This document shows positions 1-64,000 of a DNA stretch of 64,000 nucleotides, one piece after another. Positions within the stretch are counted from its first letter, which is position 1. Each line of letters begins with the position of its first letter. The notes below the pieces were generated by a model. It did not search any database. It saw only the letters and a program-made list of their open reading frames with translations, and had not been told where the DNA came from. The position numbers and the translations under genes were made by a program. The DNA is taken from the NCBI RefSeq assembly GCF_026151205.1, contig NC_087072.1:22337603-22401602 (forward strand), read 5' to 3'. The stretch is from Bolinopsis microptera. Its lineage: Eukaryota > Ctenophora > Tentaculata > Lobata > Bolinopsidae.

Positions 1-1562
1 CGAGGGACTGGATAAGCATCCAATTTAGTAAATCTGTTTATCGTTTGGGAGTAATCGATGACAAGGCGTTTCTTGTGATTCTCATTCCCTTGGTGGACCA
101 GGACCTGGGCTCTCCATGGAGACTCGCACTCTTTAATGATTCCTGCTTCTAGCAGCTTTTTAACCTCGACTCTGATAAATGTTTTATCAATGTTAGAATA
201 TCTCCTTGATTTGATACTTATAGGGTGGCTGTCCCCCTCTAATTGTCCAAAGAGCTTAGGTGTTTTGATGAGACAAGCAGCTGCAGATACAATAGTAGGA
301 GGTTTGTGGCCTCCAAACTCCAATGTCACGGATTTGTAATCAGAAAGGATATCTAGTCCTATGATCATATCAGCACATAAGTCCTTCATTACCACAATCG
401 TTTGATTTGGTAATAATTCACCATTGAAATGAACATCTACTGTACAGTGACCGACAGGATGAGAGATGTGGGACGAAGAGGCCATACTGACAGGTGCATG
501 GTCTCCGCGATTAATGTCCCATTGATGCTTCCGGACACTGGCATTACTGAGAAAAGTTGCTGAACTTCCAGAATCTACCAAGGCATCAAGCTCTCTTCCA
601 TTGACCACGACTCTGGTAATACTCTTGGACAAGCATGGAGGCGAAGCTGCAAGATAATGGTTGTGAAGAGCCGATGATGTCCCGTTTTGGGATTGAGAGC
701 TACTGTGAGGGACTGCTGATGATGTCATGTTCTGAGAGCTACGATATTGATTGTTACGTCGATTCTTGCCGCGGGCACTGCCGCCCCGAACTTGAGATTG
801 GCGACCGGCTTTGCAGACTTTCTGGAAATGTCCCTGAATTCCACAACCGTTGCAGTTAGAGTTAAAAGCAGGACAGGCCTGTCTGTTTGTGTGCGGTTTG
901 GGCCCACCGCAGAAATAACAGGAGAATTGAAATGGGGCAGCTGCTACGAAGTTGTCATCATGGTTAGCACACCCTTCTGAATCTGACACTGATTCATTGT
1001 TATTAACAATTGCGTTGAGAGATGAACTTTGGTTGACATAAGATTGGGCCTGAACCTTTGCTGCCTCTAGCCCTCTAGCTAAGGAATAGATGTCTGACAA
1101 TGCAGTCTTCTCGCTTTCCAATACCCGTTGACGTATACCAGGAGACTGTAGGCCAGCTATAAATGCCTCTCTTATGGCTTCATTTTGGTGTGTAGCCTCA
1201 TTTACTGCACCGAAAACGCAGTCTTTGGCTAAAAATTTGAGTTTTTGGTAATAGGCGTCCACTGTATTGGAGTCTTGCTTGCAAGTGTTAAGCAGGTGTC
1301 GTGCAAAAATGACGTTCCTCTTAGGATTGAAGACACTCTCCAATGCTGCAATTGAGGCTGTGTAATCAGCTGTCTCCGAAATATGAGCATAGATCTCCGT
1401 GCTTACATAGTTTACGAGTAGGTCCTGTTTGTTAGCCTCCGTAATGCTAGTGATTGATCCAATGAACTTCACGAACCTAGCTTTCCAGTGCTCCCACTCC
1501 TTGGAACTGTTGGCAGCAGAGGGGTCGGCGCTAAAAGTCTCAGGACGCAGTAGTTTGTCCAT
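1..1562 (-). CDS. Ty3/gypsy-type retrotransposon gag-pol, 5' part (runs off left edge)
   Basis: An uninterrupted frame of 520 codons reads leftward from an ATG at 1562 to the window edge. It starts with a gag-like helical region (MDKLLRPETFSADPSAAN). Next come paired zinc-knuckle-like motifs (C-x2-CG...H...C, then C-x2-C-x3-GH-x4-C at about 780-915). A retropepsin-type aspartic protease core follows (LVDSGSSATFLS, near 550-580). The beginning of a gypsy-class reverse transcriptase is last (VKKLLEAGIIKECESPWRAQ, near 70-160). Domain order gag-protease-RT in one frame fits Ty3/gypsy elements of invertebrates. No stop or frameshift was seen by eye, so the copy may be young. The catalytic RT, RNase H and integrase would lie outside the window. 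Seen: motifs and open frame. Inferred: element class and age. Confidence 0.85.
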   Translation of the reverse strand, partial: MDKLLRPETFSADPSAANSSKEWEHWKARFVKFIGSITSITEANKQDLLVNYVSTEIYAHISETADYTASIAALESVFNPKRNVIFARHLLNTCKQDSNTVDAYYQKLKFLAKDCVFGAVNEATHQNEAIREAFIAGLQSPGIRQRVLESEKTALSDIYSLARGLEAAKVQAQSYVNQSSSLNAIVNNNESVSDSEGCANHDDNFVAAAPFQFSCYFCGGPKPHTNRQACPAFNSNCNGCGIQGHFQKVCKAGRQSQVRGGSARGKNRRNNQYRSSQNMTSSAVPHSSSQSQNGTSSALHNHYLAASPPCLSKSITRVVVNGRELDALVDSGSSATFLSNASVRKHQWDINRGDHAPVSMASSSHISHPVGHCTVDVHFNGELLPNQTIVVMKDLCADMIIGLDILSDYKSVTLEFGGHKPPTIVSAAACLIKTPKLFGQLEGDSHPISIKSRRYSNIDKTFIRVEVKKLLEAGIIKECESPWRAQVLVHQGNENHKKRLVIDYSQTINRFTKLDAYPVP

Positions 1563-1805
1563 AGTTGTTACCTCAGTGTGATTAAATGAAGTATAAGTAA
1601 AACTCTTTGTTCATTTAGACTTAATCACACTGAGGTTAAAACATTCTGAAACATTATAAACATTAGTATTAAAATAACTGAAACAAATAAACAAGAAATA
1701 TAACACCTGCACAAGAGCAATTCTAACTGCACAACCACATTTTTTTGTGAACAAACTTGTTGTTGTTTGGGGACCGGTTTTTTATACCCGGCCAATGTTT
1801 ACAAA
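1563..1805 (-). promoter_or_regulatory. Probable 5' LTR/leader of the gypsy element with TATA box
   Basis: Upstream of the gag ATG on the minus strand lies GGGTATAAAAAACCGG (about 1773-1790), a good TATA box, followed by an AT-rich leader. A perfect 15-bp inverted repeat (cctcagtgtgattaa at 1571-1585, complement at 1621-1635) could fold into a hairpin just before the ATG. I could not place LTR ends or a primer-binding site with confidence. Confidence 0.4.
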
Positions 1806-2171
1806 ATAATATAATACATAACAATATAATTTTATTTAATATGCGTGAATATGAAAATTGAAAATGTTGATTACGTACGTCTATTCATTAAAAACAAAAA
1901 CAGAAACTTTAAAAATTAAAACTTGTATATCATGATTTATTAACATATAGTGACAAATAATTTGATTTGATACGACAGATGATCACACGCACTGTTTTAT
2001 AAGCTACTTGAGGTTAAAACAAAAAAGAATAACTGAGCCCATGTCTTATCAGCACCTGCTAGCGCTATCTATATGATGCTATTAATATGACAGTGAATGG
2101 GCAGTGAAAAAAGTGGCATATGGTTGATAGTGACTAGTGTGCTAACCGTCTGGTTTTATTTATTCCTTAGT
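1806..2171. other. AT-rich spacer
   Basis: No exon, motif or repeat recognised. The part next to 2172 is probably the 3' UTR of the adjacent minus-strand LINE fragment. Confidence 0.5.
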
Positions 2172-2772
2172 TTATTCTCGGTAGTTGATTTGTTGTGTGC
2201 CTGATCTTGTCGATTTACGTAGCCCGGGTAAATTATGTAACAGAAAAGGTGGCCATTCTTCATCGTTTCCTGAGCTTTGTAGTTCTATCATTACACGCTT
2301 CGCTGATTTCTTATATATGCTTATTGAGAAAATGCTAGATGGGCAAGTTATGCGACTAATGTTGTGCTCGGTAATAGCTAATATAGGACCTTTATACAGA
2401 ACACTAGCGCGTAGATCTGGTTGAGAGAACGTTGTTAGCCAGTCGATATTGTCGTCATAAGACGTGCCATACTTTGGTATATCGGGAGGAAATAAGTCTT
2501 TTATCGACGACGGCAGAAGGCCAGGCATGTAAGTTATCTTGTGCATCAGAGTCAGAGCATTTTTTATGATGACCCCGTGTACAGATAATATTTCGTACTC
2601 TTTAAACGTAGTTTTAGTATGATCCGGAAGCTTACCGTCCTTGTAATAGTAATTCACGTAGCCCGGCATAACTGCTCGTATTCCCTGCTTTTGTTTAGTG
2701 AACAGTGATTCAATATGGGATTTTGCAGCAAAGCCCCAAACTAGTGAACAGAAATTTAAGTGAGATTGTCGA
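2172..2772 (-). mobile_element. 5'-truncated LINE fragment, C-terminus of ORF2 (LINE-B family)
   Basis: The minus-strand frame ends at 2172 and can be followed upstream to about 2770. Its product aligns along its whole length with the last ~190 residues of the LINE-B ORF2 at 26551-30213: shared blocks include WGFAAKSHI, KQKQGIRA, MPG-VNYY, HEIL/YEIL-VHG and PFLLHN-PGLR. It lacks endonuclease and RT core, so it is a dead 5'-truncated copy. At the truncation point a 19-bp sequence (aatttaagtgagattgt..) is repeated about 2.5 times (2754-2800), perhaps a scar of the insertion. Confidence 0.85.
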
Positions 2773-3438
2773 ATTTAAGTGAGATTGTATTTTAAGTGAG
2801 ATTTTAACTGATATGAAATCCCTGCGCCAATTTCTTGTCAAGTATCAAAAGAATCTGATGTTCCCTGATATGATGACTACCGGTCAAAGCAAGCCTGAAA
2901 AGGAAAATGTCTACTCAGAAGTATTTACTTTTAATGTTTTATTAATTAACCAGGTCGAATTGAGCAATTTGAGGCGTCAAGGATATGTTAAGTGGTAGGA
3001 TTTTTTGACATAAATTGTAGCTGAGGGAGGTGCCCATCGTGCACTTGAATTATTCAGAATATCTATCCAATAAAACGCCATCGTTGAGTCACGTGACTTG
3101 ATTCCATTTCCGTTATTGGCCCTTAGGAGGCAGAGTACTATGGTCTATGCTCCATATTCATGGTAGCCAGGTTTTATGCGAGCAAATTTGACTTGGGAGA
3201 AACTTTGTGTGTTAAAATGGCACATTTGTTTAATAAAGAATTCATCTTTGAGCACGAAGGACAAAAGTAAATCGCCAGACTTTAAAACATCTGAAAACAT
3301 GAAGCGGGGCCGCATTTACCGCAATTATCGATCCTTGATGTGAAAGCGATTACAATCATCTTCCCCCGCCCTAAACTTACTCGATTATCTCTTAACTGTG
3401 TAACTCTGAGACGTCAGTTAACTCGTATTTTTTAACAG
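2773..3438. other. Spacer; possible first exon of the next gene at 2813-2882
   Basis: An ATG at 2813 opens a short frame (MKSLRQFLVKYQKN..). If cut at 2882 (ACCG|GTCAAA) it would join the exon at 3439 in phase. The donor is weak, so I do not include it in the gene. Nothing else is recognised here. Confidence 0.25.
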
Positions 3439-5243
3439 TGGCACAACGGGACGGAACAGCCTGGTCCAACTTCTGGGGGACCTTCACGGACACTTGGGGG
3501 TACAAGAGATCTGCTGACTATGCTAATATTCTCACCAGAACTGTGAGTGTGACGATATGTTTTTTAGTGTGACGATTTGCTTTGGATTTATAAGGAAAAG
3601 TGTTTTGTTGTAAAAATTAATATTTGCAAGAAGCTTGGGTGTTCAACTATGTCTGTTGGGTTGATAACTTTATCTTCAGGAAGATTTGATGAGAATATTT
3701 GTATTCTTCAGGTCCAGGGTGTTATGCCAGTAGCTTGTGTACGAAATCTGTATGTTGTTGAACGATCTATAGCCGTTAAAATGGTGGAATGGAATTCATA
3801 CGACAATCATCTTGAACCAGATATCTCGTTCTGCAAAACCCTGTTTGAGAACCGTGTCCCTGTGTTTATCTCTAATGTTCACAATTATGGGTAAGTCAGC
3901 TGATGATAATTATCATTTCATTCAAATTAATAACAAAAAATTGATAAGAGGTGTTGAATTAGAACTAGCAGTTCCCGTCTGGAGACGAATACTTTTATTT
4001 CTTTAGGTGGTTAAAGACCAAGGAAGACGGGGCTGATCTTAAGTTAGCCGGACTATTTTTGGAGGATTGGAAAGAAAAATACGTCAGTTACAAGGTTTGA
4101 CTTTATCCTTTTTGTGTAGCTTGTTTGCTGTGCATAGCAGCACGGGACGGATGCGTTCATGTTTTGCTTTTACTGATGTTTACTGTGCGCGCTAACTCCG
4201 AACGAAATTTTCTTGGAGTCACAAGACCATCACGTACGATTTTTACGCAAAATTGTAGATTTAAAGATGCCACATCGCAGGTTTTGGAGGCGGAAGCGTT
4301 TTCTGAGCCATGCAAAAATGTGTTTCTCCAAAAATCGGCTTTCACCGTGGAGTTTGGACGAGACATGGTCACAGCTCTGGATTCTCTACCAGGTTACTCG
4401 GGCAAACCGAAATTCTATGACAGACCCGGCTACAATGTTACGTAAGTAGATAAACCGTGGTTAAGTTAATATTCAGTTATCAGTTTCAAGTTGATAGCCG
4501 GATCAGTTTATAACTTTAATCATATTCAATCTATTACCTCAGAAAGTCAGTATATAATGACACGCTCACATCTGTTATTCTGGACCTGACTGAGGATGTT
4601 GTTTCTAAACTTTACACTGGTTACAAGCCCAAAGGGGAGCTTTACGACAGTTGGATAATTGAGGTATTACAGGAGTTACATAATAACTACACTTGGCTGC
4701 TGAGATTCATTACTAACTCGAGATTAATTATGATGTTTTTCAAAAGCGTATAATACAATTGAGTAAGCCATGTATTTCTCCCAATGATCCAGGGTTCTTT
4801 ATTCGGAGTTATCTTGATTTGTCTCTACTTGTCTCTACTTGTCTAATTTTATTAGTAATTGTCCTCGACAGGTTGAGGGTAAATTCGAGAAGAAGAGACA
4901 CGTACATAGAGGGAATCCTGCTGCTTATCATGTTTTAGTGCCTCTTAACGATTATCCTGCTGTGGAAGGGTATGTTATAAATTGCACATGTCAACTTACT
5001 GATTGATACACAGTACACTATCTATATTTTTAATGGGTTTAATCGAGTTAAAGTCAACGCAACTGTTCCACCTTCAGTGTTGTAACTGGTTATTTCTTCA
5101 CGAAACAAAGCTGCTACGTGACGGATATAGAAGCTGGAGACCTCCTCATATTCCCCGGTTTTATTACTCACCAGAAAGTTGAGGTTGAGCCGCCCCAAGG
5201 AATGCACCTTTACCTGGAGATGTCATTTGATCCTCCAAAATAG
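3439..5243 (+). CDS. Dioxygenase/cupin-like protein, seven exons, 5' end not found
   Basis: Exons joined in phase: 3439-3542, 3712-3890, 4007-4094, 4281-4441, 4543-4663, 4872-4969 and 5078-5243 (stop TAG). All have AG/GT borders and all phases match, giving about 305 residues. The C-terminal half has a jelly-roll look: HVHRGNPAAYHVLVPLN, then GDLLIFPGFITHQKVEV and HLYLEMSF, like the last strands of 2OG-Fe(II) oxygenases or cupins. I see candidate metal-binding histidines but no certain HxD...H triad, so the function is only a suggestion. An AATAAA lies near 5649. The exon at 4281 has an inverted copy at 6107-6251. The missing N-terminus may start at 2813 or further upstream. Seen: splice structure. 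Inferred: fold. Confidence 0.6.
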
Positions 5244-5744
5244 GTCGTGATCATTTCTTTTCATATTTTTTATAGTTTTATACTGGGGATTATTATAAAC
5301 ATACTTTTTTACAGTAAAAGGGTTCGTATTCATATTTTATATTTTATACAATTTTGCTAGCAAACTTTACGTTTTATTTTTGTACCAATTAGAGTTTTTT
5401 ATTCTCTTCCGTAAACTCTTTTGTATGTATTTTATGTTTATTTTTTGGGATTTTTATATACTGTCAAGCAAGAATTTATATTTCAGCTATATTGAATACA
5501 TTTCATAATTGTATGTTATTTTATTTTATATGATAGATCAATTATTATTGGATAATTCATTTCTTTAGACCTGGACTAAGTGTGTTTGAATTAATGAATT
5601 TATCAATGAGACAAATTATTGTAAAATGTATAACTTGATATTTCCAAAATAAATCACACTTGGATGGCTTTGATATGTCTTTCTTCGATATATATTCATA
5701 TCGACAAGTTTCATAAATATTATAATTATATCACTCTCAGGATC
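5244..5744. other. Intergenic, 3' UTR and promoter region
   Basis: AT-rich. It holds the dioxygenase-like gene's 3' UTR, with AATAAA near 5649, and the short upstream region of LMBRD1. No other structure seen. Confidence 0.5.
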
Positions 5745-8700
5745 ATGGCATTGAATGATACTATTAAGATTCCGTTAGAACTCTTTATTGGCTCTACCGC
5801 TACCTTTGGAGCCATAATATTGGTAAATACTAAACATTCGCTTACAATTTCACCGACCATGATTATTATCTATCTTCCCATTTTCCAACACAAATAAATC
5901 TAATTTTCAAAAAGAAAACACAACTTGAAATTATTTAAAGATTGCAAAGATAAAGATGCCCTCCCACAGATATGCATCATAGTGGTGACAGTGTACATCA
6001 GAAAGTTCGCACATGAAGCACATCCTGGCACCGCACCCCGGTTCGTGAGTGGGATGTGTTGCCATGGTAACAGTATGTCTCGTTCGTGAGTGGGCGGTGT
6101 TGCGCTCTTACGTAACATTGTAGCCGGGTCTGTCATAGAATTTCGGTTTGCCCGAATAACCTGGTAGAGAATCCAGAGCTGTGACCATGTCTCGTCCAAA
6201 CTCCACGGTGAAAGCCGATTTTTGGAGAAACACATTTTTGCATGGCTCAGAGAATGTTAAATTTATGTAGATCTAGTCTGTTATTTGTTTGAAATTGACC
6301 ACCAAAAACTGAATCAGGTTCGTGAGTGGTCTGTGTTGCGCTCTGGTCCTCATAACCGCTCTACTTCTTCCTGTTGATGTTTTCATGACTTCTTATCAGA
6401 AGTTTCCTAATGGAACTTGGCGGGTTAGTTTCTAAATTGTTTTCAGATAGTGTGCTGGTGTTGTTAAATTTACCAAACTTTCATATCCAAATCATGAAGT
6501 GAGATCTAACATTTTATCAAGTTAAGTTATTTATATATTACCCCGTAAATCAAGCGTGAGTACCTACTACCTAGTGCCTACTAGTGAGTACCTAGTGCCT
6601 GCTAGTGAGTACCTAGTGCCTACTAGTGAGTACCTAGTGCCTACTAGTGAGTACCTAGTGCCTACTAGTGAGTACCTAGTTCCTACTAGTGAGTACCTTG
6701 TGCCTACTAGTGAGTACCTAGTGCCTACTAGTGAGTACCTAATACCTACTAGTGAGTACCTAGTGCCTACTAGTGAGTACCTAGTGCCTACTAGTGAGTA
6801 CCTAGTGCCTACTAGTGAGTACCTAGTGCCTACTAGTGAGTACCTAGTGCCTACTAGTGAGTACCTAGTGCCTACTAGTGAGTACCTAGTGCCTACTAGT
6901 GAGTACCTAGTGCCTGCTAGTGAGTACCTAGTGCCTGCTAGTGAGTACCTAGTGCCTACTAGTGAGTACCTAGTGCCTACTAGTGAGTACCTAGTGCCTA
7001 CTAGTGAGTACCTAGTGCCTACTAGTGAGTACCTAGTGCCTACTAGTGAGTACCTAGTGCCTACTAGTGAGTACATAGTGCCTACTAGTGAGTACCTAGT
7101 GCCTACTAGTTCCTACCTAGTTCCTACTAGTGAGTACCTAGTGCCTACTAGTGAGTACCTTGTGCCTACTAGTGAGTATCTAGTGCCTACTAGTGAGTAC
7201 CTAGTGCTATGATTGATTAATCTGCCCTCTCACCCAGGACTGGGCTGCAGATAACACGACACGTGCTGAGATAAACAACGCTATCCTGTACACCTACTAC
7301 ACGTGTTACAGCCTGCTTACTTTCTGTCTCTTCGTCCTCATACCCTTCGCTTACTTCTTCTTTGAGGAAGGTATTCATTTGTCCTTATATGGTAATGTAA
7401 CTATAGCAACAATACCTTATATGGTAATGTAACTATAGCAACAATACCTTATATTGTTGTAACTATTACTTCTTCTTTGAGGAAGGTATTGAAATTAAAT
7501 CGTATTCGTTAAAGTTGGGAGAATTTGGTAATCATGAATACCAACTATATCAACTAACAATAAATGTTTTTGTTGATAAGGCTATTGATTTCAAGGCTAA
7601 CTATAGATGTGTCCAGATTTGGATTAATATGGTCTTATTAGCAAAGGAAAAATAAGTTGTTGAATGTTAAATTTATGTAGATCTAGTCTGTTATTTTTTT
7701 GAAATTGATAGACCACCAAAAACTGAATCAGGATCTTCTCTGAATAAGTTTAGTTTTGTAAAATTGAGTTTGTCGACAGCTGCATCTCCGAGCAACTCCT
7801 GTCGACTTCAGAATTAAACCGTTCCGCGTCATAGACTGTCAAATTATGTGAACTGAATTATCATAGTGTTATAATTGTGTCTATTGAATTCAGAGTCTGC
7901 TGCTTCTCAGGATTTTGTATTTAAAAGAAAGAAATATTGTGAATCACGCACGATAACCAGTAAGTAAGATGGGGATATTTTTACTATTCACAGTTTTGAT
8001 AACCTTTGTCTGGATCTCTCAACCTCCGAAGGAAACCTTTCAAAGACCTGCTCAGACCGGGAATGGGAAAATTCGGTTGAATGCACTTAAGCGGAGAAAA
8101 ACAGTAAGACGATTGTCAGTACGGCGGAGGACACTATGGCGGGGCTTTCCTAAGAGGGTCGAGAGTGCGGCGGAATCACATGGCACTCACATTACCATAG
8201 ATACTACGGTATGAGGGTGAGAGGTTCTTTAATTAGAGCTAATGATAAAATGAGACCCACTAAAGGTACTAAATTAACCGGACTGCTAGTCGAACGATGC
8301 TGCGAGCCATCAAATTTAATTGGGGAGAAGAGAACTTCTGATGGTTAACAAACTGTGGATGTTTTTAGTTAAATTCTGATCTTTTTCAACTGAAGGATCG
8401 TATTTTTATTGCGTAATTGAATTTTAAAGATATAAAATAATTCTTCAGCGTTTTATTATCTATGCATCAAATAAAATGTATCTAACTATGTATAAAAGAA
8501 AGTTTAAGAATTTTGCAAACTTCTATTCAGGTGATTCTGAAGACGATGTTCCTGCAGCAGACAGACTGTGTTCAGCCTTCAAGTACAGCTTCTGCTTTGT
8601 CTTTCTGGTAGTGGCCCTCCTTCTCGTCGGGGCGTTTGTTCAGTTTGGAGACATCCCTAATTTCAACGGCACCATCATTGATGATCTCGATTCCTTAGGG

Positions 8701-11700
8701 GATCAGATTAAGCGGAAAGGTTTGGTTCTTGCATACTTGATCAAAATCATATTTATATATTTATGTCGATTAGCTTAAATACAGTATCCACCATATTTTA
8801 TACTTACTTACTATTGACTTTCTTTGAAAAATTGAAGTTAAGATAAGAGCCAATAAATAACGGCAGGTGTGGAGTCTGCCCTATCCTTCACGATGGCAGT
8901 ACTAACTTCACTTGGCTTGTTCGTGTACGTCATCTACTCCGCTTACGGACTGTCCGCCTTCCCGTTCAACTTTGTGAAGACGCGCGGTAGTGCTGCGCGG
9001 GAGCTGAACAAGTTGCGGGTGGATGAGATAACCCGGGATGAGAAGGAGAGACAACTTGCTTCCAAGTATGCTGACGGTCGACCTGTTATTCCCTCTGATC
9101 GGAGACTCCTGCAGAAACTAGCCCGGGTTTGTTTAAATAACTGAATTGTAATACATTTATGGGAATGTTTTGTACAAACGGTCGACCATTGTCCCCAATT
9201 GTATTAAATTGTGATATTTTAAATACAGTCTATATCACGATCTGATTAAAAACCATGGGGAATGTATAAAATTAATCAGTAAAACAACATGTTAGTATAA
9301 AGAAACCTGTGAAATAAGAATATACTCCCGGCCAGGATAAGGAGAGGTACAGTGAGCTCCAGAGGCTGGTTGAGTCGGAGCACGACAGCTGCTGGAACAA
9401 GATACTCATTTGCTGTAGACCTTTCAGTATCGTACTTGGCATCCTCCTCACCCTGCTGTCCCTTGCCTTTATGGCGTCTGTTTCTGTTACACTGTGAGCT
9501 TCTTGCCTTTTTCTTTTGTCTTATTAAAACTAATAGCTGTAATCTGTATTTTGCAGCGGTGAGTTTGAAAACATGGTCATGGCTCGAGAACATGCCAGTA
9601 GGTGGGTATACTGCACAGTGTTAAAACCCCCCTTCCGTTTAGCCGGTTCTTTTGTTATAATTTATAAACCAAAGTACTGTCTAAATAAAAATGGGGTGGG
9701 TCTATCAATTCTGATTTTTGTGTGGTACAACCACTCACTAAAATACAGTAACCCGGACCTGCTAGCTGAATTCAATGAGGAGAGATCACGTGCGAGGAAT
9801 GAGATCATAGAGCCCACAGATTACCTGAAATGAAACACCAGAGTTGCATGCTGTGGGCACGGCGAGAAAGATTCCCTCTTACCGTAGGATGCCAGCAACT
9901 GTTGACCGTAATCGAGAGAGATAGAGAAAGAGGAACACCTGTACCTTTAAATGGGGTTAGCGGCAAATCTTTTCAACGTAACTGGAATCGATTTTTGGGT
10001 GCATGTTTACGATTAAAGATCTAAGATTAAGTAGTTCTCAGTTTTAGTCTGAATTGGTGCGTAATTACTCGTGAGCCTTCGTTTGAGCAGTGTTGTTAAA
10101 TGCTAGTGAGTTATAATTTTCTATTTGTGTAAGCGTGCGGGTTATGGTTGCGTGTCCTGAGTCTGAGGTATCACTGAAGAGTTAAGTGAGTGCAGAGGAA
10201 ACCAATTATTATCATCCAATATACCAGTGTTTACTTCAACCGTCGTATTGATAAAGGATTTCAAAGGATTTCAAAGGATTTCAAAATAAAATGATCATTA
10301 CAATAAACATTGTGTCGGATCTAAATATTAAAAAATAAAGATAAAATGAAAGTCAAAAACGAAAAAACCGAAACCTGTCCTGAAAAATGCACGGTTGACG
10401 GTTAAAGTCTAAAGAGTTTAAAAACCGAGCTATTCTAAAAAGGAATGTTCATGACGCGAACAACCAGTCCTTTGTGTCCATGCCTAAGATCCACACATAA
10501 ATTCCACACTAAATCAAAAGTGTGAAACGCACACGAAAAATAACACACAGTCGGATCCACGTTTCGCATGTTGAGTCCGTGAGTCATGTTGAAGGTCCTT
10601 CCTTTTCTTTTCTGTCACTCGGGGGGAACCTCCGCTTGTTCACTTTACTCAAGAATCTGGCAGTTTCTCTGATCAATAGGATATCCTTGAAGAGGTCGGC
10701 AAAGGTCTCCGCTCCAGAGGTGATCATGGTTCTCGCCTGCTGACCTATGTTTCGCCTCAGGTCGTCGTAAAGCGAACAATCCGTGAGAACGTGTTTCTCA
10801 TCTTCAATGATCGGCTCAAACATTGGTAGTTCGGCCAGTATACCGACAGCTTCAAGGTCTGATGAAGAACAGTGCTTACAAATGCGACTGAGCGGATTTT
10901 CACGGTTGATGGCGTATCTACCGGTCTCGATGTTGAACTTATGAGCACTCATTCTGAACTGCGCCAGCCGCTTCACCTCTTCTCCACTGAGCTGCAGGTT
11001 CAGGTACGCTTCAGCTGTAAATTCACTTTTGATAGTGTTGTAGAAACTGAGCTTCCGGTTGTTTTGCCGCTCCTCGTTCCAACAGTTAATAAAAGTACTA
11101 CGTAGTGCTGTTTTGAATTGGTTGGGGTAGGTCAACCTGCGAGATGATACTGACTGAAGGCTTTGTCGGAGATCTTCTATACCTTTGTACCATGGCAGAT
11201 TGAGTGTGCGTTGTTCTATGAACGCCTGTCTGGCTAGACTTGTGCAACCAGCTCTGTCCATTTGCTCAAGTCGGTTGAAATACCCAAATACTTGCTTTGA
11301 TGCCTTTATCACTAGGGGGCAGCGGCCTGTATCACCCCATACACTCGCATTTGAGGTTTTTCTGCCCACTCCTAAGGTCCACTTGAGGAATGAGAGATGA
11401 AGCTTTTCGAGAGGATCTCTTGCAGTCTCCTTCAGGAGAGATTTGGTGTTGATATTATCTTGATAGTTTCTGACAAAGAGAGTCTCTGGGAGCCACACCT
11501 GACATCCGTATGTCACAATCGGTACCACAAGCGCGTCGAATAGCTTGAATACGATTGTTCGCCTGAAGTGTCTTAAGTCAATACTGCTTTTTAGCGCGAA
11601 GTAGCTTCTGAGACCTTTTTGCTTCAGTTTGTTCTGTGCTACTGCTGAAGAACCGTTGAGGGTAAAGGTTATCCCGAGGTAGCAATATTCTCGAACTGAT

Positions 11701-14700
11701 GTGATGTTGGTTTCGCCGAGTTGGAATGTCAGACTCTCTTTAAGGAGCCTCCCGGAACGGTTGAACACCATCACTGCCGTTTTTTCGATGTTAACGGTTA
11801 GTCCCCATTCGATACAGTAACTGTGTAAAACGTTTAGAAGTTTCTGTAGTCCAGTATGATCAAGGGCAAGAAGTATAAGATCATCAGCCCAGAGGAGATG
11901 AGTGATATTAACATTATTCAGTTCAGGGACGTTGACTTCCTCAGCGTTATCCAGATCTAGGGAGAGTTGGTGGATGAAACACTTGAACAGCTCAGGAGAC
12001 ATCGGGTGACCTTGCTCAGTCCCACAGTGAATGTCGATTGTCTCTGACAATCTGTTCAACAGTTTGATTTTTGCTGAGGAATGTGAATACATCTGCTCGA
12101 TACATTGAAAGTATCGACCTCTTACTCCTAGCTCCCAGAGTTTATAGAGCATGGCATCTCGGCACACAGAGTCGAACGCCTTCGCGTAGTCGACGAAGCA
12201 TCCATATAGCCTCTTTTTCCGTTGCGTTACATACTTTTGGATGCAAGTTGAGAGTGTTAGTATGTGGTCACTCGTCTGTGCTTTTTTACAGAACCCTAGC
12301 TGGTTTATGGTGTCTGGACAGTTCAGTGACCGGAATGTGAGTAGGCGCTGTAATAAGATAGTTGAAAACAGCTTCCCAACATTGCTCGCCACGGCTATCG
12401 CCCGGTAGTTGTTCGGATCGTATACACTCCCCTTTTTGTGCAAGGGGGTAACTAGAGAGGTCGTCCATGGATACTCCCCGAGTTTCAAACAGTGGTTGAA
12501 CAGGTTGAGAACAGCTGACAGCATTGGTTCATCTGACGAAATGAGGAACTCATTCAGGATTTTATCTTCGGCGATGGCTTTCCCTTTCTTAAGGCCTTTG
12601 ATGGCGGTCCGAAGTTCCTCTATTTCGATATCTTTGTCCAGAACTTCCACGAGTTCATGAACACGAAGTTCAGTCTTTCTGCGTTCCGTGAAGTCAGCAG
12701 TTTCTTCATTCGGGAGGGAAGGTTTTGAGTACAGCTCTTTGAAGAATTTACAGAAGTTCATCATATCGAAAACGTCCAGCTTTGAGCCATTTGAGGAGAA
12801 GCTTTTAAGTTTCTTAAAGCGACTCCAGTTTATGTCGCGCCCCTCGTCAACATCACGACAAAGAGATTCCACGAACTTGGCCTTCTTCTGTCTCACGAGC
12901 TTTCGATATTCGCGGCGTTTGTTGTAGTAGCTGTCTCTCAGTTCTTTATCAAGAGGACTTTTACCGTATGTTTTAGCTAATCGATTTAGTTCACGTTTTT
13001 CGATGATGCAGGCAATATCAAACCATGGAGACTTCGGTTTTGCCCTTTTGTATCCCCGAGTTTTCCTATTGAGGGGTTTTTGTTTATGTTTTCTAGGTCT
13101 TGGTAGGGCCTGATCAGCCATATCACGATAAATGCCGACGATGTTTTCATTGAGCTTAATGACATCCTCCTTTTTTACGCAAACAGCTTCAACCAGTTCC
13201 GCGATTCTGCTTGCAAACTGGGGTTCTTTTTGGACATCTAGGAACTGCTGTTTATTCTCTGAAGCATTCTCGTCCCATTTGTGTTTTATTGGGGCTGGCT
13301 GGAGCGAGGATAGAATTTCGTCCGGATCAATTATATAATTATGACTTAGTTTCAGTGTGCATAAGCATGGGCGGTGGTCTGAGAATTTCGTAAGATCTAA
13401 GACCTTAAGACTTTGCACCGATTCCCTTAGCATGGGGGATGCTGTTACGTAGTCTACAACGCTGTGTCCATTGTAATTAATTGAGGTGGGTTCCCCAAAG
13501 ATGTCTCCTAGTGTATCACCATTAAGAATGCTAAGGTTCAGACTGGATATGAAGTCCAGAAAAAGTTTTCCCCTTGGGTTTACCACAGAGTCTTTGCTTG
13601 ATCTTGTTGATTTTTCTGGAAAGCTTGCGATTGTTGAGAAAGCCTCGATGTCAGCTGGAGGTTCATCATCAAAGTTAAAGTTGAGGTCCCCTGTTCTTGC
13701 ATTGAAGTCTCCTAGAACCAGTTTCTCGCCGAGATCTGTGTTTTCAGCAACAAAGTCAATAATGGATTCGAGTGTTGACTGGGTTGGTCCACCATTGCTG
13801 TTTTTCAGTCTCTTTTTGTAGGATGACTGCTCTGGGGAGTCGTATACGTTGATTATTGTGAACTTAAGAGTATCATCAGTGGCGGGGCAAAAAGTCACCG
13901 CTTGAATATCTGGATGGGAGCTTTTTACGGGCTTGAAGTCTCCTGACAGGGATCGATGGACCCCCACACATAGCCCACCGGAGCGCGAGCCGGTTCTAAG
14001 GCTATTGTAGTATTTGAAGTTTGGAAGGTGGAACTCAGCCTTCGTTTCCTGCAGGCAGAATATGTTACACCCAATGAGAAGTTTGACGAAGTCCTCATCA
14101 TCGGCCTTGGGGCCCTCTTTGAAGGACATTGCGTCATGAATGTTCCACGACAAGATCCTCATAAGGTCTTGTTGGTGGCTCGTAGTCCTATCAGATATAG
14201 AATTAATCATTGCGCTTCCTTTTCGGTTTGTATCCAGTTTCGTCCTCGTAATTCCCGTGACTGGTCTCCATGTCTACAGTTCTATAAAGAGAATCACGAA
14301 ACATCAGCCAGGTTTTCCGTTGGCCTCTTTCTGAGAGGAACAGTTCTACGCCATTTTTTCCTGTCCCTTTGTTTATGAATCCACCGAGATTACGATTACA
14401 CGATGTAAAGACACGGTTTCGGTATTTTTGTCCTGATCTGAGGTTGCTCACAAAAGTTGACAGCAAGCCATTAAAGGATTCAATCTCCTCGGTCAGACGA
14501 GGGTAGCCAGGGATTGGGATGATCGCTGATAGGCAGAGTTTAGCCGTTGTCGATTCGAGGATGTTGTAGACCATCTGTTTATATTTACCGAAAAGATCGT
14601 CAGCAGAAAGTTTGAGCCAGAATAGGTCTTGAAATCCTGTATGCACGAACACGACATCTGGTTTTGTGTTTCGCACTTTTGATACGAGGCCTCCTTTCGA

Positions 14701-17700
14701 AATGATATCGTCGACCGAGAAGGCTCGATATGTGCTGATCTCAAAACGACTGCTAAATTTGGTCCCGTCGAATTTGTTGAAAAAATCATCGTGAACAAGG
14801 AGACATTTTCGGTTCGACCGCTGGGTCGGATGTGATCTTCCTCTTGGTGTTTCTGGGCTGGTCTGGGCATTCTCCTTTGGTGATTTTTGTGCTGGCTCCT
14901 TGTGGCTTAGGTTGTTAGCAGATACGGTTTCTCCATGAGTGCTATTTACTGTTGCCACATGGCTAGTTGGGATAGAATCTCCTGTATTTTCAGTTTGATC
15001 TATTCCTGGAGTCTTATCCTTATCAAGATCGGTTTTCTCGGAGGGGGGCTGTGATCGACTACTTCCTTCTGGTTCATGTTGTCGGCATTGGCCATTGGTA
15101 TCGTTGGCTGTTGAAGTTGTGGCTTCTTCCCGGTCCTCCTTCTTGTTTGATGGTTTCCTAGGTCGTTTAGTACCCAGTGGTGATGGGGCTGTCTCACACG
15201 AAAGCCTCGTGTCATGGCTTCCTAGAACCTTGATATTCTGTTGTTTTTTTGTTCTGTCACTGCAGTGATTGCTTGAGGTCTGGTTATGATCTCTTGTCGA
15301 GTTGTCATGTTTAGGTGGACCTCCTGACTTGCCTCTAGTAGGAGCTAGATGAGCACTAAGGCGCCGAGGGGAGTACAGCTGGTTGTTTTCAGATCTAGCG
15401 GAGGAACCAGGGATACTAGGAATAGGTATACTCTGCACTTCAACCTCATCCTCAGGAGGGATCATGTACGCAGACTCCTCGATGACTTCACTTTTAGATC
15501 CTATTCCCTCGATAACAAATTGTTCTTCCTCGATGAAAACCTGCTTGCTTCCTTTTGTTGTTGTTCGGCGGTTGTCAATCAAACATTTCATATCATTATT
15601 AAAGTGTTTAATTGAGTAATTCAGATAGTCGTAGCCATGGGTTTGTTTCAGCATTGTTGCGCAAATATCGGCATCAGTGACCCTCTCTAATTCGTGAAGA
15701 AGACGGTCATAGTTTTTCACTAAGGCATCCACATCCGCCCGTCGTCTGAGATCCGTATATCCAAGGTGGGTAAAGATCGCCTCAGGTTTCGTATCCATAA
15801 TAGTGTTGCAGATGTTGTTAAGGTTTTTTCGGGAGGAAATTGTTCTGAGCATTGATATATCACTATTGATATATCACTCTCAACTAGGTGTGTCTGCCCT
15901 GTGCTAGGATCTAATTGTAATATAAACTATAGAGGCTATTCTCTCTTCGTGGGGAATGGGGATCTAGTTTAAAATTATTGGAAAGGGGTCGTTCACATAT
16001 TACGTAATCATTTTTTGGAACCATTTTTACCCCCCCCCCCCCCCCCTCCGTAATCAGTTTTACACATAGCTATTGTGTCAAAATAACACTAGCGTAATCA
16101 TTCGGAACCCCCCCCCTCAGCTGATTACTTACTAGACGGCGCTCAGCCTGTCAATCCGCCAAATTCTCTATGTTTATGAACATAATAGCCTGGGGTCCCC
16201 AGGTTACTGATTGCGTAATATGTGAACGACCCCAAATAGCTACGCCTGCTTAAAAAAGGGGCAAGACCTGCTTCGTTACTAAATTTAAATATAAACAAAC
16301 TGGTATTATAATTATCATTATTAAACAGGATCGAGCTGAGGTATTCTCCTGGTACTTGAAATTTATATACTCGTTGTCTTTTTATATATAATACTTCTTT
16401 CAGTTACACCAGCAATGTCAGTTCTAAAATATGTACTTCCAATTTCCAGTGTAGTTATAGCGGTGGCAGGATCAGTTACCAATTTTCTTTCTCTATCCTA
16501 CTTTGTCAGAAAAGTTGAAAGAACTTTAAGCTGAATATGTCGGACTTTCTCCTTTCGCTGTTTACAGTCATTAGTGTCGCCTTTTATTTCTGCGAAGGAT
16601 CAATATGTGGCAAGGACAGTATTTCCACCAAAGGTGCAACCGCCGTTTTTGATCTCGCAGTGAACAGTTCTGCTTTTGCTACATGTCTTCTGAGTTTCAC
16701 AAGAACCATCTCTCTTTGCTACCCTTTCTACCAAATCCAGAAGAAGGCAGTTGGGATAGCAGCACTGATTTTCCTTGTGCAAGAAGTTTTGAGGGTCTTG
16801 ATGCGGTTTTATTATCACTATAATTCTGAGACAGAGAAGGAATATATGGACTCTCTGGACTTAGACATTCGTGTTATGATAGTTGTAATTTCATTGATAA
16901 TTGTTGTTAACCTAGTTTCTTCCGTTCTGTCTGTGTGGAAGCTTTGGAGGAACCAAACGAAGCTCGGAGTAACTCCAGTTAACGGTGATAACGAGGGTCC
17001 TCGAACCAACACCAGTCAGAGAGCCACCATCACTATCCTCATAGTCACCATTCTCTTCTGCTTCTTCAATACCATCTTCTGTATCTCCTTGTTCTTCGTA
17101 AGATATTATGAAGAAAATAAGGATGATATTTCACAACCACAAATGCTGTTGCACGGAGTTCCGCTTTGGCTCGCTGTTCCCCTCAACTCAGCCATCAATC
17201 CCATCATTTACTTTATCAGAAAGAAAGACATGAGAAATTATATAATGAAGGACCTTCTGCCTAGATTCGTTTGTTGGTGGAAATAATCCATCAGACAAAT
17301 CAACTAAGGTAGAATAACGTCGCCTTTTCAATCCGTAAACTTGAAAAAAAAAACTTGAGATCAGCAACAGAGTTCTTTACTGAACATTACGAACTTGAGT
17401 ATCACCTCAATTAAGACAAACCGAATAAATAAAAAACATGTCAACATTACTTTCTTACAGCTTTACAGCTCCATTCGCATTGGACTGTGTCCCAAATGGT
17501 CCTTCCAGCGACTAGCAAGATGGCTACTTTGTTAAGAGAAGATAAGTGAAGGTCAGATGAACATAGAAACCGATGGGGTTGCCCCCCCCCCTACAGTTTC
17601 CTTTACACTTCAAATAACAGGCAGGACTATAAAACTCTTTAAGGATAGAAGTCGAGGGAGAATCTCACCGCCTGAAGGCAATGCCTGTGACGTTGTAGTA

Positions 17701-20700
17701 CGCGATGGAAGAAGAAAAACACACCAATTCTTATAGAGAAGATAGATAGTATCCAGAATCCCCGATCAGTGCAAATCTTCACTTTAAAAATCGTACCTTG
17801 GTTTATATCCCCGCTTGTGAATTTGGATTAATTTATTTTGAATCTGTTAAAACTAATCAGCGTTGATCAGAGAATATAATTAGCTAGGGGGGAGGGGGGT
17901 CCACTCTCCACTTCCCGAGCAGATCAATAATGCCTACCATCTACCATTCACCTCAAAATAGTTACTGGTAGGTGGGTCTCCACTCTCCACTGGGGGGGGG
18001 GGGGGGGGGGGAGGGGGGTCCACTCTCCACTTCCCGAGCAGATCAATAATGCCTACCATCTACCATTCACCTCAAAATAGTTACTGGTAGGTGGGTCTCC
18101 ACTCTCCACTGGGGGGGGGTGGGGGGAGGGGGCACTCTCCACTCCCCGAGCAGATTGATAAAGTACCAGTTCATAGGGATGTGCTCCAAAATATTTTGTA
18201 TACACCATTTGAAAAATACAAGTATAAGTTCGCACGTAGATTTAATAATTTAGGTCATCAAAACGTCTCCTAACACGTTTTGAATCCCTTTTAAAGAGTT
18301 AAATATAATAAGTGTACTTCAGAATATAGATGAGAGTAGATTAAACTATTGATACAGGCACTGACCAGACGAGCACTTCTGCTACATCTGGCAACTTATC
18401 TTACCTAGAGCTGAACACTGAGACGTGTCTCCGCCAGCACTGTAAGTGTTGTCAGGGCACGGTTCACAGATAGATGAACCAAGGCGATCCCATAGCCGTT
18501 AAACTTATCCCGTCACATAATACTAGAGGGAATGTAAAATTAATGAAAAAAGGAATTCTTCTAAATTAAGGTTTCTGTCGCTTGTAATGTAGTTACTACT
18601 GGGGGATGAGACTATCATTAAATATCCCAAATAAACTATTATCCAAAAGCTGCGATAAGTTGCCGCTGTTTTGATGAGCGATTCTATTGGCGAAAATAGA
18701 CAACACTTTGATAATTTTACTTTTGAGTTCTTATATAGTTGATGATAATACGCGCATGATGCTCTCAGTTTCTCTGCTCTACAAGAAAGGAGGGGAAATC
18801 ATCCTTTTTCTGATGGGAAAAAGAGTGTTATACATATTTATGAAGCGCAAAGTCATGCTCAAACTATAAGAGTAAGGGGTCGTTAACATATTACATAATA
18901 CATGATGGGAGGGAGAGTCGGAGGGGGTTTCTAAATGATAACGCTAGTGTAACACAATAGCTATGACATGTAAAACTAATTATAGAGGGGAAGAGGGGGT
19001 TAAAAATTGGCAGAAAGTGATTACATAACATTATGACCCTTAAGCTCTGCTACAGATAGCTACGATCTACAAGAGCTATTGGCATTAGAAAGAACAGAAA
19101 GCACAAAGCCATGCTCAAACTACTTCTATACCTTCGTGCTTTGGCCTACAAGAGATATTAGTATTACACAATAACATTAGTGTACGTTCGCAAAGCAGGC
19201 CATTTTTCGTGGCTTACAAGAGATATTAGTATTGCACAATAACATTAGTGTACGTTCGCAAAGCAGGCCGTTTTACGTGGCTAACAAAACGATTAATGTG
19301 TACTACTGAAGATATTTGAGGCTCCAAGGACCACTTAACAATGAACGGTTCCTCAGTAGACATCGGTGAAAATCGGTAAAGCTTTAACTAGGAATCGACC
19401 TAGGTTCCTAGCCTTAACATTTGTCTTTACTTTATGCTCCCTCTCTATCATAATATCATTAGCCTTTCCTTTATATTACCTTTTGAGTTCGTATTTCTAG
19501 AAGACGAAATAACACGTCTTACCGTTAACTGCAAACCGCCAACTTGAAACTCTAAACTTAGAACTTTTTAAACTGACGTTATTTAATTAACTTTTAACTA
19601 TAAAAGTATAAACTCTGAACTGGAAACTGATAACTCTCATCCCACACTTTGTTTCAGGGTAGACAAGTACGTGTACTCCAACTACACCCTAGGATACGTG
19701 CTGACCACTGTCCACTACAAGTACAGTCCCATCAACTACCTCCTCACCTACGCTCAACTTGTCTTTCCACTGGTTTCTACTGCTAATATTATGTTATAAC
19801 AAAAAGAGTTTCTCCTCAATTTATTTGTGATCACATGATGGAGTCATGAATCGTTGAGAGTCAAGATTTAATCAGAAAACAGATATTAAGCAATATGGTT
19901 AAACTGGATACACATTGAATAATATTGCTTTTAATAATAATTCGATCAATTCCCAAATGTGCACCTCCTCCCTTCAGGACTACATAATTGTGCTGCTGAT
20001 TGTGTTTTACATCGCGAGTTGTACTGTCAATGGTATCCGGAGAATAGGAATCTGGTTCTTTTGGATCAAGGTTTCTTCTTCAATCTTTCTTCTTCAATCT
20101 TGTTTGGATCTTCTTGATAATTATAATCATCTTTTCTTGGTTGAGATATGCGATCCTGTAACCAATTTGTAACTTATTTTTAAGTATTCAAGTTATTATG
20201 TGTGGACGTTAAGTGGACGTTCACTCAAAAACTTAACACCAAATTAATAAAACGAGCGTAAGGAAAGCTAATTAATAAATAATGGAGTTTATTAAACTGT
20301 TCAGATGTTCGAGGTGGTCCCGAAAAGGACGATGCCACAAGGACTGCTGCTTCTCTCTGCACTCTTTAGCTACGCTATGGTGGCTCTCAACCAGCTTATG
20401 TTGGTTGCTATGCCAACTTACTCCACCTACGGCAGTCAGCATTACATGGTTCCCGACAACGGTACCATGGTTATAAAACCTTGCGACAACCATGCTCCTG
20501 CAGGTTTTATTTCAAACCTTTTTCAGCAGTCCAGATTAGTCTAAAATACGTTCTATTCTAACAATATAAAATGTTGAATTGTTACCGTACCAGTTTTTTC
20601 TAATTAACACCTTATCAGTGACGTGTTATTATTACACATTATCATGAAGTGGGGTATGAAGTGTAAGGCATTATCCCACATAAGGTATTAATTTGTGGAC

Positions 20701-21211
20701 CCCCGTTTTTCAGGTGAATGCCAACTAACGCAGCTGGCCTCAATAATCACCCGGTTTACAATACATGCTAACCTCTACGGTGCTCTGGTAACTTATCTTC
20801 TCTCCGCATTTGTTGCAGTGAGTCATCCCAAGACTCATGTTTTGGTGTTTGTTCGCTTTTCATTCTTGCTATGATTTTTGTTACAATTTCAACTCAAAAC
20901 AACGTTTTTTAAAATTTAAAAATTCAAATAAACTTTACATCAATGTATTACAGTTATATTTAGAAAAAACCACAATATCTTCTGTGAGGCAAAAACATGG
21001 AAAATGAGAGCTAGAGAAATATTCCTGAGATATATGTTAAATATATGATCAGACCAAGACAACTCGAACCTTCAGCCTCAGAATAATGTAATTTATTTTG
21101 CAGGCCTACGTGATTGGGTTTGTAGTAGCAGCGGTCAGACGGAAACGCTCCATCCTGGAGAAAGCAGCAGGAAACCGAGATGCTGAAGATGACCCTCTGC
21201 TAAATTTGTGA
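5745..21211 (+). CDS. LMBRD1: LMBRD1 homologue, lysosomal cobalamin transport escort protein
   Basis: Twelve exons, all phase-consistent, encode 537 aa (human LMBRD1 is 540): 5745-5822, 5970-6040, 6318-6423, 7238-7370, 8531-8719, 8867-9126, 9336-9493, 19658-19772, 19978-20070, 20305-20503, 20714-20817, 21104-21211. Recognisable family blocks are LLLPVDVFMTSY-K-NGT, DWA..N-I---ILY-YYT, PFAYFFFEE, LLLVGAFV, YSAYGLSAFPFN, RRIGIWFFWI, YGSQHYMV and a short acidic C-terminus ending DPLLNL. Multiple hydrophobic segments fit a nine-pass lysosomal membrane protein that works with ABCD4 in cobalamin export (family knowledge). The start ATG at 5745 is chosen because it begins the first membrane segment directly. 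Intron 7 (9494-19657) contains LINE-A, a GPCR-like gene and alternative terminal exons. Introns 2-4 carry duplicated splice junctions and a 21-bp array. Confidence 0.93.
6041..6110 (+). repeat. Partial direct copies of the LMBRD1 exon 3 start
   Basis: The sequence gttcgtgagtggg..gtgttgc occurs at 6041, 6082 (extended to gcgctct) and at the true exon 3 start (6319). The first copy sits exactly at the 5' end of intron 2, so the intron is bracketed by the same exonic sequence. Confidence 0.8.
6107..6251 (-). repeat. Inverted copy of a neighbouring gene's exon plus splice donor
   Basis: 145 bp that is the near-perfect reverse complement of 4302-4446: most of exon 4 of the dioxygenase-like gene plus its GTAAG donor. 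I noticed a single mismatch by eye. It lies inside LMBRD1 intron 2. Confidence 0.9.
6252..6317 (+). repeat. Acceptor-proximal sequence duplicated again at 7662-7732
   Basis: About 66 bp (gaatgttaaatttatgtag ... aaaaactgaatcag) directly before the exon 3 acceptor recurs in intron 4 at 7662-7732 with a few small differences. Confidence 0.8.
6556..7212 (+). repeat. 21-bp minisatellite, about 31 copies
   Basis: The unit gagtacctagtgcctactagt repeats with little variation and ends 25 bp before LMBRD1 exon 4. The 21-bp period keeps all frames open, which creates long spurious ORFs (YLVPTSE repeats). Each unit contains a GTGAGTA, resembling a splice donor. Confidence 0.95.
7346..7491 (+). repeat. 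Duplicated exon 4 end and donor around a short tandem repeat
   Basis: The last ~20 bases of LMBRD1 exon 4 with its donor (ttacttcttctttgaggaag|gtatt) occur at 7351 and again at about 7467. Between them is a roughly 32-bp unit (ccttatatggtaatgtaact..) in two copies plus a partial one. Confidence 0.85.
9557..9833 (+). CDS. Alternative 3' terminal exons of LMBRD1 (predicted truncated isoform)
   Basis: Two candidate exons follow LMBRD1 exon 7 (ends 9493, phase 2): 9557-9601 (acceptor TTTTGCAG, donor AG|GTGGGT) and 9749-9833 (acceptor AAATACAG, stop TGA). Both phases fit: CT+C, then AG+T. They would replace the last five exons by a hydrophilic 42-residue tail (GEFENMVMAREHAS, then NPDLLAEF...EPTDYLK), giving a 374-aa protein. 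The two phase matches and the polar content argue for real exons, but no transcript evidence is available. They could instead be relics. Confidence 0.55.
9834..10250. other. Intronic spacer
   Basis: Nothing recognised between the alternative exons and the 3' end of LINE-A. Confidence 0.5.
10584..14210 (-). CDS. LINE-A ORF2: endonuclease-reverse transcriptase
   Basis: 1208 aa, uninterrupted. N-terminal exonuclease/endonuclease/phosphatase domain: LSWNIHDA, FCLQETKA, VLGDFNARTGD and SDHRPCLC are the catalytic blocks. The central reverse transcriptase has FVDYAKAFDSV (motif A), GTEQGHPMSP (motif B) and LLWADDLILLA (motif C with ADD). The C-terminus carries a CCHC-like cluster (RICKHC ... DEKHVLTDC). 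It nicks target DNA and copies the element RNA into it (family knowledge). All catalytic blocks look intact, so the copy may be recent. The exact clade cannot be fixed without phylogeny. Confidence 0.92.
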   Translation of the reverse strand: MINSISDRTTSHQQDLMRILSWNIHDAMSFKEGPKADDEDFVKLLIGCNIFCLQETKAEFHLPNFKYYNSLRTGSRSGGLCVGVHRSLSGDFKPVKSSHPDIQAVTFCPATDDTLKFTIINVYDSPEQSSYKKRLKNSNGGPTQSTLESIIDFVAENTDLGEKLVLGDFNARTGDLNFNFDDEPPADIEAFSTIASFPEKSTRSSKDSVVNPRGKLFLDFISSLNLSILNGDTLGDIFGEPTSINYNGHSVVDYVTASPMLRESVQSLKVLDLTKFSDHRPCLCTLKLSHNYIIDPDEILSSLQPAPIKHKWDENASENKQQFLDVQKEPQFASRIAELVEAVCVKKEDVIKLNENIVGIYRDMADQALPRPRKHKQKPLNRKTRGYKRAKPKSPWFDIACIIEKRELNRLAKTYGKSPLDKELRDSYYNKRREYRKLVRQKKAKFVESLCRDVDEGRDINWSRFKKLKSFSSNGSKLDVFDMMNFCKFFKELYSKPSLPNEETADFTERRKTELRVHELVEVLDKDIEIEELRTAIKGLKKGKAIAEDKILNEFLISSDEPMLSAVLNLFNHCLKLGEYPWTTSLVTPLHKKGSVYDPNNYRAIAVASNVGKLFSTILLQRLLTFRSLNCPDTINQLGFCKKAQTSDHILTLSTCIQKYVTQRKKRLYGCFVDYAKAFDSVCRDAMLYKLWELGVRGRYFQCIEQMYSHSSAKIKLLNRLSETIDIHCGTEQGHPMSPELFKCFIHQLSLDLDNAEEVNVPELNNVNITHLLWADDLILLALDHTGLQKLLNVLHSYCIEWGLTVNIEKTAVMVFNRSGRLLKESLTFQLGETNITSVREYCYLGITFTLNGSSAVAQNKLKQKGLRSYFALKSSIDLRHFRRTIVFKLFDALVVPIVTYGCQVWLPETLFVRNYQDNINTKSLLKETARDPLEKLHLSFLKWTLGVGRKTSNASVWGDTGRCPLVIKASKQVFGYFNRLEQMDRAGCTSLARQAFIEQRTLNLPWYKGIEDLRQSLQSVSSRRLTYPNQFKTALRSTFINCWNEERQNNRKLSFYNTIKSEFTAEAYLNLQLSGEEVKRLAQFRMSAHKFNIETGRYAINRENPLSRICKHCSSSDLEAVGILAELPMFEPIIEDEKHVLTDCSLYDDLRRNIGQQARTMITSGAETFADLFKDILLIRETARFLSKVNKRRFPPSDRKEKEGPST
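14203..15852 (-). CDS. LINE-A ORF1 with two SGNH-esterase-like domains
   Basis: 549 aa. A C-terminal domain (about residues 350-480) has the layout of an SGNH hydrolase, as in CR1-type ORF1 proteins: KCLLVHDDFF in the GDS position, KPDVVFVHTGFQDL in the GxND position. The N-terminal ~75 residues (KPEAIFTHLGYTDLRRRADVD ... FNNDMK) align with the second half of that domain, implying a tandem duplication whose first copy is truncated at its start. Between them is a long polar linker rich in S, T, K and E. The classical catalytic residues look replaced (HDD for GDS; FQDL for ND), so activity is doubtful and binding is more likely. Confidence 0.75.
   Translation of the reverse strand: MLRTISSRKNLNNICNTIMDTKPEAIFTHLGYTDLRRRADVDALVKNYDRLLHELERVTDADICATMLKQTHGYDYLNYSIKHFNNDMKCLIDNRRTTTKGSKQVFIEEEQFVIEGIGSKSEVIEESAYMIPPEDEVEVQSIPIPSIPGSSARSENNQLYSPRRLSAHLAPTRGKSGGPPKHDNSTRDHNQTSSNHCSDRTKKQQNIKVLGSHDTRLSCETAPSPLGTKRPRKPSNKKEDREEATTSTANDTNGQCRQHEPEGSSRSQPPSEKTDLDKDKTPGIDQTENTGDSIPTSHVATVNSTHGETVSANNLSHKEPAQKSPKENAQTSPETPRGRSHPTQRSNRKCLLVHDDFFNKFDGTKFSSRFEISTYRAFSVDDIISKGGLVSKVRNTKPDVVFVHTGFQDLFWLKLSADDLFGKYKQMVYNILESTTAKLCLSAIIPIPGYPRLTEEIESFNGLLSTFVSNLRSGQKYRNRVFTSCNRNLGGFINKGTGKNGVELFLSERGQRKTWLMFRDSLYRTVDMETSHGNYEDETGYKPKRKRND
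15985..16233. mobile_element. MITE-like element with 26-bp terminal inverted repeats
   Basis: Left end ggggtcgttcacatattacg.. and right end ..cgtaatatgtgaacgacccc are inverted repeats matching at 25 of 26 positions. The element is 249 bp, non-coding, with two long C runs. Its right half contains the dispersed motif family also seen near 40.4, 51.35 and 55.8 kb. Confidence 0.85.
16415..17286 (+). pseudogene. Rhodopsin-class GPCR, single exon, one frameshift
   Basis: From ATG 16415 the first transmembrane segment reads VVIAVAGSVTNFLSLSYFV and ends at TGA 16532-16534. The rest continues in another frame from 16537 with TM2 (MSDFLLSLF, Asp 2.50 position), a DRY-region equivalent (SFTRTISLCYPF), TM5-TM6 and a TM7 motif (NSAINPIIYFI, NPxxY class). 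Together they form a full seven-helix receptor of about 290 aa. A single indel at about 16531-16536 separates TM1 from TM2. The gene is nested in LMBRD1 intron 7, same strand, and is intronless. Either it is a recent pseudogene or the assembly has an error there. Ligand unknown. Confidence 0.75.
17287..17883. other. Intronic spacer
   Basis: No gene seen; contains A- and C-runs only. Confidence 0.5.
17884..18170 (+). repeat. About 120-bp tandem duplication with G-runs
   Basis: Two full copies and one partial copy of a unit starting ggtccactctccacttcccg and running through ctggtaggtgggtctccact into a run of up to 20 Gs. Confidence 0.9.
18171..18875. other. Intronic spacer
   Basis: Nothing recognised. 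Confidence 0.5.
18876..19039. mobile_element. Diverged relative of the 15985 MITE-like element
   Basis: Ends aaggggtcgttaacatattacataat and gattacataacattatgaccctt are imperfect inverted repeats resembling the ends of the 15985-16233 element. Possible TTAA/TAA target duplication. Confidence 0.6.
19141..19280 (+). repeat. 68-bp direct tandem duplication
   Basis: ggcctacaagagatattagt ... aagcaggccatttttcgt is followed at once by a near-identical copy. Confidence 0.9.
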
Positions 21212-22103
21212 TCAGTAAACTCTCTCAGTCTCACAGTACAACACCAGATCGAATTCAAATCGGTCGAGATTTAACGGAAATTAATAAAAGCTATTCTTAG
21301 ACATTTCAATGACTGTGCTTAACCATCCGTGAGCAAGAACATTTGTTGAACAATCTTGCTTTGATTTCAAAAGATCTGTCATCCAATTGCTTGCTTATGA
21401 TAATTGATTTGATTTCAGTACAGTTGAAAAGTTTTGGTTTATGCAGTTGATTTAAATGTAAATTATGCAATATGTTTTTAAAATCTTTTCCATTTTCGTA
21501 TCAAAGCAAAAAAACTTGCATGCTTTTTCATTTTTATTAAATTAATGCTAAATTGTGTTATCGAAAAGTTTAATTGTTTCGCGAATGAATTCACTCTGTT
21601 AATTGTAGGAGATTTGTTAATTACCCTACTATGATCCGTGTATTTGTTTTAAAATGTGATTGTTATTCAAGATTTGTTTAACACAATTATTTTCTGTGAC
21701 CATGTTTTTTAATGCGCTTATTCAGTTTGCTTTTACTAAAGTTAAACTATACAGATTTACGATTTGTTGACGGATAAAACAGGATCTAAGGATCTTCCAT
21801 ACCACTTTTAATAGAACGCCAATTATACTTTCAGAGGGCCGTAGATTAGTTTATCACAAGCTAACTCTGGTGTTTTGCCTATAAACAATAAACATCGGCG
21901 TCACAACATCGCGTGTCCTAAGATGAGGGGAGATATTTCAGTAAAGTATGTACGTGATCTCCAGTTTCTGCGGAAATTGTAATTCTCTACTCTGGAGACC
22001 AGTATCAAAACAGTTCTAGTCGTAACCGGTCAACAATAATAAGTTAATTATAACGAACTCTTATCATTGTAGCGTGAAATAATCATCCTGTCCGTGTAGC
22101 GCT
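21212..22103. other. LMBRD1 3' UTR and intergenic
   Basis: AT-rich with no coding sign. Contains AATAAA-like signals (near 21283 and 21889). Upstream region of the exon at 22104. Confidence 0.5.
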
Positions 22104-22249
22104 ATGTCCGGGGTGGAGTCCAGCCCACCGGACGAAGAAGAAACACCAGATGAGATGGAATCAGAGACTATGGACGCATTCACCCTGGATGGGGACTCTG
22201 CGGACCCCAACTATTCTTCACTTGTCGACACCATTACCACCAGAATCAG
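22104..22249 (+). CDS. First coding exon of an unidentified gene, or distal first exon of APMAP
   Basis: ATG at 22104, 48 codons, donor CAG|GTTAGT. The product is acidic (MSGVESSPPDEEETPDEMES..., ending DTITTRI) and looks like a cytosolic N-terminus. It ends in phase 2, so it could splice to the APMAP exon at 32436, also used by the first exon at 32140. No closer acceptor exon was recognised in the 10 kb between. The link is inference; a one-in-three phase match can be chance. Confidence 0.45.
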
Positions 22250-24179
22250 GTTAGTTTTTAACTGTGTAGTGAGAAGATAAGATAATGAATATTATATGTA
22301 AAAGTATATACCCGCCCTCAAATCGAAAAAAACCTACATTTTAATATACTCTAATCATCTCCCCAATGAATAGAACAGTTTTTGGGACATGAAAATATAC
22401 TCTTGTTTTATCAAGTATGTCGATCAACAATCAACATGGATTCAGCGCTTTTTGGATTGAACATTTGAGTACGACGTAATAGAGCTAAAATAATGGCTAG
22501 AGCTATTTATTATATGTGGTCAATGTGCTGTCCTTATAGAATATAGATGCAAGAAAATCAATGTGGTTGCTTTGATTAAATTCTTAATTTGAATATTAAA
22601 ATGTTTCCAAATTGTCCCACTTGGATGCAATTGGTGTTCTGACTTCTTATGACGTCAAAGGGTGCACGGCCATTGTTTTAGCGACGCCCATACCAGAGCC
22701 ACTTGATAGAATATGTAGTATACTAATTGGGTTCTGGAGTGCATGATTAGTCTCAAATGAGTTTTTATTCTTCTGTGAAAGAAACACTAGTGTGTAGATA
22801 CACTTGCATTAGGATATTTTCAAACTTCAAAGCCATTATTTCTGCATATTATTATTTCTGCATTATGTTTAAACTGTAGCTGATCCGTTTAATTTCCAAA
22901 CTTGCGAACCTTTTCGATTATTAAATCTTTGTTCTCGACTTTGTATCAAACTATCAACTAATTTCAGTATACTTTGTAATATATGTAGTATTGATGCTGA
23001 CTAAGTTGACCAGGTCCAACATGATAGTGTAATAATATGTTCACATATTCAGTCAACTCAGTAACATCACCATGATGTGGAATTAAAGGTTTTCTCTTGG
23101 TGCACTTGGGCAGTAAACACGATGTTTGGGTACTGAGTTAGCGTGGTGTTCTACAGCTAATAAACTTGCTGCCAGTATTATAGATGTCTTGCTGTATACT
23201 TTGAAATAACTCTTCCTTGCCCTAGACAGCCTGGCCATCTCCCGCTCTGGAAATGGTTATTAGTTCCAGTATTATAAGCATTGGTATAATGTAATGGTTA
23301 ACGTGTGTTTGGTATAATCATAATAATGATGTAGTACAGAACTGTTACACTGACTACAATGTTATTAGCACTGCTGTACGAATTACGAAATAGCCCCACT
23401 TTAATAGTATGCATTGATTGCTGCTCTACTGGCCTTACTACCTACGTCATTGTACGTATGACGTTATTGTACGTATGCCGTATGCATGACGTCATTGTAC
23501 GTATGCAGCACACAGGTATGACGTCATTGTACGTTTGACGTGTAGTTTTAGGTGTAATCTTTAATTTCCAAGAGTGTTTGTCTAACCTGGATAGTGAATA
23601 TTTATATCTTTATTCGGTGTGATTATTCCCTAAAAGCTATCTGTGTAAGACCGTGTCCATTGGGCCGTGTTCTTGGAGCCATGTTCACAAAGCTGTGTCG
23701 TATTAATGAGCCGTGACCCTATGATCAGCTGTGGTCCGTGTCTCGTTTATTTTAGTCACTCATAGTCATCAGGGGGGGGGGGGTGTCATCACTCATCAGT
23801 CAATGAGATTTACTCTCTTGTCATTTCGCCAGAATTCTAAGAAATCTCACTTCTCCTCCATTATCGATTACCCCTTTATCCCGCACATCAAATATACTTT
23901 AAAATAACTCTGCTCAGTGCTCAGTGGCTTGTGATAGAGGCGGTGGCTACCGATTTTAAAATTTCCTTCGTAACTAGTAGAGTTACTGGGTTTGAACTTT
24001 GATGACACATTACCGCTAAATTTGCCTTGACTTCTCCATGATAATTTAATGGAATTCCTCAGTTATCACTTTTTACATCTCGTATATGTTTGTCTTTTAT
24101 CTCTCTCGCTAATTGATGAGATAAGCCGTTTTTACGACGCACTGGCTACAGCATACAGCTTGTAACTACTGACGAACAG
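22250..24179. other. Intronic or intergenic spacer with a CRE-like cluster
   Basis: No exon recognised. At 23440-23545 the string tgacgtcattgtacgt(a/t)tg recurs four times with variation, including two perfect TGACGTCA palindromes. A G-run lies near 23773. Confidence 0.5.
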
Positions 24180-24204
24180 ACGAACAGACGAACTCACGGG
24201 CTCA

Positions 24205-25863
24205 GTGGTACCGACACAGAGCGGTCCTTTTCCTAAAAGCCACAAAAACCTCCCTACTAAAGTAAGTCACTACATTTCGATTTGCAATTTGACTGAAATG
24301 GAGACCCAGACTGAGCTAAGCGGTCGCACATATTGTTTCACCACGGCAACTTGCATGGACCTGATTGGTAAACTAGTAGGATACCAGCTCGATCGGGAGC
24401 TGAAATCTTTCGGAATGGACGACGAAACTCTTTGTAATCTAACCGTCCTTAAAAAGAAGGAACTACTCAAATTGAACCTTCAAGATAATGTGTGTTGCCA
24501 AACACCGAGCGAGACGACTAACAAACTCACTAAACTAACACAACTGTTTTCGAGGTCCGCGAACGATACGGTGACAGATCTAAAGAAGAGCTTAGAAGAC
24601 GCCAAGGATCTCGTCTCCTCCCTACAGAAGCTTGATCCCGCCACCCACCCCCCACCCACCCTCCCTGAAACGGCAGTGACGGAAACTTCTCACGTTCAAG
24701 ATATAGAGGAGCAGCCCTTCATCGCACTGGATTCCGGTAGCTTTCTCGAGAGGTTTGAGTTTGAAAAGCTTAATTCTGAACTGACTTTTGAGTGCAGCTT
24801 TGCGAATAGGAAAGTAACTTACTTCGGCGATTTACCTTACAAGTACACTGGGGGTTATCACAAGAAGAAGGCCTTGCCAAAGGATTCATATCTCACTGAA
24901 ATTCTACTTGCTGTGGCGGATATGTGCAAATCAAATGATATTGATTACTCCGAGTTCAATAGCTTCATGGTGACTAAGTATGATACCCCCGACGATTACA
25001 TACCCCCTCACTCGGATGATGAACAGTGTATAGCTAGAGATAGTAATATTCTTACAGTTTCTTTCGGGGGAGCTCGAGAAGTTGTTTTCCGTCGCCGCCC
25101 ACCTGGCGAATACCGCAAACAGAGCTTAACTGTGAAGCACGGCGAGTGCTACGTCATGTCACGTAAATCTCAGGATAGTTTTGACCATGCCGTCCCCAAG
25201 GTTGATCCTGCTAATTTTGACAGGCCGAGAATTAGTATAACACTTCGAAAATTGACCCCTAACATCCCACAAATCCCCGCCAATGAACCTCAGCGACCCA
25301 AACGGGTGTTAGTATTATCAGACAGTAAAAACTCTTCTTTCGACTGTTCCAAGTTTAAAGCGCCCGTAGTTGCCTTCCGCGAAGATCTCTTCCTGCTGCG
25401 CGATCTTGAGGAACACAAAGAATCTATCAAATCCTCGGACATAGTTCTTATTAGTGCTGGGGTAAACGACATGAGGAAAAATGGTGTGAACGCCCAAATT
25501 TTGCATGATCATGTCAGAAACTTTGTCGTACAGTATCCGAAAACCCAGTTTCTATTTGATTCCGTTACAAACGTGACCATGAATGCAGACCCGTACAATG
25601 AACTGAACCCGAACATTAACTTCTTCAATCAGCTTATGTTTAAATGCTCCCTTCGTCATGCCAACATACATCTGTTTGATAACCTATCGTTCGGATGGGG
25701 TCATCTAGCACGTGACGGCCTACACTTTAACTACAGCGGACAGAAAGTCACGTCTGATACCTGGGTCCATGTTGTATTAGTCTGCCTTGGATTTAGACGT
25801 GGCCCTTTACCACTACGTTATGACTTTGTGAAATTGCATGAAGAGTCTCAGTCCTGGAAATGA
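24205..25863 (+). CDS. LINE-B ORF1: AlkB-type 2OG-Fe(II) oxygenase fused to SGNH esterase
   Basis: 552 aa (or 521 from the internal ATG at 24298). The N-terminal ~150 residues are helical and polar with a heptad-like stretch (LTKLTQLFS, LKKSLEDAKDLVSSLQKL), possibly for oligomerisation. Residues about 185-350 are AlkB-like: F-MVTKYDTPDDYI then PHSDDE (H269-x-D271), a second His at 328 (DHAV), and R342-ISITL-R348, matching the AlkB iron and 2OG ligands. Residues about 365-530 are SGNH-like: LVLSDSKN (nucleophile block, S372-S374), SAGVNDM (GxND block) and RDGLHF (D504, H507). Both active sites look intact. SGNH domains are known in CR1-type ORF1 proteins; the AlkB part suggests RNA or DNA demethylation (inference). 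Upstream of ORF2, same strand. Confidence 0.85.
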   Translation: MVPTQSGPFPKSHKNLPTKVSHYISICNLTEMETQTELSGRTYCFTTATCMDLIGKLVGYQLDRELKSFGMDDETLCNLTVLKKKELLKLNLQDNVCCQTPSETTNKLTKLTQLFSRSANDTVTDLKKSLEDAKDLVSSLQKLDPATHPPPTLPETAVTETSHVQDIEEQPFIALDSGSFLERFEFEKLNSELTFECSFANRKVTYFGDLPYKYTGGYHKKKALPKDSYLTEILLAVADMCKSNDIDYSEFNSFMVTKYDTPDDYIPPHSDDEQCIARDSNILTVSFGGAREVVFRRRPPGEYRKQSLTVKHGECYVMSRKSQDSFDHAVPKVDPANFDRPRISITLRKLTPNIPQIPANEPQRPKRVLVLSDSKNSSFDCSKFKAPVVAFREDLFLLRDLEEHKESIKSSDIVLISAGVNDMRKNGVNAQILHDHVRNFVVQYPKTQFLFDSVTNVTMNADPYNELNPNINFFNQLMFKCSLRHANIHLFDNLSFGWGHLARDGLHFNYSGQKVTSDTWVHVVLVCLGFRRGPLPLRYDFVKLHEESQSWK

Positions 25864-26550
25864 ACGATAAATCCATTTAACAAAATAGTAAAGTTTCAAT
25901 CTAGAGATCAAAGTATAAATCGTATGTGACCAAATATTTAAGTCTTTAGAAATGCACTGAACACAAGAAACAAAATCAATTTCCAACAAAATAATACTTA
26001 CTACAAACTTTATGCTCGGCCTTGTAACTTGATGCAAGAGTAGCGAATTAAATGTCTAATCTTCTTTTTAGAGAGATAACGCCGATGATAAGGCGACTTA
26101 CATTAAAAAGTAATTAAGTACACGTAATTTGCCACACGCGATTCCGGTGCCATGTACTCGGCACTGAAATACATTGTACACACTCTGCACTATGCAGATA
26201 CACTGACAGACACACTGACTAGTGACTTACAACAACACAAGCAAGCTGTTGCCAAGTGCAACATAAAATGTCTGAATCTCTACGGTTGCTAGGTAACCAA
26301 AAAGTAGAATTTTCAGTCTAGTAAAGAGTAAATTGTAAACACAGTTTTTCGTTTTTCAATTTTTAATTTTTGACGATAATCTCTCACACAGAACTGAAAG
26401 TTCTCGTTAGATTTATCAAATTAATTTTCTTATTTTTCTTACTTCTTCCTCTCTTTTCTCCTCCTCCTTTTTCTTTCTCTTGGTATATCTATATATAGAG
26501 ACCGCAGGTATAAATACTTATCGGTGAATCTCGGTAATTGCAATCTTTAA
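25864..26550. other. Inter-ORF spacer of LINE-B
   Basis: AT-rich, with a pyrimidine-rich stretch at 26425-26485 before ORF2. No open frame. Confidence 0.5.
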
Positions 26551-29500
26551 ATGTCAAGCTTACCCAAAGCGAAAGTTTGTGATAAATGTAACAAACGTAT
26601 TCCAAAAACCGCGCCTCTGCTTACTTGCTCACTTTGCAACGACACCAAGCATCCTAAATGTATGAGACTCTCGAAATCTGATTCCCTGCACATAATATCT
26701 TCAGGCTTTTCTTGGACCTGTTACGATTGTTTAGCCAGTGCCCTCCCTATCAATGCGTGCCATTCACCAGTCGAGAAGCCTGCATTCGGGCCTGTATTCA
26801 AAGTTAAATGCAATTCCTGTGCAGGATGGTGCTATTCACCAAAAAACCTAAGATATTGTAACTGGTGTGGAAAAAGTATACATTCCAAGTGTATGAAACA
26901 CGAGTTAGGTTGTAAAACATGTTGTGAATCTATGATTCCTGGTTTCAACTACGAACCACACCATCTACTTGATGATTACAGCCACCTACATGACTTATTT
27001 TTTAATCCATATGATAGAGAAAACATTGCAAATGATATAGGTAATCAACTTGATGATGAACAGGACAGGGAGTACTTTGATGAAATTTCAAATATACTGG
27101 TAGAATGTAGATATAAGGAACAGAAGCACGTACAGAACTCAGGAGCAAACGAGCTGAAATTATTTTCACTGAATATTCGATCGCTGATCAAGAATATTGA
27201 ACACCTGCGAGAAAACATAGAAACATACTGCAAGTACGATGTCCTATGTCTGAACGAAACCAATCTCATTGAATCCAATTTGCCCAATGGCGTAACTGAT
27301 ATTTTACTCGAGGGTTTCCATGAACCTCTACTTAAGGGCCCAAACAGAACTTCGGGTCGGGGTGGTGGTCTTGCAATTTATATCAATAAGCGAGTGTGTG
27401 AGTTTGAGAATATTGAACAATTTATTCCTAATCTCCGGGACGTAGATGAGATCACCAAATCGGCAGGTGAATTCATGTTGGTGAAAATTAACAACTGTAA
27501 AGGACTCAACAAAACCAAACTAATTGTTGACGTTTATAGGTCTCCATCACGTGACCCCGATAAGTTCATAGCTTTACTTGATTCCGTACTATTAAGCTTA
27601 GACCGTCACAACAGAAAACACATAATGTTTGCTGGAGATTTTAATTTAGACCTCATAAACCACAGCAACAATGTACATTGCCAAAATCTAGTGGACACCA
27701 TGTCGAAATACGGTTTTTTTCAGCTTGTTGCACGACCAACACGAGTTACAAGTCACAGCAGGACCTTAATTGATCATGTCTACAGCAACGATGTTCAGCA
27801 TACTCTCAGTTGCAATGTCCTGACAGTTGACATTTCAGACCATTTTGCCACCTTGACTACGATCTCTCTTGGTGATTTCTCTTACAGTCCTGCTAATGAT
27901 CGATCCAAAACCGAACGATCACAAAAGCGTGATACACGTGCATTCAACGCCGCTAATAACTTAAAATTTTACGAACTGATCGACGCTGAAAATTGGGAGC
28001 AAATAACATCAAACATGGATGCTAATGAGCAGTATGATAAGTTCAACGAAATTTACAACAAGCACTATAACACCGCGTATCCAATCAAATCTAAGCATGT
28101 CAGAAGGATGAATGAAAGGAAAAACCCCAAGCCTTTTATTCTGCCGTGGCTTGAAGACGCGTGTGCTCGAAAAAACTTGATGTATTTTGAATCCACAGTT
28201 TGCCCCACACAGAAAAATGATGCTACGTACAAAAAATTGAAAAATTTTTGTGAAAAACATATCAATCTAGCAAGGGACAAATACCACAAAAAATACTTTG
28301 AAGAATATCAGTACAATTCCAAGAAACAGTGGGAGATGATAAATAAACTTCTAGGCAGGAAAGCTAAGCAAAATTCCAAATTCAAATTGAGGAGAGATGA
28401 TGGAAACTTGATAAATTCGAACCGCGATGTTGCTGAACATTTCAACGCGTACTTTGCTAATATAGCAACTAGAATCAAAGATCAGATCAGTGCGCGTACC
28501 ACTTTCGACCCTGGCGGGCATGCAAGATATTTAGACAGCCAGGTTGAGGAGAGCATGTTCATCTCGCCAACTGATCCTGTCGAAATCCAACGAACAATAT
28601 GTACCTTGAAAAATAAGGCCACACAGGATGTAAAAGTTGAGCCGCTCAAGATTGCCAAGGATTGTCCTAAGTTTTGTGGAATACTCTCAAATGTAGTAAA
28701 TTCTTCCTTCAATGAAGGCTGCTTTCCGACATCACTGAAAATTGCAAAGGTAGTTCCTATCCTTAAGGGAGGCTCAAAACTGGATGTGAAAAACTACAGA
28801 CCAATATCATTGCTCTGCACCTTTTCAAAAATCTATGAGAAACTCATGCACAGAAGAGTCCTTGACTTCCTGGAGCGACATAGCACTTTATTTGAAGGAC
28901 AATACGGTTTTCGGCCGGGTCGGTCGTGTGAACATGCGCTCCTTGATGCAACCAACACGATTAGACACAACCTCTCCAAAAAAGAGGTCTCTCTACTCCT
29001 CCTACTTGATTTTAGCAAAGCGTTTGATGTAATTTCCCACGATATTCTCTTAGACAAACTGTATCATTATGGCATAAGAGGACTAGCACACCAATGGTTC
29101 AAGTCTTATCTAAGTTCCAGGAGTCAGTATGTTTCAATAGGGGGCACAAATTCTTCCTCACAGTCCATGAGACACGGAGTGCCGCAAGGCAGTATTTTAG
29201 GACCTTTACTTTTCATAATATATATCAATGACATGCCAAAAATCAAATCGTACGCTAAATTTGTTTTATATGCTGACGACGCAAACATAATTATCTCAGG
29301 TAAAAATCATCAAGAAATACTACAAAAGATGACCGAATTTTCACCTTTATTGATAAACTGGGTAGATCAAAATGGTCTTTCGTTAAACCTTAAGAAAACG
29401 TGCTACATGCTCCTCTCACCCAACAGAACCTCAACACCTGACGTAAATATTCAAATTGCAGGCACCACTATTGAGCGAAAAACTGAGGCCCGATTTCTTG

Positions 29501-30213
29501 GCGTAATTGTTGACGAAAAATTGACCTGGACCAGTCACATTACTGCTCTTAAAGCGAAAATGATGCGGTATATTGGTATTATGTACAAAATAAAAAGTCG
29601 GCTGCCGATTAAAGTTAGACTCCAGATATACCAAAGCTTTGTACAGTCTCATATAAACTATTGTTCATTGATATGGGGTTTTGCTGCAAAAAGCCATATA
29701 GATGCTTTATTCAGCAAACAGAAGCAAGGAATAAGGGCTATTATGCCTGGCTTCGTAAACTACTACTTTAAGGAAGGTGCCTTACCACAACACACAAAGC
29801 CATTTTTCAGTGAACATGAAATTCTCACTGTGCATGGTCTTATCGTTTACAACTCAATTATCTTGATGCATAAAGTTAAAAGCATGCCACAATTAGTCCC
29901 CAAAAACATCTCTCAAGCTTTTCCCGTCGACATACCCACAAAACTTTCTGATCACACGTCAGCCTGCTCCTGGCTCCAGTTATACGGGAAAAGACACTTT
30001 CAAAACAGTATTTTCTACAAGGGACCACTGCTCTCTGTCTTCGCAGACAAAGCAGACGTTACTACCCTTCCGACATTATTTTCGATAAATCTGTTCAAGA
30101 GTAGTGCCAAGAAAATGCTTCTTAATCTTCAAAGTGATGGTGATGTTAACGAGTGGCAACCATTCCTACTGCACAATGTTCCTGGCCTAAGACAGTCTAG
30201 ACGTGAAATTTAA
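26551..30213 (+). CDS. LINE-B ORF2: zinc finger, endonuclease and reverse transcriptase
   Basis: 1220 aa, uninterrupted. Residues 10-65 form a PHD-like zinc finger (CDKCNKRI ... CSLCND-KH-KC ... CYDC); a second Cys/His cluster follows (CNSC ... CNWCGKSIHSKC). An APE-type endonuclease spans about 205-450 (FSLNIRSL, VLCLNETN, FAGDFNLDL, DISDHFA). The reverse transcriptase shows NYRPISLLCTFSKIYEKL, LLDFSKAFDVI (motif A), GVPQGSILGPLLF (motif B) and YADDANI (motif C). The C-terminal region matches the fragment at 2172-2772. An RT of jockey/CR1/L2 type is the best reading; the exact clade needs a tree. All catalytic residues are present. Confidence 0.93.
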   Translation: MSSLPKAKVCDKCNKRIPKTAPLLTCSLCNDTKHPKCMRLSKSDSLHIISSGFSWTCYDCLASALPINACHSPVEKPAFGPVFKVKCNSCAGWCYSPKNLRYCNWCGKSIHSKCMKHELGCKTCCESMIPGFNYEPHHLLDDYSHLHDLFFNPYDRENIANDIGNQLDDEQDREYFDEISNILVECRYKEQKHVQNSGANELKLFSLNIRSLIKNIEHLRENIETYCKYDVLCLNETNLIESNLPNGVTDILLEGFHEPLLKGPNRTSGRGGGLAIYINKRVCEFENIEQFIPNLRDVDEITKSAGEFMLVKINNCKGLNKTKLIVDVYRSPSRDPDKFIALLDSVLLSLDRHNRKHIMFAGDFNLDLINHSNNVHCQNLVDTMSKYGFFQLVARPTRVTSHSRTLIDHVYSNDVQHTLSCNVLTVDISDHFATLTTISLGDFSYSPANDRSKTERSQKRDTRAFNAANNLKFYELIDAENWEQITSNMDANEQYDKFNEIYNKHYNTAYPIKSKHVRRMNERKNPKPFILPWLEDACARKNLMYFESTVCPTQKNDATYKKLKNFCEKHINLARDKYHKKYFEEYQYNSKKQWEMINKLLGRKAKQNSKFKLRRDDGNLINSNRDVAEHFNAYFANIATRIKDQISARTTFDPGGHARYLDSQVEESMFISPTDPVEIQRTICTLKNKATQDVKVEPLKIAKDCPKFCGILSNVVNSSFNEGCFPTSLKIAKVVPILKGGSKLDVKNYRPISLLCTFSKIYEKLMHRRVLDFLERHSTLFEGQYGFRPGRSCEHALLDATNTIRHNLSKKEVSLLLLLDFSKAFDVISHDILLDKLYHYGIRGLAHQWFKSYLSSRSQYVSIGGTNSSSQSMRHGVPQGSILGPLLFIIYINDMPKIKSYAKFVLYADDANIIISGKNHQEILQKMTEFSPLLINWVDQNGLSLNLKKTCYMLLSPNRTSTPDVNIQIAGTTIERKTEARFLGVIVDEKLTWTSHITALKAKMMRYIGIMYKIKSRLPIKVRLQIYQSFVQSHINYCSLIWGFAAKSHIDALFSKQKQGIRAIMPGFVNYYFKEGALPQHTKPFFSEHEILTVHGLIVYNSIILMHKVKSMPQLVPKNISQAFPVDIPTKLSDHTSACSWLQLYGKRHFQNSIFYKGPLLSVFADKADVTTLPTLFSINLFKSSAKKMLLNLQSDGDVNEWQPFLLHNVPGLRQSRREI

Positions 30214-30870
30214 ACTTTTAACATTTAACCTGAATCGAATTTCAACTGAAACGAATATAATCTAAGTTTAAATTAAGTCTATTGTCTAATTAATGGCTTG
30301 CAACAGGGAGCAGTATGAAAATCACACAACCCAGCACATAGAAACTACACTAAATGACACAAATTTAAATGACAACTCGCAATTACTGACTACCAATATA
30401 ATAACCGCTCGCATAACTACCCCCACTTAGCGTAGATAAGCAAGCATTTCACTGCCGCTAAATTCTTTTTCCATACATTAATCTCAATCGCGCACTCATA
30501 ATTACTGTAAGCGCTGAGTTACCGGCCAAAATCATTAATCACTGATGGTAAAATTTTGCACAAAATTTTAAAATCAATAGTCCAAGCTGTTCAGTGCAAT
30601 TCTAAACTTCTTAACCTATAGGTTATGGATGTGTAATATCATGTGTAGCGTGAAGCGTTGTGTTTTTTAAATCTGTAGTTCATAGTACTTCATGATCACA
30701 GTGTACTTTTTGATAAACCGTGTGCAGTGCCCTTTCCAGAGGGTTTTTTTAAAAGAATTCTTTAACGTTACTATTTTCTATCTATTACTGTTTGTATTAT
30801 AATTTTGAGTAAACATTAATCGAGTAAACCGCTCGATTCCCAATCAAAAAATCAATCAATCAGAAATACT

Positions 30871-32139
30871 CCTAAATCATGCGGATCTTCTTTAAGGGTA
30901 ATTGATGTTAATGCCCAGAATTTGTTTATGCCAAAAATGGCGCGATCAATGATTTCTGCAGTCTACATTCACAAATTACAGAGCATTCAACTTGAGGGTT
31001 GCATTAACTTTTTATGTTCCTTGCGAGCTTTATCATCTAACTTTGCGAAGCACACTTTGTGCACGAACACCTGAGCACCTTTTTATATTTATCACGTGAC
31101 TATCGATTGTCGTTGTGATTGGGTATCAAGCCGCTCTTTCAGGGTAGTCATTACGTCACAAATATTACATTAACGCTAATGCCCGGATGGTCTTGAGCCC
31201 ATGTCTCGAGTTTCTATTTTGAGCCTCAAGCATTCGGTTGAAGTGATTTGTTCTTTGCTGTTCTTAGCCTATGCAATGACGTTTTTTGACATCATGAGAC
31301 CGCCTCTAATTAAATCGAACAGCTAATCTATGCTAAATGTTTCTTGATTATGACTCGACTATTTACATTTACTTTTTCAATGACTCTTACGAAATTTATT
31401 TGATTTGCACTTCAAAACGAGCTCAAATAGATCTCAACACGGGCCTAAGTGGGCTGATGGATTTAACTGTTTGGAAATAGTAAACAAGGATCCTACTTCC
31501 TCATGCGCTCTCACAGAATGTTATCAACCCACCGCATGCGGTATCTGTTCACCAGGAGGAGAAAATCCCGGAACTCGGTTCCCTTCCTCTCTTCCCGCTC
31601 TTTAGATGGCATCTGGGAGAAAACTAATGGGGCCTTAGTTCTCTTCCTGTCCACGTCTTGGTTTGTATTTACTGAACTAGTATTCTGTACCCTGGTTATC
31701 AGTCGATATTAAATGTAAAGTCAGTCAGCAATCTGTGCTGAAAGTTTTGGACGAGTTTCATGATTAATTGAGAATGTTCAATCAGACATTCCATGCTTTC
31801 AACAAATTATAAAACTTGGCACCGGGCCGATCTAGAGGCCCAGAATAACTCACATTGAACCAAGTTAATGATAGGTACCACTCACGTGATGCACTTAGCA
31901 GATGATCCCCAGGTCTGCTTGATAATACCCCACTGTAATAGGATCTAACATAATAGCCAATAAACGGACGACTTAGCCGGGTTCCAACCAATCAGAACAC
32001 TGTATTTAATCGGTTGAGTAGGAACACTTTCAAGCTTGTCAGGTTCTGTAATTAGCTCTATTCAGTGTATTGGTTGTGTGTTTCCTGTAGAATCTGACTA
32101 GAGTCAGTTTTGTTGGGGGGTTTTGCGCCAATATTAGTC
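30871..32139. other. Intronic or intergenic spacer upstream of APMAP
   Basis: No exon recognised. The last 150 bp probably hold the proximal APMAP promoter (AT-rich tatttaatcgg near 32003), but no firm core element could be named. Confidence 0.5.
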
Positions 32140-35100
32140 ATGGTCCGTTCTAAAGTTGAGCAGCATTATTTTGAGTAAGTCCTGCTTTTCAGTTTAATTC
32201 TCTTAAAATTGGGTATTGGTCCAGTACAGGCTCCAGTACAGGCTCCAGTACAGGCTCCAGTACAGGCTCCAGTACAGGCTCCAGTACAGGCTCCAGTACA
32301 GGCTCCAGACTCCAGTACAGGCTCCAGTACAGGCTCCAGTACAGGCTTCAGTACAGGCTCCAGTACAGGCTCCAGTACATGCTCCAGTACAGGCTCTACG
32401 ACCGCATTATTTTAAAATTATTGACCACTAATCAGTCTTATGACCCGCAGCTCAGCCAGTTCGGTGTGCAAGAGATCAGTACAGTTGATATCTCTCCTTC
32501 TTGTTGTGATGATCGCTGTTATCGTCTCCTACAGTCCTCCGATACGTCCTGTTACTTTCAGGTTAGTCCCGGACGTTTTGTTAATTGGAAATTTAGACTT
32601 GAATCACCAGATTTCATTCGTATTCTAGAGAAATTTTTAGGTGTTTTATTTACAATTAAAATTATTTGTAGTTTGTTCAACTTGTTCTTAACGAGTTTCC
32701 ATCCCCAGAATGCCACCAGCCCCGAAGCTCACTGGACCACTAACAGAAAATAACAGACTCAGATCCACTCAACAGATCCTAAAAAGTAGGATTGTTGGGC
32801 CTGAATCCATAGCTATAGGGTCAGATGGTAAGTCAGGGCCCCGTACCTTCAACAGTTCGTGATTAATATCATTCTTTATTTTTTTCCTAGGAACAGGGCT
32901 TACGAGAATCGTATCAGTATGATTTGTGCAACACATATATCACACTTCTACCACAAACCTACCGTTAAACACCCTCCCCTTTACACAGGACTAGCTAACA
33001 AACACCCCTCCCCAGGAACCCTGTACACAGGACTAGCTAACAAACACCCCTCCCCAGGAACCCTTTACACAGGACTGGCTATCAAACACCCCTCCCCAGG
33101 AACCCTGTACACAGGACTAGCTAACAAACACCCCTCCCCAGGAACCCTGTACACAGGACTAGCTAACAAACACCCCTCCCCAGGAACCCTTTACACAGGA
33201 CTAGCTAACAAACACCCCTCCCCAGGAACCCTGTACACAGGACTAGCTAACAAACACCCCTCCCCAGGAACCCTTTACACAGGACTAGCTAACAAACACC
33301 CCTCCCCAGGAACCCTTTACACAGGACTAGCTAACAAACACCCCTCCCCAGGAACCCTTTACACAGGACTAGCTAACAAACACCCCTCCCTAGGAACCCT
33401 TTACACAGGACTAGCTAACAAACACCCCTCCCCAGGAACCCTTTACACAGGACTAGCTAACAAACACCCCTCCCCAGGAACCCTGTACGGGGGGGGGGGG
33501 GGGGGGGGGTAATGACTACTTTTGGGGACTTGGGGAATTACGTCAACGATTTTACCCCGAGTCCCCATGATTTTTAGTCCCCATTAGTCCCCAAAAGTCT
33601 CCATTAATCCCCATTTAGATGATTTTTAGTCCCCATTAGTCCCCAAAAGTCTCCATTAGTCCCCATTCAGATTTATCCTACTCTTATCTTGGACAAAACA
33701 TCTCGATCGATTCGTGATTAAACTAACCTGAAAACCATAAATAACTGTCAAAAATTCTGGGGACTTATGGGGACAAATGGTGAATTACGTCAACGAGTTG
33801 ACCTCTAGTCCCCACGATTTTTAGTCCCCATTAGTCCCCAAAAGTCTCCATTGTTAGTCATTACCCCCCCCCCCCCCTGTACACAGGACTAGCTAACAAA
33901 CACCCCTCCCCAGGAACCCTGTACACAGGACTAGCTAACGGTAAGATAGTGTCAGTACGGGGTAAAGTGATAACAGAGATAGGCTACACTGGTCACGTGC
34001 ATTGCTCCAGTGAGGAGACTTGTGGGAGACCCCTCGGGGTCAGGATCCACAATGAGTCTCTCTATGTCATCAACGCTTACAAAGGTTAGATAAGTACACG
34101 TTTTTGGATTTGCGTTACCTGGTTTAATTGGAATTTATCTGAGACCAATTGCATGGCTATCTTTTTTATGACAAAAGATCTGATCGTTTAAGATTCCCTA
34201 TTTGCTGCGATTAAAAGCTTTGGTAATCTGAATTTGGTTATTTTATCAGCTCTAAATATCTACATCTTTACAGGAATACTGAAGGTGTCCCTGAACGGTG
34301 ATTCGCAACAAATGTTAGTGAATATGAAGGACGAATCTATACGTCTGAACAACAGACAAACCCGCTTTCTAAACGATCTTGACATATCATCGGCCGGTAA
34401 ATTGATAACAATAAATTTTTTAAATCAGTAGCTGGAGTCAATCTAATGAGTTTGATGTGTGATTATCCCGTTCAGTTCATTTTGCGGTTATAAAATGTGC
34501 CAGATCTGCCGGTCTCAGACAACGAGTTGACTAAATAATTGATTGTTTTCAGCAGAAAATATAATATGTAAATAATTTCTGTAGAACTAGACTAGTAGAC
34601 TTCTCTTCCTGCCTAACCTGCTGTATCAGGTGTTATCTACTTCACGGACTCGTCATCACGACACTCTCGAGAGTACAACATCTACGAGTTCCTGGAAGCT
34701 GGTCCCCACGGTACTCTCTTCAGTTACAACATGTTGACTCACGAGATTAAAGTACTGATATCAGGTCTACATTTCCCTAACGGGGTCCAGTTAGCACCAG
34801 ATGAGAGCTATGTTCTGGTAGCAGAATGTACCCGGGCTCGGATTGTCAGGTACTGGTTAAGGGGTGAGTTGACAGGAACATGGGACTATTTCGCTGTCAA
34901 CCTACCCGGTTATCCTGATAATATCAGGCGGAGAGAAAGTGGAGGGTATTGGTTAGGTATGGCAGCTATTAGACGACACCCTTTCTCCCTAGTTGACTCC
35001 CTAGCTCCCTACCCTCAAGTCAGAGCTACGCTCACTAAAATCCTTCCTTATTTTCTCCTCCGATCTCTGGCCTCTCAGTACGGTATGGTTGTAGTATTGG

Positions 35101-35252
35101 ACGAGTTTGGGAACATAATGGACTCTCTCCAAGACCCTGGAGGTCTTGTCATACCGTCCAGTTCAGAGATTGCCGAACATGACGGCGTTCTTTACATCGG
35201 GTCTTATTATTCTAGTTTCATCGGAAAACTCCGGCTCAAAGACGAGTTTTGA
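32140..35252 (+). CDS. APMAP: APMAP-like protein (strictosidine-synthase-like beta-propeller)
   Basis: Exons in phase: 32140-32174, 32436-32561, 32709-32827, 33914-34084, 34274-34396 and 34630-35252 (TGA), about 398 aa (human APMAP 416). The N-terminus has one membrane anchor (LISLLLVVMIAVIVSY). The lumenal part follows the family: VGPESIA, YTGLANGKIV, CGRPLGVR, YVINAYKG, FLNDLDIS-AG, IYFTDSSS, FPNGVQLAPDESYVLVAE, LPGYPDNIR, GGYWLGMA and EHDGVLYIGSY. This is a six-bladed propeller, type II membrane protein with arylesterase-like activity reported for family members. Start: exon 1 is inferred from phase and position; an ATG at 32440 inside exon 2 is the fallback. A minisatellite built from the exon 4 (33914) splice acceptor fills the preceding intron. 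Confidence 0.92.
32219..32396 (+). repeat. 12-bp minisatellite in APMAP intron 1
   Basis: Unit ccagtacaggct, about 15 copies with one 6-bp slip near 32309. Confidence 0.95.
32981..33488 (+). repeat. 42-bp minisatellite built from the APMAP exon 33914 acceptor
   Basis: Twelve units before the inserted element, one more after it, then the real exon. Each unit has the acceptor caccccTCCCCAG| and the first 26 exon bases (GAACCCTGTACACAGGACTA..). The 42-bp period keeps a frame open (TLYTGLANKHPSPG repeats). Confidence 0.95.
33489..33877. mobile_element. MITE-like element with poly-G/poly-C ends inserted in the minisatellite
   Basis: Ends are (G)21-taatgacta and tagtcatta-(C)14, an inverted repeat. 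The inside has several copies of gatttttagtccccattagt / ccccaaaagtctccatt. It interrupts a 42-bp unit and is flanked on both sides by tgtac, a likely 5-bp target duplication. Confidence 0.8.
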
Positions 35253-36258
35253 CTCTTTAGAGCAAACTGCCATTAACTCACAGACAGATGAAGTCATTCG
35301 TAGCGGCGAACTACTTATAATTCATATTCGTGTCATTACATGTTGGTATAATTGTTGTTGACAATGAACCTATAATATATATAATGGGTTCCAGAACCGA
35401 TAAGAGGTATTTTTAAGAAGAACCAGGTAAGACTCCTGACAAAGATTACCCCCCACCACCTGGCAGGATACGGGCCCGGTACTCTCGTAAATGCGGCGCT
35501 GCTTTAACGGCGACATGATTGCTAATTAGCGGCGATTAGCGCCAATTAGCGCTATTATTAGTTCTGATATCCTCGTAATATGGAAACGAGCTTGCGTTTA
35601 TCCTCCACGGATGTTGTTAATCATTTACGAGCGAATCTTGATTTGTCCGGCTGTAGGACTAGTGGTGGGTTGTTTCTCTTCAATAGCTTTGCTGGCAGTT
35701 TTACTGATCAGAAGTTTGAATAATGTATTGTGATTGATGTTATATTTATTTTTATTTGTAATTTATATTAATTTTATTAGTAAAATGTTGATCAGAAAGA
35801 TTTTTAATCCGTTCTTTTCCTTGTTTTAACTATCAAATGTTTACGATTCAAATCACGCCTAAATGTAATGAGTGACGGATGTTGTCTGCCTGCACAGTGC
35901 ACTCAGCCTGCACATTCGATCACAGATCATATCTAAAAAAGCTTTTTCCAAACGGTTGAGCCAATTTTTTACCCATTTCCTGATCCGACCATTCGTGCCA
36001 CACCGTATAATTACAAGTATATGCTCGGCTAGAATAAAGTTTAATTGCAAACAGTAATAAACTTTTAACCGTTGAACCGGCTAGGTCGCTAATTCGCTCT
36101 CACATCTTTCACACACATCTTGTAACTCATAATTGAGAGTTGGAAGTTTCCCCCGTTACTGCTTGCTCGTTATAATATGTTCTGGTAATTATGCAGCTGC
36201 TCTGAATGTAGGTATTTAACCGCTGTCTACCCCTCACTCCCATCATCTTGGGTTTAGC
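35253..36258. other. APMAP 3' UTR and intergenic
   Basis: No gene recognised. An AATAAA is present near 36055. Confidence 0.5.
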
Positions 36259-36365
36259 GTGTGTCTCCTAGACTAAAATACTAAGTATTAGGTGTGTCTC
36301 CTAGACTAAAATACTAAGTATTAGGTGTGTCTCCTAGACTAAAATACTAAGTATTAGGTGTGTCC
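36259..36365 (+). repeat. 33-bp tandem repeat, about 3.3 copies
   Basis: Unit gtgtgtctcctagactaaaa..ctaagtattag, nearly identical copies. Confidence 0.95.
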
Positions 36366-36944
36366 TAAGTCCCTAAGCTAAAAAGTTTTCCCTTTCAGTG
36401 TAGACACATCTCTACATCATTGATATTACACTTTACAGATGGGGTAGGGTTATTTGTCGTAAGGCTGAGGAATATCAACCTGTATACTTATCCTTTAGTT
36501 GGAGCGTGACGCTAAACAGAGTATACACTATACAGGCCAAGGAACATGTTTATTTTATCTTTTCTCAAAGAAACATAACTGTATTCTGTAACATTCATCT
36601 GCTTTACACCGTTTCATGATATCCTCTGTTCCTATTTCCACTGAGGTGAGCTGATTTTCATCTTGATACTGAGTAGGGTTATTTGTCTTATAGTTATAAG
36701 CTAGGTGGTACGCATTGTCTCCGAAATAATGTTAAAGTTTGACAATAACTATTATTTGTGGACAGATATCATTAATATTCGTAATGAATTAAGGTAGGTT
36801 TAAAAGTAGCTGAGCTGCTTCAAATCTCAGTTCAGTGTGTTACTTAGTGTCTCCTCAGTATGTTACTTAGTGTCTTCTCTCTGCTTCTCTGTTATAATTA
36901 ATATCAGTCCACATTATCCCAGTCTCAATAGCTACTGACTTACT
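36366..36944. other. Intergenic
   Basis: Nothing recognised. Confidence 0.5.
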
Positions 36945-37897
36945 GAGTACTGAGGCCCCTACTGAGGCCCCTACTGAGGCCCCTACTGAGGCCCCTACTG
37001 AGGCCCCTACTCAGGCCCCTACTCAGGCCCCTACTCAGGCCCCTACTCAGGCCCCTACTCAGGCCCCTACTCAGGCCCCTACTCAGGCCCCTACTCACTA
37101 CTGAGGCCCCTACTCAGGCCCCTACTCAGGCCCCTACTGAGGCCCCTACTCAGGCCCCTACTCAGGCCCCTACTGAGGCCCCTACTCAGGCCCCTACTCA
37201 GGCCCCTACTCAGGCCCCTACTCAGGCCCCTACTCAGGCCCCTACTCAGGCCCCTACTCAGGCCCCTACTCACTACTCAGGCCCCTACTCAGGCCCCTAC
37301 TCAGGCCCCTACTCAGGCCCCTACTCACTACTCAGGCCCCTACTCAGGCCCCTACTGAGGCCCCTACTCAGGCCCCTACTCAGGCCCCTACTCAGGCCCC
37401 TACTCAGGCCCTACTCACTACTCAGGCCCCTACTCAGGCCCCTACTCAGGCCCCTACTCAGGCCCCTACTCCCCTCACTACTCAGGCCCCTACTCAGGCC
37501 CCTACTCAGGCCCCTACTCACTACTCAGGCCCCTACTCAGGCCCCTACTGAGGCCCCTACTCAGGCCCCTACTCAGGCCCCTACTCAGGCCCCTACTCAC
37601 TACTCAGGCCCCTACTCAGGCCCCTACTCAGGCCCCTACTCACTACTCAGGCCCCTACTCAGGCCCCTACTCAGGCCCCTACTCAGGCCCCTACTCACTA
37701 CTCAGGCCCCTACTCAGGCTCCTACTCAGGCCCCTACTCAGGCCCCTACTCACTACTCAGGCCCCTACTCAGGCCCCTACTCAGGCCCCTACTCAGGCCC
37801 CTACTCAGGCCCCTACTCAGGCCCCTACTCAGGCCCCTACTCAGGCCCCTACTCAGGCCCCTACTCAGGCCCCTACTCAGGCCCCTACTCAGGCCCA
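36945..37897 (+). repeat. 12-bp minisatellite (ggcccctactca) with higher-order pattern
   Basis: About 950 bp of ggcccctact(c/g)a, interrupted at irregular intervals by cactactca, giving a higher-order structure of 3-8 units. Confidence 0.95.
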
Positions 37898-38929
37898 TTA
37901 TTATAGAGGCCCTTCAAAACCATTATTACTTTGTTATTCAATTTTTTCTGCAGGGCTCCCTGTTGATGCGCTCCATAATTTGCAGGCCTACTTTCCTGGT
38001 CAGTATAGTAATAGTACTAGTAGTACTTATAGTACTAGTATTATACAAATAATACCCCAAAAATACATGTTGCATTTAGCTCTTGCTTTTTATCCGTTGT
38101 ACGTATCTTTTCCTTAAAGCTCTATCCAGTATACTGGAGCCAGTATACTGTTAGCCATGACTGGTAATGGCGTACAGTTACAGAAAAATTCTAATATCTC
38201 TGAATTCTGATAGTCCAGCAGGACCCATATTTCCATGCAGGACCCACATTTCCGCTAATACCTTTGTCCAGTAATAATAATATTCAGCCAGTGCTGCAGT
38301 GCTGTAGGCATTAAAAGGTTAGGTTAAATGTCTATTTAATTAGTATTGGTCAATATTTATACCCAGTACGCCCTTTTGTTTGCCATCCCAATAAAATGAA
38401 CTGAGGGAGACTAGATGTGTAATAATATTACATTACATGTGTAATAATATAACATTGTAATCTCGTAATGTAACGAGTGAGTAATAATAATTGCACTGTT
38501 ATGAGTTATATATTTACCGCATAGACTTAGAGCACGGGTGTTATATCTACACAATATTAAACGCATGTAGCCGGCCCTTCTAGCTCCCTCTATTTTAGCC
38601 CCTTGACTGTATTGCAGACTGTACCTATGATGCGTTGGATTATTAGGTCCTGCTTCTTTTACCTTTTATAGCGTTGTATTTTGTCAGGCCATTTCAATTT
38701 CATCATTGTAGATGATCATTGAGGGTGCTTGAATGTCGCAATATGCTTTTAATTTCGATTGGATTTGACTGAAGCAGCTACTGGAACCGCTAGCCATCGT
38801 TTTCACAATACACAGAAGTATTATATATACAGTGGAATAGTGGCGAGTCTGAAGTAATAATATAATATGTAAATATATAATGATATATAAATATGCAGTA
38901 ATATATAATTGTAATTGTACTAAGACAGT
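37898..38929. other. Intergenic
   Basis: AT-rich with short agtactagta runs near 38010. No gene seen. Confidence 0.5.
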
Positions 38930-39132
38930 GGTGGGTACTGGGTAGACGATGGGTCCACTGTTAGGACAGTGGTGGGTAGACGATGGGTCCACTGTTAGGA
39001 CAGTGTTGGGTAGACTATGGCCATGGGTCCACTGTTAGGACACTGGTGGGTAGACTATGGGTCCACTGTTAGGACAGTGGTGGGTAGACGATGGGTCCAC
39101 TGTTAGGACAGTTGTGGGTAGACGATGGGTCT
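38930..39132 (+). repeat. About 33-bp tandem repeat, six copies
   Basis: Unit gtgggtagacgatgggtccactgttaggaca with small indels. Short spurious ORFs on both strands come from it. Confidence 0.9.
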
Positions 39133-40756
39133 ATTTCCGGGCAGGAAGTTATGTTGAGTGTACTTGTTATAGAATATAATTATAGTTGTTATAGTTATAC
39201 TTGTTATAGACATTACACACCTTGTTATAGACACCTGACAATTGTCCACTGGGCCCTGGTGGCCGGCAATGCATTCAATACTTCCTGTGATGTCAAAGAT
39301 ATATTTTATATTCAATGATGATTCATGTTGCTCCAGGGCCATTTTGACTTGATATAAAGCATCCTTCCAAAGTTAGGTCCAATCCGAAAAACATCATTAC
39401 TTGTGGACAGTGGGCAGTTTACGCAATGGCCAATAAATTATTTTACCACTTCGACCTCTGCACTCGTGCTCTGTGCTGGTTTTTAATTTTTTGCTGTGGT
39501 TTGAATGTTTATTTAAAAATAACAAGTCAATGGCCAATAATTTATAAAATAAACACTTTTTTAATTTGACTACTAAAACCTCGTCCTCCTTGACGAAAAA
39601 AACAGTTTGCTCGCCATGCTTTATTGCTTTTGTAGAGCAAAAAAACTTAGGGCTGACCAGGTTCTGGTCAATATCGAGAGCGCTGACTAATTTTTATAAT
39701 TATATCTTTTGAAAAATCCTGCAGGGCAAACGGCCACTGCAAAATGCTTTTATTTACATTTACAATGAATTACGGTATTCTTATTTACAATGAATAAGAA
39801 TAGTAATACCGTAATCCGATAATTTTTTCTCCGAAATTTTACCAATTCTTGTCTTAAATCTCAAATATGAAGTCAGAAATGCTTTAGCCTTAGCATTTTA
39901 CAACATTTGACGAAGACTTGCCTCTTTCATCAAATTTGCATTGTTTAATGAAAAATCTATTCCACGTGCTTTTATAACAACGTATCACGGTCTTCACAGT
40001 GTCTGTGTTTAACGTAATGCAGATAGACATTGTTGAAAATAGACAATGTTATAGCTTTGCCTTAGTTTGAATATAGCTGCCACAAGCACGAACCAAGATC
40101 TAAATCGCGAGAAGGTGAGTAACTACCTGCAACTCAATAATACTCTTACATTATGATTAATATTTTGTATCCCTCAAAGACAATATTCAACAATCGACTG
40201 ACATGAGGTTTGATACTTTAATTATGAGAGTTTCACGCACGTTCTTATTCAACAACTACCACAATCCACATAATGACTTATTCTACAACTACGAACTACC
40301 ACATAATCCATTACCATGAATACCTGGGGACACAGGTAATGATCATGTTCATAAACATATAGAAACATATAGAACGCCGAATAGAGATTCGGCAGAATGA
40401 CAGGCTGAGCGCCGCCCAGTAACATAATCCATTAATCCACATATTGATTTTCAGATTCCTAATGTTACAGTTCTCTCACTGATTAATAGGTTGCAACAGC
40501 TCGTTCTCTGACCGCGACAAAAATATTATAATATGCAGAAGGTCAACCGACATAAGCCGACATGAGATAAGATGATTATCAACCGTTTCTTATCTTGTCT
40601 TGGGGATGATTAAGATTTTGTCTGTTTTATGCCCAGAAGTACTAATAGTACTACTATCTTACTATACTACTGAAGTTGCTTGTACTGGTCCCTAAATAAT
40701 TAATGATCATGGGTAGACTATGATATTGTGTCTCATGGTGTGGTAGAAAGTTTAAA
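39133..40756. other. Intergenic, with one dispersed repeat copy
   Basis: No gene. 40322-40430 holds a copy of the dispersed family cctggggac..atgttcataaacata..agattcggc..aggctgagcgc. Confidence 0.55.
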
Positions 40757-41279
40757 AACTGAATCGGTTAAATTCAGTTTTTAATGTTAAAACTGAATCG
40801 GTTAAATTCAGTTTTTAATGTTAAAACTGAATCGGTTAAATTCAGTTTTTAATGTTAAAACTGAATCGGTTAAATTCAGTTTTTAATGTTAAAACTGAAT
40901 CGGTTAAATTCAGTTTTTAATGTTAAAACTGAATCGGTTAAATTCAGTTTTTAATGTTAAAACTGGATCGGTTAAATACAGTTTTTAATGTTAAAACTGA
41001 ATCGGTTAAATTCAGTTTTTAATGTTAAAACTGAATCGGTTAAATTCAGTTTTTAATGTTAAAACTGAATCGGTTATATTCAGTTTTTAATGTTAAAACT
41101 GAATCGGTTGAATTCAGTTTTTAATGTTAAAACTGAATCGGTTAAATTCAGTTTTTAATGTTAAAACTGAATCGGTTAAATTCAGTTTTTAATGTTAAAA
41201 CTGAATCGGTTAAATTCAGTTTTTAATGTTAAAACTGAATCGGTTAAATTCAGTTTTTAATGTTAAAACTGAATCGGTT
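40757..41279. repeat. 34-bp satellite with a palindromic unit, about 15 copies
   Basis: Each unit contains aaactgaat-cggttaa-attcagttt, a 9-bp inverted repeat around a 7-bp loop, followed by tttaatgtt. Units are almost identical. Confidence 0.95.
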
Positions 41280-41460
41280 TTAATCTTATATATGCGAGCT
41301 ATGTGTGCTGTGTGTCTCATATTTGTTGTGTCAATGATGACCATTAGTATTAATAATTAACTATTAACAGCTAATACCAGATGATGCATATTTAACTGAA
41401 GTGATCGCTTATGTCAAGACTCAAGATATAAAACCAATCTAGTTTTCAAGTTTTGACCAA

Positions 41461-41575
41461 ACTCCCGATCAAACTTCCAATCAAACTTCGATCAAACTTC
41501 CGATCAAACTTCCGATCAAACTTCCGATCAAACTTCCGATCAAACTTCCGATCAAACTTCCGATCAAACTTCCGA
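41461..41575 (+). repeat. 12-bp minisatellite (gatcaaacttcc)
   Basis: About nine copies, mainly exact. Confidence 0.95.
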
Positions 41576-44399
41576 GTGGTCTTTTCAACGCAAGTGCATT
41601 ATGTCAAAAAATGTGAAATCAGCTTTGACCACATATTGCCTGAACCGGTAAAATATGATTAATCACACTTTGAAATGTTCGTTAATGACTTAAATCATAA
41701 AGGAGTCCATCGATCGCAATTATTTTAGTCTTTAAAAACAAATAATATCGTACATTATCCCATCATCAGTAGGTTATACTTATACTATTTTAATTGGTTT
41801 ATTCAATATGATTTGAATACTAATACTATATTATATTCAGTAGCATGTTCGGCCTATGCACTACCTTCTGTAAATTCCATTGCATACAACAGAAATTTAT
41901 TTTAGATCTGTATTGTATTGTAGTATAAACTAAAGAATGTCGAGTTCAACATCTGACGTGTTGTCATGATAACAACAAATGCAATATCAATAGTAATGCT
42001 GCTTTATTCTCAAGAATGTGCAGTTTTTATGCAAATATAATGCAACCTTAATGACGATATCGAGCATGTTGGCTCGTGATCCAAATCCGACTCTAAACTC
42101 CCCAAAATATTAATATTCTCATGTTCAAAAGTAAATATTTCTGTAGAAAAGGAGGATCAGCCGGATTGGTATTGATGAAAAGTGAGTCGCATACTTTGGT
42201 CGAATTTGGTTCATTGTCGACATCTCGCAACTGCAATTCAAAGAAAGCATGCTAATGGACAATGACCAGTATACTTCTTAATAATTTGTAACATAATAGT
42301 GTTGTCGGGTATGAATAATGTTCGTATACTTCCAACACTTATGATGATAACCACGATTATGAAAAACTTACAATGGGCAGTCCTGAGCAACAAATGACGT
42401 CATTAGGCTGCTCAATAAACCGCTCATTTTTAATTGAATTTTACCGTTTATTCGTTGAGTGAGTCATTACATGAGGATTATTACATTATCCCAAAAGTAT
42501 TGAGAAGATATGCGACTACAAGTAAAAGAGTAAGGACCTGTTGGTTAAATGTTGACGGATTGAAGACGAGATCAGGATATTACTTTAGTACACAGTGACA
42601 CGTCACACGCGACGAGTACAAATTGTAAACCACTTTGTGAACAACATGTTTTTGTTTAATTGTCCGTGTTGCTTTGACTTTGAGTTAGTGCCAGGAGTTG
42701 AGGAGTGGTGAATTATTTTAGATTTATTTGCTGTCAACTGAAATGTTTTAAACTTTAAACTTTAAAAAGTCGTTAACGTTTACACTTCAGATTTGAAGAG
42801 TTTTGTATAATGCATACATCATCTTGGAATTAATTAGTGTCACTGTGTTTACTGAGTTACTATTATTGACCTGCTGCTCAGCTTGCTATTGATAAGTTGC
42901 AGTGGTCCACTCGGCCATTTATCATTATGTAACTGAATCCATCAGTGTTTTCATATTCGTCTCTATCAGAAATGGAACTACTATTAGTATTACTAGAGCC
43001 ACTGGATCCCTTTTATACCTTATAAATTCTATGTGATTAATATTATCAATGATTTCCATGGAACCATCAAACTCGTTGTATCACGTCGTGACACCCACGT
43101 TTTTACGATATAGGGGGAGCCGCGGCGGGTCATACAACGTATGACAACAAACTCGGCGGGGGTACAGCTATAACATTGTAATTTGGATTACTTGTGGAAG
43201 TTTTTGTGAGATTTTAGTTTTAAATGGCTCCAACGGAGCTAATAGTAATGGATCCCATTTAGAGATTTTAACAATTCATACAGTATTCATTAAATTTATA
43301 TTCATTTTATATCAAACATTATGTTACCTGATCCACATTCCAATGATTCCTTATTAAATCCATTGAGGGGACTTAAAGCTCCATTCACAAACGTCGCCAA
43401 ATACACTAGTCATAATCGTAAATAAAACCTATAAGTATAATATCCTTGGTGTTTGGACTTGATGAAGTCATTGCCCTGTCCCCGTTGAAAATTCCCATGG
43501 TTCGACTTATTATCTCTTTGCTGTTTCAGTCCATTGTTTCACAAATTAGAATATAGATTGTAGAATAGTAGTACTATAACTCAATTAGATTGATCTGATC
43601 ACTTCAATAGAATTCAACAATTAACAAATGTTGCGGTGGAACACGTGATCCGCTGCGAATTATATAGAAGTACAACTACAATAAAATTTAGGGAAATGTT
43701 ACTGTAAATCCAGGAAATTTGCTGTGTCGCAGTGTTATTGAATTTGAAACAAAGACTAGTCATGTCAGATCCTCGCAACACTGCTCAGTCAGATCGCAGG
43801 GTGTGATTATACCTGGATGTTGGTCATAATATGCTTTAATTGTAGTTGTACGTGCCGTCACGTTATAATATCGATATTGAATTTCTTCGTAAGGGTTAAC
43901 GTTTTCTTTTCATTACTTGAATGCATAGATTTTCGCGATATTTGAATTGAATGAGCTTCTTTGCTGCCCGTTTCAATTTAATATCCTAATAGGACGATGA
44001 CTGAAGTTAGCCTGAAATAGTATTCGGGCGTTTATTTTGTGAACTTTCTGTTGCTGAGGAATTCTGATTAGAAAATTTCCGTTCGTTACGATTTTCACTG
44101 CTCTTCGATTTGGCTATTTTTATAATTACGTCTAACACGTGATGGTAGTTCATGTTCTCCTTTTCTGCACTTGTTTCTATACTTATGCTTATGCTTATAT
44201 GATGTGTATAATTTATACCGCACTAGTAATGCAAACACTGTTCTACAAAAGATGAGGAGTCAATCGATGTTATTTTGCAGCTCCGTTCCCCAAATTCAAT
44301 CATCTCAGTAGACAAATTCATGTATTGCGCAGTTGTTGCCCTCTTTATGAAAGTTTCCGCTATTAAAACTTGTCCAAAAGTTTAACGAGTCTTAAATTA
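41576..44399. other. Intergenic desert
   Basis: 2.8 kb of AT-rich sequence in which I recognise no exon, RNA gene or repeat array. Confidence 0.45.
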
Positions 44400-44429
44400 G
44401 GCAACAAAGTGGCATTTTTAGCAGTTCGT

Positions 44430-44860
44430 TCAGAGGATGCTCATGTGCCCTAGTAAAGGAACCTTCGGTGTTAGCAGAGTGTGTGAAGATATGTCCACTA
44501 TCCGGGAAGTGTACAGTTTTGAGAATACAATTTGTGACTCCTCATACTTTGCAGAACAGTGTTCGTATACCTTGTTCCAAATCCAACGTTTATGGCGATT
44601 CATGCCGTGTTTTCCTGATTTTATGTTGTATTGATGCAAGCTTCTTCTGGGTTGCACAAGTCTCCTAGTCTGCTTTAGAGATCCCGTGAGTGTGAAAGTA
44701 ATTCCAATATATGTGTACTCACGCACTGATGGTATACGCGTGTCTCCGTAGGCAAAGTTTGTACTATCCTTGAGCAGTGAGCACATACCCTGCCCGGTTG
44801 AGCACCATAATTGCTGTTTGAGGAATCAGGAATGAATGTCACGAAGGACAATCCCAGCTT
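44430..44860 (-). mobile_element. Decayed LINE-A-type ORF2 fragment
   Basis: The minus frames contain IMVLNRAG, SVREYTYIGITFTLTGS and YNIKSGKHGMNRH, matching VMVFNRSG, SVREYCYLGITFTLNGS and FNIETGRYAINRE of LINE-A ORF2. The blocks are collapsed together with internal deletions and frameshifts. Confidence 0.75.
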
Positions 44861-45509
44861 TCCTTATGTGACTCCAAGCTTTAGTAAGTACACCGATTCA
44901 TAACGACATTTTACAGGTTATCGTTCTGTATTGTCACACACAGGAAAATTAAGACCTTATAAACTTAATCCGTAAGGGCTGCGATCACCTTCGGAATGCA
45001 GGTTGAATCATGCATGCCTAGGTTTTAAAAATATCGAGGCAGAAAAGGTGGAGAAAACCACCTTCTCCACGATGGAATCTAATATTACTAAGTTACTACT
45101 CAATACTCATGCTGCTGAGGCTATTGCAGAATTCGTTTTTGATTTAGGTTCACGACAACATGAAATCCCGTGCACCACGAATACCTTGACAATGTCCATA
45201 TTGTTGTTTACGACAGGAGTACACGATTACTAGTACACATATCGGCATACTACAATTAATAATTGTATTGGCAACATTTTAAAAGCTACCATAATCTTAA
45301 AAGCGACATTGATTACAATAGAATTTCCGGGCCATCGATCAATTGTTGGTCTGACATTGGATGATTTGAATATTTGTACGGTTTTTGTGTCTTGAGACAA
45401 CTGTTGAGACATCAGCTGAATGAAATTATATCTACAGAGAAATTCCAATAATTTTATCCCTGATACGATTTCACCTGCTGACTTTTGTTTTGTCTCTTTT
45501 AGTGTGTGG
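44861..45509. other. Intergenic
   Basis: Nothing recognised. Confidence 0.45.
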
Positions 45510-45732
45510 GTTACTCGCCACTAGTTACCACCAGTTACCACTAGTAACCACCAGTTACCACTAGTTAATAACTAGTGGTAGTTACCACCAGTTACCACTA
45601 GTTACCACCAGTTACCACTAGTTACCACTAGTTACCACCAGTTACCACTAGTCACCACTAGTTACCCCCAGTTACCACTAGTTACCACTAGTTACCACTA
45701 GTTACCACCAGCTACCACTAGTTACCACTATT
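45510..45732 (+). repeat. 10-bp minisatellite (gttaccacta)
   Basis: About 20 variant copies (cta/cca alternation). The same unit occurs again at 48552-48705. Confidence 0.95.
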
Positions 45733-46398
45733 ATACTCCCACCCAGCTCTCCCAGGCAGTCTGCAAACCCAACCTCAACGAGTCCCACCGCCACCGAGTC
45801 TGAAAAGGGTCATTGTTTGCTGTCAAGTTTAACATCCTCACGGAAATATTGCTGAGTTTTATCGCTTTCACAATATTTACTGCATTTTGTCATTGTTGAT
45901 TTCTTTGAAAGTCTGCCTGTCGTTTTGCTAGTTTTAATTCACGATTTTCCTATACAGCTTAAAAGTTTGAATTAAATCACATGAACACGACGAATACTGT
46001 TATAAGCTAAACCGCTATCTGAACCACTACCTGAACCACTACCTGAACCAATATCTGAACCGCCTTCTTAAACCACTTTTTGAAAATCAAACGATCAATC
46101 GATTGAACCACCGGCCAAGTTAAACAACAACAGGTTTTCTAGATTGTTACAGCTTTACAGGCATGTTGTGTCTAATAGCCAATAAAACAAGCCGGATACT
46201 GAGTCTAGTGCTATCAGCATCACATAGAACGAGACAAAAGCTACTGTTTTTCATCAGAAACAGCTGTCACGTGACCCACAAAGTCATGTCCGTGAATCGT
46301 TTTATCAATATTCAATATGTGATATTTATTGTGATCTGTCCGGGCACAGCTCTTGATCATGATGCAAAGTGAAGATAGTGGTAATGTCTGATACGAGT

Positions 46399-46990
<592 letters not shown>

Positions 46991-48055
46991 TTTCTGACGA
47001 GTAGTCAGTCACCGTCTCACGATCCGTCTCGGCCGGTCTGTGTTAAGAATATTATCACAGCGTGCTAGGTTTAACAGTGTGCTAGGCTCTGTTTAGGCAG
47101 CTTATCAAATTATTGCCTCATTCTCATCATAATAACAAGTCTTACTTCCGAAGCAAGCGCTTATTTTAAATTTCTTATTTATATACAAACATGTTTCCTG
47201 ACAGATATGTAATTTACGATTTTTAAATTTTTGCGGTTGTTAAATTTTTGAGTGTTTCCCAATTTCAGTGTTCTATAGACTAGAAACTTATCGGGCCGTC
47301 TCCAGACCCATGCTTATTTGTATGAAATTATATTGACAATATTTAATTCATGTTAAAATTTACATCGGTACTTGTAATTATGCTTGTCCGAGGAATTTAC
47401 GTAATATGGAAAGTGTTTATGTACCGAAGGATACGACGAGTCTATTTGTTTGATGGATCTGTTATCTTTGGCCTTCTAATTATAAGGCTTATACTCATTG
47501 TCCTAAAACAGTCGTGTTTGGCATGAATATTGATACCTACTCCACATTAATTAATAATTAATCAAAAATAACAATTCATATTAACATGATTAAAATATTG
47601 CCATACTTATACTTGACATTAATCACGATTCCTGTTCCTCGATCATTGCAGAATATACGTTATATTTCGTTGCCTTCGTTTGTACTTTTCTCTTTGACGA
47701 TAAGTAAGCCGCTTTCTAATCACTTAGTCGAACAAAACAGATTGTAATAGAACTTAAATATTTAATTACTGTAACCGTTGTTACAACCATCGTGCAGTGA
47801 CCTCTAGTGATAGCATGTGGATTGTGGCCGATAAGATTCATGTTTGTGCGATCACAGTAATGAATTATTGCTCCATATACACTACACAGTCTATAAGATT
47901 AATGAGATTCAGATGCAAAGTTATTTTAAGATTGACTTCACTTTTGCTCACTGGCTGAAGTATTGCTTGTTCGAGGTGGATTATAGTTTTCTCCGAAATT
48001 AACTGCTCTGACCCAGATTTAAAGTATGGTGTGACCGAATATTATTGATAGAGCA
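46991..48055. other. Intergenic, upstream of the EF-hand gene
   Basis: No gene or named promoter element recognised. Confidence 0.45.
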
Positions 48056-51000
48056 ATGCCACGAACCCAAGACGCAGATGATCCCGCCAATTTCGACTAC
48101 ACTTCCAAGTTCACTTCAGATGAGATAGAGGAGTATAGAGATGCCTTCTCTGTCTTTGATACAGATAATGATGGGATCATCACAACGAAAGAGCTTGGAA
48201 CTCTTCTCAGGTATTGCATTGATGCTGACATTTTCAAATCTGGTTCAATCTTGCTGACACGTGATCCAAATTTCCTATTAACAGAAGTACTTCAGTTAAT
48301 ATTCCAGATGTTCCAATTTCAGGTCACTAATTAACAGAAGTACTTCAGTTAATATTCCAGATAGCAAGGTTCCAATTTCAGGTCATTAGGACAGAACCCC
48401 ACGGAAGCTGAAGTTACAGAAATTATAAACGCTGTTGATGCTGATAAGAACGGTTTTTTGGAGTTTAAAGAGTTTGTGGCTATGATGGGAAACAGAATCA
48501 CTAACGAGACCATGGAGAGAGAACTCAAGGAAGCCTTCAGGTATATTATAGTTACCACTAGTTACCACTAGTTACCACTAGTTACCACTAGTTACCACTA
48601 GTTACCACTAGTTACCACTAGTTACCACTAGTTACCACTAGTTACCACTAGTTACCACTAGTTACCACTAGTTACCACTAGTTACCACTAGTTACCACTA
48701 GTTACAAACTCAAGGAAGCCTTCAGGTATATCATACACTAGTTTTAAACTAATTACAACACTACAAATCTATTGCATTTATTGAGTATTATGTAACGCGA
48801 TGGAAATATTTTAAGCGGGTAATATCCTGTCGGCTGTCCGAACCCAGGATACATAACATGAAGACTTTGTTGTTACTTTGTATGATAAGCATTAATAGGT
48901 CAAAATATTTTTTTAAAAAGTACCTGTCACACTCAAGTAAATCAACAGTTACAAAATTCAATTAGATCTCCACTAACTTAAAGGCAGCGTATATTGTGCA
49001 TCACAGCCTGAATTTCACTAATTTTATGTCACATGCCGTGAGAAAAGTTTAATGTTCAGGCATGAACATAAACTTTGTGCATTAAGGAGTCCTGGCGAAA
49101 CATTCAGTGTCAACCATGCCTGTAAAAAGGTTCAAGGTGATGGCAGGATGGCCGAAAGCTGCATCATGTCCAAATTCTATTGGCAAAAGGATAGCAATGG
49201 CGTACAACAGTTTTGAGAATTTTGCTCGTGCAAAAGGCCTAAAAGTAAAAGCAATCACAGTGCGCATTCAATATTGATGCGCACGCTCAAATTTTGCACG
49301 TGAAAGGTGAGAATTTTGCTCATTCGTGATTTCGATTAGATTCTGCTTTCCCACGACAGTTAAATGGCATTATACGTGAATTTAATGCCAACTTGAATGA
49401 GTATAAAGTGGGATATTCAGTCAGTGATCGACAGATATGCTTACCTAAACACAAGGAAATGTTTTCAAAGGTAAAATTTCCAAATCGTTGAAATTACCTC
49501 TTTATAAATGAAGTTATCAGTGTATATTTGTCTCTCTTTCCCAAACAAAAGGAAACTTTACCACCTTTCCTGCCTTCTTGTCCACCTAAATAAATACTTG
49601 AGTCCGGTACAGCATTCGTGGGGTCCGGTCACCAGGTCCCTTGACGCTACTAGTTCCAGCTCTGTGCATCACTGCTAAATTATCCCATATCACGATATCA
49701 CCCTTCTTCCAGTAGTGTGTATACCTCTCACTTTTCTCTGTGACCTCCAGCCATGCGTCAGTTAAATGAGGGAGAACCCCTGTTCAGTTATCAGAGTGTT
49801 GGTTATGTAAGCGCATATTCTACCGTTCTCAGGATGTCGGTATATTCCTTTATGTCTCTTGACTCGGGGATACAGTGCCAAGTCTTCCTCCTTACCTTTT
49901 GCAAAATCTGGGATATCCCTAACAGAGACTGTGAAAACGGACTCTGAAAGATGATGCTTTGTCTTTTTGGAGAGCTGTTTGAATACCTCACAGTTGTCGA
50001 GAAACAGTGTTGTTGAACGGTTTTCCGCGACTTTGTCCGCGTACAGAATACTGGCCATATACCCATTCTGCTGAAAGTTTCCATCTTTGTGCCAGTAGCA
50101 GCAACAATTTGTTTTTCCCTTCCATGTTCCATTTGACCAGTAGTTTGTAACTCTTTGGATTGCTGGAAAGTTACGATCTGGGTCATTGCCTTCAAATGAA
50201 TCCGGTAAGACAACAATATTTCCAAGCATTTTAGTGAAGTCCACCTGCTGATTCCTGGTCAAGTTTTGATTCTCAATAACTACGACACCGTTCTTGACCA
50301 GCTTAGATTTTATGAGGTTAACTTCTTCAGTGCTAAGGTGAGTAACATCTTGAAGACCGCTGTTAATTACATAACCCATGTCTGCATTGTCTTCAACCGG
50401 CTTGCAATATCTTTCTTTTTCCACCGGCACAGCATTTTCAAAACAGTTACTGTAAACTGCATTGATTGACAGGGCAGAAATAATCGCTATCATCGACTTC
50501 TTTGACCACATTCTGCACCCTTCAGTGAATAAAAATGATGTTATTAAAAGTGGCATTGCAAAGGGGAGGCCTGCCTTCCGAGATCGCATTGTTATTACAA
50601 AGGGGAACCCTCGAGTCCAAAATCGTATATCGAAGGGCTCATAATGATCAGGGTAGCATGAAACATGAACAAAAGTAGTTTCGATCCAAGAAAACTTTGA
50701 AAAATTTCAATTTTTCTACCGGCTTATCCTCTAAAATCATTTAATTTGTCCAATTTTAGTGTTTAGGGAACGTTACGCCACTTAACGGATGATGCTCGTA
50801 AAATATTTGTTCCATCCGTCGATCACGCGACGAGTCCATGACTCGGCGCGCGTCTTGGTAGGTTATAAACCTAGTCCTACAATAGACACTCTGACACTCA
50901 GGGGTGTAGGAATGATTGATGAGGGGGCCAAAATCTTAGAGTTTTTCAAATTTAGCACGCGCTTTGGCCACAGCCTGAATTTCAAAACAGCAAAACGTGT

Positions 51001-54000
51001 AAAAGGCCTAGCTGAAAAAATTTGGCACTATATAATAATAGAGATCATTTTTTAAACACAGTTTCAAGAACGATTAAAATAATACGATCTTAAAGTTAAA
51101 TGCATATTATTATTGCTGGGGCCTGAAAGCAGCTTTTGCGAAATAAGTGTAGTTCGAAAAAAGGGTGCATATTGCATTCTCTCGAAACAAATTACAGGAA
51201 ATTTGCTTCCAGAATTGAAATCTAGCAGTAGCAATCGAGCAGTAGCAATGTGAAATGATAAATCCAGAAAGATTTGGTCGTGCCAATTTAATTAAGGGTC
51301 AAAGGAAAAGTCCTGCAAATTTAGAAAAATATGCTTACAATTACATTACCTGGGGACCTCAGGCTATCATGTTCATAAACATTTAAAAATGAATTTTATA
51401 ATCGCTAGGTTCAATTCCTGAACTTTTGATGAATCCTGACATTTAATATCGAAACTTACCTGGCTTTTATCAGAACCTGTATAACTCAACTAACCCATCT
51501 CCCACTGAGATAGATAATTATGTAACCAGCAGCGATTTAAAGCAAATCCCACAAGAAATTACGGAAACTCTGGAGGGGCCTATCACGTTGCACGAAATGG
51601 ACGCTATTGTCAATAAGTTAACCAACAATAAATCTCCAGGTTGGGACGGGCTTTCTGCTGAATTTTACAAAACTTTTTGGATGGATATCAGGCAGATCAT
51701 GTATAACTCCTATTTAGAATCTATTAACAGGGGATGCTTGTCGCCCTCGCAGAGAATAGGTATTCTTACTCTTATTCCCAAGCCAAAAAGCCCAGCGGAA
51801 CTTAATTACATAAAGAATTGGAGACCTATTACTCTGCTAAACATTGACTATAAAATCTTCACACATATAGCTAAAAATAGGATTATGAAGGCTATCCCTA
51901 GCATAATCAGCAAAACCCAGTCAGGCTTTCAAGCGGGCAGGAGTACAGCAGATAATCTTATTCTCATGTCAATGGTTCTGGAATCATTTAACAACGACAC
52001 GGAACAAGAGGGCCTCCTTTTACAGATTGATTTTGAAAAGTGTTTTGATTCGGTAGAACATAACTTTGTCTTCAGTACTCTTGAAAAATTGGGTTTCAGC
52101 GAATACATTATTAAACTGATTAAAGTGGCTTTTCAAGCATGCTTTAGCTATGCCAATATTAATGGGTATTTAAGCTCGCCTATTTATATTCTAAGAGGTC
52201 TTCACCAGGGTAGTCCACTGTCTCCTATTCTCTTTCTGATTGTGGCCCAAACTTTCTCGAATAAAATTCAGATTAATCCTAATATCAGGGGTCTTAACAT
52301 ATCAGGTGTGGAAATATTACAGAGTCTCTTTGCAGACGACACTGATCTGTTTCTGAAAGCTTCAATTGAAAGTGTAGAGGCGGTTATGACAGAACTCAGA
52401 ACTTTTGCTCAGTGCTCGGGGTGTAAAGCTAACATCGACAAAACTAGATGTATTCCTTTAGGTCGAGCTCGTCTTAATACAACTCTACTAGAATCCCTTC
52501 AAAGTTTATACGGCTATAATTTTATAACAAATAACTTCACCGCTTTGGGTATAGTTTATATGAACGATGGCTCACTGATGGATATTGTCAACAGTAATTA
52601 TAACGATAAATTGATTAAGGTTCAGTCTTGGATAAACCGATGGAGCAAGAGGGATTTGACGCTTATGGGTAAATGCACAGTCATTAAAACCCTTTTCTTT
52701 TCCCAATTAACATATCTTGTTTCTCCTCTCCCTCGACCGGATGCTTCCTTTATCAGAATCTTTGACACGGCTATTTTCCATTTTCTTTGGGGTTGCAAAC
52801 GCGATAAAGTAAAACGTGAGATTATTACCCGAAATAAGGAACATGGAGGCCTGGGACTTTTTTATTTATCTGATTTTATTATAGGTCTTAAAACCAGCCT
52901 CATATCCAAGCTACTAAATAATTCCTTTCACCACACTTGGAAAGATATTATGATTATGCAGCTGAAATTTCCTGACCATATCACCATCTCCGTAGAAAAC
53001 GGTCTCGCTAAAACCAACTGCCATTTTACTCAAGACGTCCTTAATTGTTACACTGAGTGGAAGATAAGTTCGGTAAATGCAGCTTTGGGTTCTATTGATC
53101 ACTGCGTGTGGTACAACCAAGCAATAACCGACATCGGGGCCAAACTTTGGAACACTCATCTGATTGATAAGGGAATATTTTACATCTCAGATTTCCTTTC
53201 TATAGACCAAAGTACAATCCTTAACTACGATATGTTCATTAACAAGTGGGAGTTGTCTCCAAATACTATCTCCAAAACTGAGTACTGTAACATTATCATG
53301 GGGATACGGAGATATAACTGCCCCACTATTAACTCAAGGAATATTGAGTTTGTTGACTCAAAAATAAAACTTAAATTTTTACATTCTGTAACTGGACAGG
53401 TGAAGGGAAGTAAAATTCGGGATAAAATGTACGACTCTATCTGCCCAAACGAGCTGTCCCCATTACGTCAATGGGTTATTGACCTAAATAATCAACCAAT
53501 AGAATGGGCGGTCGTTCTTAGCAATCTATTTTTCTTAGTATCTAAAAATTTTAAGTTGATTCAATTTCAGTACAAACTTTTAATGAGGATCACGACGTGT
53601 AGATACATGAGACACAAAATGAAAATTGTTACAGATACTCCCATGTGTAGCCTGTGTAACACATACTTAGAAACAATCCCTCATATCTATCTCCATTGTA
53701 TCCACACAAATAGCTTCATCACAATACTTGAACACTTTATAAAAAGGAAAATCGATAGAAATTACAAAGACCCCAATAAAATTAATTTTATAGTTTGTAA
53801 TCACACTTCACAAATTATAAATTATTTTAATATTGTTGCCAAATGGTACATTAGCAAAAGATTTCAGGCAGGGGACATGCCGATCTGGCAGGGATATATC
53901 AAACTTCTTAAACTTTCACTTACAGGAGACAAAATAGGCCACAAAAGTTCTATTGTGTCGATCTTGGCCGATTAGGGCAAATTGTCCACCCCATTTATAT

Positions 54001-57000
54001 TGCTGTCTTTGTTATTTTATTATCAATGGTTATTGTTACTATCTTACAGTACTACTAACTGTTTTTTGTAGTACATGCCCTGCTTCCTTCCACTCCTAAA
54101 CTACCTTACAAGCTCTTCCTCTTTTACACCCTTTTCAATCACTTCATTTCACTCATTCACTTCATATCTTATTACCACAGTATCTGCCAAAACCAACATG
54201 GCCCATGTGGAAGGGGGCCTTGACGTTGTTGACCACTTGGCCCTGCATCCCAAGCTGACGGTCGGCCTCCACTCTCTAAAAACATACCTTCAGTGAAGGC
54301 ATATGGTCAGCAAATAGCGATGCCAGGGCTTGGTGTGAACAAATCTTGACCTACTTTCACACCTTTGGGACGACTCTCGCAAATGCGAGAGTAATGACCC
54401 CGGGGAGGGCCCCATTGGTTTTAGAAGGTTGCATATTTTAAAAAAAAAGAAAAAAAAAAAAAAGAAACTACTGAGCGCGGCCCAGTAAACAATTACAGTA
54501 ATACTAATACTAATAGGTCTCACTCTCAAAAAGGGTACAAGTAACATGCAAGGAGGGATAAACTGGAAGAATTCTTGGAAAAATTTGTTTTAAGGAATGA
54601 ATTTTATCGATGAGGTAATGTCGTCCAAATTGTATTCCAAATTTACATTAGTCACTAATGTAAATTTGGACTACAACTTACAAGGGGCAAACTGTGTCCT
54701 GCTAATTTACTCCATGGCATAAAAAAGTAATCAGTAATGCATTTTATAATCGCTAGGCTTCTGAACTTCTGATGAATCCTGACATGTAATATGTTTTGTT
54801 TTACCTTACAAGACATTTTTGTGGCGGACCAATTTGCGACGACCGAAATTTTGGCGGTCCGAAAATATGGCGAAATTGAACAAAAACCGTCACATTTCGG
54901 ACGTCACAGAAAATAAGGGTATTTTTCATCATTTTGTTTTCTGACACAAAGGAAATTCAAAATTTTCTAAAAATCGGTAAAATCATGTTGAAACAAAATG
55001 AAACTTATAAATCGATTTCTTCATCTTCCTCTAAGGGGTCCGGCTCGAATCTTTCAGTTTCACTTATTGAGTTTGGTATTAAATTGTTTATCTTGACTTA
55101 GTCTATAAGACGTTTATGTTAGCACATAATATATAAATGTAATTTATTGTAAATTTAAAACGTATAACTTGACATTAAATTCATCATGGAATATTGTGTT
55201 TATTTGTCCCACCATCATATCACTAACTTTTCAAAAACAAAATGAATCGATGAAGCCACAATTATTGGAATAAGCTAAAAATAATGCGACGGATTCTATT
55301 ACGACGACCGAAATTTTGGCGGTCCGAAAATATGGCGAAATTTCGGGAAAACCGTCGCATTTCGTACGTTATAAAAATGTCTTGTAAGGTAAAGACCTTT
55401 AATTCACGCACCAAAACATTTAATTTTATCAAATTACAAATGTCGTAATACTAATATATTAATATACGTCTCTTATTAATATTAAGTTAAAAAGTCAGGG
55501 TAGGGGTGCAGCCGTTGTACTTCAAATTCAATTAAAATAATTGATCACGCTGGATCACGATGTTGTTTTATCAACATCAGCTACCCGTTTAATATCAGAA
55601 TATGTAATAATAATATAAATTAACAGATTTCTGCGGTTCATTGAAAAATTCTGGTATTGAAAATACTGAACACGGCATAAAAGAGTAACCAGCAATGTTA
55701 TCTGAATTTTATAATCGCTTGGTTTGCAATTCCTGAACTTCTGATGAATCCTGACATTTAATATCGAAACTTACCTGGTATAGTGGTATGGGGACCTCAG
55801 GCTATTATGTTCATAAACATAGAGATTCGGCGGAATGACAGGCTGAGCGCGGCCCAGTAATAATAAGGCCTTTTCTTGTAATATAACGCGATGCGTTACT
55901 GGGCCGCGCCGCGCACTCAATTATGCGCAATATGCTTGAACGCTTCTCTGTTCTCGCAACCACAACCAACAACCTCGCTAGATCGGCGAAATGCACTACT
56001 GGGCCTCACCGAGCTGCGAATAATTGACATCGTCATAATTATACCTTTTCACAAGAATTTTCTTAAAATTTGGGCGAGCGATCTATATAGTGGGAGCGTG
56101 AAGTTAAACAGGATAGGCCAAATGAGGCCAAAATGTTGGCCCCTTTTCCAGATTTTATAGGGGGGTGGTCCTACACCCCTGCTGACACTGTTGCAAGATT
56201 ATAAAAATAATTGTAGAATGAAATTGAAACGTCTTCAGTGTTCAGGATAACAAATATTAAGTTTAATACGTGTCACAAAATTAAACAACTCAGGCTAATC
56301 TTGAATAAGGACACTCCATACCTAACAGTCCTTTTGAAACTCTTCAATAATTCGGTTCTCTCACACTGCCACCCACCAGAGTGTACTCTCACACTATCAC
56401 CCACCAGAGTGAACTCTCACACTGCCACCCACCAGAGCGTACTCTCACACTGCCACCCACCAGAGCGTACTCTCACACTGCCACCCACCAGAGTGTACTC
56501 TCACACTGTCACCCACCAGAGTGTACTCTCACACTGCCACCCACCAGAGTGCACTCTCACGCTGCCATCCACCAGTGTACTCTCACACTACCACCCACCA
56601 GAGTGTACTCTCACACTGCCACCCATCAGAGTGTTTGACAAGGACGGTGATGGATTTATCAGTGCTGAGGAATTTAGAACCTTGATGACGTCATCAGGAG
56701 ACAGACTTACTATTGATGAGGTTTGTTTGTGAAAGTCTTAATCACAATAGTGACAATATTACTAATTTTAACACTACGCATGACCTCATTGAAATTCCGG
56801 AATTTTACTTATTCATATATTGCACTATTAATTTTAAGGAATCTAATAGTTTTTCTCGCTAGCCACTAGCAGTATAATTTGCAACCATACTCCCAGGTGA
56901 ACGACTTGATCGCGTTCGCAGATATAGACGGTGACGGGGTGATAGACTACCTAGAGTTCGTCAGCCTGATGATGAACTTAAACTTTGACGAGCGAAATGC

Positions 57001-57142
57001 GCAGAGCGCCCCCCAACCCCAAAGTTGCCCCTCAACTCCTGGCTCAGAGACTAGTTCGGGTAGTCGCAGACCTAACGGAGTAGGGTCCAGCCCGCCAGAG
57101 ATGAAAGCCAAGAAGAAACAACCACCAGTGCAGAGACGTTAA
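48056..57142 (+). CDS. Calmodulin-like four-EF-hand Ca2+ sensor with basic tail
   Basis: Exons 48056-48210, 48382-48540, 56630-56720 and 56897-57142, all in phase, 216 aa. Four EF-hand loops: [36 protein letters not shown] and [12 protein letters not shown]; each has acidic residues at positions 1, 3 and 12, so all four probably bind Ca2+. [11 protein letters not shown] matches the calmodulin linker. Two extensions distinguish it: ~20 acidic residues at the N-terminus and ~55 at the C-terminus, rich in S, P and Q and ending in a basic stretch ([12 protein letters not shown]). Calmodulin itself ends soon after EF4, so this is a calmodulin-like protein. Exon-edge duplications surround exons 2 and 3. 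Intron 2 (8.1 kb) hosts a TauD-like gene, LINE-C and a TIR element. Confidence 0.92.
48278..48388 (+). repeat. Duplicated acceptor region of EF-hand gene exon 2
   Basis: ttaacagaagtacttcagtt ... ttccaatttcaggtca occurs twice in tandem. The second copy has the functional acceptor; the first carries an equal AG. Confidence 0.9.
48516..48731 (+). repeat. Duplicated exon 2 donor flanking a gttaccacta array
   Basis: actcaaggaagccttcag|gtatat stands at 48523-48546 and again at 48708-48731, with about 15 perfect gttaccacta units between. Use of the distal donor would add an in-frame stop. Confidence 0.95.
48732..49585. other. Intronic spacer
   Basis: Nothing recognised. Confidence 0.45.
49586..50511 (-). 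pseudogene. TauD/TfdA-type dioxygenase, signal peptide, one frameshift
   Basis: Intronless gene antisense in intron 2 of the EF-hand gene. From the ATG at 50511 ([21 protein letters not shown], a plausible signal peptide) the frame runs to near 49777 and includes [11 protein letters not shown] and YWHKDGNF (HxD iron ligands). The C-terminal part continues in another frame to the stop at 49586: [36 protein letters not shown] (distal His) and [10 protein letters not shown] (2OG-binding Arg). The switch lies at a four-base homopolymer (cccc at 49777-49780); one extra base would restore the frame. So it is either a young pseudogene or a homopolymer error. About 308 aa if whole. Substrate unknown. 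A frame-extending ATG at 50589 is less likely because it delays the signal peptide. Confidence 0.75.
50512..51390. other. Intronic spacer
   Basis: Part of a dispersed repeat (attacctggggacctcaggct..) at 51347-51386; otherwise nothing recognised. Confidence 0.45.
51391..51461 (+). repeat. Dispersed repeat, copy 1 (others at 54741 and 55703)
   Basis: gaattttataatcgctaggt ... gaatcctgacatttaatatcgaaacttacctgg. Closely similar copies at 54741-54795 and 55703-55775. Confidence 0.85.
51461..53975 (+). CDS. LINE-C ORF2 fragment: reverse transcriptase
   Basis: The annotated ATG at 51588 is internal; the frame is open from about 51461. RT blocks: [45 protein letters not shown] (motif A), [13 protein letters not shown] (motif B), [10 protein letters not shown] (motif C), followed by a long C-terminal region with a CCHC knuckle ([18 protein letters not shown]). 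These are L1/Tx1 hallmarks and unlike LINE-A or LINE-B. About 838 codons without a stop suggests a recent insertion. Confidence 0.9.
51461..54465 (+). mobile_element. LINE-C: 5'-truncated L1/Tx1-type retrotransposon with poly(A)
   Basis: Reading frame open from about 51461 (FYQNLYNS) without a start, so the endonuclease is missing. It ends in an A-rich tail at 54439-54465. 5' truncation plus poly(A) is typical of L1-like integration. Confidence 0.85.
53976..54799. other. LINE-C 3' UTR and intronic spacer
   Basis: Up to 54465 this is the LINE-C 3' UTR and A-tail. After it come agcgcggcccagtaa (dispersed family) and a second copy of the 51391 repeat. Confidence 0.6.
54800..55393. mobile_element. 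Non-autonomous DNA transposon with 21-bp TIRs
   Basis: tttaccttacaagacattttt at the left and its exact complement at the right. Subterminal direct repeats (gacgaccgaaattttggcgg..tccgaaaatatggcgaaatt) at about 54838 and 55302. No transposase. Confidence 0.85.
55394..56357. other. Intronic spacer with dispersed repeats
   Basis: Third copy of the 51391 family (55703-55775), followed by ggggacctcaggctattatg ... aggctgagcgcggcccagtaa (55789-55857). Confidence 0.6.
56358..56640 (+). repeat. 28-bp minisatellite built from the EF-hand exon 3 acceptor
   Basis: About ten units of actctcacactgccacccaccag|agtgt. The last unit is the functional acceptor (ccacccatcag|AGTGTTTGAC) of exon 3. Confidence 0.93.
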
Positions 57143-58153
57143 CAAGACGGGCAGTTTGGGGAGTAAAGTATTGGGTTTAGTGCACTGGGAACTAGAAGTG
57201 GTATATGACTGACTATAGGGATCAGTTTCCAGAAGAACTATAACGGTATTGAGTATTATGGTCATTCAGTGCAGAATTTAACACCATTTGAATGCTCTGG
57301 TTCGTGCAGAGAGAAGGAGAGTTACAGAAGAAACTCAACATAGTGATGATGATGTAATTTTATTTTTAGCTTTACTGTATTGATTTGAATTGAGCTTGAC
57401 AAATTGAAAAGACTGAATAACTGCAATACAACTGCAAAATCTATAGGATAAAAATAAAATTATACTCAAAATCTTTGTAAAAACAGTCGTAACATAGAGC
57501 AGGGTTAAAAATAGCTTACCGATAGGTTTTTAGTTAAATAGCGGAAATTGATATAACGTTAAATGCGGATCTGAATTACCCCATTTTGCTGAATTTACAT
57601 ATTTCAAGATGATTCTGTCAGAACATGTACATGCGTTTCATTATTAAAACTAGTATCTACAGTGAAGAGAGTTAGAAATTCAATGGTGTGACAGTTGGCA
57701 ATAAAAATATTCGAGGGTAAATCTAAAACTGTTGCAAGTCTGTCTAGATGCTAAATTGGTAGAACACAGAATATTTAAATTCTGACATGAACTTTCTGAT
57801 TAAAAATATCTCAAATAATCCATATCTGTCTTTTGAATTTTAAATTTGGCCAAGGGAACAATATCACTGACCCGACATATAATGCATAATATGGAACACT
57901 CAAGACATGCATCATCAGCCGGTCAACTTGAAAACATATAACTTTCAAAGTCATCATCGCTCAGACAGCAGACCAATTATCAATATTAATAACTGAACAT
58001 CAATTTAAATCTGGGACTGTGCTTCTTTCTATTTACACTACAAAGACCTATAATTGTACATAACTTCATTATAAAGATCTTGTTGCTGTAACTACACATT
58101 GAGCATTTTCTGGGCCAATATTTTCCTCTGAAGATTCTCTGTCTGCCATGGGT
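57143..58153. other. Convergent intergenic region, EF-hand gene 3' UTR
   Basis: AT-rich. Candidate AATAAA near 57452. No gene seen. Confidence 0.5.
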
Positions 58154-58400
58154 AAGGGTCTGCCCACACTACGCCTCTATTCCCCGAAGGTCTGCACACA
58201 CTACGCCATGGTGACGGGCCACATGGCGTGGGTAAAAAAAAAACAGATTCACACAACGAGGCGCGTAGTGTGGGCAGAGCTCCCGCCAGTTGGCGTGGAA
58301 ACTCTCGGGGAATAGAGGCACGGATTTTAAAAATCCGTCACCACATGGCGTAGTGTGGGCAGACCTTCGGGGAATAGAGGCGTAGTGTGGGCAGACCCTA
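58154..58400. mobile_element. Palindromic MITE with about 55-bp TIRs
   Basis: agggtctgcccacactacgc..ctctattccccgaaggtctg..cactacgccat at the left and its complement at the right. The centre repeats gcgtagtgtgggcaga and gggaatagaggc in both orientations. Confidence 0.85.
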
Positions 58401-58648
58401 ACATGAGGGCTGTGCCACGGCTAACCTTTTGTGGACAGGAAGGATCCACTGCACTGATTATATTGAAATTACATATATTCAATTTCAGTATAATAGATGC
58501 GCGCGACTCGACACGATTTCCCCAAAACAAGACCCGCGGCACAGCCCTGGTGACGTCACACCACGTGGTAAAATAATTCAAAATATTTACACATTGACAA
58601 TTAAACTGACACGGACATATGTCCGCTTATATGAACTATCTGTTCTTA

Positions 58649-61600
58649 TCATGACGCAATAAGATTAACGTCACCGTTGTTTTCTGTTGTTCTCTCTTTG
58701 ACAATAATATCCCCGTCCAGTTTGTCAACAGATTCCGTTTCTGTTTCTTCTGGTTCTTTCTCTTTCTCTGAGCTCTTACTCGTCTCTTCGCCTGCAAAAT
58801 TAAAGCACTCGTTTTAAACACACTCATTAGTTATTGGACAGCATGAATTTCGAACAAGTTTTCAGGAGAAATGAGAACGTAATTTTAACACAGCCAAATC
58901 TTATTCCCAAAGAAATTCAAAATAAGCTGTAACTTACTATAGAGGTAGAGAATAGACTCGCAAGCAAACTTGAAGAGTGGGTAATTCTGTATGAGCTTAG
59001 GACGCTGGTCTCTGAGAGCAGTTACCATGTCAAGGGGGTAGACCCCACACTTAGATTCTATCAGGTTCAGAGCGCCTTCTAGCAGAGCCACTACTCCTGT
59101 CCGTCCTATACCCTCACTGAAATTGGGAGCTTTTAAAGTGGATCCGACGCAAGTACACCAATAAGTATCTTAGTCGAATCTAGTCGTATTTTAATCCCAC
59201 AATTTTGGCGTCAGCTAAACTTATTAGACCAACTGTTTTTAATTGACATGGTAAAAAATGTCTGATCATCTTAGTTTTACCTGTACGTAATGCAGGTAAC
59301 TTGAACAAATCAATCTAAAACACGATGAGTTGGCCGTTGGATTTAAACACTTGAATTTCTGTGTACCTATAATCATAATGATAATGCAAACACATGATTC
59401 CAATTAAGATCCGTTCTTATCTAAAATGGTTAAGCCTAAAAGTAACCAATTTACCTGCAATGCACGAGAACGGGTGTTTCCACAATTTACCTGCAATACA
59501 CGAGAACGGGTGTTTCCACAATTTACCTGCAATGCACGAGAACGGGTGTTTCCACAATTTACCTGCAATGCACGAGAACGGGTGTTTCCACAATTTACCT
59601 GCAATGCACGAGAACGGATGTTTCCACAATTTACCTGCAATGCACGAGAACGGATGTTTCCACAATTTACCTGCAATGCACGAGAACGGATGTTTCCACA
59701 ATTTACCTGCAATGCACGAGAACGGATGTTTCCACAATTTACCTGCAATGCACGAGAACGGGTGTTTCCACAATTTACCTGCAATGCACGAGAACGGGTG
59801 TTTCCACAATTTACCTGCAATGCACGAGAACGGGTGTTTCCACAATTTACCTGCAATGCACGAGAACGGGTGTTTCCACAATTTACCTGCAATGCACGAG
59901 AACGGGTGTTTCCACAATTTACCTGCAATGCACGAGAACGGGTGTTTCCACAATTTACCTGCAATGCACGAGAACGGGTGTTTCCACAATTTACCTGCAA
60001 TGCACGAGAACGGATGTTTCCACAATTTACCTGCAATGCACGAGAACGGATGTTTCCACAATTTACCTGCAATGCACGAGAACGGATGTTTCCACAATTT
60101 ACCTGCAATGCACGAGAACGGATGTTTCCACAATTTACCTGCAATGCACGAGAACGGATGTTTCCACAATTTACCTGCAATGCACGAGAACGGATGTTTC
60201 CACAATTTACCTGCAATGCACGAGAACGGGTGTTTCCACAATTTACCTGCAATGCACGAGAACGGGTGTTTCCACAATTTACCTGCAATGCACGAGAACG
60301 GGTGTTTCCACAATTTACCTGCAATGCACGAGAACGGGTGTTTCCACGAGTTTCCTCTTCTCTCCGATCAGTTTGATAAAGTTAACGAACTGAGCCGGAT
60401 CATCAGGTGTGCCGTGGTGGGGCCAGCCTGTGTAGTGTAGGTGAGTTATTGTCTTGTTGATGCCATCTTGGGATACTTCAAACTCACGTTCTATCCCTCC
60501 GTCCTGAGGGGGGTTGTTGTGAACATCTGGAATTTTCTAATCTATTCAACTGCCGTGCTCTGCACAGGTTAGATTAGCTGACGGACCTCAGATCAAATAT
60601 AAAATTAACATGGGCAGTTATTTCGTAAATAGGAGAGCAAGAATCTTATATTTTAGTAGGCTCTCTAATGCCAACAATACCTGTTCTCTACAATACTAAA
60701 TACTTACGAATTCAGACTGAGTGACACAGGAGACCTCTATATTCCTGTAGACAGCTGTCTGCGTAGGTTCCGGCCAGTATTGAGTACACTTTATACTCTT
60801 CTTCTCAATACAGTCCACCACCATCACTATCAGCTCTACCTGAGATGTGTGTGTGTGGTTAATAATCGTAGCTGCTGCTGCTGTATTAACTTTATTACAC
60901 TGTGCAATATCAGGTATATCATGAGATTAAACCACGCAAAACCCACTTGGATACTGGCGTGGTATAGCTATATTGTATATGTATATTATAATATGTTATA
61001 TCTCAATCTGTATGCAATGTACATTATTGAACTTAAGAGAACTGGAAAATATACAAGATCAGATCATAAGAAAAGGTTTTGGATACTGAGTATTATTTGG
61101 ATACTGAGTACTATTAACGAATTAATAATGAGTATTATTTACTAATTAATTAATTAACTAATTAACTAATTAATAATGCGCACCTCTTGTTCCCATATCA
61201 TCTGCCAGTGATCGTCGATAGTGCTGCTCATAGGTCCTTGAGAGGCGATGTAGCTCAGCTGGTCAGAACCCACGGACACGTCCACGTAGCTTGCGTTTAT
61301 GTAGTCGTTCCCTTCTTGTAGCCTCACCCTCGTCGTGTCATCTGAGGTAGTGTAAGTAGTTTCATAAGTAAAAAGGTTTCATAAGTAAGAAGTTTCATAA
61401 GTAAAAAGTTTCATAAGTAAAAAGGTTTCATTAAAATACCCTGGTTAAATCAGCTGCAAAACGCGAAACTAAAGGAAATATGTGAGGGGAATTGTATTGA
61501 CTGATAGAGTGTCCTTACATGGGATGATATCTCTGAATCTGTTTTTGCTGTGATTCTCGTCTAGTTTAGCTGCTACCATGGTAACGCCCGGAGTCTGTCT

Positions 61601-63874
61601 GTACAGGTTGTTGAACCTGTTACTCAGGGTCCCGTCTTGTAAACTCTGAAATAACAGTTAGTCATCAACAACCTTCCATATGCGTCTCGATTCTTCAATT
61701 AGCAGTTCGATTTTTATTGCGAGTCGAAATTCGAAATTTAACTTTCTAGAAAATGAGCTTCACTACCTTTTGAAGTATGGTGATAGATCTATCCAGAAGA
61801 TTAGCAGTGTCGGGATTGAACTTTGGTAACTCCGGCAGCTCGTACGATCGAGAGTTACGTGATGCGTCTAAATCATCTGATATCTGTCTTGCGTTCATTA
61901 CTGAGGGGGAGAAACAGAAGTTTTAATCTCACGACCTTGTAGAGCTATTCGGTAACTAATAACACCGAAGGTGATTTAAGTTCAGTTATTATTATTAAAT
62001 CAAAGTTCTTAACAAGGGATAGTTAAAAAACAACGCCCAAGTCTAATCTTTCCCTAAAAGAAAAAACTAAATATCAAAAACTTCATTGTAATTTCTGCCA
62101 AGATCTCTTGTCAATACATAAGCTAAATTACGGAGATAATGCAGATCAAATATATTTAAGTTCAATATTCAAACGAACGTTTGAGTTCAATATTCAAACG
62201 AACGAATTTAACGAGTGATTTTGATTATATTGTCCTAATCACACAACAGGGGAGTGACATTATTATACATATATATTGTACATCTGCAGAACATCGGACC
62301 AGAAACTCAAGTGTTTGATCAGTGATCAAAATAACAGTCTAGTTGCATTATATTATACAAATAAAAGTAGAAAAGGTAAAACTTTGTGACCCAAAAGATT
62401 AAAATCTCCATACCACTACGCCACTAACACCAAATGTACTGTAATACATACTGTAATGATACGTAATAATATATAAATAATATCCATACCTGATCCACCA
62501 GGAGGCTTCCTGACCACCAGGTTAAGTTGTCCGTACTGAGTTGAGGAGGATTGGATCATGCCGACAATCTGCTTGTGATCCAGAGGTTCTACCTCAGTGT
62601 TGTTAATACTGACCACCTGGTCCCCTTCCTCCAGACAGGGGAGTGCTGCTGCCGCCTAAACCAACAGATAATACTTAACAACAAAGTGATAGCAGATATA
62701 TACTAGTCCTAAAACAGGCTAATCTTGCGAATCTGAGTAAAAAATATAGTTCATCATGTAAATCTTAACGAAGAATATAAATCTTCTAATTGTAGGTATA
62801 TTAAAGTATATTAAAATGTAGGATTTTTTCCGATTTTGACCCGGGGATATACTTTAATATACTTTAATATGATTGCCCCCCCCCCCCCCAGTTTTTTAAC
62901 TATATTCCAAAGAACACAGAACTCAGAAGGATACTAAATACAATACTATACACTATACTAGATACAATGCTATACACTATACACTATACTAGATACACTG
63001 TTTTCTCACCGGAGATCCTCTGGCCACTTTGCTGACTATAACAGGCATTTCCTGATCGTATCCTCCTCGTACATTAAACCCGAACTTCCCTGATGCATCA
63101 GGCATGATCGTTATATCAACACAGTCTTCTTGATCTTTCGCTCCGTTCACTGGAAAAAGAGGTAGAATGAGTGACTTACAAAATAAGAGGGGGATGTAAT
63201 GATCAAATTAGGGAAAAACATGAATAAATTGTAATACTTTTACAATAGACAATACTTCAGGCTTACCTGATGGAGTGCTAGTGTTGAGGGTGCTATCCAG
63301 GTTGATTTCTATCTGACCTGTCTTGGTGTCGTAGTCGAACCGAGCATTAGGAGTCACTGCCTCGTCCCCTGATACGTCCGAGGGGGTGCTGGCGTGGTTT
63401 GGAGATGTTCTGAAGTGGATCAGGGCTGTCAAGGATGTTTTGGGAAACATAATTTTAAATTATACTGTACAAAAATAAAATGTTCAAAAACACGTATAAG
63501 CTAGTTTTGATCCCTTGTTCATTTAAACTAATAACTACTAAAAAACAGTAAATATATCTTACGGTGATGCGAAGTCGAGGTTTTCATTTTCGAACTCCTT
63601 TTTGACGGGAGTGCTATTACTGTTATCATTATCATTCAGATAGAAACTTCTCTCATTATGATTATTTTTGCTGGCATTATGATTGTTGTTTGTGTTAGGA
63701 GAAGCTATTTTCCTTCTGGAAACCCTCTTGCTAGGTGTTCGCTCGAAGTTGCTGTTTGTTCGGACCAAGTTGTTGTAGTCCTCGATAGCTTGTTTCTGGG
63801 TTCTGCCCTTGTAGTGGTGTTTACTGCCCAGCCTCAACACTCCTCGTGAGGGGATGTCACGTGGTGTGTTTAGT
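58649..63874 (-). CDS. PTPN3/PTPN4-type protein tyrosine phosphatase (3' part; 5' end beyond window)
   Basis: Minus-strand exons, 5' to 3': 63874-63563, 63409-63267, 63149-63010, 62655-62490, 61900-61767, 61645-61519, 61341-61184, 60839-60708, 60536-60319, 59116-58938, 58791-58649. All phases agree; 616 aa lie in the window. [15 protein letters not shown] matches the FERM-adjacent end; the PDZ shows [18 protein letters not shown]; the PTP domain shows [49 protein letters not shown] (normally WPD), [11 protein letters not shown] (Cys and Arg present) and DQRPKLIQ. Family members sit at the cell cortex. The WPD-to-WPH change removes the usual general acid, so activity may be altered. A 46-residue acidic tail follows the PTP domain. 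The VHC|S exon ends in a 25-unit array. Confidence 0.93.
59446..60354 (-). repeat. 36-bp minisatellite built from the PTP catalytic exon's 3' end and donor
   Basis: 25 units including the true exon end. On the gene strand each unit is tggaaacacccgttctcgtg-cattgcag|gtaaattg: the last 28 exon bases (ETPVLVHC) plus the first intron bases. Two variants (ccc/tcc) form blocks of 4, 4, 7, 6 and 4 units, pointing to block-wise expansion. Confidence 0.97.
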
Positions 63875-64000
63875 CTGAAATATTTACCAAGTTGAACATT
63901 TCAAATACAGGTTAAATAGAAGTCAAAGGAATGCTCAAATTTTTAATAATTGAAAATGATCGGATAATGTTAGACTTATAGAGTTGATTCAATACCTGAA

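What the first reader, a model, noticed from the sequence alone, without database searches (positions are those of the whole stretch)
24205..25863. LINE ORF1 that fuses an AlkB-type oxygenase to an SGNH esterase
Seen: HxD (269/271), distal His 328, RxxxxxR (342-348), then SDS, GVND and DGLH blocks, in one intact 552-aa frame upstream of an intact LINE ORF2. Known: SGNH domains occur in CR1-type ORF1, and AlkB proteins demethylate alkylated nucleic acids, including in some plant RNA viruses. Inference: the element may protect or edit its own RNA, or counter host RNA/DNA methylation. I cannot say whether this pairing is already described.
Basis: partly seen in the sequence, partly recalled or inferred. 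Interest (0 to 1): 0.88.

Follow-up and report, generated by a model that had tools for sequence, protein, structure and literature searches.

The report
Jumping genes that carry a demethylase
In what looks like a comb-jelly genome, a young LINE jumping gene and hundreds of related loci, plus some Helitron-type DNA transposons, carry an apparently intact AlkB-type enzyme (a kind that removes methyl groups from RNA and DNA) joined to an esterase-like domain, which suggests that mobile elements here repair or unmark their own genetic material.

Summary
Confirmed, and larger than reported. The ORF (true start probably Met32, 24298-25863) is ORF1 of an intact 6.78-kb LINE (24064-30847) with 99.7-99.8% identical copies at two other sites. 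It holds an AlkB domain (Pfam 3e-15; family profile against PDB: ALKBH3 1e-28, ALKBH2 2e-22), then an SGNH domain. HxD, distal His and RxxxxxR are invariant in 12 ORF1s, 11 of them 21-55% identical to the window's. The genome, probably Bolinopsis microptera, holds at least 259 loci matching both domains, 244 without stops in the matched rows: several LINE lineages and 12 Helitron-type loci. Two families picked by SGNH alone also carry AlkB. A second LINE in the window has a decayed SGNH and no detectable AlkB. Element AlkBs separate from host ALKBH2/3-like genes with moderate support. Best mechanism, inferred: ORF1p is an RNA/ssDNA-binding demethylase that keeps the template copyable; erasing host methyl marks is the main rival. 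In seven AlkB-term paper searches (listed rows only) only an ALKBH5-like protein in orchid Gypsy elements came close.

The parts
24064..30847 (+). Full-length LINE element, about 6784 bp
   Evidence: Copies on C1 (L009) and C13 (L010) start at exactly window 24064 and end at 30844-30847, 99.7-99.8% identical, with different flanks
24298..25863 (+). ORF1 from the probable Met start (521 aa); the listed GTG start is 24205
   Evidence: Met32 lies near the start of sister family B in the alignment (by inspection)
24325..24699 (+). N-terminal region of ORF1 (res. 41-165): conserved F..ATCL.L block, then a stretch that looks coiled-coil-like by eye (no predictor run)
   Evidence: Alignment of 21 ORF1s
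24736..25263 (+). AlkB-type 2OG-Fe(II) oxygenase domain (res. 178-353; Pfam match 212-348)
   Evidence: PF13532 E 3.1e-15; ALKBH3 E 2.7e-10 single sequence, 1.1e-28 by 12-row profile
25009..25017 (+). Iron ligands H269 and D271 (HSDDE)
   Evidence: Invariant in 12 ORF1s
25186..25188 (+). Distal iron ligand H328
   Evidence: Invariant in 12 ORF1s
25228..25248 (+). R342...R348 (RISITLR), 2-oxoglutarate / catalytic arginines (roles recalled)
   Evidence: Invariant in 12 ORF1s; RxSx[TS]xR in 18 of 18 element rows against RxNxTxR in 4 of 4 host-like/ALKBH3 rows
25300..25797 (+). SGNH hydrolase-like domain (res. 366-531): S374, G419/N421, D504/H507
   Evidence: PF13472 E 1.5e-4, below cut-off; S, G, N, H invariant in 12 rows, Asp504 replaced by Asn or His in families D-G
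25864..26550 (+). Inter-ORF region, 687 bp, GC 0.33; no short ORF seen to be shared across 6 families (by eye)
26551..30213 (+). ORF2, 1220 aa: PHD-like N-terminus (sub-threshold), apurinic-type endonuclease (res. 206-431), reverse transcriptase (res. 745-987)
30818..30838 (+). 3' terminal stem-loop AATCGAG...CTCGATT, followed by AATC-type repeats in this copy
   Evidence: RNA fold of 30790-30860, z -3.2, 2 of 200 shuffles as good; ends
10584..15852 (-). Control: another LINE in the window with ORF1 (14203-15852) carrying a decayed SGNH-like block (HDDF) and no detectable AlkB, and ORF2 10584-14210

Best explanation
The region is ORF1 of a recently active LINE. Its ORF1 protein is a coat/chaperone with a multimerising-looking N-terminus, an AlkB-type demethylase and an SGNH domain. 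Proposed working: ORF1p coats the element's RNA; the AlkB domain, of the ALKBH3/ALKBH2 type, supplies the nucleic-acid contact that esterase-type ORF1 proteins otherwise lack, and oxidatively removes methyl groups (first candidates 1-methyladenine and 3-methylcytosine, which stall reverse transcriptases) from the RNA and from single-stranded cDNA, so that target-primed reverse transcription can run to full length; the SGNH domain binds or acts on membrane lipids as shown for the zebrafish ZfL2-1 ORF1p. Shown: architecture, mobility, copy number, invariance of catalytic residues, kinship to ALKBH3/2. Inferred: catalysis (about 0.85), action on the element's own RNA or ssDNA (about 0.6), Watson-Crick-face methyl groups as substrate (about 0.45).
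For: Five AlkB catalytic residues invariant in 12 ORF1s (11 of them 21-55% identical to the window's) and present in 30 of 30 element domains then in hand, many of them near-copies, including Helitron-type and L035-type (for L023, L024, L028, L034 and L038 the script printed a neighbouring match, the aligned residues are). Profile hits rank ALKBH3 1.1e-28, ALKBH2 1.5e-22, ALKBH8 7e-8, AlkB 2e-5; no entry named ALKBH5, FTO or ALKBH1 is among the 48 listed at E <= 0.1. Within seven close pairs the AlkB codons show 9 synonymous and 6 nonsynonymous differences (summed), below the roughly 3 nonsynonymous to 1 synonymous expected without selection. Pfam shows no RRM or zinc knuckle in the window ORF1 nor in those of L034-L037; [quoted passage not shown] Watson-Crick-face modifications interfere with reverse transcription and AlkB is used in vitro to remove such methyls (PMC11417395, passages). 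A LINE in the same window lacks a detectable AlkB, so the domain is not simply part of every LINE here.
Against: No activity, expression, structure or methylation data. Two residues that in AlkB contact 2-oxoglutarate (recalled) differ: Asn of NxY is Thr in 12 of 18 element rows, the window's among them (Asn in 5, Ser in 1), and Asn of RxNxTxR is Ser in 18 of 18. Helitrons have no RNA template (recalled), so template repair for reverse transcription cannot be the whole story. One close pair (L017/L019) has 0 synonymous and 4 nonsynonymous AlkB changes; in all eight between-family pairs NG86 dS of AlkB is saturated, so only a bound on dN/dS is available.
Confidence: 0.5

Rival explanations
1. 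Counter-defence: the AlkB domain erases methyl marks that the host places on mobile-element RNA (m6A, m1A) or DNA (6mA) to silence or tag them. The same need would explain why retrotransposons and Helitrons both carry it.
For: Domain shared by LINEs and Helitron-type elements; MT-A70 methyltransferase stretches exist in the genome (7 matches); an orchid Gypsy element encodes an ALKBH5-like protein that removes m6A from ssRNA in vitro (PMC9289625, abstract and passages).
Against: Nearest solved relatives are ALKBH3/2, not the m6A erasers. No expansion of the two methyltransferase families searched: MT-A70 7 matches, N6_N4_Mtase PF01555 0; other methyltransferases were not searched. For human L1, m6A helps and ALKBH5 suppresses retrotransposition (PMC7873242, abstract).
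Confidence: 0.28
2. The AlkB domain is used mainly as a nucleic-acid-binding module; catalysis is incidental or lost, and the protein is a structural ORF1p.
For: The ORF1s scanned otherwise show no RNA-binding fold by Pfam; two 2OG-contact positions are altered.
Against: All three iron ligands and both arginines are retained in 30 of 30 element domains although identity to the window's ORF1 falls to 21%; a binding-only module would not need them.
Confidence: 0.12
3. The enzyme acts on something other than the element's nucleic acid, for example host tRNA, mRNA or a protein, to make the cell more permissive.
For: ALKBH8 (tRNA-acting, recalled) is also among the profile hits (E 7e-8).
Against: ORF1 proteins of LINEs act preferentially in cis on their own RNP (recalled); the closest hits are the RNA/ssDNA repair homologues.
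Confidence: 0.08
4. Artefact: an assembly chimaera or a chance open frame.
For: None found.
Against: Three near-identical full-length insertions with different flanks, 259 loci matching both domains, profile E-values to 1e-28.
Confidence: 0.01

Closest known systems
LINE ORF1 type IV (coiled coil plus SGNH esterase) of CR1/L2 elements, e.g. zebrafish ZfL2-1 (PMC3905857, PMC4120745; passages seen)
   Same: Two-ORF LINE, ORF1 upstream of an endonuclease-RT ORF2, C-terminal SGNH domain, no RRM or CCHC found; PHD domains occur in this superfamily (PMC4120745)
   Different: An AlkB domain sits between the N-terminal region and the SGNH domain; the term AlkB occurs 0 times in the main texts of PMC3905857 and PMC4120745. 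PMC4120745 found esterase ORF1 only in two vertebrate subgroups of its 448 elements; this host is probably a ctenophore
Orchid Ty3/Gypsy elements with an AlkB (ALKBH5-like) ORF2 (PMC9289625; abstract and passages seen)
   Same: Retrotransposon that encodes an AlkB-type demethylase, there shown active on m6A in ssRNA
   Different: LTR element, plant, separate ORF, ALKBH5-like, titled a recent acquisition; here non-LTR, ALKBH3/2-like, fused to SGNH, many families, also Helitron-type elements
AlkB domains of plant RNA viruses (Alphaflexiviridae, Betaflexiviridae, Closteroviridae; as cited in PMC9289625)
   Same: Genetic parasite with its own AlkB; RNA repair role postulated
   Different: Embedded in viral replicase polyproteins, no SGNH (both recalled); relationship to the element AlkBs not tested here
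Cellular ALKBH3 / ALKBH2
   Same: Best solved relatives of the domain, iron ligands shared
   Different: Stand-alone repair enzymes; ALKBH3 and the three host-like genes read RxNxTxR, the elements RxSx[TS]xR; the two sides part at 86/69, or 99/94 if the L035-type row is counted with the host side

Membership tests
AlkB-type 2OG-Fe(II) oxygenases | Profile match over the curated cut-off | tested here: met
   PF13532 57.4 bits against 31.2; in the genome search all 150 listed rows are over the cut-off. Exception: L045, where Pfam shows only PF03171 below its cut-off
AlkB-type 2OG-Fe(II) oxygenases | HxD...H iron triad | tested here: met
   Invariant in 12 rows; 30 of 30 element domains (with for five rows misprinted by the script)
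AlkB-type 2OG-Fe(II) oxygenases | RxxxxxR motif | tested here: met
AlkB-type 2OG-Fe(II) oxygenases | Asn-x-Tyr and Asn inside RxNxTxR contacting 2OG (roles recalled) | tested here: inconclusive
   Tyr259 invariant in 12 rows; first Asn is Thr in 12, Asn in 5 and Ser in 1 of 18 element rows; second Asn is Ser in 18 of 18
AlkB-type 2OG-Fe(II) oxygenases | AlkB fold (jelly roll with nucleotide-recognition lid) | not testable with these tools
   Structure prediction switched off for all sessions
AlkB-type 2OG-Fe(II) oxygenases | Oxidative demethylation of nucleic acid | not testable with these tools
   Needs biochemistry
LINE ORF1 type IV (esterase) | ORF1 upstream of an ORF2 with endonuclease and RT in one mobile unit | tested here: met
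   relatives of ORF2 found in 19 of the 21 aligned loci
LINE ORF1 type IV (esterase) | SGNH hydrolase domain with Ser, Gly, Asn and Asp-His blocks | tested here: met
   S374, G419, N421, H507 invariant in 12 rows; Asp504 present in the window but replaced in families D-G; window Pfam score below cut-off, L045 and L046 above
LINE ORF1 type IV (esterase) | Coiled coil before the esterase | not tested
   Helical, heptad-like stretch seen by eye only
CR1/L2 clade LINEs | RT phylogeny among named LINE clades | not testable with these tools
   No reference RTs at hand; 3' stem-loop with short repeats and PHD-like fingers are suggestive only
Helitron (L031 and relatives) | Helitron_like_N Rep domain in the same frame as SGNH and AlkB | tested here: met
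   Shown for L031 only: PF14214 2.6e-22, PF13532 4.6e-22, PF13472 9.6e-7 (29.9 bits, below its cut-off). The other 11 loci are called Helitron-type from similarity to L031's SGNH-AlkB part; L033's fetched stretch showed no Rep domain

The most novel reading that the evidence does not exclude
An animal genome in which retrotransposons and rolling-circle DNA transposons share a demethylase-plus-SGNH module as a common counter to nucleic-acid methylation: either the host uses methylation of RNA or ssDNA as a defence, or chemical methylation is a major barrier to element replication, and the module has been passed between LINE lineages and Helitrons as a reusable anti-methylation kit.
Probability: 0.25. 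Interest if true: 0.93.

Novelty: new variant of a known kind. Interest (0 to 1): 0.82.

Why it matters
LINE ORF1 proteins are the least understood part of non-LTR retrotransposition. An ORF1 with an apparently intact nucleic-acid demethylase makes a sharp question testable: do methylated bases on element RNA or DNA limit transposition, and do elements remove them? The sharing of the module by LINEs and Helitron-type elements points to a common pressure on mobile DNA in this genome, and the elements offer hundreds of natural AlkB variants fused to an RNP protein.

Tried and rejected
Rejected: chimaera or chance frame; a lone degenerate copy (three near-identical copies). SGNH-only families as the rule: two families picked by SGNH hit alone both had AlkB upstream, but the LINE at 10584-15852 has none detectable, so pairing is common, not universal; the other SGNH families were not opened. 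My first reading that the L035-type AlkB was a separate capture weakened on adding two families: all 18 element rows then lie on one side of an 86/69 branch; not settled. Amplified host methyltransferases: not found in the two families searched. Relatives in viral contigs: two scans, 0 relatives. Rfam: no match in 23500-31500. No shared short ORF seen between ORF1 and ORF2. No target-site duplication: longest shared words at the ends 5, 8 and 7 nt.

Ran into walls: structure prediction off; genome-contig scan not run, alignment too diverse. Papers: ten searches were answered. Seven held an AlkB term; one search found nothing because its term was mangled; two searches were on esterase ORF1 and Bolinopsis. 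No paper on AlkB in a LINE or Helitron was seen, but only the listed rows were looked at (25 of 18,021, 30 of 1,742, 40 of 288; all listed in 6, 12, 36, 42). Passages on AlkB were looked up in PMC6338049, PMC5563155 (none), PMC11294593 and PMC10161547 (host genes only). RepBase and Dfam were not available.

Rows dropped before counts: trees used one row per family or subfamily, near-copies left out; one search counts only rows matching both domains at least in part.

Full report
WHAT IS THERE. The frame at 24205-25863 is open. The GTG start is a product of bacterial start rules; alignment with the sister family puts the start near Met32, window 24298 (by inspection). It is ORF1 of a 6.78-kb element, 24064-30847: copies L009 (C1) and L010 (C13) start at exactly the same base, run 99.7-99.8% identical to 30844-30847 and lie in different flanks. 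Their ORF1 proteins differ from the window's at the same three residues, T100S, V123M and D394N, none in AlkB. ORF2 (26551-30213) is intact, with endonuclease, RT and a weak PHD-like N-terminus. The 3' end is a stem-loop (z -3.2), followed in the window by short AATC repeats; no target-site duplication was found (longest shared words 5, 8 and 7 nt).

THE ALKB DOMAIN. PF13532 E 3.1e-15. Single-sequence search of PDB gives ALKBH3 at 2.7e-10 and ALKBH2 at 2e-8; a profile of 12 ORF1s gives ALKBH3 1.1e-28, ALKBH2 1.5e-22, ALKBH8 7e-8 and AlkB 2e-5, with no entry named ALKBH5, FTO or ALKBH1 among 48 listed. In those 12 ORF1s (11 of them 21-55% identical to the window's) 20 of 176 AlkB columns are invariant and include H269, D271, H328, R342 and R348 (chance 1.2e-5). 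In 30 of 30 element domains then in hand, many of them near-copies, and 3 of 3 host-like domains, the three motifs are present. For five rows (L023, L024, L028, L034, L038) the script printed a neighbouring match; the aligned residues are. L045 and L046, fetched later, also have them. Departures: the Asn two before the conserved Tyr is Thr in 12 of 18 element rows (the window's among them), Asn in 5, Ser in 1; and Asn in RxNxTxR is Ser in 18 of 18 element rows against Asn in 4 of 4 host-like/ALKBH3 rows.

THE SGNH DOMAIN. Sub-threshold by Pfam in the window (22.7 of 32.9 bits), but Ser374, Gly419, Asn421 and His507 are invariant in 12 rows. The Asp of DGLH becomes Asn or His in families D-G, so the AlkB site is kept more strictly than the SGNH site.

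HOW MUCH OF IT. G000 has 264.65 Mb in 232 contigs; C1 is 26,206,493 bp, and the twelve of C1-C13 whose lengths were shown (all but C6) range from 15.2 to 26.2 Mb. PMC11797021 gives B. microptera 265 Mb, 13 chromosomes, largest 26.2 Mb (passages); its scaffold number, 346, differs from 232. The PF13532 search lists 150 rows, all over the cut-off, of 587 candidates (tally 151). Searches with six ORF1 or Helitron queries give 259 non-redundant loci that match both domains, in one query row or in adjoining rows; some cover one domain only in part, and by hand count 244 of 259 have no stop inside the matched rows. 92 of the 150 listed AlkB hits lie in them; the union is 317 AlkB-bearing loci, including three host-like genes. 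Lists were capped, so these are lower bounds. Of the 58 AlkB hits outside, only the host-like L038, L039 and L040 were opened.

WHICH ELEMENTS. (i) The window's lineage: 21 ORF1s aligned; relatives of ORF2 are found in 19 of these 21 loci (in L012, L018 and L027 split over two frames); none in L017 and only a weak hit in L019. (ii) L034, L036 and L037: AlkB then SGNH, with endonuclease-like and RT frames downstream; in the L034 and L037 copies ORF2 is broken. (iii) L035: AlkB near the N-terminus and an SGNH-like block at the C-terminus seen by eye; Pfam reported no SGNH there, but it aligns with the decayed SGNH of the other window LINE; RT only in pieces. (iv) Helitron-type: L031 holds SGNH, AlkB, DUF6570 and Helitron_like_N in one frame. 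Twelve loci match its SGNH-AlkB part well: nine have both domains in one frame (one with a stop in the row), three are broken; the Rep domain was tested and shown in L031 only, and L033's stretch showed none. (v) L045 and L046, chosen from the SGNH search without regard to AlkB, carry AlkB upstream of SGNH; for L045 Pfam reports only PF03171 below its cut-off, and the call rests on my own profile (50.5 bits); their element type was not seen. Other families are placed by similarity to these. RT identity to the window: 68-69% (B), 62-65% (C, E, G), 51% (F), 48% (D), 42% (J), 37% (I), 33% (H), 26% (piece of K).

CONTROL. The window holds a second LINE, 10584-15852 minus, RT pieces 45% and 48% identical to the L035 type, whose ORF1 has a decayed SGNH-like C-terminus (26% identical to L035's) and no significant AlkB match (Pfam none; own profile E 0.17 in a two-protein file).

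ORIGIN. In a 22-row tree all 18 element AlkBs fall on one side of three host-like ALKBH genes and human ALKBH3 at 86/69, which is short of firm; with the long-branched L035 type counted on the host side the split is 99/94. Helitron-type AlkBs lie among LINE AlkBs (with L045/L046, 85/80); a grouping of the other 15 rows without Helitrons and L035 is not rejected (p 0.085). A first tree had placed the L035 type with the host genes at 99/96. Most economical: one old capture followed by spread between element types; a second capture by the L035 type is not excluded. Several branches are long and the domain is short.

SELECTION. Within seven close pairs AlkB codons show 9 synonymous and 6 nonsynonymous differences, SGNH 7 and 9 (summed). 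In eight between-family pairs AlkB dN is 0.30-0.68 and synonymous sites are saturated, so only a bound can be stated.

MECHANISM. Shown: a mobile, recently copied element encoding an AlkB domain with its catalytic residues. From the literature: esterase-containing ORF1ps in RepBase had no structural RNA-binding domain, and ZfL2-1 esterase binds acidic phospholipids (PMC3905857, passages); Watson-Crick-face modifications interfere with reverse transcription and AlkB removes such methyls in vitro (PMC11417395, passages); an orchid Gypsy AlkB demethylates m6A in vitro (PMC9289625, abstract and passages); in human L1 m6A helps and ALKBH5 suppresses (PMC7873242, abstract). Inferred: ORF1p binds the element RNA or ssDNA through AlkB and keeps it copyable. 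Helitrons, which have no RNA template, require either an ssDNA substrate or a counter-defence role; this is the main unresolved point.

NOVELTY. Seven full-text searches with an AlkB term (details in Tried and rejected; listed rows only) showed no AlkB in a LINE or Helitron; the library is partial and RepBase/Dfam were not searched. I rate it a new variant of a known kind: an esterase-type ORF1 with an added AlkB, with the sharing by Helitron-type elements as the most surprising part.

Noticed in passing
L031:4303-9900, L032:4883-9901, L033:1-2967: Helitron-type polyproteins with SGNH then AlkB, long Pro/Ala and tandem-repeat linkers; in L031 also DUF6570 and Helitron_like_N in the same frame.
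   Followed up: partly
L029 and L030 (C1:18539002, C8:8269545): 986- and 1019-aa frames with a helicase-like ATPase region (UvrD/ResIII, sub-threshold, tested on L029) and at the C-terminus an SGNH domain 46-47% identical to the LINE's, no AlkB detected: SGNH capture by a host gene or another element.
   Followed up: partly
10584-15852 (-): Second LINE with both ORFs open; its ORF1 SGNH-like block reads HDDF where the catalytic Ser is expected.
   Followed up: yes
49762-50589 (-): 275-aa TauD-type 2OG oxygenase frame (PF02668 E 5e-12), a different family from AlkB.
   Followed up: no
51588-53975 (+): 795-aa RT frame (RVT_1 3e-34, weak zf-RVT), another LINE.
   Followed up: no
2172-2669 (-): Fragment that looks like the ORF2 C-terminus of a relative of the window's LINE.
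   Followed up: no
L040:855-1742 and 2454-2999: Host-like ALKBH frame followed 0.7 kb downstream by an SGNH-like frame (PF13472 E 0.0045, below cut-off): possible cellular or old-element AlkB-SGNH neighbourhood.
   Followed up: no
6568-7207, 32977-33488, 36948-37896, 40755-41279, 46401-46991, 59447-60347: Large tandem arrays (periods 21, 42, 12, 34, 6 and 36 bp), the 36-bp one 99% matched over 25 copies.
   Followed up: no
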